In this document: positions 1 to 40,105 of the stretch, one piece after another | Layout of the letters: each line of letters starts with the position of its first letter | How positions within the stretch are numbered: position 1 is the stretch's first letter | NCBI GenBank assembly: GCA_038874435.1 | Contig: JAVZCK010000018.1 | Coordinates: forward strand, 1 to 40,105 | DNA from: Thermoplasmata archaeon | Lineage (GTDB): Archaea > Thermoplasmatota > Thermoplasmata > Lutacidiplasmatales > SKW197 | DNA: 40,105 nucleotides | Direction: 5' to 3' | Notes under the pieces: model-generated | Databases searched by the model: none | What the model was told of the DNA's origin: nothing | Seen by the model: only the letters and a program-made list of their open reading frames with translations | Translations under genes and position numbers: made by a program

Positions 1-16
1 GGAGATTGCCATGCAT
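1..16 (-). CDS. Start of a leftward gene running off the window
   Basis: Only the first few codons lie in the window. On the minus strand a strong Shine-Dalgarno (AAGGAGG, about 22-28) sits 5 bases before an ATG at 16 and 9 bases before a second ATG at 12, in different frames. A TATA-like box lies further upstream at 94-106. The product cannot be identified from this fragment, and which ATG is used is undecided. Confidence 0.35.
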
Positions 17-93
17 CCCATCCTCCTTCGTTTTTATTCAGGGAATTCTTAGAAATAAATTAAGGTTTAGGAGTTGTGAATAGAACCATGCTG

Positions 94-106
94 CTTTATA
101 TACTAG
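94..106 (-). promoter_or_regulatory. TATA-box promoter for the leftward edge gene
   Basis: The minus strand reads TAGTATATAAAGC here, a good archaeal TATA element. It would start transcription near position 73 and give a leader of about 55-60 bases before the SD/ATG at the left edge. It lies just after the stop of the gene at 127, so it separates the MPE cassette operon from the next unit. The stretch 1-126 contains nothing else I can name. Confidence 0.4.
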
Positions 107-126
107 CACCCCAAATCTTTATGACC

Positions 127-891
127 CTATTTCTTTCGTAACTTCCAAACTGTGAGAGGTAACACAACAAATAAAAAAACGAGAATTAGGGGGAAGAAAA
201 AGCAGACGAAACAAGGACTCGGAGGTTGAAACCACCTGTATGCATGACCCTCAATATGTGTTTCAGCCTCTATTACTTCCCCGGATGTGCCATTAAGTTG
301 GAATCTTGCCCAATTCATATAGTCCGCAGGGTACACTCCAATCAATACTTGAAAATAAACATACCAGATAGGCCAGTAAAAAGTGTCATTAATCTTACTT
401 ATCTGTAATTGCACATATTTTGAAATCTCGTTATCGCCACCTGAAGAATTTGAAAAAAATTCCTGATATCTTCTCTCTTTCTGTACTACTTTCATTATAA
501 CATCGCTATCAAGAATATTACTCCAATTTTGCAGGGGAAGGAACTCTGGTACTGTGGCGAAGTCCTCATTAACTTTACCTGAAGAATAGATGGTAATCCG
601 ATAAGCCCTGTACCATGTATCATTCCCCTCTCTTACCGCACATGATAAAGCAGTATATGTATATGTCCAAAAAGGAGCCATACCATCTGCATCTGGATAA
701 CCTCGAATATTTATTAAAGCCGCATCACTCTTCCATTTTTTCGCTTCTTCCATGCTTCTTTCCAATCCCCAGAAGGCTGTTACTTTCTGCTCTTTCCCTT
801 CTTCCAGGAAAGCGTAGTATCTGTAAAATAGCACACACACAAGAAGAAGCGTGCACACTACAATTACCCATAACCACGAGGTCCTTTTCAT
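127..891 (-). CDS. Two-TM protein with PepSY-like ectodomain, paralog A1
   Basis: A 254-residue membrane protein of unknown function. It has an N-terminal signal-anchor helix (about residues 7-24), an extracytoplasmic domain of about 190 residues, and a C-terminal helix (about 228-248) followed by a short basic tail. The ectodomain carries elements typical of PepSY-like domains: an Asp-Ser-Asp-Val helix start near 128-132 and a 'GTSGEVIEAE' hairpin near 203-212. It is closely related to the protein at 1095-1967; both contain MEEAKKWKSDA and ALINI/VLINI near residues 47-62. A2 has a long charged tail after the last helix, which A1 lacks. A strong SD (GGAGGTGG, about 901-908) precedes the ATG, though with wide spacing. 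It is the last gene of the leftward MPE/A-protein operon. The PepSY assignment is by eye. Confidence 0.8.
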   Translation of the reverse strand: MKRTSWLWVIVVCTLLLVCVLFYRYYAFLEEGKEQKVTAFWGLERSMEEAKKWKSDAALINIRGYPDADGMAPFWTYTYTALSCAVREGNDTWYRAYRITIYSSGKVNEDFATVPEFLPLQNWSNILDSDVIMKVVQKERRYQEFFSNSSGGDNEISKYVQLQISKINDTFYWPIWYVYFQVLIGVYPADYMNWARFQLNGTSGEVIEAETHIEGHAYRWFQPPSPCFVCFFFPLILVFLFVVLPLTVWKLRKK

Positions 892-909
892 AAAGTTAAT
901 CCACCTCCT

Positions 910-1089
910 TCATTCCGTAGAGGGTCTGGTTTGCACATATAGTGTATTGTATATGTATTCATATGACTTTTTCTGGTCTGTTGAGGGTGCATGGTCATTG
1001 ATGTTAGACACTGTTCTATTTTCAAAATAAGCGCTCGTATGATTGTGTCCACAAAACACGGCTTCCACATAAACCTGGTCAAGTGTCAT
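910..1089 (-). pseudogene. C-terminal remnant of metallophosphoesterase (orphan cassette B1)
   Basis: A 59-residue reading frame starting MTLDQVYVEAVFCGHNH. It matches only the last part of the calcineurin-like phosphoesterases at 2999-5977 and 6850-13542: the final metal-ligand motif GHxH, a variable middle, and an ending in aromatic-Tyr-Val-x-Thr. The other motifs (DxH, GDxxD, GNHD) are absent, so it cannot be an active enzyme alone. The ATG at 1089 follows the stop of A2 within a few bases and has a weak GAGG upstream. The same frame stays open upstream to 1131, but that part is only the overlap with A2's tail. It may be a decayed duplicate, a translated fragment, or a donor cassette for recombination. 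Confidence 0.6.
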
Positions 1090-1269
1090 TTCCCTCACAC
1101 CCTTCCATTTTTCTTTTCCTCCATTTCCCACCTACGCTTCAGCTCCTCATAAGCTTTTTTCTCTTTTTTGTAGCCATATTTCTTTTTAATCCGCCAAACA
1201 ATCACTGGCACTATAACAAACACACAAAAAAGAATGAGAGGAAACAAGCACAATGTGAAACATGGGTTT
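1021..1269. repeat. Long direct repeat, copy 1 (A2 3' end + B1 5' end)
   Basis: This segment matches 2081-2329 at a constant offset of 1060 bases. From 1041 to 1269 I count two mismatches, with three more in 1033-1036. It covers the C-terminal coding part of A2 and the beginning of cassette B1. Similarity drops sharply on both sides. This indicates a recent tandem duplication or gene conversion. Confidence 0.92.
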
Positions 1270-1967
1270 CTGAAGGCTGGCGTGTACCAATGATAGGCAT
1301 ACCCATTAATTGCATTCTCTGCATGTATTATTCTCCCTGAAGTGGCATTGATCTTGATAACAGCACAATTTTGAAAATCATCTAAATACAACCCATCCTG
1401 AGCCACGAAAGTAACTTCCCAAACAGGCAAATAAGATCCATTGAAGAACTCAAATGGTATATATAATTGCATCTCCTGATACATACTTTCACTTTCGGAA
1501 GAATAGAAAAAAAACTCCTGATATTTTGGATGTTCTCTTGCTATTCTCATAGCTACATCGCTATCAATAATATTACTCAAATTTCCAATCGGGATGTATT
1601 CTGATACACCCATAGTATATCCTTGCTCAATTTCACCAGAGGAGTAAATTGAGATCTCATAACACTCGTACCATGTGGAATAAGAATCATTTACAGCGGC
1701 TGAGGGAGCTGTGTAGAAATACCTCCATAACCAACTTTTTCCATCAACATCAGAAAAACCAAAAATGTTTATTAAAACTGCATCACTCTTCCATTTTTTT
1801 GCTTCTTCCATGCTTTTAGATAACAAAGAAAGTGCAGTTATTCTTTTTTCATTTGGTCTTTGGTTTGTATTCTCATAATAGTATCCATAGAAAAGCAAAC
1901 AAGCAAAGAGAATCAAACAAACGGCTATTACCCACACCCATGATACCCGTTTCGTGGTTTTCACCAC
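1095..1967 (-). CDS. Two-TM protein with PepSY-like ectodomain, paralog A2
   Basis: A 290-residue relative of A1. It has an N-terminal signal-anchor (about 10-27), a PepSY-like ectodomain, then the motif WYTPAFRNPCF, a C-terminal helix (about 235-257) and a cytoplasmic tail of about 35 residues rich in Lys/Glu that should form a helix or coiled coil. The start is one of two adjacent GTG codons (1967 or 1964), overlapping the end of cassette B2 by a few bases, so translation is probably coupled. The last 60 or so codons are almost identical in DNA to those of A3 (2155-2994), while the ectodomains have diverged, so the gene is a mosaic. Function unknown; its position after each MPE copy suggests a dedicated membrane partner. 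Confidence 0.8.
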   Translation of the reverse strand: MVKTTKRVSWVWVIAVCLILFACLLFYGYYYENTNQRPNEKRITALSLLSKSMEEAKKWKSDAVLINIFGFSDVDGKSWLWRYFYTAPSAAVNDSYSTWYECYEISIYSSGEIEQGYTMGVSEYIPIGNLSNIIDSDVAMRIAREHPKYQEFFFYSSESESMYQEMQLYIPFEFFNGSYLPVWEVTFVAQDGLYLDDFQNCAVIKINATSGRIIHAENAINGYAYHWYTPAFRNPCFTLCLFPLILFCVFVIVPVIVWRIKKKYGYKKEKKAYEELKRRWEMEEKKNGRV

Positions 1968-2149
1968 CTATCTGTAGAGCTTCTTGTCTGGATATAAAAA
2001 GTATTGTAGATGTAATATGCATCTTTCTTTTCTGTTGTGGTGGAATTTGCACCCCAATTGATGTTATATTGCGTCCGGTTTTCAAAATAAGCATTTGTAT
2101 GATTGTGTCCACAAAACACGGCTTCCACATAAACCTGGTCAAGTGTCAT
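1961..2149 (-). pseudogene. C-terminal remnant of metallophosphoesterase (orphan cassette B2)
   Basis: A 62-residue frame beginning MTLDQVYVEAVFCGHNHTNA. It is closely related to B1 over the first 26 residues and then diverges before a shared ending of the type Tyr-Asn-Thr-aromatic-Tyr-Ile-Gln-Thr. Like B1 it keeps only the GHxH motif and C-terminal strand of the phosphoesterase fold. The ATG at 2149 lies just after the A3 stop at 2155, and its 3' end overlaps the GTG start of A2. The frame stays open upstream to 2191 within A3. A remnant or orphan cassette is the best reading; a genuine 62-residue product cannot be excluded. Confidence 0.6.
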
Positions 2150-2329
2150 TTCCCTCACACCCTTCCATTTTTCTTTTCCTCCATTTCCCACCTACGCTTC
2201 AGCTCCTCATAAGCTTTTTTCTCTTTTTTGTAGCCGTATTTCTTTTTAATCCGCCAAACAATCACTGGCACTGTAACAAACACACAAAAAAGAATGAGAG
2301 GAAACAAGCACAATGTGAAACATGGGTTT
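2081..2329. repeat. Long direct repeat, copy 2 (A3 3' end + B2 5' end)
   Basis: Partner of the repeat at 1021-1269. It encodes the same two-gene junction: the end of an A-type membrane protein and the start of an MPE C-terminal remnant. The 1060-base spacing equals one B+A unit. Confidence 0.92.
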
Positions 2330-2994
2330 TGGAATGTTGGAGTGTACCAACGATAGACATGTAGTTCGCTCCCAACCTCTTTCGCTTCAAGGAGTTGTCC
2401 AGTTGTTGCATCAATATGTGCTTCAGCATGGCCAATGTTAATTTCATCATATGGATAGCTTGGAGAATTCCAATGTATCCACCATTCTAGTTGACCCGTT
2501 GAGGAAATAAAGAGTTGCATATGTTCTATGCAAGCATCTTCTCTCGCTGAGAAAAATTGCCCGAGTGTCTGATTCCTATTCGCAATTTCAATTGCAGTGG
2601 TGCTATCAATATACCACTCTTCAATTGTAAATACTGTGGAAAGATTTATCTCTTCATACAGTTTCCACTGGTTAACTTCAATATTCCCTGTTGCAACCAC
2701 ACGTACTATTCCACCTTTATAAACTTGATTAGTTTTTATAAAAATATAAAAATCCCACGTATGAGATTTCCCATCTATTCTATTATCATCCCAGCCTTTT
2801 ATTATCATTGATAGAAGTATATTTTTTTCCTTTAACTCCATTTTCTCCACAAGCAAAGCAAAAGCTTCTTTGCAGGAGATAGCTGCCTGAGAATTTTTTT
2901 CGTAAAAATAGAAGGGCAATCCGCATATAACTAACACAACTAAAATGAATATTACTATACCAACTATTCTCATCCTCTCTTTTAGAATTTTCAT
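2155..2994 (-). CDS. Two-TM protein with PepSY-like ectodomain, paralog A3
   Basis: A 279-residue membrane protein. It has an N-terminal basic segment, a helix (about 9-28), a PepSY-like ectodomain with a 'DSTTAIEIANRN' helix (about 132-143) and a 'HIDATTGQLLEAKEV' hairpin (about 193-207), the motif WYTPTFQNPCF, a C-terminal helix and a charged Lys/Glu tail. The tail half is almost identical to A2, while the N-terminal half is distant from A1/A2, so the gene appears recombinant. The ATG is preceded by AGGTGA with good spacing and lies 5 bases beyond the stop of the 992-residue MPE. It belongs to the same leftward operon. Function unknown. Confidence 0.82.
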   Translation of the reverse strand: MKILKERMRIVGIVIFILVVLVICGLPFYFYEKNSQAAISCKEAFALLVEKMELKEKNILLSMIIKGWDDNRIDGKSHTWDFYIFIKTNQVYKGGIVRVVATGNIEVNQWKLYEEINLSTVFTIEEWYIDSTTAIEIANRNQTLGQFFSAREDACIEHMQLFISSTGQLEWWIHWNSPSYPYDEINIGHAEAHIDATTGQLLEAKEVGSELHVYRWYTPTFQNPCFTLCLFPLILFCVFVTVPVIVWRIKKKYGYKKEKKAYEELKRRWEMEEKKNGRV

Positions 2995-2998
2995 TAAC

Positions 2999-5977
2999 TC
3001 ACCTTTCTGTTGAAGACGAGGTTATTATGTACACCGTAGGCCATCCTAATGGGATAGTGCTCTCCGAAAATCTTGGTGGGGTGTTGATGTTCGTTGGGGA
3101 GATTGGAGTTATCGCATTTCCATATTCGTGTTTTTCATGCGTATGTCCACAAAACACGGCTTCCACATAATCTGGGTTCTCTGCAAGAAATTTTACGAAA
3201 GGCATATCGTTATCATTCGTCCCAAACATGGGCATAGTCTGGAAATGTCTGAACTCTGGATTACCAACATTCGGTCCGTGAGAAAACACAAACACTCTTT
3301 TCCCAGAGTTGTGAGCCTCTTTTATCTCTCCTTCCAACCACCATAACTGCCATGATTCCAAGCCAGTTAATCTCGTGCTAAAATCATCTATACAGCCAGA
3401 ATCATAAGAAATGAATTCATAATTTCCCCACCTGAAATAATAGTCCTTTATTTGTGAAATGTAGGCGTCATAGGGTGAAATAATACTTCCGTCATGATTT
3501 CCTGGTGTGCAAAAAACAGGGAAATTTGCCACTTTAATTATACTTCTTACAGTTTTCATCCCATAGGTATCCCATGGGTCGTCTATTAAGTCTCCTGTAA
3601 ATAACGCAAATTTAGGCTTATTTATCTCGCCCCGTGGGTTGTTCAGATATTGGATGATTGCATACAATCTCGCCATATGGTAATCTGTAGTGCGCCCACC
3701 ACCCCCACCAGGCACATCATAGCCCCACCATCGCCTCCCTGCATGGGTATCTGTAAGTTGCACGAAGGTAAATATCTCACTGTAAAATTCTGTAGAACTT
3801 GCCACATACAGAGAATGTGCAGACTTAAATCTACCCTCCTGACCAACCACTTCTAAATCATACATATACCCTATAGGAATCTCAGAAAACACAGCCCAGA
3901 TTTTTGTAAGATATTTGGTGGGCGAAATTGAAGATACACTGCTCGCTGTATATCCATTTCCATATCTCTGGCCACTGCTGAGTGGATAAGCAGTTACTAC
4001 TACATTTCCACTCACCTTTTTCCCTATCTCTATATACACTGTTACACTTCCACTGTCTCCCCTGACTACAATCTCTGGAACTCCTAAGGTAGGATATTTT
4101 AATGTATCTGTTGTTGGCTCAGGCCAGTACATCCATCCAGGTAAATACCCATGCCCATAAATCGGGTCATTGGCACTTGCCAGCTCGCCTTCAGCAACTT
4201 CTGTCATAAAATTTAGGTATGTAGTGGAAGTAGAAGTTACAATGCATGTTTCAAATCTCTCACTATATACATTTACCATTCTGAACGATGCCTCCCCTAC
4301 AGATGTGTATTCTACTGGGTTTGTCCCAAGTGTGTACTCTTGAATGTTAGAGAGTGCATCTCCATCTGGATTCCCGTATGTACCATCAATTCCCACCGCA
4401 CAGCAAGGATTCAAGCCATATTTGTACTCCCAGCCATCTGGTAAACCATCTCTGTCTGTATCTGCACTTAGCGGATCCGTTCCAATCTCCAATTCTCTCG
4501 CCACTGTAAGATTCCAGCCACTCCATTTCTTTCCTGCATCACCAGTACAGAGTCCTGAAGCATCAATGTCAATATCTGACTGCCGAATTTCAAACCATAT
4601 TTCGCCACAATTGGCAGTTGCATCTCCTTTAGCATGTCCGTATCCATCCTTATCAAACAGGGTGTCATCACCTTCCCATGTGCCTCTTACAATATCATAT
4701 GCGAGCGTTAAGGTATCTTGCCCTCCTTCTGGATTGATGTCAATGGTTGTCCAAACATCGCCCGTTCTTTTCTTAAGTTTGATATTTTCTAATGTGATTT
4801 CTGACAACATCGGAGGAATGTTTGAAAACCGAATTTTCCATTTCCCCTCGCCACCTACCCACTCTTGAGTTATTCCCTCTTCCCTCACAGAAAACTCAAA
4901 TTTAACTTCATCTATCATTCCTGCCGTGTAAATCTTCCAATCTTTTACCACAAGTTCAACTGCAGTTTTTGGCTGATTTGGTAATGGGTCTATACTGTCT
5001 CTTATCCCATCTCCATCCGTATCATACCCATCAACTGAAGTTGAGGGCAACTCTATGATGCTGCATATCAGCGGTGGATGCCCACCACCTCCTCCTCCAC
5101 CAGTTGCTCTTGGTGAAGGTGCGCATCTGTGTTTCTTCTCTTCAAAATCATTCCAACCATCATTGTCATCATCACAACCTCCTACACATGGGTCTGAACG
5201 CACCCAGCAGCGAAGAAGAGAATAATCTGATGTGGAATCCCAATCCCCAAGTCTCTGAAATGAAAATACCTCCCAGCCTCTTATTTCTTCTGCATCTGTT
5301 AGGCCATCTCCATCCATGTCTGATGATGCCATGTGAATGGAGTTATCACTCCTTGTCTCTTCTCCTCCTTTTCCGCCAGAGATTATCATATTCACCTTAA
5401 ATTCATAGGAAACATTTTCTGGCAGATAAATCCCCGTGGGAATTTCATATTCGTGGAGTCTCCCACTTTCCTCAATCTTTGTTGAGTAGACCAAGAATTG
5501 GGTCTCTTTATCAAAAATTTCGATAAGATACCCTCTTTCAGTCTCATCAGCACTTTCCCAGTACACCCTTACCCCATTCTCATCTCTCGCTGGCTCGTAG
5601 TAGTCCTCCACCTGCAACACCGTGATTGCTGTTTCCGTTGTGAAACTGTGTGGCTGTTCTTTGCTACCATAACTAGCTGTGTATGTCTGACCATCTACCA
5701 CTGTTGTTGCTACGATGTAGTAATCGTAGTCCTCTGCTGGATTTAGATGGTCCAGCACAACCACATGCACTGTTGTGCTCTCGACCATATAATATTTCCA
5801 CTGAACATAACAATTCAGGCTCAGGTAATAAAATTCCCGAGAAACTTCCGTAGTAGTTGAAATACTTCGTGTCCATGATATCGTTGCTGAAGTATAACTT
5901 CCATCTACTGGTACAGAGGAAAACCCTATACTTGGCAATAATGAATTTCCAAAAATCTGTATATCTACCGCGGTCAT
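2999..5977 (-). CDS. Fn3/Ca-repeat metallophosphoesterase without signal peptide (MPE2)
   Basis: A 992-residue multidomain protein with a C-terminal calcineurin-like phosphoesterase domain (about 735-992). The metal-site motifs are all present: DTH in QLTDTHAG, GDLIDD, GNHDG, SHGP and GHTHE. N-terminal to it are Fn3-like domains (about 1-215), two clusters of acidic Ca-binding repeats of the thrombospondin-3/EF type (DMDGDGLTDAEE near 217, DTDRDGLPDGWE near 505), a run of seven glycines before HPPLIC, and a beta-rich region. The family hydrolyses phosphomono- or diesters; the substrate here is unknown. The domain types are normally extracellular, yet there is no signal peptide. The ATG overlaps the stop of A4 as ATGA. 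Compared with the 2,230-residue copy it lacks the signal, kelch and LamG-like parts, so it looks N-terminally truncated. Confidence 0.88.
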   Translation of the reverse strand: MTAVDIQIFGNSLLPSIGFSSVPVDGSYTSATISWTRSISTTTEVSREFYYLSLNCYVQWKYYMVESTTVHVVVLDHLNPAEDYDYYIVATTVVDGQTYTASYGSKEQPHSFTTETAITVLQVEDYYEPARDENGVRVYWESADETERGYLIEIFDKETQFLVYSTKIEESGRLHEYEIPTGIYLPENVSYEFKVNMIISGGKGGEETRSDNSIHMASSDMDGDGLTDAEEIRGWEVFSFQRLGDWDSTSDYSLLRCWVRSDPCVGGCDDDNDGWNDFEEKKHRCAPSPRATGGGGGGGHPPLICSIIELPSTSVDGYDTDGDGIRDSIDPLPNQPKTAVELVVKDWKIYTAGMIDEVKFEFSVREEGITQEWVGGEGKWKIRFSNIPPMLSEITLENIKLKKRTGDVWTTIDINPEGGQDTLTLAYDIVRGTWEGDDTLFDKDGYGHAKGDATANCGEIWFEIRQSDIDIDASGLCTGDAGKKWSGWNLTVARELEIGTDPLSADTDRDGLPDGWEYKYGLNPCCAVGIDGTYGNPDGDALSNIQEYTLGTNPVEYTSVGEASFRMVNVYSERFETCIVTSTSTTYLNFMTEVAEGELASANDPIYGHGYLPGWMYWPEPTTDTLKYPTLGVPEIVVRGDSGSVTVYIEIGKKVSGNVVVTAYPLSSGQRYGNGYTASSVSSISPTKYLTKIWAVFSEIPIGYMYDLEVVGQEGRFKSAHSLYVASSTEFYSEIFTFVQLTDTHAGRRWWGYDVPGGGGGRTTDYHMARLYAIIQYLNNPRGEINKPKFALFTGDLIDDPWDTYGMKTVRSIIKVANFPVFCTPGNHDGSIISPYDAYISQIKDYYFRWGNYEFISYDSGCIDDFSTRLTGLESWQLWWLEGEIKEAHNSGKRVFVFSHGPNVGNPEFRHFQTMPMFGTNDNDMPFVKFLAENPDYVEAVFCGHTHEKHEYGNAITPISPTNINTPPRFSESTIPLGWPTVYIITSSSTER
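5563..5761. repeat. Direct repeat within Fn3 coding region, copy 1
   Basis: About 199 bases that match 9327-9525 at a constant offset of 3764, with four mismatches by eye. They encode the Fn3 segment around LDHLNPAEDYDYY and the link to the next domain in both MPE proteins. The flanking domains differ strongly, so this block has been recently copied or homogenised. Confidence 0.9.
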
Positions 5978-6825
5978 AGTTTCCTATCCTCCCATTCAAC
6001 TTTTCTCCTTTCGTATTCTCTTCTACATTCCTCTTCTTTTTCTCGTCTCCAGTTCTCTATCCACTTTCGTATCATGCCTGTTTTCAGAAGCACTACAGTA
6101 CCTACGATAAAAATTGTTAGGGTGCCTATACAACACATAAACCAGGGATTTTGTGGGTTGGGTGTGTACCAAAAATATGATGGTTTTTCAATACTTACTT
6201 CAAGATTGTTTATTTTTCCATTTTCTGCGTCTATAAACACATGAGCCCAATTGGATCCTTCGTTCATGAAGTACGGTGCACCCTCCCATCCTATATACCA
6301 TACCCATCTTAGCTGGCTTTCATTTCTTTCTTCTATTAGATATTCTTTTACAAACAACTGCATAGAAATCTCATAGTCTCCACTGCTTTCAATTCCTTTT
6401 GAACGAAGTGTAGCATTTTCCCTTGCAATCTTATAAGCTTCATCACTATCTATCTTCCATTTTTTAATCTGGATCTCAGTAATATTATAGGAGAGGATAA
6501 ACGAGAACTCTTCGGCTGTAACTTTATTCGTAGATAGGGACACTCTATACGAAAAAAAATTTGACTCACCAATCAGAAACCATGCCTCCCACTCAGATGC
6601 CCTTCCATCAATAGTGCTATCCGCAAATATTGTAATTAGATAAAACGTATTTTCACCCCACTGCTCTTTGATATGACGCTCTATTATTCTATAAGTCTCT
6701 TGAGCGGTAGCCATTCTACTACTATCTTTTGAGAACACTGTAAGAGGTAGTATTAGAATCATTATGCACACAGATACAACTACCAAAATTGTTGCAATTT
6801 TTATATGACGCCTTTTCTTTACCAT
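5974..6825 (-). CDS. Two-TM protein with PepSY-like ectodomain, paralog A4
   Basis: A 283-residue membrane protein, the most divergent of the four. It has a basic N-terminus, a helix (about 10-30), an ectodomain with 'DSDEAYKIARENATL' (about 126-140) and 'HVFIDAENGKINNLEV' (about 194-209) fitting PepSY-like halves, then WYTPNPQNPWF, a C-terminal helix (about 230-250) and a tail rich in Arg/Glu. It sits directly after the full-length MPE (24-base gap, G-rich SD about 11 bases before ATG) and overlaps MPE2 by ATGA. It would be the partner of the full-length enzyme if the pairing is real. Function unknown. Confidence 0.82.
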   Translation of the reverse strand: MVKKRRHIKIATILVVVSVCIMILILPLTVFSKDSSRMATAQETYRIIERHIKEQWGENTFYLITIFADSTIDGRASEWEAWFLIGESNFFSYRVSLSTNKVTAEEFSFILSYNITEIQIKKWKIDSDEAYKIARENATLRSKGIESSGDYEISMQLFVKEYLIEERNESQLRWVWYIGWEGAPYFMNEGSNWAHVFIDAENGKINNLEVSIEKPSYFWYTPNPQNPWFMCCIGTLTIFIVGTVVLLKTGMIRKWIENWRREKEEECRREYERRKVEWEDRKL

Positions 6826-6849
6826 ATTTCATTACCCCCCAAATGAAGA

Positions 6850-9800
6850 TTATTTCATATTTTGTGTGGTTATATAAAGAGGATCCCAAGAGAATGGAAT
6901 CCAGGGTGGAATGCGGGTTTGTCTGCTTAGGTTCATGTTTGAGGGTGTGACAAGGATATCTCCTCCGTAATATCTTATGTGATGTGTATGCCCACTGAAC
7001 ACGGCCTCAACCTTTCCGTTGGCGTTGATGAGATTAATAATATCCTCTCTGTAATTAGTGATACAACCGTGCCCATTTTCATACACAATCGGTGCATGTG
7101 TGAAGATGAAGTAATGGCCTATTTGGCTGTTCTGTGTACCCAATTCCGAATTCAGCCAGTTCCATTGAGAGGAAGTTAGACCTGTAACAGTATAGGAAGA
7201 CAAGTCAAGGCAATACCCTGTGTCTAAGCACAAAAATCGGTAGTTACCATAATCAAAACTATAGTAGTAACCTCCATAGGATAGTGGCCATGTGCCGTCA
7301 AACGCCCATGGGTCTAACCACAATCTATATAAATCAACCCATCGCCTATATGGGCTTCCAGGGACACTCCACGCACCCATGTAATAGTCTAACATCTCAT
7401 GATTTCCTGGTATTGTAAATACAGGGCAGTTTAACATCATAATTGCACCTTTGAATGCTTTCATGGAATTCGTATTATCAGTATCCTGAATTGGAATAAC
7501 CCCAAGAGACAACCCTCCCCAATCTATTAAATCACCTGTTATTACTACGAACTCTGGTTTCTCAAATATATTGATTCTGTTGATAATTGCACACAAGTGA
7601 GCGGTGTGGTAATCCGTGTCACTGCTGCCTGACCACTTGCTCCCAACATGGGTATCTGTTATCTGAATAATTTTGAATATGTTTTTATAGGGGAGTATTC
7701 CTAAACAATGCTTTTGAGTAATTGCTATTAAGCTCCCTCCATGAGTCACCCACACAGTTATATCGTACACCCCTTCCTGTGAACCTATTGGATTACATTG
7801 AATGTGCCAATTCTGATTTACGCTGTCATATGTTGTGCTGACTATGCTTACTGTATAGTGTGCACTACCATCGCTTTTCAATATTTCCACCACTTCAATC
7901 CTGTCCTGACTGAGCACGGATGGAGATAACACAATTTCAAAGTTTGTGTGTAAATTACAATCTACTATTGCAGGTCTTCCAGGTGAAGGGTACAGAATCG
8001 TTGGATTTGCTGGCGGAACTGTAGAAAGGTCTATGGGCCCATACAATTTATTATCTCCAGCTAAGTTCTCCCATCTCTCTATTTCTCCTGTTTCTAAATA
8101 TCTCTCCTCTGTTGTGAACCTACTGTTTACGGTGTCTATCTCAATTACGCGGTAACAAACTTGGCCCGTAATGTGCGAATTTGGTGCACTCCCCAAAAGA
8201 TATTCTATATAGTTAGAAATCCCATCAACATCCTCATCTTCTTTGCTATCCTCTCTCCTCGGATTTAATCCATTTTTCACTTCCCAACCATCTGGCATTT
8301 TATCTTCATCCGTATCCCATTTATCCACATCTGTGCCCACCTTTATTTCCTCCCAGTACCCTAACTCGTCTTCATCTTGGTCCTTACCACAAGACTCAAT
8401 ACTTACACTAATGCTTCCTATACTCCAACTGATATTCTCCCATTCTCCATCTCTTCTTTCTATTCCATTTTCAATTTGCCAGAAATATGTTTTTCCTTCC
8501 TTTCTTCCCCAGTACTTTATTGTTTTCTCGTCCTCTCCATACTTAAATTCAATTTCAAGAGGTAGCGACTCCACACCGTAATCATTCCTAAATGAAAAAA
8601 TCTCTTTTCTCTCTTTATTAACATTATCTATGGAAACTCTTCGGGTGTAATCGCCCACTTTAACAGTGTAGGAAATACCATACTGTGGTCCCCACTTGTA
8701 TTTCATCCTTACCCTAATACATTCATACCCTACAATAGGATTGATATCGTCTTTGTCATCAACATTGTCGTGGTCTGTATCCTTACCCCTGAGATTCTGA
8801 GGAATTCCTGTAAGACCAGGCATTTCTCCCACATTACAGATGAGTGGAGGATGGCCACCACCACCTCCACCACCAACCCCACCAGATGGTTCAAACGGAA
8901 ATGTTCTTGCCTTTTTCTCCATACTATCCAGCCAACCATCTCCATCAGTGTCTGAATTGTGCCAGGAAGAGGTAACATGCTGAGTGTAATATGGCCAATT
9001 AATAGGATTGCCTGGGTCATACTCTATACTCATCGGATACATATAGGTTAGCACATTCCATCCAGCTACTTCTTCCTCATCTGGTAAACCATCTCCATCA
9101 GCATCGTTTATCTTACCAACACTCTCTTTTACCACTGTCTTTCCGTTTATTGTTGCAGACACAGAAAACTTATACTCTACATTTCTTGCTAACCCAACAT
9201 TTTCTGGGATTTCATAACTTTGTATCTCTCCTGCCAATTCCACCTCCGTCTGGTAGATTACATTACTCCCTTCAATAACTCGGATTGCATATTGTATCTT
9301 TCCGACAACCCCAGGCATCTCCCACCACACCCTTACCCCATTCTCATCTCTTGCTGGCTCGTAATAGTCCTCTACCTGCAACACCGTGATTGCTGTTTCC
9401 GTTGTGAAACTGTGTGGCTGTTCTTTGCTACCATAACTAGCTGTGTATGTCTGACCATCTACCACTGTTGTTGCTACGATGTAGTAATCGTAGTCCTCTG
9501 CCGGATTTAGATGGTCCAGCACAACAGTGTGTGTTTTTGTGCTCTCTGCCTTGCTGGAGAGACCCCACCCATAGCCATCCCAATCTGGCTTGTAAATCTT
9601 CCACCAGAGCATTGTGTCTGTATTTATGTTCGTTTTCCAGGTAATGGTTGCACTGTTCTCTGTGGCAACTACATTTACATCATTAATCTGGATTTCTGGT
9701 ATGTTTAGTGGCCCAGAGACCTGCACATCACCTGCCTGAATGTAATACCTGTAATCAGTGTTTTTTGCAAGACCTGTAATTACATTCGTTGAATGACGGA

Positions 9801-12800
9801 TTTTTTGTGTGTAGTAATCCCTCTCATTGTATGTGCCAACTAAATTTCCATTCTGGCGAATTGTTACTGTGTTTTCCGCTGTTGGCACTGTCGTGTCCCA
9901 CTCAAATCTCACTCCGTCTTGCAGAATGTCTACCACCACATTGGTTATGGAGAGAGAAATAATAAAGGTTTTGGAGGCTGTGCCTGAAGTGCCATCTTCT
10001 GCTGTGGCTTTAATTATAATTGTGTACTCCACATTCTGGGAAAGTCCAGAGAGTGAAAGTTCAGTATCCCCAAACAGTAACTTTGTTTCATATTCACAAT
10101 CTGTAGATGTGTATAGCCAGGCATGGATATCCTGGTATGCATGAGCACCCCAGTTAATATAGAATTCCACCGTTGCAGTGCTTATTGAAGTGATTTTCAC
10201 CTGGTAAATCGTTACCTGCGGTCCTTCCATGCTCGCCATAATATCCATATTTGTTTCCTTCATTATGCCAATTGCTGTGACCTCACTGACCCAGATGCCC
10301 TCCGTCTTCGGCCTTATATCTTCTTTCATCTTCTTGACTGCTCCTCTTGTGTTCCCTGCTTCCAGCATGTTCGCAACTGCTTCATACTTATTATCCAGTG
10401 TATTCTTTTGCTGTGTTGCATTTCCGCTGAATGCAGTATCTGGCAATGCCAGAAGTGTCGTCTGAGCAGTTTCCACTTGCTCTGTTGCCTCAGGCACCCT
10501 ATCTGCATACCTCACAATTCCCTCTGCGCTTTTCATAAGCAACCTTGGATTTCCGCTCAAATCCGTGCAGAGACCAATGGAAGTGTAGCCAGCGTATGGT
10601 GTACCATCACTGTAATACCCATAAATCTCGCCTTCATGCACATCTGTCACTTTTTGCCATAATGCCACATTTCTTCCAAAGCTATCATACTTCAAATAGT
10701 TTACATTCCAGTAATAATTCTCATTGCTCAAATAAATCACATGCACATTCTTTCTTGTGTCCAATCCAATCTTTGGCTCTTTCGCATTCCCACATCCAAA
10801 TGTGATTCGTTTCGTGTCCCAATTCTCGCCAGCATCCCTGCTGTATTTCATATAGAGCTGATAAAATCCAGTTTCATTGTCTGCATAAACAACCCAGATT
10901 TGTTTCCCGAAGGTAGCCACATCAAAACCATAGTAAGGACTGCCAGAAAGTGTGGCAATCTCCTTGCTCAGCATCCAGCTCTCAGTTTTCTCATAACACA
11001 GAATCCTGGAGGCCTTCATAAGCATCGTTTTCACACTGCAATATAGATTTCCATCCACAAATTTTGCCTTTCCTACTATTTTCTCATCACCGTAACCTAA
11101 GTTCACCCATGTCGGGTTTCCATCCAGCTCCCATACCCACTTTTTCAGACGAAAGTCATAATGCCACACCTCATTCCATTCATAAACTGCAAAACTATCA
11201 AATGCTGTCAGGAAGAAATGGAAATTCTGGAGCACAGGGCTGGAAACAGGGCTTTCCGAACGCAAAACAAATCTCACGCTGAATTCTGTGGTTTCTGTTG
11301 TGAAATTGTACACCTGCCCTTTTTCTATTCTCGCAAACTCGTTTTCATAACTCACTGTTGTAGAAATTGTGCCAGTGCCATACCAGTGTGGTGTAAATGT
11401 GATTGGAAACACCTGCCCTGCAAAATGATATTCGCAACTCCCTTCCTCATAGTACACATAAATTCTTTCCAGCACGCTCCATTTCACCGCACTCACAGAA
11501 TAAACTGTAAAATTATCAAAATAGCCAGCACCGTATGCATCTGCTGGATTGCCTTCAATGTCTCCAATCCTTATTTTGGCTGTAAGCACCTCTGGCCTGT
11601 AATACATCCCGCAATACACATTATCAAGAAATACATAGAAGTAAGGCACAGAATACACAACCCGGAGGTTATGCCATTGATTCCGCCAGATGTATGTGAT
11701 AAATGAATAGTTGCCTGAACTATCCGCATACATCATGCTCCCGTACTCATCACTCCTCGAATAATTCCTCTCCACACCAATTCCCCAGTCCGCACCTTTC
11801 AACAACCAGAACATCTGGTTATCATAATAAGGCAACATGAAATCAATTGAGAATTCAAATTCTGCAATTCCAACTGGTGGCAAGAAGCTGGGTGATTCTG
11901 CGTAGCCATAGCCAGAGCGATTTGCCCTTGTGTCTATGTGCAATTTGCCTCTGGTGATTTCTACAACATTTGCTTCAGAGACATTCAAATACCAGCCATC
12001 AACACTCTCAAATCCAGTGGAATAAAGCATATTTCCTCGCCTGTAATCAACAATTTTGTAGTAATACACTGCATCCTTTGCACCAAATTCATCTACACCA
12101 CCAAACAAATACACATCCACTCCCTCGCGAATTCTACAGGCACTCAAGCCAAAAACTGGCTCCTCAAGCACTCCCACAATCTTTGGTTCTTCCCATGGAT
12201 AGCTCCAGGGTTGGAAATAGCATTCTATGATTTTATCTGTTATTCCATGTGGAGTCCTCCCACCAAATATGTAGAGCGTGTTTCCAGCCATGTAATAACC
12301 CATATCGGCAACACCAAATGGCAACGCTTTGCTTTCTATGTAACTCATCCCATCATGCATCCAGATTTTGTAAGTTTTGTTTACAAATTGCTCACCTGAA
12401 AGCCCTCCAAAAATGAAGAGGCAATCGCCGTTCATCACAGCACCCATGTGCGAATAATTGGTTGGAATTTCCCAGATTCTTGGTTTTACCTCAATGCTCA
12501 TTGTATCAAATCTGAATCGCCAGAATTGGTCTATGCCACCAGGCAAAATCCAGACCGCATCAAATGGAATTATTGCAGAGCCCTGATGGACTGCTGCAGC
12601 ACCAAATGCCATCGGTTGGGGGAGCTTGAGTGGGAGCATTTCTATTGTGTAGTTTTGAAGCCAGAAACGAACAATTCCATCTGTATAATTCCCGAGTTCG
12701 GTGCAACCACCTGCAATGTAAACCGCATCTCCGTATGCAAAAGCCACATGACCAAAAAAAGGGTACGGGAGAAAGCCAACAACCTCAATTTTCATTGTTG

Positions 12801-13542
12801 ATGTATCAAATCTGTAGATTTCTATTTTACCATGGATGCCATCCTCTGTGCCACCAAAAATGTAAATGGAGTTGCAATAAGCAACAGTTTGGGTATAGTA
12901 AAGTCCAGAGAGTAATGCAAGTGGATGTTTCGCCAGCATAATTCCATCACCACTTACCTCAGCGTTCTCCAGCAAGAACTGATTCTGATTTGGATACACA
13001 GAAAGCTCTGTAAGATTCTGTAAACCAATCCTTGCAGTTGCATAAGCAGTTTCTTCACTCTCAATCCCTGTGCAGTTCACATACACACTTGGATTAATCC
13101 CATAGCCAATGTATGCTGTTTGCCAGGAGTAGGTGGAGGTTTTGCTGTAATAAACATAGGTGGAGTAATTGGCAAGTGTGTAGGCAATGAGATGCCAGCA
13201 ATTGCTTAATCCATAATCCAGCGCAATTACTGGTAAAGGAGAGTTAACTAAAACTATTTTGTTCAAATTCGTTGCACTTGTGAAATTTGCATAGCACAAT
13301 GTGGTGTTATTCTCAACCCAGACCGCATGGTATTTGCTACCATCAGTTTTGATGACAGGCCCAGCTGTAACATTGCCAGAAAGTTGGAATGGCAATGACC
13401 ATGCGACTGCTGGCTCTATGGAGTTCGCACCAGTTGTATTCTCAATGTTCCCGTTTCCTGCCTTTGCACCCTCTGCATTCTCTCCCTGAGGAAGATGAAA
13501 ACACAGCACCAAAACGATTAATATTGCTAACAGTTTCTTCAT
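6850..13542 (-). CDS. Giant secreted kelch/LamG/Fn3 metallophosphoesterase (MPE1)
   Basis: About 2,230 residues from the ATG at 13542. I chose this over an in-frame start 18 codons upstream because the protein then opens directly with the signal peptide (MKKLLAILIVLVLCF) and the ATG lies about 29 bases from a TATA box. Order of domains: kelch-type beta-propeller (about 197-484; six blades ending in GG, such as IYIFGG, VYIAGG, LFIFGG, VYLFGG); concanavalin/LamG-like domain (about 504-680); a second beta-propeller-like stretch (about 700-1010); several Fn3-like domains (about 1110-1460); acidic Ca-binding repeats (DADGDGLPDEEE near 1470 and others near 1720-1760); and a C-terminal phosphoesterase (about 1950-2230) with DTH, GDLID, GNHE, THAP and GHTH. 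No C-terminal membrane helix. First gene of the operon; substrate unknown. Confidence 0.88.
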   Translation of the reverse strand: MKKLLAILIVLVLCFHLPQGENAEGAKAGNGNIENTTGANSIEPAVAWSLPFQLSGNVTAGPVIKTDGSKYHAVWVENNTTLCYANFTSATNLNKIVLVNSPLPVIALDYGLSNCWHLIAYTLANYSTYVYYSKTSTYSWQTAYIGYGINPSVYVNCTGIESEETAYATARIGLQNLTELSVYPNQNQFLLENAEVSGDGIMLAKHPLALLSGLYYTQTVAYCNSIYIFGGTEDGIHGKIEIYRFDTSTMKIEVVGFLPYPFFGHVAFAYGDAVYIAGGCTELGNYTDGIVRFWLQNYTIEMLPLKLPQPMAFGAAAVHQGSAIIPFDAVWILPGGIDQFWRFRFDTMSIEVKPRIWEIPTNYSHMGAVMNGDCLFIFGGLSGEQFVNKTYKIWMHDGMSYIESKALPFGVADMGYYMAGNTLYIFGGRTPHGITDKIIECYFQPWSYPWEEPKIVGVLEEPVFGLSACRIREGVDVYLFGGVDEFGAKDAVYYYKIVDYRRGNMLYSTGFESVDGWYLNVSEANVVEITRGKLHIDTRANRSGYGYAESPSFLPPVGIAEFEFSIDFMLPYYDNQMFWLLKGADWGIGVERNYSRSDEYGSMMYADSSGNYSFITYIWRNQWHNLRVVYSVPYFYVFLDNVYCGMYYRPEVLTAKIRIGDIEGNPADAYGAGYFDNFTVYSVSAVKWSVLERIYVYYEEGSCEYHFAGQVFPITFTPHWYGTGTISTTVSYENEFARIEKGQVYNFTTETTEFSVRFVLRSESPVSSPVLQNFHFFLTAFDSFAVYEWNEVWHYDFRLKKWVWELDGNPTWVNLGYGDEKIVGKAKFVDGNLYCSVKTMLMKASRILCYEKTESWMLSKEIATLSGSPYYGFDVATFGKQIWVVYADNETGFYQLYMKYSRDAGENWDTKRITFGCGNAKEPKIGLDTRKNVHVIYLSNENYYWNVNYLKYDSFGRNVALWQKVTDVHEGEIYGYYSDGTPYAGYTSIGLCTDLSGNPRLLMKSAEGIVRYADRVPEATEQVETAQTTLLALPDTAFSGNATQQKNTLDNKYEAVANMLEAGNTRGAVKKMKEDIRPKTEGIWVSEVTAIGIMKETNMDIMASMEGPQVTIYQVKITSISTATVEFYINWGAHAYQDIHAWLYTSTDCEYETKLLFGDTELSLSGLSQNVEYTIIIKATAEDGTSGTASKTFIISLSITNVVVDILQDGVRFEWDTTVPTAENTVTIRQNGNLVGTYNERDYYTQKIRHSTNVITGLAKNTDYRYYIQAGDVQVSGPLNIPEIQINDVNVVATENSATITWKTNINTDTMLWWKIYKPDWDGYGWGLSSKAESTKTHTVVLDHLNPAEDYDYYIVATTVVDGQTYTASYGSKEQPHSFTTETAITVLQVEDYYEPARDENGVRVWWEMPGVVGKIQYAIRVIEGSNVIYQTEVELAGEIQSYEIPENVGLARNVEYKFSVSATINGKTVVKESVGKINDADGDGLPDEEEVAGWNVLTYMYPMSIEYDPGNPINWPYYTQHVTSSWHNSDTDGDGWLDSMEKKARTFPFEPSGGVGGGGGGGHPPLICNVGEMPGLTGIPQNLRGKDTDHDNVDDKDDINPIVGYECIRVRMKYKWGPQYGISYTVKVGDYTRRVSIDNVNKERKEIFSFRNDYGVESLPLEIEFKYGEDEKTIKYWGRKEGKTYFWQIENGIERRDGEWENISWSIGSISVSIESCGKDQDEDELGYWEEIKVGTDVDKWDTDEDKMPDGWEVKNGLNPRREDSKEDEDVDGISNYIEYLLGSAPNSHITGQVCYRVIEIDTVNSRFTTEERYLETGEIERWENLAGDNKLYGPIDLSTVPPANPTILYPSPGRPAIVDCNLHTNFEIVLSPSVLSQDRIEVVEILKSDGSAHYTVSIVSTTYDSVNQNWHIQCNPIGSQEGVYDITVWVTHGGSLIAITQKHCLGILPYKNIFKIIQITDTHVGSKWSGSSDTDYHTAHLCAIINRINIFEKPEFVVITGDLIDWGGLSLGVIPIQDTDNTNSMKAFKGAIMMLNCPVFTIPGNHEMLDYYMGAWSVPGSPYRRWVDLYRLWLDPWAFDGTWPLSYGGYYYSFDYGNYRFLCLDTGYCLDLSSYTVTGLTSSQWNWLNSELGTQNSQIGHYFIFTHAPIVYENGHGCITNYREDIINLINANGKVEAVFSGHTHHIRYYGGDILVTPSNMNLSRQTRIPPWIPFSWDPLYITTQNMK
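9327..9525. repeat. Direct repeat within Fn3 coding region, copy 2
   Basis: Partner of 5563-5761, lying inside MPE1 and encoding the same Fn3 segment. High DNA identity here, against weak similarity in the adjoining Fn3 and Ca-repeat regions, points to recombination between the two MPE genes. Confidence 0.9.
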
Positions 13543-13560
13543 AATTATAAGTAATGTTTT

Positions 13561-13576
13561 TTTTTTATATATAAAG
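13561..13576 (-). promoter_or_regulatory. TATA-box promoter of the MPE cassette operon
   Basis: The minus strand reads CTTTATATATAAAA, a near-ideal archaeal TATA box centred about 29 bases from the ATG at 13542. That spacing predicts a leaderless transcript, in agreement with the absence of a Shine-Dalgarno before this ATG. It is the only clear promoter I see for the whole 13.5 kb leftward block. Confidence 0.65.
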
Positions 13577-13771
13577 TTTTCGCTTGAGTTTGGCATTTTT
13601 TGTATCTCTTAATGAGTTTGCATGGCTTGTCTCAATCTGATTGTTCATGAAACTGCATCAAAAAATGTTGTAAGCAATTGAAAATCCACTTTTTGGTTCC
13701 CTTGTGTTCATTTGCGAAATCTGTATTTTGCGAGTTCTACCTTAAGTGGGAGTTATAGTCAAGTGCAAAAG

Positions 13772-13792
13772 TTGCTGCACCCATGCAGGCAA
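13772..13792. promoter_or_regulatory. Imperfect inverted repeat, possible operator
   Basis: TTGCTGCA and TGCAGGCAA form an imperfect inverted repeat around CCCA. It lies immediately upstream of the TATA-like box of the GH57 gene, a position where an archaeal activator or repressor of sugar genes could bind. No known binding consensus is recognised. The rest of the divergent spacer (13577-13771) holds nothing I can name. Confidence 0.3.
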
Positions 13793-13793
13793 T

Positions 13794-13801
13794 CTTTATT
13801 A
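13794..13801 (+). promoter_or_regulatory. TATA-like box of the starch/maltodextrin operon
   Basis: CTTTATTA is centred about 28 bases before the ATG at 13826, so the first mRNA of the operon is probably leaderless. It is divergent from the MPE operon promoter, about 220 bases away. Confidence 0.45.
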
Positions 13802-13825
13802 CCCTCAAATAAATACAGCCATACG

Positions 13826-16800
13826 ATGAGGTTTAGAATTACGCTCCCCTTGGTTCTCCTCCTTCTCATACCTCTCCATGCTGCAACAGCCACCACACCC
13901 AACACAATCACAATAGATGGTTCCCTTGTAGAATGGCAGGCAGATGAGCTCATGGGAATTTCAAACGAAAAAAAACTCTATCTCACATGGGATGCTCAAG
14001 CCCTCTACATTGGCTGGAATGGAACCGATTTCGGTGTTGAGGGGGACCTCTTCATTTACCTAAATACCACGGCAGGAGGTAGTTTTGCAGGCAAGGACTG
14101 GTATGGGATTCACACCCTGCCCTTTGAAGCTGACTATCTTTTCTGGGTGGAAAACGGGGCACAGAGCACAAATTATGGACTTGATAAATACGCTAATGGC
14201 TGGACCACTGTAAGTTTCACAGGGCAAACCTACATCGGCTGGAGTGGAAATCCAAACACAGAAATCAAAATTCCGTTTTCAGACATTGGTATTCCAACTA
14301 CGCTCTCTCTTCTTGTCTTTGCTCAGTGGGAAGAGGCCCAGAATGTCTGGGCAGCATTTCCAACAAACAACACACCTGTTGGTTCTGGCCCTGAGACATT
14401 TACATACTACTACCAATTCCCACTCACAACCTCAATTTCACCAAACGCTCCCAACTACATAATGCAGAGCACAACAAACGATACGCAACCACCAATGGTC
14501 AAATTCATTCAGCCACTGGAAAACGAAGTCATAACCCTGAGCTTCTACAACATCACAATTGAGGCAACTGATAACACAGGGATAAAAAGCGTTGAGGTTT
14601 CAATAGACAGCAGTGCCTTCCAGCCCTGCCCAAAATCTGGAAATTACTACATCTACCAGTGGAGTATTACTACTGAAGGCAGCCATACACTGAACGCGAG
14701 GGCAACGGACATAGCAGGAAATACTGCCTCTGCTATTGTTAACTGCACATTCAAGCGGGAAAGTAACCCAAACGCAATAAAACTTGCGATAATCTGGCAC
14801 ATGCATCAGCCAATGTATAAAAACATGGCAACAGGGAGATACGAGCTACCCTGGACAAGGGTGCATGCAGTTCAGGAATACCTTGACCATCCACTCATCC
14901 TCCAGAAGTATCCAAATGTGAAGGTCATTTACAACTTCGTGCCTTCCCTTATGGAACAAATCGAAGACATAAATAAATCTGGCTATACAGACCCGCACTG
15001 GGAGCTTGCACTCAAGGAGAACACCCAACTCACACTTGAGGAGCGAAAGAAAGTCCAGAAGGAGTTTTTCTGGCTCGCGGCATGGCAGTTCAGAGACACG
15101 GATAATGCTAACAAGCGCTACAAACAACTTTCAGAGATTGTGGATAGTGGAAGAGATTTGAACGACCAGGAACTACTTGACTTGAAGGTGCTTTACTTTC
15201 TCCTCCAGATTTCCAAGCCGTATGTAAAGGGAGAATTTTCTGGAGTTTCTGGCGACCCTGAACTCTGGGCATTGCGAAATAAAACAGGAAATTACACAAA
15301 ATCAGACCTTGCCCTCGTTCTTACCAAACAGAAAGAAATTGCTGATAAGGTGCTTCCGCTCTACAAACAGCGACTTGATGCTAACCAGTGTGAGATTTCC
15401 ACAACGCCTTACTACCACCCAATCCTCCCCTTGCTTCTGATGGATAACTGGACGGGTTCAATAAGTAACATGAAAGTTGTTAAAGGCGTCTGGCGAGAAG
15501 ATGCATTGACACATTTAAGAATGGCGAGAGCGAAATACAGTGAGGTATTTGGCACAGAACCAGTTGGGCTCTGGCCCTCTGAAGAAGCGGTCTCTCCTGC
15601 TGCAATTGAGGTTATCGCAGATACAAATTTCACCTGGCTTGTGACAGATTCAAGAATCATTGACAACACCCTGGAGCCAATGGGCATAGATGTAATAAAC
15701 CAGAATGCAGGCGACTATGTGGTGAATCCACCTGCACTCTACAAGCCCTATGTGGTCAACATAAACGGGAAAAAAGTCGTTGCGGTTTTCAGAGATAGAA
15801 CAATCTCTGACAGAATTGCGTTCCAGTATGGACACATGGATGCAGATGCCGCCGTTGAGGAGTTAATTAAATACATCTATGAAATGGGCAACCGACTGCC
15901 AGATAAAAGAAACTCTGTAATTACAATTGCCGCAGATGGAGAAAACTGGATGTTCTGGGATGATGCTGGCTACGAAAACAACGGTAGAACATTCCTGGAA
16001 AAACTTTATGCCAGGTTGAATGTTGAGACGGGCATAGAGACCGTGCTCCTCAAGGACTTCCTTGCTAAAAATCCACCGAATACTGAAATAAAGACCATCG
16101 CAACTGGCTCCTGGATAAATGGAGATTTAGAAACTTGGAGAGGTGAACCAGATGAAGATATTGCCTGGCAACGGCTTGCAAGTGCCAGAAAGGCGGTTGT
16201 GGACTACGAAATTTCACATCCGAACTCCAGCGAGGTAAGGAAGGCCTGGGAGAGTATTTATCCGGCAGAGGGAAGCGATTGGTTCTGGTGGTATGGCACA
16301 GACCAGACCACAAGAGACGAGGACATGTTTGATCGGCTCTTCAAGATTCACCTTGTGAATGTTTACAAAGCGATAGGGCTCCAGCCCCCAATAGAACTCA
16401 CAGCAGAACTCCGCACTCCGAAGGAGCCGGAGAGAGTGGGAAAGAGTGGACTCTTCAAACCGGTGCTGGACGGGACAATGAACCAGACGGAATGGGCTGA
16501 TGCTGCTGGATATTTGTGTGTGCCGAACAACCTTGGAATTGAAGAAATAGCCATCGGTGCAGATACCCAGAACATTTACATTGGATTGAAAATGCCATCT
16601 GAGAATCTCATTGAAAATTCCGAAATCCTGGATTTGAGCATTTACATTTCATCTCCTAGTCCTGCAGACATGAATGTACCAATGACCAATTTTCTACCCC
16701 TTGGTGGCAATGACTCCCTCGGCTTCCCGATAAAATGGAAGGCGAAAATTTTGCCTGAAACACGACTGGAAACTGGTGAGACAAAAATAGCAATTTTCAG

Positions 16801-18100
16801 AGCCGGCTCAGAAGGACGCTGGATTTTCTCAATTGCTTCGCAAACCAGTTATCTTGGAAAAAATGTAGAGATTGCACTCCCAATAAGTTCAATTGAGACC
16901 AATCCAAGGCAGAAGGTGTTTATTGCAGTGGTGAGTGCTCATCTGGTTAATTCCGTATGGCAGAATGCAGAATACATATCAGGCAGAGAGCCAATTGAAC
17001 TCTTGATTCCCTCAGATATGGCAAGAGAATACATTCTCAACATCACATCCAGCCCACTTTCTAACCCATCTGGAATTGTAGAGGAGGAGCACGATGATTA
17101 TGGCCCAGGCACTTACGAATATCCTACCTCGAACGAGATGGCACCCAACACTGGCTTATTTGACATCACAGCCCTCTACATCTACAACAGCACATCTGAA
17201 CTAATCTTTGAATTCCATTTCAGAGAGATGGGACTTGTGCAGGATGGAAAACCAATCTGGAATCCGCCCTACAATTTTCCGCACCAGATTATCAACATCT
17301 ACATAGATATTGACAGGAAAAACGGTTCTGGGAAAACGGAGTGCCTGGAAGGGGCCAATGCCTTAATCAGAGAGGACTTTGCCTGGGAAGTTGCGGTGTC
17401 TGCAAGGGGCTGGGATGTGTATGCAATGCTTGGCGATGAGAAAGTTCGCACGGGCGTGACTGCAGATGCTGACTGGAATAGCACCGCTAAAAAATGGGAT
17501 AACAACACAGTTTATGTGCGCATCTCACTTTCCTTGATTGGCCAGAATTTCCGAGATTATGGTTATGTGATTGTTGTTGGAAGCCAGGATGAGTATGGGC
17601 CTGGAAAATGGCGGAGTGTGAATGCCCAGAAAGAGCGGTGGAGGTTTGGTGGAGGCACCGATGGCGATGTTGACCCAAACATAATTGATATGATTGTGCC
17701 TGCTGGCTATTCGCAAAAAAATCTTTTGAACTATGATGCTGGTACAGGCAAAAAAGCTGTGCTCGTGGGAATCACGCTCCCTGCAAAATCGCAGGATGGC
17801 CCGCAGAACCAGACCACTGAAAACAAGACGGAAGAAAGTGGGCTGAGCAAAATTCTGAAAGATTTTACGCCGGCCATTCTGGTTTCCTGTTTCGGCTTTG
17901 CCGCTCTCTTCGTTGAGTTTGGGTTGAGGCATCGCAAAAAAAAGAGAAAGCTAAATGTAAAAACTTTAGTGGAGGAGCGATTGAAGAAAGGGTCTGAGTT
18001 AGATGAGATTGAACTTGAACTGCAAGAGCGTCTTCTGTGCGAGGAAATCAGTGAACTGGAGTATAGGGAAGGAATGCAGATGTTGGAGGGAAGAAAATGA
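13826..18100 (+). CDS. Membrane-anchored GH57 amylopullulanase-like glycosidase
   Basis: About 1,424 residues. The ATG at 13826 is preferred over one 38 codons upstream because it begins the signal peptide (MRFRITLPLVLLLLIPL) and sits at leaderless spacing from the TATA-like box. Order: CBM/DOMON-like module opening with TITIDGSLVEW (about 25-210), Ig-like domain (about 220-310), GH57 catalytic barrel (about 320-720) with IWHMHQP, the nucleophile region GLWPSEEA (about 581) and the acid region ADGENW (about 703), a second IDG-type module (VLDGTMNQTEW, about 880), a glucodextranase-C-like binding domain (about 1090-1310), one membrane helix (about 1347-1370) and a basic cytoplasmic tail. GH57 enzymes of this size usually cut alpha-1,4 and alpha-1,6 bonds in starch or pullulan. 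The stop overlaps the next gene as ATGA. Confidence 0.9.
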   Translation: MRFRITLPLVLLLLIPLHAATATTPNTITIDGSLVEWQADELMGISNEKKLYLTWDAQALYIGWNGTDFGVEGDLFIYLNTTAGGSFAGKDWYGIHTLPFEADYLFWVENGAQSTNYGLDKYANGWTTVSFTGQTYIGWSGNPNTEIKIPFSDIGIPTTLSLLVFAQWEEAQNVWAAFPTNNTPVGSGPETFTYYYQFPLTTSISPNAPNYIMQSTTNDTQPPMVKFIQPLENEVITLSFYNITIEATDNTGIKSVEVSIDSSAFQPCPKSGNYYIYQWSITTEGSHTLNARATDIAGNTASAIVNCTFKRESNPNAIKLAIIWHMHQPMYKNMATGRYELPWTRVHAVQEYLDHPLILQKYPNVKVIYNFVPSLMEQIEDINKSGYTDPHWELALKENTQLTLEERKKVQKEFFWLAAWQFRDTDNANKRYKQLSEIVDSGRDLNDQELLDLKVLYFLLQISKPYVKGEFSGVSGDPELWALRNKTGNYTKSDLALVLTKQKEIADKVLPLYKQRLDANQCEISTTPYYHPILPLLLMDNWTGSISNMKVVKGVWREDALTHLRMARAKYSEVFGTEPVGLWPSEEAVSPAAIEVIADTNFTWLVTDSRIIDNTLEPMGIDVINQNAGDYVVNPPALYKPYVVNINGKKVVAVFRDRTISDRIAFQYGHMDADAAVEELIKYIYEMGNRLPDKRNSVITIAADGENWMFWDDAGYENNGRTFLEKLYARLNVETGIETVLLKDFLAKNPPNTEIKTIATGSWINGDLETWRGEPDEDIAWQRLASARKAVVDYEISHPNSSEVRKAWESIYPAEGSDWFWWYGTDQTTRDEDMFDRLFKIHLVNVYKAIGLQPPIELTAELRTPKEPERVGKSGLFKPVLDGTMNQTEWADAAGYLCVPNNLGIEEIAIGADTQNIYIGLKMPSENLIENSEILDLSIYISSPSPADMNVPMTNFLPLGGNDSLGFPIKWKAKILPETRLETGETKIAIFRAGSEGRWIFSIASQTSYLGKNVEIALPISSIETNPRQKVFIAVVSAHLVNSVWQNAEYISGREPIELLIPSDMAREYILNITSSPLSNPSGIVEEEHDDYGPGTYEYPTSNEMAPNTGLFDITALYIYNSTSELIFEFHFREMGLVQDGKPIWNPPYNFPHQIINIYIDIDRKNGSGKTECLEGANALIREDFAWEVAVSARGWDVYAMLGDEKVRTGVTADADWNSTAKKWDNNTVYVRISLSLIGQNFRDYGYVIVVGSQDEYGPGKWRSVNAQKERWRFGGGTDGDVDPNIIDMIVPAGYSQKNLLNYDAGTGKKAVLVGITLPAKSQDGPQNQTTENKTEESGLSKILKDFTPAILVSCFGFAALFVEFGLRHRKKKRKLNVKTLVEERLKKGSELDEIELELQERLLCEEISELEYREGMQMLEGRK

Positions 18101-19329
18101 AGACAGGTGTGGTCGCTGTTACTGTGATTCTTCTTGTGGCTACCGTTTTCTATTTTGCTTTTGCTACACAGACCAGCGGAGTTGAAAAACAGGAACGAAT
18201 TGTGCTCTGGCACACCTTTGCAGATAAGGAAAAAGATGTGTTTCTGAAAATTGTGGAAAGCTACAGAGCCAGAGCTGGAATTGAGATTGATGTGCAACAG
18301 CAGGACTATTCAAGTGCGGTCTCAAAATTCATTGCCCATGCGTCTGCAGGTAACCCCCCAGACATACTGAGAGTGCCGAATGACCGCCTCGGAGAACTTG
18401 CAAGCAAAGGTTATCTTGAGCCCCTCAACCAGTTTATTTCCCCAGCCCTGCTTTCTCAATACTATCCTGAAGCAATACGGGCAATGGAATACGATGGAAA
18501 ACTGTATGCTTTGCCCGCAAGCATTGACTGTCTCATGCTCATCTACAACAAGGACATTTTTGACATGAATGGGCTGGAATACCCGTCTGAGAATTGGAGT
18601 TTAGAAAAGGTTGTTGAAACAGGGAAAAAACTTACGACGAGCGAGCACTTCGGATTCGTTTTTCCAGTCCAGATTTCTTATTGGTATTTTCCTTTCATGC
18701 TTGGTTTCGGAGGCAAAATTTTTGATGAGAATGGGATGCCTGAGGTAAATTCCTACGAGGCGGTGAGAGCTGCAGAATACATTGTTAACTTGATGAAAGT
18801 TGCGAAGATAATGCCAGACACACCTGTGGATGAACTCAAAATGCTCACCCTTTTCCAGCAGCAGAAGGCAGCAATGATTGTTTGCGGCCCCTGGAAAATT
18901 CCAGAAATTAGAGATGCAGGAGTGAACTTTGGAATGTGCCCATTACCGCTGATTGAGGAAACTGGCAAGAGGGTTTCACCACTTGTTGGGTATAAAGGGT
19001 ATGCAATTTCAAAAGATTCAAGGCACAAGCTGGAGGCATTCAAGTTCATTACCTATCTCACAGGTGCAGAGGCCTTGGTAAAATTCTGCATTCCAACCAA
19101 CACAATGCCTGCAAACAAAAAGGCAATGGAGAATGCCACACTTGCAAATCTTGCAGTGGTCAAGGCGGTAAAGAAACAGTTCGAGTATGGCACACTGTTT
19201 CCCACTGCCCCGCTCATGATTGTTGTTGGAGAAAAGGTGAGTGATGCACTTGCTAAAATTGTGCAAGGGGAAGAGCCACAAAAAGCATTGGATGAGGCAC
19301 AGGCACTGATTATGAAGGAGATGGGATAG
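18097..19329 (+). CDS. malE: Maltodextrin ABC transporter substrate-binding protein (MalE-type)
   Basis: A 410-residue family-1 extracellular solute-binding protein. An N-terminal hydrophobic segment (about 5-25) lacks a lipobox cysteine, so it is an uncleaved anchor or a signal peptide. The mature part begins RIVLWHTFADKEKDVF, followed by the hinge-type sequence LYALPASIDCLMLIYNKD typical of MalE-like proteins, and FQQQKAAMIVCGPWKI. It would capture oligosaccharides released by the GH57 enzyme and hand them to the permease. The start overlaps the upstream stop by 4 bases and the next ATG is 1 base after its stop, so the genes are co-translated. The sugar is inferred from context; maltose/maltodextrin is most likely, trehalose possible. 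Confidence 0.88.
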   Translation: MKTGVVAVTVILLVATVFYFAFATQTSGVEKQERIVLWHTFADKEKDVFLKIVESYRARAGIEIDVQQQDYSSAVSKFIAHASAGNPPDILRVPNDRLGELASKGYLEPLNQFISPALLSQYYPEAIRAMEYDGKLYALPASIDCLMLIYNKDIFDMNGLEYPSENWSLEKVVETGKKLTTSEHFGFVFPVQISYWYFPFMLGFGGKIFDENGMPEVNSYEAVRAAEYIVNLMKVAKIMPDTPVDELKMLTLFQQQKAAMIVCGPWKIPEIRDAGVNFGMCPLPLIEETGKRVSPLVGYKGYAISKDSRHKLEAFKFITYLTGAEALVKFCIPTNTMPANKKAMENATLANLAVVKAVKKQFEYGTLFPTAPLMIVVGEKVSDALAKIVQGEEPQKALDEAQALIMKEMG

Positions 19330-19330
19330 A

Positions 19331-22033
19331 ATGAAGGCACTCAGTTTTGCTCTCGGTCTTCTTATTCTCCTCTCAGGGTTTGCTCAAGCTGTGAGTGTGG
19401 ACAACACTGGCAGTTATTCCTGCAAAATTGTCTGGGATTCAAAGGGTGCTGGAGAGTATAGAATTCTACTCATCGGGAATGAGACAACAGTTTACGATAC
19501 TGTGTTCGCAGACCTGCGTGCTGATGAACTGGCTCTTTATGAAACCTACTTCTTTGAAGTGGAATTTACATGGCAAAATGGCACGAAGGCAAGAGCTGTT
19601 GCGATAAACGGCAGTGCCCATGTCCCAGCTGATGCAAAAACCATTGCCTACAACCTCACAGGGCTTTCACCCACAACAAACTACAGGTTGGAAGTGAGAC
19701 ATGGAAATGATGTTGAAAGCATTGAGTTTACAACACTTGCAGAGGTTGTCCAGCTTCCGAAAAACGACCTGAGTGTTTATGCTGTGCTTGCAGTCGTTGT
19801 TGGTTCTTTTGCACTTCTGATTGGCTGGCTTGCAAAGATGGAAAAGAAAAAGTTGAGAAGTGCCTACATTTACATTGCCCCTGCATTGCTCGGGCTCGTA
19901 CTGTTGACATTTTACCCTGTGCTCTATGGTTTCTTTCTCTCCTTCACCGACTACTCTCTTTCCTATAGCCAGGAATACAATTTCGTTGGACTTGAGAATT
20001 ATCTGAATGTGCTTTTCACCCCTGATTTCTCGCTCGTGCTCACCACCACAATTATATGGACTGTGGGTTGCGTGGCTTTGCATGTTCTGATTGGGATTTT
20101 CCTCGCGGTTCTTTTGAATAGGAAAATAAAAGGAAGAGTGGTTTATCGAGCAATCCTCTTGCTGCCCTGGGCTGTGCCCTCCTACATTTCTGTGCTGACA
20201 TGGCGAAGCATGCTGGAATATGGCGGTGCACTCTCAACACCGTTTAACAGTTTCCTTGGCACAAACATTGACTTTCTCAATTCAATGCCCTGGGCTCTAG
20301 TCGCTGTGATAATGGTGAATGTCTGGCTCGGTTTTTCCTACATGATGATGGTTTTCAGTGGTGCACTGCAAGGAATTCCTGAGGAACTTTACGAGGCAGC
20401 GGATGTGGATGGATTTTCAAGATGGCAAAAATTCCGCTACATTACTTTGCCTTTGCTCAAGCCGGCCATAATTCCCGCTGCATTGCTTGGCTTCATTTGG
20501 ACTTTCAACATGTTCAATGTGATTTACCTGCTCACTGGAGGAGGGCCAGTTGGAAAGGTGGGTGTGAGCGCTGGTTCAACCGACATTCTGATAACTTTTG
20601 TTTATGACCAGGCATTTCTTTATTGGAGGATTGGGTTTGCTGCTGCCTACTCTGTTGTTATCTTCATGATGTTGCTTGCCTTCTCAGTAATCTATCTGCG
20701 TGCTGGAGGCGGTGGAGAAAGCGTTTACTTCACTGCTAGAAAGAACTCGTGGCTTTCCGCAGAAGTTGGAACAAGGATTGTGCTTTACGCAGTGGGTGTA
20801 GTTTATCTAGCCGCATTTCTCGGGATTGCTTTCGCAGGTACAAACTTTGCTGGCATTCATTATCAAAATCTGCTCGGAATTGGTTTTATCTTCTCTGCCC
20901 TGCTGATAGCACTGAAATATAGAGAAGGAATTGCCATTGCCAAGCTCTTTGCGTTATTTGACTTCATTGTGTCGCTAGCAGTAATTGTCTGGTATGCTAC
21001 AGTGAAACCTGCAGAAATTGTGGCTGGAGTAAATTTGATGCTGTTTGCAGATGTTGTTGTGCTTTATCTGACAGGCAAAATCTGGTTTGAAAAGAGTTTT
21101 GGAGCTGCAGAACCGATAGAGCGGATGCTTGCATTACCGAAGAGAGGTTTAACAAAAATCGGGGAGGTAATTGGAAGCATAAGAATAGAGATGGGGATAA
21201 GGAAAAAGAAGCTGGTTGAGGATGCAATAGTGCACTTGATTCTCCTCCTCTTCTCAATTCTTGCACTCCTGCCAGTTGTAGGAATAATCGGGACATCGCT
21301 CTGGCCTGGGAATGTGCGAGTTTCGCTCGCAGTTCCCTCTGCAGTAAGCATGGAGCACTATACCCATGTGCTTTATGAAACCCAATTCTTTATCTGGCTG
21401 AGAAATAGTTTGCTGGTTGCTGGGGGCACAACCATCCTCGGAATTTTACTTGCTACCACTGCTGCATATGCGTTCTCAAGATTCAATTTCAGAGGCAAAA
21501 AAGGGTTTATGCTCTCCTTCCTTGTGGTCCAGATGTTTCCAGGCGTTATCATCCTCATTCCATACTACATTCTGATGCGTCAGCTCGGACTTGCTAACAC
21601 ATTTATTGGGCTGATTCTGGCTTATGCGGTTACTGCCTTGCCTCTCGCTGTCTGGATGATAAAGGGTTTCTTTGATACGATTCCGCCAGACCTTGAAGAG
21701 AGCGCAATGGTGGATGGTTGTGGGAGAGTAAGTGCGTTTTATAGAGTTGTGCTTCCGCTTGCAAAACCGGCAGTTGCAGTTGTGGCTCTATTTTCCTTCC
21801 TTGCTGCCTGGAACGAGTTCGTGCTCGCCTACACCTTCATGAGCGATGAGAGCATGTACACACTCCCTGTAGGCTTAACATCATTCGTTGGTGCTGGTGG
21901 CATGCAGACCACTGCGGACTGGGGCAGTTTTGCTGCAATGTCAGTGCTTGTTGCAATTCCAGTGTGTTTGCTCTTCATCGTGTTCCAGAAGTATCTGGTC
22001 TCTGGCTTAACAAAAGGTGGTGTAAAGGGGTAG
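19331..22033 (+). CDS. Single-chain MalF-MalG fusion permease
   Basis: A 900-residue protein joining both permease subunits of a sugar ABC transporter. Order: signal peptide (1-20), Fn3-like extracytoplasmic domain (about 22-140), helix (about 146-165), MalF-type unit (about 175-460) with an EAA loop EELYEAADVDGFSRW near 350, a linker with about four extra hydrophobic segments (about 475-590), and a MalG-type unit (about 630-900) with its own EAA loop PPDLEESAMVDGCG near 786. Two EAA loops are needed to dock two MalK subunits, so one chain should form the full channel. Normally MalF and MalG are separate. The N-terminal Fn3 domain could contact the binding protein or the anchored glycosidase. 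No internal stop or frameshift is seen. Confidence 0.9.
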   Translation: MKALSFALGLLILLSGFAQAVSVDNTGSYSCKIVWDSKGAGEYRILLIGNETTVYDTVFADLRADELALYETYFFEVEFTWQNGTKARAVAINGSAHVPADAKTIAYNLTGLSPTTNYRLEVRHGNDVESIEFTTLAEVVQLPKNDLSVYAVLAVVVGSFALLIGWLAKMEKKKLRSAYIYIAPALLGLVLLTFYPVLYGFFLSFTDYSLSYSQEYNFVGLENYLNVLFTPDFSLVLTTTIIWTVGCVALHVLIGIFLAVLLNRKIKGRVVYRAILLLPWAVPSYISVLTWRSMLEYGGALSTPFNSFLGTNIDFLNSMPWALVAVIMVNVWLGFSYMMMVFSGALQGIPEELYEAADVDGFSRWQKFRYITLPLLKPAIIPAALLGFIWTFNMFNVIYLLTGGGPVGKVGVSAGSTDILITFVYDQAFLYWRIGFAAAYSVVIFMMLLAFSVIYLRAGGGGESVYFTARKNSWLSAEVGTRIVLYAVGVVYLAAFLGIAFAGTNFAGIHYQNLLGIGFIFSALLIALKYREGIAIAKLFALFDFIVSLAVIVWYATVKPAEIVAGVNLMLFADVVVLYLTGKIWFEKSFGAAEPIERMLALPKRGLTKIGEVIGSIRIEMGIRKKKLVEDAIVHLILLLFSILALLPVVGIIGTSLWPGNVRVSLAVPSAVSMEHYTHVLYETQFFIWLRNSLLVAGGTTILGILLATTAAYAFSRFNFRGKKGFMLSFLVVQMFPGVIILIPYYILMRQLGLANTFIGLILAYAVTALPLAVWMIKGFFDTIPPDLEESAMVDGCGRVSAFYRVVLPLAKPAVAVVALFSFLAAWNEFVLAYTFMSDESMYTLPVGLTSFVGAGGMQTTADWGSFAAMSVLVAIPVCLLFIVFQKYLVSGLTKGGVKG

Positions 22034-22039
22034 ATAAAA

Positions 22040-23140
22040 ATGGCAGAAGTGGTGCTTGAACATGTGTGCAAGAAATATGGTTCGTTTGTGGCTGTGGATG
22101 ACTTCAATCTGACAATTCCACATGGAGAGTTCTGCGTGCTTGTCGGGCCTTCTGGCTGTGGGAAGACAACAGTGTTGAGGATGGTTGCGGGTCTTGAAGA
22201 TGTCACGAGCGGAAAAATCTGGCTTGATGGGAAGGTGATTAATGAGTTGCCTCCAAAAGACAGAGATATTGCAATGGTTTTTCAGAGTTATGCACTTTAT
22301 CCACATCTGAGAGTGTATGACAACATAGCGTTCCCGCTGAAAATAAGGAAGATGCAGAAAAAGGAGATAGAGGAGAGGGTGTTGCGGGCTGCAAAGATTC
22401 TCGGGATTGCTGAGCAGTTAGATAAAAAACCAGCAGAGTTAAGTGGTGGACAGAGACAGCGGGTGGCAATGGGTAGAGCGATTGTGCGGGAGCCAAAAGT
22501 GTTTTTGTTTGATGAGCCGCTGAGCAATCTTGATGCAAAAATGAGGGTGCAGATGCGAGTTGAACTTGCAAAACTCCATAAAATGCTTGGCACAACAATG
22601 GTTTATGTGACCCATGACCAGGTTGAGGCAATGACGCTCGGAGAGAAAGTCGTGGTGATGAACAAAGGGAAGATAATGCAGTTTGGGAAGCCAGACAAGC
22701 TCTATGATAAGCCAATGAATTTGTTTACAGCTGGTTTTATTGGCTCGCCCCCTATGAATTTTCTGAACTGCGTGCTTTCGCAGAAACCAGATGGGATTTA
22801 TCTTGTAAAAGATGATTTTAACTTGAGATTGCCTGATGGAGTTGAAAAGGTGATTGGGAACTTTGTTGGCAGTGAGGTTGTACTGGGAATAAGGCCAGAG
22901 GATATCTACGATAAGTTGTTTGCAGTTGGGGCGACGCCTTACAACACCTTCCGCATTCGTGTGGATGTGCGTGAGACGATTGGCTCTGATGTTTTCATTT
23001 ATTTCCCAATTGCAGGGACAAACTTTGTAGCTAGAGTTATGCCCAAATCAAAGGCAGAAAGTGGGCAGGAAATGGAAATTGTATTTGACACCCAGAAACT
23101 CCACATATTTGATAGAAAGACAGGAGATAGATTGTGGTAA
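22040..23140 (+). CDS. malK: Sugar ABC transporter ATP-binding protein (MalK-type)
   Basis: A 366-residue cytoplasmic ATPase that powers the upstream permease. Visible motifs: Walker A GPSGCGKTT (about 36-44), Q-loop in VFQSYALYPH, signature LSGGQRQRVAMGRA (about 134), Walker B VFLFDEP, D-loop LSNLDAK and H-loop VTHD. The C-terminal third (from about 240) fits the TOBE/OB-like regulatory region of the MalK/UgpC class, including LGIRPEDIYD. It starts 6 bases after the permease stop, with an AAAGGGG stretch upstream acting as a possible SD. Length and motifs are normal. Confidence 0.93.
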   Translation: MAEVVLEHVCKKYGSFVAVDDFNLTIPHGEFCVLVGPSGCGKTTVLRMVAGLEDVTSGKIWLDGKVINELPPKDRDIAMVFQSYALYPHLRVYDNIAFPLKIRKMQKKEIEERVLRAAKILGIAEQLDKKPAELSGGQRQRVAMGRAIVREPKVFLFDEPLSNLDAKMRVQMRVELAKLHKMLGTTMVYVTHDQVEAMTLGEKVVVMNKGKIMQFGKPDKLYDKPMNLFTAGFIGSPPMNFLNCVLSQKPDGIYLVKDDFNLRLPDGVEKVIGNFVGSEVVLGIRPEDIYDKLFAVGATPYNTFRIRVDVRETIGSDVFIYFPIAGTNFVARVMPKSKAESGQEMEIVFDTQKLHIFDRKTGDRLW

Positions 23141-23141
23141 T

Positions 23142-23167
23142 AAGGGGGAGGGGGTGCGTTTCCATTG
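23142..23167 (+). repeat. Short G-rich intergenic repeat E1
   Basis: AAGGGGGAGGGGGT followed by GCGTTTCCATTGG. Close matches occur on the minus strand at 28761-28786 and 28830-28859 (AAGGGGGAGG..., then ATTTCCACTG). It lies just after malK, in a 73-base convergent gap. Origin and role unknown. Confidence 0.45.
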
Positions 23168-23199
23168 GAGACAATAATTTGTGATTGCTGCCTCTTCGG

Positions 23200-23226
23200 A
23201 AAGGGGGTGGATTTCAAGTGGAAAAA
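23200..23226 (+). repeat. Short repeat E4 (GGTGGATTTCAAGTGGAAA)
   Basis: GGGGTGGATTTCAAGTGGAAA matches 24540-24560 at 19 of 21 positions. The two copies bracket the HemW-like gene in direct orientation; this one overlaps its last codons. Confidence 0.5.
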
Positions 23227-24506
23227 AGTGTTTGTTTTGCTTTCTCCATGCTTTCTGCATACTCTGCATAGTTTCTGATGCACTTTGGATTGCTCAGCGG
23301 AAACGGAAGGTTTTCAACTACGGTCTTCGTAAGGTCGTGCACAAAATATGTGCCTTTTTCCGTAACTCTATGCTCCCTAATATAGCCAGTAACTCTCAGG
23401 ATTTGCAGGACCATCTTTATACTCTGCGGCAGTTTGTTACAGACAGCAGGGTCCATCTGAAGTTTGTAAAGTTCATGTGCAAAGGTTCTCCAGGACTTTG
23501 CCCTTTCATCAAGTTCTGCGTAAAACACACGACGCTTCCTTTCCTTAATACTCTCTAGGTAAAGTTCAATTGGTGGATTCACTGTCTGTATGTTACCACA
23601 TGTACTGAAGGCACCAGGACCTAAACCAAAGTAGTCATGCACAAGCTCATCCTTGGATGAAGCGTATATGCGCTTGCTTTTCGCAAAAACCCAAACACTA
23701 TCTCTTCTGTATCCCTTTTCTTTAAGGAGGGCCCATGCATTCTCGATTGCACGAAACATGCTCTGAGCATCTACACCAGGTCGGGCCCTGACACCTGGAA
23801 TAGAAAGATAGGGATAGATTGTAATCTGATCAGGGCCTATGTTTCCAATCACGGCTACATCCTTCAAGAATTCGTTGAGGTTTTGGCTCGGTAGACCGAC
23901 CATCAAATCAATGTTGACAGAGAGACCGAGACCCTGAGCAGCATCAACAACACTTTCTACCATCTTTTCCGTTGCTCTTGCTCTCCTAACTGCCGTGAGT
24001 GCACTGGACTGAAGGGTCTCAACACCCATGCTTATCTTAGTAACTCCACCTGCAGAGATTTTCTCAAGATACTCTGGCTTGAACCCAAACGGATTCCCTT
24101 CCATTCCAACTTCTTCAAGTTCAACATGCTCTCTGAGAACGGAAAGCAACCCGCAGATTTCCTCTGGTCCCAGAAGGTTTGGCGTACCGCCACCAACGTA
24201 AAGCCAGCTTGCTCTACCTTTCAATCGCTGCAGTCTAACCTCTTTTTTCACACTTTCCAGATATTTTTCTTTCAACTTTTCATCGTAGAGCACCTTGTAG
24301 AAAGGGCAGAAAGAGCAGAACATTCTGCAAAATGGGACATGTAGATAGAGTCCAAAACTTGAGGTATCTGTGTTTTCCGCATTCCATTCAATGGATGTGT
24401 ATGTGAAGCCAACTTTGGAGAAGCTTCGGGATAGCATAGATTTGGAGATTTCAGGAATCAATGGTAGCACCTTTTTTACGATGATGCTACCGATTATAAA
24501 AATCAT
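23214..24506 (-). CDS. HemW/HemN-like radical SAM protein
   Basis: 430 residues. A radical SAM core with the cluster motif CRMFCSFC (CxxxCxxC, residues 60, 64, 67) within LHVPFC, the SAM-binding glycine motif YVGGGTPNLL (about 103) and further HemW-like segments (EGNPFG, MGVETLQ, NIDLMVGLPSQ, YFGLGPGAFST). HemW proteins are haem chaperones; HemN makes protoporphyrinogen. The sequence alone does not decide. The first 45 residues are unusual (hydrophobic MIFIIGSIIVKKVLPLI) and the start is uncertain: a TATA-like TTTATAAT lies inside this stretch, so the in-frame ATG at 24437 is an alternative. The gene is monocistronic and flanked by direct repeats. Confidence 0.82.
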   Translation of the reverse strand: MIFIIGSIIVKKVLPLIPEISKSMLSRSFSKVGFTYTSIEWNAENTDTSSFGLYLHVPFCRMFCSFCPFYKVLYDEKLKEKYLESVKKEVRLQRLKGRASWLYVGGGTPNLLGPEEICGLLSVLREHVELEEVGMEGNPFGFKPEYLEKISAGGVTKISMGVETLQSSALTAVRRARATEKMVESVVDAAQGLGLSVNIDLMVGLPSQNLNEFLKDVAVIGNIGPDQITIYPYLSIPGVRARPGVDAQSMFRAIENAWALLKEKGYRRDSVWVFAKSKRIYASSKDELVHDYFGLGPGAFSTCGNIQTVNPPIELYLESIKERKRRVFYAELDERAKSWRTFAHELYKLQMDPAVCNKLPQSIKMVLQILRVTGYIREHRVTEKGTYFVHDLTKTVVENLPFPLSNPKCIRNYAEYAESMEKAKQTLFST

Positions 24507-24529
24507 TCGGTAGAGAGATTTGTGCGAAT

Positions 24530-24560
24530 AAGGGAGGGTGGGTGGTTTTCAAGTGGAAAC
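24530..24560 (+). repeat. Short repeat E5 with G-tracts
   Basis: AGGGAGGGTGGGTGG followed by TTTTCAAGTGGAAA. The second half matches repeat E4 at 23200-23226. Three GGG tracts and a GG separated by single bases could fold into a G-quadruplex. It stands at the left edge of a hairpin-rich segment. Confidence 0.5.
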
Positions 24561-24561
24561 T

Positions 24562-24692
24562 GGGCTATCCGCCCTACGGTACCACGAGGGTTGGCACCCT
24601 TACGGTAACCTGCGTCAAGGAGATGCTTTCAGCATCTCCGAACCGACCCCCGTTTTGGATGAAAACTTTTTGGGCGAAGCCTGAAAAGGTTT
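24562..24692. other. Hairpin-rich non-coding segment, possible structured RNA
   Basis: Four nested or adjacent hairpins can be drawn. GGGC/GCCC spans 24562-24574. GGTACC pairs with GGTAACC around an inner AGGGT/ACCCT stem at 24579-24610. A perfect 9-bp stem GGAGATGCT/AGCATCTCC with a 3-base loop lies at 24619-24639. AAACTTTT/AAAAGGTTT encloses GGC-GAA-GCC at 24663-24692. It lies between hemW and the 77-residue gene, with repeat E5 just before it. It does not carry the hallmark sequences of tRNA, SRP RNA or RNase P RNA. A decayed IS200/IS605 right end, where such hairpins occur, is an alternative. Strand undecided. Confidence 0.4.
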
Positions 24693-24721
24693 CCCCGAAT
24701 AAACATATGCCAGTTTTCACT

Positions 24722-24955
24722 CTATTGCGACAAAACTTTCCTCAACTTGTTCCTGATTTCAATTCTCTTTTCTTTATCGTAGATTGCGTTCTCCACCACT
24801 TTATCCACAAGTAAGGGTAATTTATCTATTGGGATTGTTTCTAATGTATAACCCATATCTCTTACCTGTTTTTTTATGACAAAGTCCGCAATAGGCCCTG
24901 CTGCATCCACCACTATGTTCCGCATTTTTTCTAGCAATTCCCTTGTTTCACTCAA
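24722..24955 (-). CDS. Small helical protein coupled to the dCache receptor
   Basis: 77 residues beginning MSETRELLEKMRNIVVDAAGP, predicted mostly helical and without membrane segments; family not recognised. The start codon is TTG at 24955. It overlaps the receptor stop as TTGA and is preceded by a strong SD (GGGAGG) about 6 bases upstream, which supports this unusual start. Overlap with the receptor gene implies the two are made together, so it may bind the receptor's cytoplasmic helices or relay its signal. This is inference from position only. Confidence 0.7.
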   Translation of the reverse strand: MSETRELLEKMRNIVVDAAGPIADFVIKKQVRDMGYTLETIPIDKLPLLVDKVVENAIYDKEKRIEIRNKLRKVLSQ

Positions 24956-26481
24956 TGTTTGCCTCCCTTTCCTTCCTGCTCTTCTAGCTCCTTAAGAGCA
25001 ATAACAGCAGTGTTCTGCAACCTCTGGAAGGCCTTTGCAATCTCTTCAATTACAGGTTCCTCGGTTTCTATTTTCAACGGCTCAGAGGTTTCGCCTTTAC
25101 TTATCTTGTCTGCTGTTTCTCTAAACTTCTCAAGCGCCTTATTAAATGGTCGAAGAATTGCACCCGAAAGGAAGATACTGCCCACTACACTGGCTATTAA
25201 AACTACTGCTGTAATTATAATGAAATAAAACGGCACGAGGGAAATTGTTGAATCCATCTTATGCGCAGCATCTTCTACCGCATGAAGTACTTCCTCCTCA
25301 GGGATGACTATGCCCATTGACCACCCTACAGATGAAAGTGGTGCAAATGCGATTATTTTTTGGCCTGAAGATAATGTGATTTCCTTTTCGCCGACACTGC
25401 CATTCAGCATTTCCTTTATCACGGATGCAACATTTAGGTCTGGACTGCTTAACAGGCTTATATTTTCCATCGCTTCAACCATCTCATCCGTCCAATTCTG
25501 GCTTTCTGCGGGCTTTAGTATCTCATACAGGGCTTTCTTGTGTGTTTCGTTCCAGATAATCTCTTCTATTCCCTCCTGAGGCATCTCAATTACCTGCCCT
25601 TCATCAGAGAGAATAAACACATAGCTTCCATTTGTATATCTGGCTTTATTCGCAAACTCAGTTAGGGTAGAGAGCAGAATATCTATGCCCACCGTTCCTA
25701 TAAACTCTGAGTTCTGATAAATAGGAGCAATACAACTAGTCATCCAGACGCCCTTTGTAGCATCAAGATATGGCGGCATCCAGACCACATCTTTCTGCGG
25801 ATTGTGTTGTGGGTCTGCAAGAACCACATAGTCCTGTGTATCATCGTCTAGTTCATCATAACCAGGGTCCTCTCTCAGAAGTTCTTCATAAGAAAACCAA
25901 GGATAGCAATTTGAAAAACCACCTAACCGCACATTCCACACAAGGTCTGCGGTATCATTGTGCTTATTGTAAATTTCCGAAAATATTATATCAAATAGCA
26001 TCACTTTGTGGAGTTCTTCTGTCACATATGCCCTATAACTTTCATTTGAAAAGGTATTATTCACTACTTTAGCGGAAAGATAGGGATTTCCCAGTCCTCT
26101 ACCCTCCCAATCGGCATAGACCCCGAACTCGGGATGAATATAGCCAAAGCCAGGCAGTCCTGTGTGATTCTTGTCTGGATAATAATCAGGCCGGTAAGCA
26201 TCTTTAAACATTGAATAATTGTTGTATACCTTGTCTGCAAATTCCTGAAGAACTTTTGTATCTTTCCAGTAACTCTCAAAGAAGGAATTTACCTCGGCAC
26301 TCTTGCTCTCAATCCACTGCAGAATCTTCACTTCATTCTCCTTCAATACCTTTGTTCTCATTTCATTTATTGCACTCTCTTTCATGTTCTGCATCATTAT
26401 TCCAGATATCGCAGAAAGCAGGAGCAAGGGCAAGACCGCAAAGAGAGTTGTTGTAATCATTACCTTTCTTGTTAGACGCAT
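24952..26481 (-). CDS. dCache-HAMP membrane receptor lacking an output domain
   Basis: About 509 residues from the ATG at 26481 (SD GGTGAT just upstream); a GTG three codons earlier is less likely because it lies in that SD. Order: TM1 (about 8-28), large extracytoplasmic dCache-type domain with the conserved GVWMTSCIAPIYQ and TVGIDILLSTL segments (about 240-280), TM2 (about 412-440), HAMP domain beginning ILRPFNKALEKFRETADKI, then only about 35 helical residues. No methyl-accepting, kinase or cyclase domain follows. dCache domains bind small ligands such as amino acids. Output must come from a partner, perhaps the overlapping 77-residue protein. Confidence 0.85.
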   Translation of the reverse strand: MRLTRKVMITTTLFAVLPLLLLSAISGIMMQNMKESAINEMRTKVLKENEVKILQWIESKSAEVNSFFESYWKDTKVLQEFADKVYNNYSMFKDAYRPDYYPDKNHTGLPGFGYIHPEFGVYADWEGRGLGNPYLSAKVVNNTFSNESYRAYVTEELHKVMLFDIIFSEIYNKHNDTADLVWNVRLGGFSNCYPWFSYEELLREDPGYDELDDDTQDYVVLADPQHNPQKDVVWMPPYLDATKGVWMTSCIAPIYQNSEFIGTVGIDILLSTLTEFANKARYTNGSYVFILSDEGQVIEMPQEGIEEIIWNETHKKALYEILKPAESQNWTDEMVEAMENISLLSSPDLNVASVIKEMLNGSVGEKEITLSSGQKIIAFAPLSSVGWSMGIVIPEEEVLHAVEDAAHKMDSTISLVPFYFIIITAVVLIASVVGSIFLSGAILRPFNKALEKFRETADKISKGETSEPLKIETEEPVIEEIAKAFQRLQNTAVIALKELEEQEGKGGKH

Positions 26482-26510
26482 GGTTATCACCTTACTTGAG
26501 ATACGGCGCA

Positions 26511-26520
26511 GTATATATTT
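26511..26520 (-). promoter_or_regulatory. TATA box for the dCache receptor operon
   Basis: The minus strand reads AAATATATAC. It would start transcription about 8-10 bases upstream of the ATG at 26481, leaving just enough leader for the SD. The divergent spacer 26521-26664 holds a weak TATA-like ACTTAAAA near 26630-26637 for the plus-strand gene. Confidence 0.5.
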
Positions 26521-26664
26521 CTTGCTTTATGTGTCATGCTGTCTGGTATCATTTAATATATGAAGAACGAAAGCCAGAATATACTGGCTACATCTGGCTA
26601 ATGAGAGACAAAAATGGAAAAATACTAATACTTAAAACATCGATAATCTATGTCGGTGGTAAAA

Positions 26665-27150
26665 ATGAGCATAACTCTATCCAAGGAAGAAGAGAAGTTT
26701 GTAGAGGCAATCCGCACTCCTGAAGAAATGGAGAAATTCCTAGAAAAAAAATTCGATGAGACGATAGATAGAATTCTCCATTACTCAAGAGAGGTCACAG
26801 AAAGAAAGAGAAAGTTCTATGAGACGACGCGAAAGGCAATCCTCGTAGAATCCAGTCCCATGGAACTGAAGGGCTGCGGGGAAATGGAGGAGGCTGTAAG
26901 GTATGCAAACACCATATTCTCTTGGGCGAGCAACTTATGTAAAAGAATGTGGCCATATATTTGGCTATATTATGTCAGACCCGGAGTTATCTACTCTATA
27001 CAGCCTATACGGCACAACCCATTAGAACCAGAACGAGATATGTTGTCATCCCGTTCTTTTCATTACGGGCACAGTGCAAAGATGGAGGACTCGGTGGTGA
27101 CCGCAGTGGAATTCTTTATCTCACCGAAAATCTTACAATTCAATATATAG
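26665..27150 (+). CDS. Unrecognised protein, N-terminal frame of a probable frameshifted gene
   Basis: About 161 residues from the ATG at 26665 (MSITLSKEEEKFVEAIRTP), chosen over an ATG at 26650 because a GGTGG stretch lies 5 bases before it and a TATA-like box about 30 bases before it. The first 95 residues are strongly helical, charged and soluble-looking. After about residue 95 the frame loses this character, while the -1 frame (26949-27545) becomes protein-like. I take this as the first half of one gene of about 290 codons interrupted near an AAAA run at 26941-26944. No family is recognised. Two overlapping independent genes are the alternative. Confidence 0.55.
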   Translation: MSITLSKEEEKFVEAIRTPEEMEKFLEKKFDETIDRILHYSREVTERKRKFYETTRKAILVESSPMELKGCGEMEEAVRYANTIFSWASNLCKRMWPYIWLYYVRPGVIYSIQPIRHNPLEPERDMLSSRSFHYGHSAKMEDSVVTAVEFFISPKILQFNI

Positions 27151-27545
27151 AAAGGGAGCCAACACCCCTTACACCAATGGAAAGATTCTGTCGCAGAGTG
27201 CTCAGGGTATATGCGAATGAAAGATTCAGGAATCCGATACAGATGGCAAGTTATCTGCACAAGAACCTCCTGAAGAGAGTAGTAGAGCATATAGAGAGCG
27301 GTGAGGTTTATAGTGATGTAACCTCCTCCATCATAGATTTATACGATCAACTCTTTGTTGGATGTACGCTTGACTCACTTGAAGAGCTCTGCAATATGAA
27401 ATTCTTCTGTGCGGAGATGCTTCCTTATCTCAACGAGAATGACCTGAAAAACTATCCTATGATAAAAAGGACCGAGAAAAAGATCAGGAAACTAATACTG
27501 GATTTGGATATGTCTTCCGATGTGTCTAATGTGGAGAAGGTATAA
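26949..27545 (+). CDS. Unrecognised protein, C-terminal frame of a probable frameshifted gene
   Basis: The frame opens with a GTG at 26949, six codons downstream of an in-frame stop, and runs 198 codons. Residues about 30-65 read as beta strands (RYVVIPFFSLRAQ, GILYLTENLTIQYIE) and the rest as a soluble helical domain (about 70-190) ending in a charged tail. No good SD precedes the GTG, which supports the idea that this is the continuation of the 26665 frame after a -1 shift. No recognisable family. The stop is about 55 bases from the convergent hflX stop. Confidence 0.55.
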   Translation: MAIYLAILCQTRSYLLYTAYTAQPIRTRTRYVVIPFFSLRAQCKDGGLGGDRSGILYLTENLTIQYIEREPTPLTPMERFCRRVLRVYANERFRNPIQMASYLHKNLLKRVVEHIESGEVYSDVTSSIIDLYDQLFVGCTLDSLEELCNMKFFCAEMLPYLNENDLKNYPMIKRTEKKIRKLILDLDMSSDVSNVEKV

Positions 27546-27600
27546 TCTAGACAGGGATGCTAATTCCGAGAACACTCTACTTTGTTTCTGAAAAAAATTT

Positions 27601-28821
27601 TCAGATTTGTTCTGCTTTTATCCCGTCTGTCACCTCTTCTATTTTTTTCACCAACTCTTTTAGTCCCTCACCATTTCTTGCAGAAATCACAATTGGATTC
27701 AGATGCATTTCCATCTCCACAACTTGCCTCGCATTTTCTCTTTTCGCCTCATCCATCAAATCTGCCTTGGTTATTACAAACAACAACCTCTTTGAGAGTT
27801 GTTTCTCATTTCCAAATCGGCTCATATATTGATTTATCTGGTTAACCACAACTCGTGCCTTTCTCACAATTTCAGTGGGCGAGTCAGAGCCATCGAGAAG
27901 CAGAAGCACCACATCTGCATACTGGATTTCTTCATAGGTAGAGCGAAAAGCATCTATGATGTAGAGCGGCATCCCATCAATGAACCCCACCGTATCAACA
28001 AGCAAGAACTTTAATTTCAGGTTGTTGATTCTTCTCACGAGCGTTGAGAGCGTGGTAAACATCCTATCATCGGTATAGGCTTTTTCGCCAGCTAGTGCAT
28101 TCAGTAAAGTGGTCTTTCCAGCATTCGTGTAACCTGCCAATGCAATGGAAACATAATTCAGTTCTTTCCTTCTCGCTCTCTGCAACTCCCTTGCCTTCCT
28201 ATACTTTTCCAGTGTTCTACGGATTTTGGCAGCTCTTCTTTTAATTAGGTCAAAATATTGGTCAACCATGTATTCTCCGCCAGCATAAGCACCGCTGTGT
28301 TCCCCTGTTTTATAACGATGCACATATTCTCGCATCAGCGGAATCTCGTACTGCAATTTTGCAAGTTCCACCTGCAGTTTTGCTTCCACACTGTTTGCAT
28401 TTCTCATAAATATTTCTAGAATAAGCGAAGTCCGGTCTATCACCTTAGCTCCAGTTTCTTTCTCTATATGGTAAATCTGTGCAGGTTCAAGTGGGTCATT
28501 AATAACCAGAAGATCAACTTTCTCTTCTTTCATTCTTTCCCTTATCTCTTTGATTTTTCCCGCACCAACATAGTATTTCCTATCTGGAAAATCTCTTTTC
28601 TGGACAACACACTCCCTCACAGAGTATCCAATTGTTCTTATCAACTCGCTTATCTCCGTAACATCTTTTCTTATAGAAACAAGAAAAACCTCCTTCTTCT
28701 CTCCTTTCCCATTCCCTTCTTCTTGTATTCCATTTGCTTCTCGCATTTCTTCCGCTTTTGCAGTGGAAATGGACCCCCTCCCCCTTTCTTTCGCCCTCCT
28801 CCCATCTTGAGTGTTTAACAC
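27601..28821 (-). CDS. hflX: HflX-type ribosome-associated GTPase
   Basis: Up to 406 residues. An HflX N-terminal domain (about 45-130: VFLVSIRKD, YYVGAGKIKEI, NDPLEPAQ), a helical linker with the family hallmark QVELAKLQYEIP and a GEHSGAYAGGE glycine-rich patch, then the GTPase domain with G1 GYTNAGKTTLLNAL (about 229), G2 FTTLST, G3 DTVGFI and G4 TKADL. HflX binds the 50S subunit and helps split stalled or stressed ribosomes. The start is uncertain: the longest frame begins with GTG at 28821 inside a small palindrome, but the first 40 residues are low complexity and include repeat E2, so ATG 28746 may be the real start. Downstream of hutU on the same strand. Confidence 0.9.
   Translation of the reverse strand: MLNTQDGRRAKERGRGSISTAKAEEMREANGIQEEGNGKGEKKEVFLVSIRKDVTEISELIRTIGYSVRECVVQKRDFPDRKYYVGAGKIKEIRERMKEEKVDLLVINDPLEPAQIYHIEKETGAKVIDRTSLILEIFMRNANSVEAKLQVELAKLQYEIPLMREYVHRYKTGEHSGAYAGGEYMVDQYFDLIKRRAAKIRRTLEKYRKARELQRARRKELNYVSIALAGYTNAGKTTLLNALAGEKAYTDDRMFTTLSTLVRRINNLKLKFLLVDTVGFIDGMPLYIIDAFRSTYEEIQYADVVLLLLDGSDSPTEIVRKARVVVNQINQYMSRFGNEKQLSKRLLFVITKADLMDEAKRENARQVVEMEMHLNPIVISARNGEGLKELVKKIEEVTDGIKAEQI
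28761..28786 (-). repeat. Short G-rich repeat E2
   Basis: The minus strand reads AAGGGGGAGGGGGT, then CCATTTCCACTG, matching E1 (23142-23167) and E3 (28830-28859). It falls inside the doubtful first codons of hflX. Confidence 0.45.
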
Positions 28822-28822
28822 T
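28810..28822. promoter_or_regulatory. Small palindrome at the hflX 5' end
   Basis: AGTGTTTAACACT is a perfect inverted repeat around a central base. It lies between repeats E3 and E2, in the region where the hflX promoter or leader would be. Could be an operator; chance cannot be excluded for 13 bases. Confidence 0.25.
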
Positions 28823-28829
28823 TCCTCTG

Positions 28830-28859
28830 CAGTGGAAATAAAGGTCCTCCCCCTTACTT
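28830..28859 (-). repeat. Short G-rich repeat E3
   Basis: The minus strand reads AAGGGGGAGG, then ACCTTTATTTCCACTG. It overlaps the hutU stop codon and lies 44 bases upstream of E2 with the same orientation. Confidence 0.45.
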
Positions 28860-30491
28860 AAGCATCGGAATCTTTACGCCTGCTTTTTTCGCAAATGCAA
28901 TTGCTTCTTCGTATCCTGCGTCTGCATGCCGTACAATCCCCATGCCAGGGTCAGTGGTAAGCACCCTCTCTATTCTTTTCTCCGCGTTTTCAGTTCCATC
29001 TGCAACAACAATCATTCCCGCATGGGTTGAGTAACCTATTCCAACACCACCTCCGTTGTGAAGTGCCACAAGGTCTGCACCTGCAGCCACATTCAGCATT
29101 GCATTCAGCAATGGCCAATCAGCGATTGCATCACTACCGTCTTTCATGCCCTCTGTCTCTCTGTAGGGCGAGGCCACAGAGCCACAATCTAAATGGTCTC
29201 TTGTGATTGTCACAGGGGCCTCAAGTTCACCGCTGGCAACCATCTTATTTATTATTTTTCCGAATTTTGCGCGCTCACCATAACCAAGCCAGCAAACTCT
29301 TGCGGGTAAGCCCTCAAATGGCACATACTTTTCCGCTAGTTGTATCCAGTTCACCAGTTGCTTGTTATGGGCAAATTCTCTCATCACAACATCATCTGTC
29401 TTCAGAATGTCCTCCTTATTCCCGGACAACGCAACCCATCGGAAAGGTCCACGACCTTCACAGAACATTGGTCTGATGAACAGCGGCACGAAGCCCTGGA
29501 AAGCAAAAGCATCCTTGAATCCTCTCGTGTACGCCTGCGCCCTGATGTTGTTCCCATAATCAAACACCACCGCACCTCTTTCCAGGAATTTAACCATTGC
29601 CTTCACATGTTCTACCATGGAATCCATGGCCATATTGATGTATTTTTCTGGCTCGCTCTTTCTCAGTTCCTCTGCCTCCTTTACACTCAGCCCCTTTGGC
29701 ACATAACCGTTTAATGGGTCGTGGGCGCTTGTCTGGTCGGTCACCACATCCGGCTGAAAACCACGTTCCACGAGCAGCGGCTCAATTTCTGCACAGTTGC
29801 CCACCAAACCAATTGAGAGCCCCTCTCCTCTTGTTTTTGCATCCATTGCAATTTTGAGTGCCTCCTCCACATCATAAACAATCATGTCGCAGAATCCCCG
29901 CTCCACACGTCTCTTTATTCTTCGCTCATCCACTTCAATATCAATGCACACGCCATGGTTCATTTTCACAGCAAGTGGTTGGGCACCACCCATTCCTCCC
30001 ATTCCACCTGTAAGCACAATTTTTCCTTTTAAACTTCCATCAAAATATTTTCTGGCTGCAGCGGCAAAGGTCTCATAGGTGCCTTGAATTATTCCCTGGG
30101 TTCCAATGTATGCCCAGCCCCCTGCCGTCATCTGCCCGTACATTATCAGTCCGAGTTTTTCAAGTTCATAGAATTTCTCCCAGGTGCTCCATCGCGGCAC
30201 GAGATGAGCATTCGCAATAAGTACCCGCGGTGCATTCTCATGGGTACGGAAAACTCCGACGGGCTTGCCGGATTGCACGAGCATTGTTTCATCATTTTCA
30301 AGATTTGTGAGCGTCTCAACAATCGCATGATAACAATCCCAATTCCTTGCAGCTTTCCCAGCGCCACCGTAAATTATCAACTCATCTGGTTTTTCCGCAT
30401 TTTCCAGGTTGTTCTGGAGCATTCGCAGAATTGCCTCCTGCCTCCAACCTTTGCACACAAGCTCTTTTCCTCTTCTTGCGGTGATGGGCAA
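28854..30491 (-). CDS. hutU: Urocanate hydratase
   Basis: 545 residues, the usual length of the family. It converts urocanate to imidazolone propionate in histidine breakdown, using tightly bound NAD+ as electrophile, in the cytosol. Family-typical stretches seen: [12 protein letters not shown] near the N-terminus, [32 protein letters not shown] (the NAD-binding glycine loop), [25 protein letters not shown], and [16 protein letters not shown] near the C-terminus. The start codon appears to be TTG at 30491, supported by GAGGTGA a few bases upstream. It follows the double-psi-barrel gene by 9 bases, so the two are likely co-transcribed. No other hut gene is present here. Confidence 0.94.
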
Positions 30492-30500
30492 GGGCTCACC

Positions 30501-30809
30501 TCACTTCTTCTTTTTCTTTTCCTCTGGCTCCTCCTTTTTCACAACAGAAACAAAGACGGCATCGCCTGTTCTCACCCTCAAAGTATCAGCATCTGGCTTC
30601 CTTATCCTTATGATGTTCTCTTCCCAGATGTCGTCCCTTACTACTTTCAATGTAACCGAGCCATGGGCACTTCTCACCAACACACTGTCTTCATCAGTTA
30701 ATCCCATTTTCTCATAATCTGCTGGGTTGATTTTTGCCACTCCACTGCCCGGCAACGAGCTGACCCATACCCGCATTGTTGCGATTTCTTCAGTCACAAT
30801 TCTCACCAT
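30501..30809 (-). CDS. Small double-psi-beta-barrel-like protein
   Basis: About 102 residues from the ATG at 30809 (MVRIVTEEIATMRVWVSSL); the frame stays open five codons further upstream. The pattern SGVAKINPADYEKMGLTDEDSVLV followed by a strand and IIRIRKPDADTLRVRTGDAVFVS resembles the N-terminal double-psi barrel of archaeal Cdc48/VAT, or the related molybdopterin-dinucleotide-binding domain. Here it stands alone without an AAA module. The tail is a run of Glu/Lys ending in five lysines. A TATA-like CTTATTTCTA about 28 bases upstream of ATG suggests a leaderless mRNA that continues into hutU. Role unknown; an adaptor-like barrel is one possibility. Confidence 0.7.
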   Translation of the reverse strand: MVRIVTEEIATMRVWVSSLPGSGVAKINPADYEKMGLTDEDSVLVRSAHGSVTLKVVRDDIWEENIIRIRKPDADTLRVRTGDAVFVSVVKKEEPEEKKKKK

Positions 30810-30902
30810 CACAGGAAAAAGCAAGAGGATAGAAATAAGTTTCTATGAAAGGGATACAAGGTAAGCAGGAAGGCAAAGGTGGAAAAGGTAGGAAAATAGG
30901 TT

Positions 30903-30980
30903 TTACTCCTGCCCTGGTTTCAGCACGAGCTTGAGCACAAGCCCTTCCTTACTTTTTCCAACTTCCAGTTTTTTTATCAT
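30903..30980 (-). CDS. Candidate 25-residue small protein
   Basis: A short frame, ATG at 30980 to TAA at 30903, encoding MIKKLEVGKSKEGLVLKLVL and five more residues. A textbook Shine-Dalgarno (GGAGGTG) lies about 6 bases upstream, inside the last codons of the large surface protein, and the frame overlaps that gene's 3' end. The peptide is amphipathic and basic. The strong SD is the main support. It could be a translated small protein, the remnant of a longer gene, or chance. Confidence 0.4.
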   Translation of the reverse strand: MIKKLEVGKSKEGLVLKLVLKPGQE

Positions 30981-33900
30981 TTTTTACACCTCCATACTTT
31001 CTTTTCAAAACATTCACAGTCACTAAAACCAGCACTCCGAGCATTGAGTAGTGCCAGGATGTTTCAGGCACAACCGTAGTGTTTGCACTGTCACTGCTTT
31101 CTTGGAACTTTACACCATAGAGCGATGTGTAGTTCAGGAATGCCCAGTTCATGAGTGTGCCTTGCGTAACATTCACACTTACCTGCAAAGTCACATAGTG
31201 GCTCCCAGGAGCGACATTCGTAAAGTGCCATCGCACCACATTTCCATCTAACACACCACCGTCAGAAGCAGAAACAAAATCCACACCATCTGGTAATGTG
31301 TCGTTAATCCAGACATGCCCTGCTATGCCCGTGCCTGTGTTGTTGTAGTAAATTGTGTATGTGAGAATCTCGCCATAACTTGCAACCGTTTTGTCAACAA
31401 CCTTTTCAACCAGAATTATTGGTCTTCTGCAGAGCACCTGTGCACTTGCCTGGCTCGAGGGCATGCTTCTCCGCAGCTGGTCCTTGTAAGTCAGGTTGAC
31501 TATATTCGTGAGGGTAACACCATCGCCAACAGTAGCATTCACCTGCACAGTGATTGTCAGTGCATTCTGGCTATCATGCACTACAGTGCCGAAATACCAT
31601 CTGTAGGTTCTGCCGTCTGTTGAGGTGTATGGAATGCTTGAGGAGACAAAGGCGACACCATCTGGTAATGTATCATTTATCCAGACCTCCTTTGCGTTTC
31701 CATCACCTGTGTTGTTGTAGTAGATTGTGTAGATGATTTGGCTACCTGGCTGTGTCTCGGAAACATCTGCAATCTTGTCAACGGCAATGTATGGTGCCTT
31801 TCTGTCATTGGGTGCGTTTCGTGTGGGAGAGGAAGAGATGTAGAAATCTGAACTTGTGTTTGTGTCAATTGGTCTCCCTGTATCTTCATGCTTGAATCTC
31901 GCCCAGCTCTCTCCACTATCCATACGAGGATAAGTGGTCTCGTCAATTATCTCAGTTGCAGTTCTTCGCAATGTGATAATTGCACCAGTATCTGGCAATT
32001 GGTTTGACAGAGACACAGATAAGTACTCACTTCCAGAGCCAAAGGGTCCTAGTACAGTCCCGGTTGGGAAAGTATAGATTCTCGTAGTGCCACGATAAAT
32101 ATACCAGCCACCTATGTTCACACTGCTATCCGTGGGATTTGCAATTTCAATCCATTCTGGGTTGGGATAGGAAGAGATTTCGTTGATTACAATCAAGGCA
32201 AAAGCACCAATTACAGAGGTATTAGCAAAGGCACTGGAATTTTGAAGTTTATTGCCAGCAGCATCAGTATAGTTCAGGGAGACAGAATTTGTGATGGTGA
32301 TGCCAGTAGGTGCGGTTGTGTTAATCCGCACAGTGATTGTAAGTGCGTTCATACCCACGCTTACATTCTCCAACACCCATTTGTAAGTCCTGCCATCTGT
32401 TGAATTATATGGAATTGAGGAGGTTACGAATGTAACATAGTCGGGCAATGTATCATTTATCCAGACATACTTGGAATTTGCAGAGCCCGTGTTGTTGTAG
32501 TAAACAGTGTAGTTGAGCCAGTCCCCTGGTGAGGCAGTTTCTCTGTCCACAATTTTTCCGACTACAATGTAAGGGGCATTGTATAATATTGCACAAGAAT
32601 AGATACTTTCTGGCATTTTTCTGCCAAGTATGTCAGTGTAATTCACTGACACATTGTTATAAATTGCTGTAGTTGGAGGAATGCTCTCATTGACTCTTGC
32701 TGTAAAAGTAATGCTGTAAGAACCTGGAGCAAGATTTGTGAAATTCCAGTAGTAAGTTTTCCCTGCAATTCCCGATGGAGCAGGAGAAGCAGACACAAAC
32801 TCCAGATAAGGCGAGAGCGTATCATTCACCCATACATTTCTTGCTCTTCCATCACCTGTGTTGTTGTAGTAAATTGTGTAGTTCACATACTCCCCAGGAG
32901 AAAGAATTATCTGCTTGTCTGCAATTTTCACCACATTTATGAGTGGTGCCTTTCTGTCGTTCCAGGTGCCACTTGTGGGAGATGAAGAAATATAAAAGTC
33001 CCAGGTATCAACATCTGTGTCCTCTGGCTTACCGTCATAGGCATTTTTGTATCTTGATAAGGTTGCACCAGAAGGAATGGTAGTAAACTGCACTTCATCA
33101 ATTAAAGTCCCTGTGTTTGTGTACAACCTTACCCCCGTAGCTGTGGCAATGTTAGTTGTGGGTGTAACAACCCTGTACTCGCTTCCAGACCCGAAGGCAC
33201 CTATTATGTTGGTTCCCTGAAAAGTGTATACTGTTCTCCAATTGTTCCCGATGCGGGCCTGCAGATACCAATTTCGCACATCTATCTGGCTTGATGTAGG
33301 ATTTGCTATTTCTATCCAGTTCCCAGATGTGGAAACTTCGTTGATTACGAGATGATTGTCTATCGGCAATGCTCTATCGTTTCTCTGTCTTTGTGTGGGC
33401 GAATCCGAAATGTAGAAGTCATGGGAATCTGTATCAGTATCCACAGGTTTTCCGTTGTATGGCGAATAATACCTTGCCCAGGTCTGCCCAGCACCAAGAT
33501 TTGCAGGATATCTTGTCTGGTCTGTTCGTGTGTTTGTTTGGTCTTGTATCCTTACAGTTCTGGAATTCGAAGGGAATGGATTAGTTGTGAAAGTCACAAC
33601 CAAATATTCATTTCCTGACCCAAAGGCACCGATTATTGTACCAGATGGAAATGTGTATATCACAGTGTTTCCTAGCAGAATATCCCAGCCAGAAATGTCA
33701 ATCGGATTTTCCGTTGGATTCACAATCTCTATCCAGTCATTGCTTCCATAAGTGTAAATTTCATTTATCACAACATCCGTGCCATAGGTGTTGCGAACAC
33801 CAATTCTTTCCCGCATCAAATTTGTAATCAGTGCACTGTCGCTCCAGTCCCCTGCCTTAAACCAGTTCTTTGTCGCGAATCTAATCACGCTCCTGTTTCC

Positions 33901-36492
33901 AATATCTTGCAAAATTCCTCTTGGCAATGCACATTCCATCTCATGGCTACCAATTGCAGCACTAACATTTCCCATGTAGGTCCAGTAGGTCCAGTTCTGT
34001 TCAACAATGTATGTTTCATAATGATAAACCTCGCTCGTGTAAATTGTGTTGTTCTTCCCAGTAACCATTATCATGTATTCGGCACCCATCTCTCCCCTGT
34101 AAACTCTAAACCCGGTTAAGCGATTGCCATCTATGTCTATGAACACGAATAAAGCGTCCATGCCTTCAAGCACAGGGACTTCTGGTGGCGGTGGCGTCAC
34201 AACCTCGCTCGGTCTTTCCACAATCATTGGCAATTCCTCGCCAGCAAGCACAACGCCATAGGTTGAGAGATAGAAGGACACATTCTCCATGTCCACCATT
34301 CCATACTTTGCAATGTCCACACTGGGCCAGACAAATCTGCCAGGCGGGAAAGTGTCATTTTCAGTATCTGTATTAAGCATCACATTTTGCCAGTCAGCAA
34401 ATGCACCATCAATCACAATTTCTTGTGGCACTGTCTCCACATAAGTGTTGCCAATAAAACTGGAATAAAGCGTTGCTGTACCATTTTCCACAAAAACATC
34501 GCTCCGGCTTGGAATTCTCAATCCCACAGATTTCCCAATCGCACTTGAATTCAACCTCGCATAAATACCAATTTCCATCTCACTGTTTTTCTCAAGCGGC
34601 ATTGAAACATTAAAGCGGAACATCCCGTCTGTGTAATTTCCAGCAACTACATTATTTCCAGCCCTTAACTCAATTCCATCAAAATCAGTTGCACTGGCAT
34701 TCCCTGCAATGCTCACATTGATTTGCCTGATCCAGTTCTCCTTTGCCTTTGTCTCAACACTAAGGCGGAGCAATTCTACATTCTGGCTATGATTAACAAT
34801 GCCATGTTCAGGATTGCTTTGTGTGATAACAATTGCGCCCGGATGTGTGGAAACCACGGCCTGGCCCCTGCTTCTGTTCCCGTAGTTATCCTGTGCGTAA
34901 AACACAATCCTTGGTATTGAAGCTGGCTGTGTGAGCGTGAACTGTCCCTCAAATCGTTGTCCATCAACAGCTCCTTTGCCACTGTATTTGCTTTCAAACC
35001 CGTTAAAATCTGTCTGATTCCTGCTCGAGTTCCATTGATAGGCAGAGGCACTTTTTACTGCACAATCCCAGCCAGAAAACACAGCCATGTAGTCAGCCCC
35101 TATGCCAGAAATTGCATAGCCTGTGCTTGCGTTATCATCTGCATCCACAAACATGAAGAAGGCATCAGTTTCGTTGAATGCTTTACCCAGCATCGCAGCA
35201 TCTCTCACCTCCACATAGAAGGAGAGATAGTTTCTGTAGAGATGCACACCGTATTTACCAATCTCCACACTTGGATTCTGTAAGCTATAGACAGGGTTTT
35301 CATAGATTGTCGTGCCTTCCCAATCCTCAAATTTGCCATCTATTGTGATGCCTGGATAAATCACGAACATACTGTAGATAAGCAAGGGCAGTAGAAAGAA
35401 CATGAAGAACACAATAACAACAGTCCAGGTTTTTTTAACACTTTCGGGAACTCCCTTTTTCTTTTTTGGTTTTCCAATGTCGTATTTAAGGCCAGCACCG
35501 TTGATGAGTCCTTCTCTATGGGCCATCACAAACCCGTTGATGAGACCGTTAACTTTGCCGTAAGTCGCACCTCTTCCTGTGGCAACCCCATTTATCAAGC
35601 CGTTAATCTTCCCTGGCTTGTAATGCAGGGTACGGCCATTTATCAATCCCTGAACCGACTTCCCATTTGTTTTCCCATTAATTCTTCCGTTGATTTTACC
35701 ATTAATCCTTCCATTGATTTTCCCATTGGTTATTCCATTCTCACTTCTAGCTCCCTCTGCAAAAGGCGATTTTGAAACAATTCCCTTGGGTGTGTGAACG
35801 ACTTTTGCCTCTTTGCTCTTCTCGATTGCATGAATCGTGCTCAGCACAGCCTCAGCCTTCTCCGTCTCTCCCATCTGACGAAGAATTTCTGCTTTGGTTT
35901 TCAGTAAGTCAGGATTTCTTGGTTGTTTTGCGAGCAACGCATCGTATCTCTCAAGCAATTCCCTGAGCACATCTCGCTTTTTCTTTCCACTTTCCCTCTC
36001 TGCGATAATCTCCAGAATCCTGCGTTTGTAAACTTCCCCCTCTTTCGCAAGGGCTGCGGCCTTCTCGAAGCACACACAGGCCTCTGAGTAGCGAGAAAGC
36101 TTTGCAAGAATCTCTCCCTTTATCTCCCAGGCCTTTGGGAGTTCTGGCTGAATTCTCGTGAGTTCATCATAGTATCTGTAGGCCTCCTCCAACTCCTTTA
36201 CCTCTTTAGTTTCAAAAACCTCTTTATCACTTTCACTCACCCTTTTCCAGCGTTCCTTTATGTCCTTACCTAACTTTCCGTTTCCGTTTCCATTTCTTTC
36301 TCTCAATTTTTCCAGATTTGACTTTATCTTCTCAGCGCACTTTATCCCAATACCATTAATTTCAGCAAGTTCCTCCTTGCTGATTTTACTAAGGGCATCG
36401 TAGGTGCAGAGCCCTCGCTCCACCAGGATTTCGGCCCTTGCAATAGAAATCTCGAGAAGTTGAGCGAGTTCCTCTGCAGTGTAGGTATTCAT
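30949..36492 (-). CDS. Giant membrane-spanning HhH/TPR - NG-repeat - lamin-tail/DUF11 protein
   Basis: About 1,847 residues from the ATG at 36492 (leaderless spacing from a TATA box). Cytoplasmic part: helix-hairpin-helix domain (about 1-65, with EINGIGIKCAEKI) and TPR-like helices (about 80-220). Next come an NG-repeat linker (about 250-335) and a membrane helix (about 355-380). The extracellular part has two modules opening ITIDGKFEDWE and IVIDGAFADWQ (CBM9/DOMON-like), three lamin-tail-type domains (VINEIYTYGSNDWIEIVNP and two relatives), and four DUF11-type repeats (YTIYYNNTG...VWINDTLPD). The end, VVPETSWHYSMLGVLVLVTVN then KRK, looks like a C-terminal membrane or sorting signal. Many Asn-x-Ser/Thr sites suggest glycosylation. 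Likely adhesin or S-layer-associated; function unproven. Confidence 0.88.
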   Translation of the reverse strand: MNTYTAEELAQLLEISIARAEILVERGLCTYDALSKISKEELAEINGIGIKCAEKIKSNLEKLRERNGNGNGKLGKDIKERWKRVSESDKEVFETKEVKELEEAYRYYDELTRIQPELPKAWEIKGEILAKLSRYSEACVCFEKAAALAKEGEVYKRRILEIIAERESGKKKRDVLRELLERYDALLAKQPRNPDLLKTKAEILRQMGETEKAEAVLSTIHAIEKSKEAKVVHTPKGIVSKSPFAEGARSENGITNGKINGRINGKINGRINGKTNGKSVQGLINGRTLHYKPGKINGLINGVATGRGATYGKVNGLINGFVMAHREGLINGAGLKYDIGKPKKKKGVPESVKKTWTVVIVFFMFFLLPLLIYSMFVIYPGITIDGKFEDWEGTTIYENPVYSLQNPSVEIGKYGVHLYRNYLSFYVEVRDAAMLGKAFNETDAFFMFVDADDNASTGYAISGIGADYMAVFSGWDCAVKSASAYQWNSSRNQTDFNGFESKYSGKGAVDGQRFEGQFTLTQPASIPRIVFYAQDNYGNRSRGQAVVSTHPGAIVITQSNPEHGIVNHSQNVELLRLSVETKAKENWIRQINVSIAGNASATDFDGIELRAGNNVVAGNYTDGMFRFNVSMPLEKNSEMEIGIYARLNSSAIGKSVGLRIPSRSDVFVENGTATLYSSFIGNTYVETVPQEIVIDGAFADWQNVMLNTDTENDTFPPGRFVWPSVDIAKYGMVDMENVSFYLSTYGVVLAGEELPMIVERPSEVVTPPPPEVPVLEGMDALFVFIDIDGNRLTGFRVYRGEMGAEYMIMVTGKNNTIYTSEVYHYETYIVEQNWTYWTYMGNVSAAIGSHEMECALPRGILQDIGNRSVIRFATKNWFKAGDWSDSALITNLMRERIGVRNTYGTDVVINEIYTYGSNDWIEIVNPTENPIDISGWDILLGNTVIYTFPSGTIIGAFGSGNEYLVVTFTTNPFPSNSRTVRIQDQTNTRTDQTRYPANLGAGQTWARYYSPYNGKPVDTDTDSHDFYISDSPTQRQRNDRALPIDNHLVINEVSTSGNWIEIANPTSSQIDVRNWYLQARIGNNWRTVYTFQGTNIIGAFGSGSEYRVVTPTTNIATATGVRLYTNTGTLIDEVQFTTIPSGATLSRYKNAYDGKPEDTDVDTWDFYISSSPTSGTWNDRKAPLINVVKIADKQIILSPGEYVNYTIYYNNTGDGRARNVWVNDTLSPYLEFVSASPAPSGIAGKTYYWNFTNLAPGSYSITFTARVNESIPPTTAIYNNVSVNYTDILGRKMPESIYSCAILYNAPYIVVGKIVDRETASPGDWLNYTVYYNNTGSANSKYVWINDTLPDYVTFVTSSIPYNSTDGRTYKWVLENVSVGMNALTITVRINTTAPTGITITNSVSLNYTDAAGNKLQNSSAFANTSVIGAFALIVINEISSYPNPEWIEIANPTDSSVNIGGWYIYRGTTRIYTFPTGTVLGPFGSGSEYLSVSLSNQLPDTGAIITLRRTATEIIDETTYPRMDSGESWARFKHEDTGRPIDTNTSSDFYISSSPTRNAPNDRKAPYIAVDKIADVSETQPGSQIIYTIYYNNTGDGNAKEVWINDTLPDGVAFVSSSIPYTSTDGRTYRWYFGTVVHDSQNALTITVQVNATVGDGVTLTNIVNLTYKDQLRRSMPSSQASAQVLCRRPIILVEKVVDKTVASYGEILTYTIYYNNTGTGIAGHVWINDTLPDGVDFVSASDGGVLDGNVVRWHFTNVAPGSHYVTLQVSVNVTQGTLMNWAFLNYTSLYGVKFQESSDSANTTVVPETSWHYSMLGVLVLVTVNVLKRKYGGVKNDKKTGSWKK
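35491..35740 (-). repeat. In-frame Asn-Gly (ING) repeat tract
   Basis: Coding repeat giving ITNG-KING-RING-KING-RING-KTNG and then more widely spaced GLING units, just before the membrane helix of the giant protein. The dense part (35650-35740) consists of imperfect 12-base units in DNA, so it can expand or contract by slippage. NG tracts of this kind occur in Thermoplasmata-type proteins; their role is not known to me. Confidence 0.85.
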
Positions 36493-36512
36493 CACTATAG
36501 AAATAGATAGGT

Positions 36513-36522
36513 AATTTTATCT
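36513..36522 (-). promoter_or_regulatory. TATA box of the giant surface protein gene
   Basis: The minus strand reads GATAAAATTA, centred about 25 bases before the ATG at 36492. This predicts a leaderless mRNA; no SD is present before that ATG. Confidence 0.5.
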
Positions 36523-36593
36523 CAGTTGTTGCAGAGTTTTCCCCCACATCCGTACGAAATCACTATAATTCGGGACAGAAAAATGACACACAT

Positions 36594-37919
36594 TTACGCC
36601 TGGAAATTCTTCATCTGCTTCTCAAGCTGTTTTCGCATCTTCCTGTCACTCATAATTCCCTTCGCTGCTCGTTTCGACATTTCATAATATTTCAGCAATT
36701 CTCGGACATCCTTGGTATCCACACCTGCACCCCTGGCAATTCTCAAAATTCTTGAACCCTTTATTAGATGCGGATTTTCCAGTTCCTCGTCTGTCATTGA
36801 GTCCATAATTACTTTGAATTTTTTCAATCTTGCCTGGGTTTCCTCAATTTGTTTGTTATCCAAATTCCCTCCTATCGGCAGAAACGACATGAGTTTTTGC
36901 AGGGGACCAATATTTGTCAGGTTCTCCATCTGCTCATACATATCTTTCAGTGTAAATTTACCAGCAATCATTTTTTTTGCCTGCTCTTCCATTTTTTCCT
37001 CGCTTCCACTCTCCTTTATCTTTTCCAGCAGGGTCTGAAGGTCTCCCATGCCTAGCAACCTGGAGATGAATCTCGTGGGCTCAAAATCCTCCAAATCTTC
37101 AATGTGTTCACCCACACCAATGCACACAATTGGTGCCTGCGTCTCAGCCACAGCGCTCAGTGCACCACCTCCTTTCGCAGATCCGTCAAGCTTTGTGATG
37201 ACTACGCCAGTAATTCCAACGGCCTCGTGAAACGCCTTTGCTTGGGGGCCAGCCTGCTGTCCGATAGTTGCATCAATCACCAGAAAAATTTCATCTGGCT
37301 TTGCAACAGCTGCGACCCTTTTTATCTCCTCAATCAAGTCATTTTCGAGCGAATGTCGCCCAGAAGTGTCTATGATTTTCACCTCATAGTTCTGCATTTT
37401 TGCAAGTCCCTCTCTCACAATTTTCGGAGCTTTCGTCTCACCTTTCTCACCATAAAATCCTGCATTTGTTGCCTCTGCAAGTTGCTGGAGCTGGTCATGA
37501 GCAGCAGGTCTATGCACATCCCCGGCAATCAGTGCCACATTCAGCCCGTGCTTCTGGAAATATTTAGCAAGTTTTCCACAGGTCGTGGTTTTGCCCTGTC
37601 CATAAAGGCCAACCATCATTATTGTCTGGCTTTTGAGTGGAATTTTCTTGGCATTGCCTAAAATTTTTACGAGTTCCTCATAAATTATTTTAATCACATG
37701 CTCTCGTGGGTTCACACCTTCTGCTGGCTTCTCTTCAAGGGCTCTCTTCTCCACTGCCTTTGTGAGCTTGAGCACTAGCTTAACATTCACATCTGCCTGA
37801 AGGAGGGCACGCTGGATGTCCTTGACAATTTCCTTGATGAGTTCAGGGCTAATCTCTCTCGCCATTCCAACTTTTTTCAGAACTTCACGCAATGAGCTTC
37901 CAAGATTGTCCAATACCAT
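36594..37919 (-). CDS. srp54: Signal recognition particle protein SRP54
   Basis: 441 residues, typical length. N domain (about 1-95), then the GTPase G domain with [15 protein letters not shown] (about 106-120; Gln replaces the more usual second Gly/Ser of the P-loop, which is seen in some archaeal SRP54), [36 protein letters not shown], and [12 protein letters not shown]. The M domain (about 300-441) contains [11 protein letters not shown] and ends in a Met/Lys-rich helix. It binds signal peptides and SRP RNA and targets nascent exported proteins to FtsY and the Sec channel. TATA-like GCTTAAAT at 37941-37950 is about 27 bases from the ATG, so the mRNA is probably leaderless. Confidence 0.97.
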
Positions 37920-37940
37920 GGATAAGAAGATGGGACAGGG

Positions 37941-37950
37941 GGATTTAAGC
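37941..37950 (-). promoter_or_regulatory. TATA-like box of srp54
   Basis: The minus strand reads GCTTAAATCC at leaderless distance from the SRP54 start. It is divergent from the hddA-like promoter at 38001-38010. Confidence 0.4.
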
Positions 37951-38000
37951 TTTTGTACTTAGTGAATGAAAAGGACACTGGCTATGAAAGTGGACAAAAA

Positions 38001-38010
38001 GTTAAATATA
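38001..38010 (+). promoter_or_regulatory. TATA box of the heptose gene pair
   Basis: GTTAAATATA would start transcription near 38030, giving a leader of about 20 bases that holds a GGAG ribosome-binding site before the ATG at 38052. Confidence 0.45.
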
Positions 38011-38051
38011 ATCATACATTCAGAGGTATAGTAATTATTGGAGCGGAAACC

Positions 38052-39080
38052 ATGATGATACGAAGCAAGGCACCATTGAGGATAAGTTTCGGTGGCGGTG
38101 GAACAGATGTCTCTCCATACATTGAAGAACGAGGTGGTTGTGTTTTGAGCAGCACAATCAATAAATTTGCGTACGCTACCCTTGTTCCAGTTGAGACACC
38201 AGGCATTTCTGTTCAGTCGCTTGACTATGATATTGTTGTGAAGTATGATACAGATAGAGACCTTGTTTTCAATGGAGAACTGGACCTTGTGAAAGCAGTA
38301 ATCAGGCGGTTTATGACTGAGGAGGACCTGAAACACAGGGGCGTGAAGATGTTCATCCACAGCGATGCACCACCTGGTTCTGGCCTTGGCTCATCTTCCA
38401 CAATGGCTGTGGCTCTCATAGGGGTTCTGAAACACTGGAAAAGAATTCCTATGACTGATTATGAGGTAGCAGAACTAGCATACGAAATCGAACGCAAGGA
38501 CCTGAAAATCCCAGGCGGAAAACAGGACCAGTATGCAGCAGCTTTTGGTGGCTTCAACTTCATCGAGTTCCTGAAGGACGCCACTATAGTTAATCCCCTG
38601 AAGATTGAACGTGAAACCCTGAACGAGTTGGAATATAGATGCTTACTTTGCTATACTGGGAGAACACGGCTTTCAGGCAACATTTTGAACACCCAGATAA
38701 AGAATTACTCAGAAAAAAAGCCAGATGTAGTTGAGGCACTAGACGAAACCAAGCGTTTGGCAATCGAGATGAAAAAAGCCCTGCTCACCTCAAAACTTGA
38801 TGATTTTGGGGAGCTAATGCACGAGGCCTGGATGCACAAGAGGAAATTTGCAAGTGGGATTACAAACCAGTCAATAGATGCACTCTATGAAGTGGCAAGA
38901 AAAAACGGTGCAATAGGTGGTAAGCTGCTTGGTGCTGGTGGTGGTGGTTACATCCTGTTCATCTGTAAATTTGACAAGAAACATATCGTTGCAAAAGAGC
39001 TGGAAAACCTGGGAGGCAAGGTGATAGATTTCAGTTTTGAATTTAAAGGTTTGCAGACATGGAGCGTCTATCAATACTGA
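38052..39080 (+). CDS. GHMP-family heptose 7-phosphate kinase (HddA-like)
   Basis: About 342 residues from ATG 38052 (a second ATG follows directly); a GGAG lies 8 bases upstream, and the longer frame to 37953 would include the TATA box. The N-terminal IRSKAPLRISFGGGGTDVSPY and the ATP-binding PPGSGLGSSSTMAVAL (about 105-120) identify the GHMP superfamily; the first motif and gene context point to D-glycero-D-manno-heptose 7-phosphate kinase. The C-terminal GGKLLGAGGGGYILF is also typical. HddA makes heptose 1,7-bisphosphate on the route to GDP-heptose. A fucokinase-like sugar kinase is the alternative. The isomerase gene starts 9 bases after its stop. Confidence 0.85.
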   Translation: MMIRSKAPLRISFGGGGTDVSPYIEERGGCVLSSTINKFAYATLVPVETPGISVQSLDYDIVVKYDTDRDLVFNGELDLVKAVIRRFMTEEDLKHRGVKMFIHSDAPPGSGLGSSSTMAVALIGVLKHWKRIPMTDYEVAELAYEIERKDLKIPGGKQDQYAAAFGGFNFIEFLKDATIVNPLKIERETLNELEYRCLLCYTGRTRLSGNILNTQIKNYSEKKPDVVEALDETKRLAIEMKKALLTSKLDDFGELMHEAWMHKRKFASGITNQSIDALYEVARKNGAIGGKLLGAGGGGYILFICKFDKKHIVAKELENLGGKVIDFSFEFKGLQTWSVYQY

Positions 39081-39089
39081 GGTGTGAAA

Positions 39090-39665
39090 ATGATTGAAGA
39101 AATAGAAAGAATGGTAAATGAAAGTGTCGAAGCTAAACAAAAAATGCTCAAAATGCACAAGGACACGATTGCAAAAATTGTGGAAGTGATGTGCAATTCA
39201 ATTGAGAACGGTGGCAAGGTTCTGTGGTGCGGTAATGGTGGGAGTGCAGCGGATGCCCAGCATCTGGCATGCGAGCTTGTGAGTAAGTTTTATGTAGATA
39301 GAAAGGCACTGGCTTCTATAGCGTTGAACACGAACACCTCAATTCTTACTGCGATTGCTAACGACTATGATTTTGAGAGAGTTTTCGTGAGACAGGTAGA
39401 AGCCCTCGGGAAAAAGGGAGATGTGCTGGTTGGAATAAGTACGAGCGGGAACTCGAAGAATGTGATTGCAGCGATGAAGAAAGCGAGAGAAATGGGAATT
39501 ACTACAATTGGTTTTACAGGCGAAACTGGCGGTGCGATGAAGGAATGTGTAGACATTCTTCTGAATGTGCCATCAAAGGACACACCAAGAATTCAGGAGG
39601 CACATATAACCGCAGGGCACATCATCTGCTACTTGATAGAAAAACGGTTTGCTGGAATGAGCTAG
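39090..39665 (+). CDS. gmhA: Phosphoheptose isomerase (GmhA-like, SIS domain)
   Basis: About 191 residues from ATG 39090, with GAGGTG 5 bases upstream; a GTG two codons earlier lies inside that SD. A single SIS fold with VLWCGNGGSAADAQHLACEL (about 46-65), SIALNTNTSILTAIANDY, the phosphate-binding GISTSGNSKNVIAAM, and the C-terminal QEAHITAGHIICYLIE with metal-ligand His and Glu. GmhA isomerises sedoheptulose 7-phosphate to D-glycero-D-manno-heptose 7-phosphate, the substrate of the upstream kinase. Length and motifs fit GmhA; DiaA-type SIS proteins are a weaker alternative. Confidence 0.92.
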   Translation: MIEEIERMVNESVEAKQKMLKMHKDTIAKIVEVMCNSIENGGKVLWCGNGGSAADAQHLACELVSKFYVDRKALASIALNTNTSILTAIANDYDFERVFVRQVEALGKKGDVLVGISTSGNSKNVIAAMKKAREMGITTIGFTGETGGAMKECVDILLNVPSKDTPRIQEAHITAGHIICYLIEKRFAGMS

Positions 39666-39694
39666 AATAGAAAAGGAATAGAAATTGCTGGGAT

Positions 39695-39985
39695 TTATTT
39701 CTTCTCTTCGGATTTCGCACCCCATCTTCCTATGTAAACGATTGCCAGAACACAGATAAATGTCACAATTATCGCAGTTACTACAAACATTATTAGACCC
39801 ACCCAGTTCCCTTGCATTGCCCCTGCTGAAAGATTAACTCCAGCGGTTGCAAAAGCTCCCAGGACTACCTGGGTCCACACCATACCAATCACAATCCCAA
39901 AAGCCGCACCCAGAGAGGATGCAATTGTTTTCTTTATCTCAGATGCTGTCACTTTCTCCGGTTTGTCTCCCATTTTTTGGGTCAT
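39695..39985 (-). CDS. Small two-TM membrane protein (DUF5654-like)
   Basis: 96 residues: a short hydrophilic N-terminus with the helix ASEIKKTIASSLGAAFG, one hydrophobic segment (about 23-48) with GIVIGMVWTQVVLGAF, a second (about 62-88) and a short charged tail. The N-terminal helix leading into the first membrane segment and the Val-Trp pattern resemble DUF5654 membrane proteins, whose function is unknown; the assignment is from memory. The ATG at 39985 lies about 25 bases from an AATAAAG TATA-like box near 40010, suggesting a leaderless mRNA; an in-frame ATG at 39973 is also possible. Convergent with gmhA, 29-base gap. Confidence 0.75.
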   Translation of the reverse strand: MTQKMGDKPEKVTASEIKKTIASSLGAAFGIVIGMVWTQVVLGAFATAGVNLSAGAMQGNWVGLIMFVVTAIIVTFICVLAIVYIGRWGAKSEEKK

Positions 39986-40020
39986 AAAGAATAGCCATTA
40001 CAAATCTTTATTTGGGAGTG

Positions 40021-40031
40021 GCATATAAAAA
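40021..40031 (+). promoter_or_regulatory. TATA box for a rightward unit beyond the window
   Basis: GCATATAAAAA is a clear TATA element on the plus strand and would start a transcript near 40050. No start codon with SD follows before the window ends, so the product (gene or RNA) lies to the right. Confidence 0.45.
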
Positions 40032-40062
40032 CCTCCTTGGGTAGAAAGGAAGCATTCGCAGT

Positions 40063-40090
40063 GTGTCCCATTTGGAGCAAGATGGGACAC
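40063..40090 (+). other. 9-bp inverted repeat near the predicted transcript start
   Basis: GTGTCCCAT (40063-40071) and ATGGGACAC (40082-40090) pair perfectly around a 10-base loop. It sits about 15-40 bases downstream of the likely start of the rightward transcript, so it would form a 5' hairpin in that RNA or act as an operator. It is not followed by a T-run immediately, though CTCTCTTTTCT follows shortly. Confidence 0.45.
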
Positions 40091-40105
40091 CCTCTCTTTT
40101 CTAAG

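Follow-up and report, generated by a model that had tools for sequence, protein, structure and literature searches.

A conserved MalF-MalG fusion forms the single-chain permease of a putative alpha-glucan importer in Thermoplasmata

In the E. coli maltose importer MalFGK2 (PDB 2r6g and others), the permease subunits MalF and MalG are separate chains, as are SugA and SugB of the mycobacterial trehalose system LpqY-SugABC (PDB 7cad, 8hps, 8ja7). Two permease domains within one chain are found in FbpB (PDB 9j4r), ThiP and PhnU2, which belong to other substrate families. For the mal operons of Thermococcales, the accessible sections of PMC2246101 describe mal genes clustered with the gene of an amylopullulanase, a starch-cutting enzyme; malE, malF and malG are separate genes there and the enzyme gene is typically located between them and malK. 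Marine group II was described to possess starch and glycogen hydrolases together with one sugar permease annotation, and the accessible sections of that report mention no fusion (PMC6336850); the same applies to those of PMC11212667. Titles and opening lines of abstracts in the open-licence literature yielded no report of a natural MalF-MalG fusion or of a natural fusion of enzyme, binding protein and permease.

The window analysed here, a stretch of 40,105 nucleotides from a Thermoplasmata archaeon of the SKW197 lineage (contig JAVZCK010000018.1, assembly GCA_038874435.1), carries a tight mal operon of the order GH57-malE-malFG-malK (Table 1). The malFG gene is a single stop-free frame of 900 codons reaching from ATG to TAG, in which MalF and MalG are joined as claimed in a preliminary description of this DNA. 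Its start codon is located one base past the malE stop codon, and the malE start codon overlaps the stop codon of the GH57 gene at positions 18097–18100. The GH57 protein has hydrophobic segments at both ends and matched the Pfam families GH57 (3.8e-60) and Glucodextran_C (1.2e-53) when scanned from position 13829. The MalE-like protein scored 169 bits with the NCBIfam model GanS and 146 bits with MalE, both far under cut-off, and the MalK protein scored above the cut-off of the UgpC/MalK-type subfamily model (475 vs 432). The operon partners of the permease, an SBP_bac_1/8 binding protein and a MalK-type ATPase with an OB/TOBE domain, are those by which CUT1 importers are recognised. Just one further permease match, a distant one (E = 1e-6, 27%), was detected in the same genome, which is 95% complete; hence, no separate MalF or MalG stands in for either half. 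Divergently from the mal operon, the minus strand encodes a predicted surface protein of 2248 residues (positions 6850–13596), in which Fn3-like stretches and a phosphoesterase-like C-terminus can be recognised by eye.

Table 1. Coordinates of the mal genes and of the parts of the fused permease in the window, and of gene fusions in related loci.
Feature	Location	Strand	Evidence
GH57 alpha-glucan hydrolase, secreted, C-terminally membrane-anchored (Big_7, GH57, Glucodextran_C)	13826..18100	+	Pfam, hydropathy
MalE-like binding protein, N-terminal membrane anchor	18097..19329	+	SBP_bac_1 4.3e-41; hydrophobic segment 5-23
MalF-MalG fusion, 900 aa	19331..22033	+	ORF, Pfam, NCBIfam, orthologue alignment
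Signal peptide or N-terminal anchor, residues 1-20	19331..19390	+	hydropathy
Fn3-type outside domain, residues 21-142	19391..19756	+	sequence profiles; all-beta model, low confidence
Membrane segment linking Fn3 domain to MalF, residues 147-165	19769..19825	+	hydropathy
MalF-like permease core, residues 173-458	19847..20704	+	NCBIfam, alignment, solved MalF
EAA loop 1, residues 351-378	20381..20464	+	orthologue alignment
Joining region: four membrane segments and amphipathic, basic stretch, residues 459-628	20705..21214	+	AlphaFold2 model, hydropathy
MalG-like permease core, residues 629-900	21215..22030	+	NCBIfam, PDB search, model
EAA loop 2, residues 786-813	21686..21769	+	orthologue alignment
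MalK-type ATPase with OB/TOBE regulatory domain	22040..23140	+	ABC_tran 1.3e-33, OB_MalK 6.1e-13
GH57-MalE fusion in relatives, ~1790-1800 aa	L076:2864-8230, L077:2828-8236, L111:4731-10115
MalE-Fn3-MalF fusion in relatives	loci include L105-L107, L109, L110, L113-L118

Both permease units of the fusion proved to be complete, as had been proposed. Pfam BPD_transp_1 matched two stretches (E = 1e-37 for the protein), and the best NCBIfam models were MalG for residues 629–900 (205.6 bits) and MalF for residues 219–458 (178.4 bits); both scores fall short of the strict equivalog thresholds of these models (261 for MalG, 392 for MalF). A phmmer search against the PDB aligned SugB and MalG with residues ~632–900, and MalF and SugA with parts of residues 171–461. 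The two EAA loops lie where they had been placed before, near residues 350 and 786. Their motifs read E355-A-A-x-x-D-G361 ... LP374 and E790-S-A-x-x-D-G796 ... LP809, and E355, A356, A357, D360, G361, E790, A792, D795 and G796 are invariant among four aligned orthologues. In the MalF half, a loop of 25 residues (199–223) takes the place of the large P2 loop. Among nine residues which we take to be the maltose contacts of E. coli MalF, five are identical in the fusion (S284, N330, L333, G334 and Y337), and four are changed (Y325 to W280, S433 to G387, N437 to T391 and N440 to M394). The AlphaFold2 model was good for the MalG part only (block means mostly 74–94); here, SugB was the best match (Z 24.6, rmsd 2.9, 263 residues aligned), and E. 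coli MalG gave Z values of 22–23 with 38% identity. As the full-length input alignment consisted of MalG rows only, the MalF half was poorly modelled, with pLDDT values mostly <50 in this half and in the joining region.

A trivial explanation for the fused frame would be an assembly or sequencing error joining two neighbouring genes, which is conceivable for a contig derived from a MAG in a class where separate genes are the norm. At nine of nine junctions inspected in families f19 and f31, the TGA of malF is followed nine bases on by an in-frame malG start, and one error at such a site could mimic a fusion. However, another Thermoplasmata MAG of SKW197 (L003) has the same operon and the same fusion with 84% identity, and three genomes of family f15 (G277, G297 and G409) likewise read straight through the region around 20700–21200, where, according to the preliminary description, a stop codon or frameshift would have spoken against the fusion. 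In G277 and G297, the fused protein shares 47% identity with that of the window; locus L025 (G002) equals L003 at the DNA level and the two were counted as one. Moreover, the cores are separated by 170 residues and not merely by a lost stop codon between abutting cores, and the methionine near the start of the MalG part (~residue 620) is a leucine in L003. An artefact can therefore be regarded as practically negligible. The dN/dS values of the permease cores (0.016 for MalF and 0.028 for MalG, window vs L003) indicate strong purifying selection. Judged by these sequence comparisons, the conservation of the fusion is far beyond chance, and the fusion is real, conserved and functional-looking.

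The preliminary description had proposed a survey of Thermoplasmata, and this revealed that the fusion is not a general trait. The full-length form was found in 4 of 400 genomes of the class (G000, G002, G277 and G297), i.e. in two families, and most genomes of the class have separate genes. Within the order (106 genomes), it was restricted to G000 and G002; within the order of G277 (117 genomes), it occurred in G277, G297 and G409, all members of genus g73, at least five other genomes of which gave no match. In none of 1489 plasmid records did a match at a single site span 80% of the query, a threshold that a bacterial fusion devoid of arm and joint could still escape, since it would cover only ~59%. 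Two-half frames of 612–656 residues in f19 and f31 were considered as a second type of fusion and rejected, because all nine junctions inspected consisted of the malF TGA, GGNG and an in-frame malG ATG, that is, of separate genes. In these nine genomes (L056–L062, L064 and L067), malF stop codon, ribosome-site-like GGNG and malG start codon stand in one frame with fixed spacing, and some of the pairs came out as one open frame in the genome search.

About four additional hydrophobic segments had been noticed between the halves, and hydropathy analysis located them at residues 483–501, 509–527, 534–552 and 563–581. The AlphaFold2 model shows, at low confidence, helices at residues 479–502, 507–527, 531–558 and 565–590 and a shorter fifth one. 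The charges of the loops fit a topology in which the chain crosses the membrane four times between the cytoplasmic ends of MalF and MalG, so that both cores can keep their usual orientation. Apart from the signal segment, no part of the protein is less conserved than the joining region: identity amounts to 67% in the four segments and 47% in the following stretch vs 96% and 93% in the cores, and between the window and L003 dS is saturated in the four segments (dN 0.20). The low conservation, together with a length that differs between f1 and f15, would also fit a chain which is made whole and then cut in the joining region, with separate MalF and MalG forming the working complex. We consider such a cleavage quite unlikely, as the number of membrane crossings is even in both families, which lets an intact chain orient both halves normally, and as a conserved internal start is absent.

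The origin of the joining segments was approached by comparison with the sister group f49/f57, in which the unfused MalG has an N-terminal extension with 3–4 hydrophobic segments. The four extra segments may therefore represent an ancient N-terminal portion of MalG and not a purpose-made joint. A homologue of them was not detectable: hhalign comparisons with the f49/f57 MalG extension gave P values of 0.24 (f1), 0.61 (f15) and 0.42 (all), and global alignments scored as for unrelated membrane stretches, with reversed sequences being equal or better. Similarly, the joining regions of f1 and f15 gave P = 0.067 in hhalign and a global alignment not above control.

At the N-terminus, a signal-like hydrophobic segment (residues 3–21) is followed by ~125 residues outside, and the Fn3 domain ascribed to this arm before was borne out by sequence profiles. 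The isolated window domain matched Pfam Fn3 (PF00041) with E = 0.0025 and 18.4 bits, and the whole protein with 13.7 bits, both under the cut-off of 25. The f15 orthologues at L076 (31.1 bits) and L111 (30.4 bits) passed this cut-off; the third f15 orthologue, L077 (20.6 bits), and L003 (16.8 bits) were under it, and the domain of L105 had no Pfam Fn3 match. When a domain profile of 36 rows was searched against the PDB, engineered and natural Fn3 structures ranked first (best E = 1.4e-4), and 5 of its 36 members matched fn3 at E ≤ 1. This profile omits 10 of 46 cut regions, namely L025, identical to L003, and L127, L143, L108, L145, L134, L142, L144, L119 and L146, in which MalE and MalF are encoded in separate frames and the N-terminus of MalF is less clearly alignable; consequently, the Fn3 profile rests on fused proteins. 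A structure model built from two sequences was all-beta with a mean pLDDT of 55. Foldseek searches with this weak ectodomain model returned nothing at E ≤ 0.001, and the best matches were mixed beta-sandwich proteins. At the level of sequence, the assignment as an Fn3-type domain is well supported.

Other neighbouring parts of the system are fused in relatives. In all three f15 genomes with MalFG (G277, G297 and G409), the GH57 enzyme and MalE form one chain with the order signal, Big_7, GH57, Glucodextran_C, membrane segment, short basic loop, membrane segment and MalE (Pfam run on two of the three chains). This is what would result from joining the two genes of the window, each of which is anchored at the facing end. 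When 400 genomes of the class were searched with the fused enzyme, 28 matched at E ≤ 1e-40, and the enzyme was joined to MalE in G277 and G297 only. The unfused GH57 C-terminus in the window (~17927–18100) is a basic cytoplasmic tail beyond the anchor, at the place where f15 has the short loop into MalE. Directly before the GH57-MalE fusion, two f15 loci (L076:1137-2873 and L111:3025-4761) encode a secreted, C-terminally anchored protein of ~580 residues, which had no Pfam match (L076 scanned) and the start of which resembles that of the enzyme by eye.

A search of the phylum (389 genomes) gave 56 genomes at E ≤ 1e-60, 43 of which belong to f49/f57, two families of a different class that probably represents marine group II. 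Most MalF frames of this group comprise ~830–945 residues, and MalG is separate. Classification of the 43 loci with profiles built in this analysis revealed MalE fused to the N-terminus of Fn3-MalF in 31 genomes (29 whole, 2 cut at the contig 5′ end); the remaining 12 comprise 10 with separate frames and 2 uninformative ones. Pfam confirmed SBP and permease in one chain for all four fused f49/f57 proteins scanned. The Fn3-type domain stands between MalE and MalF in the fused proteins, although the domain profile used for this group (six seeds, two of them from f49/f57) missed it in some. At L142, an unfused MalF begins right after the MalE stop codon with a signal-like segment of its own, as in the window protein. 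L134, one of the 10 loci with separate frames, looks like a frameshifted MalE-MalF fusion, and the separate MalE of L108 (5121-7082) matches the metal-binding MopE motif of Pfam and extends C-terminally beyond its binding domain. Beside the MalE-MalF operons of L105 (12518-15241) and L106 (10367-12631), a secreted, C-terminally anchored alpha-amylase with an AMPK1-type glycogen-binding module is encoded instead of GH57.

Gene order and fusions are colinear: GH57-MalE-MalF-MalG. The fusion of three neighbouring pairs in related lineages suggests physical association by the domain-fusion argument, with the reservation that neighbours also fuse most easily. The earlier idea that the outside arm might dock the binding protein gained indirect support, as the 31 fused f49/f57 relatives have MalE attached covalently to the upstream side of the domain. 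Fn3 domains are common spacers. The arm could thus be a passive spacer or stability element without docking, the fusions of relatives reflecting nothing but gene adjacency, and the low conservation of the domain (11–27% identity between the window and rows other than L003) agrees with this. Its dN/dS of 0.10 (window vs L003), its retention in f1, in f15 and in the majority of the fused f49/f57 proteins, in every case immediately before MalF, and the fusion of three different pairs speak against it. A purely passive arm seems plausible but short of probable.

In a four-gene tree of MalE, MalF, MalG and MalK (33 rows, MalE missing in 4 and MalK in 2; 17 of the 43 f49/f57 loci), f1 and f15 form one clade (97/94), f49/f57 stand apart (100/100), and f19, f31 and f3 are placed outside. 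Quick single-gene trees of MalF and MalG, which took in 19 of the 43 f49/f57 loci, show a three-way split among f1, f15 and f49/f57 within one group (88 and 94), f1 and f15 being joined by the concatenated tree only. Because the four-gene tree unites these two families, the simplest account is a single MalF-MalG fusion before the f1/f15 split, after which GH57 and MalE were fused once in f15; in f49/f57, MalE and MalF were fused on one or more occasions.

The window very probably encodes a CUT1-type importer of alpha-glucan oligosaccharides with a single-chain MalFG core, which is probably tethered to the binding protein and the surface enzyme. The fusion, its domain order, the operon, the conservation and the alternative fusions of neighbours in relatives were observed; from these we infer the substrate, the activity and the role of the Fn3-type arm. 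The GH57 enzyme with Glucodextran_C points to alpha-glucans, and MalE, MalFG and MalK point to import of the pieces. The surface GH57 enzyme would cut alpha-glucan, the anchored MalE would capture the released oligosaccharides, and the MalFG chain would transport them into the cell, as the transmembrane core of a type I importer of the CUT1 family in which two copies of MalK, encoded by the adjacent gene, supply the energy. It is probable that the Fn3-type domain of the N-terminal arm keeps the binding protein close to the pore, either by holding it or as a spacer. Because GH57 and MalE are separate genes in the window's organism, their tethering there is proposed by analogy with the relatives. 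A single-chain double permease for another ligand than starch sugars appears unlikely. Although the binding protein is slightly closer to the galacto-oligosaccharide binder GanS than to MalE, and four of the nine presumed maltose contacts differ, the operon contains the GH57/Glucodextran_C enzyme, which is covalently fused to the binding protein in f15, and the f49/f57 operons adjoin an alpha-amylase with a glycogen-binding module in both such neighbours scanned.

For the importer of alpha-glucan oligosaccharides, the fusions of other pairs in relatives suggest that enzyme, sugar catcher and importer act as one unit. One can speculate that starch uptake in several Thermoplasmatota proceeds through a single tethered row GH57-MalE-Fn3-MalF-MalG, in which cut fragments are passed directly to the importer, lineages having fixed different joints by fusion and the Fn3 arm acting as a hinge between binding protein and pore; this picture is tentative and may well be too far-reaching. 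In a naturally fused MalFG, the two halves necessarily pair 1:1, and the single chain is a simpler object for studies of structure and mechanism. The colinear fusions of enzyme and binding protein, binding protein and MalF, and MalF and MalG constitute a testable case for physically coupled extracellular digestion and uptake in these archaea.

With E. coli MalFGK2, the system shares the MalF and MalG halves, the EAA loops, the MalK-type ATPase and the MalE partner, whereas the fusion lacks the large P2 loop and possesses an Fn3-type arm and four extra segments before MalG. The permease cores of LpqY-SugABC are similar in length and likewise without P2, but that system has no Fn3 arm. FbpB, ThiP and PhnU2 resemble the fusion in having both permease domains in one chain; they also have no Fn3 arm, and the window protein is not a member of these equivalog families (PhnU2 68 of 593, ThiP 30 of 788). 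MalG1 and MalG2 of Thermotogales carry a large N-terminal addition, which, according to the accessible sections of PMC2246101, is hydrophilic, ~500 residues long and of unknown function, and they are not fused to MalF. In OpuA and GlnPQ, as far as described in the accessible sections of PMC11065425 and PMC8025302, binding domain and permease are covalently linked, which is also the case in the f49/f57 relatives, but these transporters belong to other families and the MalE of the window is unfused. Single-chain double permeases are thus already known; MalFG is a new version of them, with colinear fusions of the neighbouring parts in relatives.

Follow-up and report, generated by a model that had tools for sequence, protein, structure and literature searches.

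A putative double-anchored surface protein with an NG-rich juxtamembrane repeat, from a head-swapped family of a Thermoplasmata archaeon

In most archaea, surface proteins are regarded as purely external. Among described systems, secreted surface proteins with DUF11 (TIGR01451) and Lamin Tail Domain (LTD) modules resemble the protein analysed here, whose ectodomain carries the same domains above the curated cut-offs. The models for these domains, however, cover pieces of the ectodomain only, and the protein adds a cytoplasmic head and an NG tract before a signal-anchor. With archaeosortase/PEF-CTERM substrates it shares a VPE motif, a hydrophobic segment and a basic C-terminal tail, but no CTERM model matched its C terminus and the candidate enzyme falls under the cut-off for ArtC. 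The HHH_5 domains of eL32, RadA, NusA and UvrC are similar to the N-terminal part of the head in their helical double-hairpin layout, the second hairpin being NGIG; the head differs from them by a first hairpin without GxG, a membrane-anchored context and the lack of hairpin conservation in its orthologues. A protein of DHVE2 and Aciduliprofundum genomes (loci L218-L229) combines an orthologous helix-hairpin-helix (HhH)-like/TPR head with an NG tract, a transmembrane segment (TM) and two domains of the VDGxFxDW type (DW domains), but its HhH hairpin is degenerate, its NG tract is shorter and spaced, and its distal ectodomain is unlike. No published description of the NG motif or of the head-TM-DW family was found in the literature searched, which comprised sources outside subscription.

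The window, a stretch of 40,105 bp, constitutes the entire contig C18; the archaeal genome to which it belongs measures 2.16 Mb and has one congener in the collection. The gene (30949..36492, minus strand; its features given below all lie on this strand) encodes 1847 amino acids and starts with ATG at 36492 or GTG at 36495. From the N terminus the protein consists of HhH, TPR, an ING repeat, a basic stretch, a TM, a sequon-rich ectodomain with two DW, three LTD and four DUF11 domains, and a C-terminal anchor. The initial annotation had described a single gene joining the head to an adhesin, and the reading frame, which has no internal stop, agrees with this. The order head-NG-TM-ectodomain recurs in the congener, where it was traced up to the contig end about 15 amino acids beyond the TM, and without interruption in the DHVE2 orthologues, so the head does not belong to a gene of its own. 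Separate genes or a frameshift were ruled out by the unbroken frame and the orthologues, and a misassembly of the head onto a repeated ectodomain by the same junction in the congener and in DHVE2 and by a difference of 3% between the copies. An SRP54 gene (36594..37919, minus strand) lies about 100 bp upstream and adjoins the gene in the congener too. It was looked for near the DHVE2 orthologues and not found; this neighbourhood was set aside as a functional clue because the linkage is not conserved there.

The first TM (residues 360-378, 35359..35415) was located by hydropathy and follows a basic stretch (KPKKKKGVPESVKK, 35431..35472). The net charge flanking it is +3 on the head side versus -3 on the ectodomain side. 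For 76 members of the family, net charge averaged +4.2 in the 15 residues leading up to the TM and -1.1 in those after it, and the N-in charge rule is satisfied in all members but one (75/76). Sequons (N-x-S/T) are absent from the head of the window protein (1.7 expected) and number 44 in its ectodomain (19.6 expected); in the 76 members together, 1184 were counted outside versus 842 expected, and 45 inside versus 80 expected. Charge and sequon statistics thus support a predicted topology with the head inside and the ectodomain outside. The earlier placement of the HhH/TPR head in the cytoplasm and of the LTD/DUF11 part outside the cell is retained, and an external position of the HhH part is at odds with the same statistics. 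The initial annotation had overlooked the C-terminal anchor, in which a VPE motif and a hydrophobic segment (31006..31059) are followed by a basic tail, a layout also present in the orthologues. Together with the first TM, this anchor would bring both ends of the ectodomain to the membrane. The genome also encodes an exosortase/archaeosortase-family protein (L261, C11:58739-59437) with a TIGR04178 match of 37 bits (cut-off 23) and a further match to archaeosortase C below the cut-off. This candidate enzyme may process the VPE/VSE C-termini of the head-TM-DW family.

Also missed at first were the two DW domains. The first (residues 379-570, 34783..35358) served as profile A1; the second (residues about 690-890, 33823..34425) was recognized by a profile match at 33910-34422 (E 3e-28). 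Sequence searches of PDB and Pfam with the DW domain found nothing. An AF2 model of the DW region from 11 sequences was all-beta with a pLDDT of 66, indicating moderate confidence, and its Foldseek matches, to glucodextranase, sialidases and antibodies, had TM-scores too low to name a family. The remainder of the ectodomain (31051..33780) matched DUF11 (PF01345) in four stretches with 163.5 bits (cut-off 24.6, E 3e-48), TIGR01451 with 145 bits (cut-off 24) and the Lamin Tail Domain (PF00932) in three stretches with 114.3 bits (cut-off 34.3, E 5e-33).

Proteins in which a basic N-in TM is immediately followed by a VDGxFxDW domain were grouped as a family, and the window protein qualifies. Profile A1 matched about 30 genes of its own genome; the congener has about 24. 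Nearly all of them read head-TM-VDGxFxDW, and in many an NG linker lies ahead of the TM. The heads in the own genome are diverse. HhH heads were found on contigs C1, C2, C4, C5 (twice) and C13, a RecA/KaiC-like head with zinc ribbons on C6 and KaiC-like heads on C9 and, once, on C16; the RecA/KaiC labels are our own reading of the sequences, and Pfam returned for the C9 head DUF7504 only, below threshold. Other members have a coiled-coil head (C10), zinc ribbons (C8, C1 and C9), a TPR head (C7) or bare tails of about 50 residues (C1, C2, C4, C8, C20 and C29). The distal ectodomains comprise LTD, DUF11, FG-GAP, right-handed beta helix and DUF2341 domains. Judged by its sequence, the window protein is one of about 30 head-swapped members and not an odd fusion.

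Beyond the genus, the window-type HhH-like/TPR head was detected in seven genomes of a sample of 390 (family f5, E <=1e-54), and a scan of named genomes yielded twelve contigs with this head, mostly from DHVE2 or Aciduliprofundum. Family f5 was equated with the DHVE2 family because one named contig and an f5 locus have the same sequence in this region. The window protein and its orthologues share a DFLKRWG...AYEEY...SPVxWxxKGE block, the NG tract, the TM and a VDGNFxEW motif. In further families of the phylum, too, the G-x-[T/I/V]-N-G linker motif lies ahead of the TM. In f2, a sister family of the same order, a profile search for DW domains gave none, and NG matches in f2 were discarded as NGSGNG/NGNG low-complexity stretches that differ from the window motif.

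Comparison with the paralogue on C6, which has a different head, revealed a block of 1552 bp with 97.2% DNA identity (33807..35358) and a second one of 841 bp with 92.2% (31062..31902). The identity begins no more than a few codons beyond the TM, on its outer side, and no DNA similarity was found between the two heads. For the corresponding gene pair of the congener, 72 bp were available for comparison and show 100% identity, and the contigs break inside both ectodomains, as expected of a near-identical repeat. Between the species, in contrast, the ectodomains show only about 80% DNA identity and the orthologous heads 72-75%. Paralogous ectodomains at 97% and 100% versus about 80% between species indicate concerted evolution of the ectodomains but not of the heads. 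The ectodomain of the window protein is evidently homogenised by gene conversion with that of the C6 paralogue, giving two different insides the same outside.

The NG tract spans residues 252-334 (35491..35739) with the motif G-x-[TIV]-N-G. It opens with an array of ING units of 12 bp (residues 252-279, 35656..35739; seven NG units), detected as a tandem repeat at 35660-35739 with 6.7 copies and an even stronger 24-bp period. The suggestion that this tract of 12-base units may vary in length was confirmed by seven NG units in register in the window gene versus five in the congener. The codons within the units show synonymous differences, which suggests selection on the peptide and not merely fresh slippage. 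All ten genes of the own genome with a true NGxxNGxxNG tract place it before a TM and a DW domain; the remaining pattern matches were one glycine-rich external linker and one secreted peptidase. In the 76 members, the density of G-x-[TIV]-N-G was 18-fold higher in the cytoplasmic parts (19.9 per 1000 amino acids) than in the ectodomains (1.1). The genus and distant families show the same consensus, with G at -3 in 66-67% and T, I or V at -1 in 62-71% of the NGs. A strict spaced NG pattern matched none of the controls and occurred in 11 of the 243 genomes from the phylum. Ten of these 11 belong to the 17 genomes with DW domains (Fisher 1e-12; the genomes are related and the counts not independent). 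All arrays whose flanks are long enough lie ahead of a TM and, if the sequence continues to that point, of a DW domain. The sole sampled genome with a strict array and no DW match at 1e-6 was G192 (C26:25652, L237). About a quarter of the distant members and nearly half of the genus members have at most one NG close to the TM, which indicates that the family does not depend on the array; the DW families f17 and f27 lack it.

The head itself comprises an HhH-like helical domain (residues 7-61, 36310..36474) and TPR-like helices (residues 98-222, 35827..36201). The former matched HHH_5 (PF14520) with E 9e-6 and 26.5 bits, 0.5 bit under the cut-off of 27, while paralogues scored above it (45.8 and 41.7 bits); its sole intact GxG hairpin is INGIGIKCAEKI. 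Several TPR families matched residues 98-222 with E<1e-4 (best TPR_9, E 9e-7), every one under its own cut-off, and profile matches to TPR structures were obtained as well. In an AF2 model of the head from 14 sequences, the TPR region had pLDDT values mostly between 75 and 89 and the HhH domain was helical at low confidence. Foldseek retrieved TPR proteins only.

These results make it reasonably probable that the protein is a double-anchored modular surface glycoprotein, with the head as a protein-interaction module and the NG array as a shared, selected membrane-proximal element. The ectodomain would contribute to a shared surface assembly or to adhesion, several proteins presenting one outside, and the head would tie it to a cytoplasmic partner. 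The array, linked to the TM and not to a particular head, would be a repeated element serving either as a multivalent motif for docking to, or clustering with, something common to the family or as a selected flexible spacer. A bolder extension, which we consider improbable, has the array dock multivalently onto a cytoplasmic scaffold, as yet undescribed, that would organise dozens of head-swapped surface proteins as a cortex-like layer beneath the membrane of Thermoplasmatota-type archaea, with gene conversion keeping the ectodomains the same on different heads. The family extends through the phylum, its folded cytoplasmic domains swapped, its outside constant and the inner membrane face marked by a conserved peptide repeat. 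Its phylum relatives suggest that the repeat may have a job nobody has described, and a partner, if it has one, would offer a handle on the coupling of surface layer and cytoplasm in archaea.

Sequence alone cannot decide between docking, spacing and targeting as the role of the array. That the tract is a mere flexible spacer of drifting length has a substantial chance, somewhat short of even: the NG period varies (4, 6 or irregular residues), its length differs between congeners and some members have no tract. The composition of ordinary linkers drifts, however, whereas here a specific pentapeptide consensus is maintained across distant families despite synonymous codon change. A targeting or insertion signal ahead of the signal-anchor, like an extended signal peptide, would suit those paralogues whose entire cytoplasmic tail before the TM amounts to about 50 amino acids, made up of the NG tract and basic residues, and SRP54 neighbours the gene in the genus. 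This reading is very doubtful given that NG tracts also lie 250-500 residues into large-head proteins and that the SRP54 linkage is missing in DHVE2.

Two further explanations concern the head. One outside on varied insides, including RecA/KaiC-like and zinc-ribbon heads, could also befit receptors whose DW ectodomain binds a ligand, perhaps a carbohydrate, and whose interchangeable heads pass on the signal; among beta-sandwich proteins, Foldseek gave a weak match to glucodextranase. Its TM-score was low (0.17) and mixed with antibody folds, the window protein has no kinase, HAMP or output domain, and anchoring at two ends with many LTD/DUF11 repeats fits a structural role, so receptors appear fairly improbable. 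The bridge to the nucleoid proposed initially, in which the HhH head would bind DNA and tie the surface to the chromosome, draws on the HHH_5 match and on the HhH heads of six paralogues, several with both hairpins canonical as in eL32, RadA and DNA-repair HhH domains. Conserved GxG hairpins and a basic surface, as in DNA-binding HhH domains, were not found: one of two hairpins is intact, the DHVE2 orthologues have lost it while retaining TPR and NG tract, and the net charge of the domain is -2, compared with paralogue values of 0 to +2. RNA or protein can be bound by HhH domains as well, and many family heads contain no such domain. With the low AF2 confidence, these points leave DNA binding by the window HhH unlikely, and the tether is not supported and is highly unlikely as an explanation of the protein.

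Other genes showed related patterns of sharing. In the own genome, L189 (C1:172k) and L190 (C7:56k), with heads of about 550 amino acids, possess an identical NG-linker/TM segment (FTNGLKKSVTAREAYTNGLGKRKPGYVNGLKKPGMRQRPAKVSRVKQ), a candidate for recombination. Two secreted giant calcineurin-like phosphoesterases of the window (2999-5977 and 6850-13596, minus strand) have a near-identical internal stretch (LDHLNPAEDYDYYIVATTVVDGQTYTASYGSKEQPHSFTTETAITVLQVEDYYEPARDENGVRV) in common, which may be another sign of recombination among surface genes. Four related membrane proteins (127-891, 1095-1967, 2155-2994 and 5974-6825, minus strand) share a C-terminal part of the type Y.W.TP ... FPLIL, and the C-terminal ends of two of them are nearly identical. 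On the plus strand, MalF-like and MalG-like maltose-type ABC permeases are apparently fused in a single reading frame of 900 amino acids (19331-22033).
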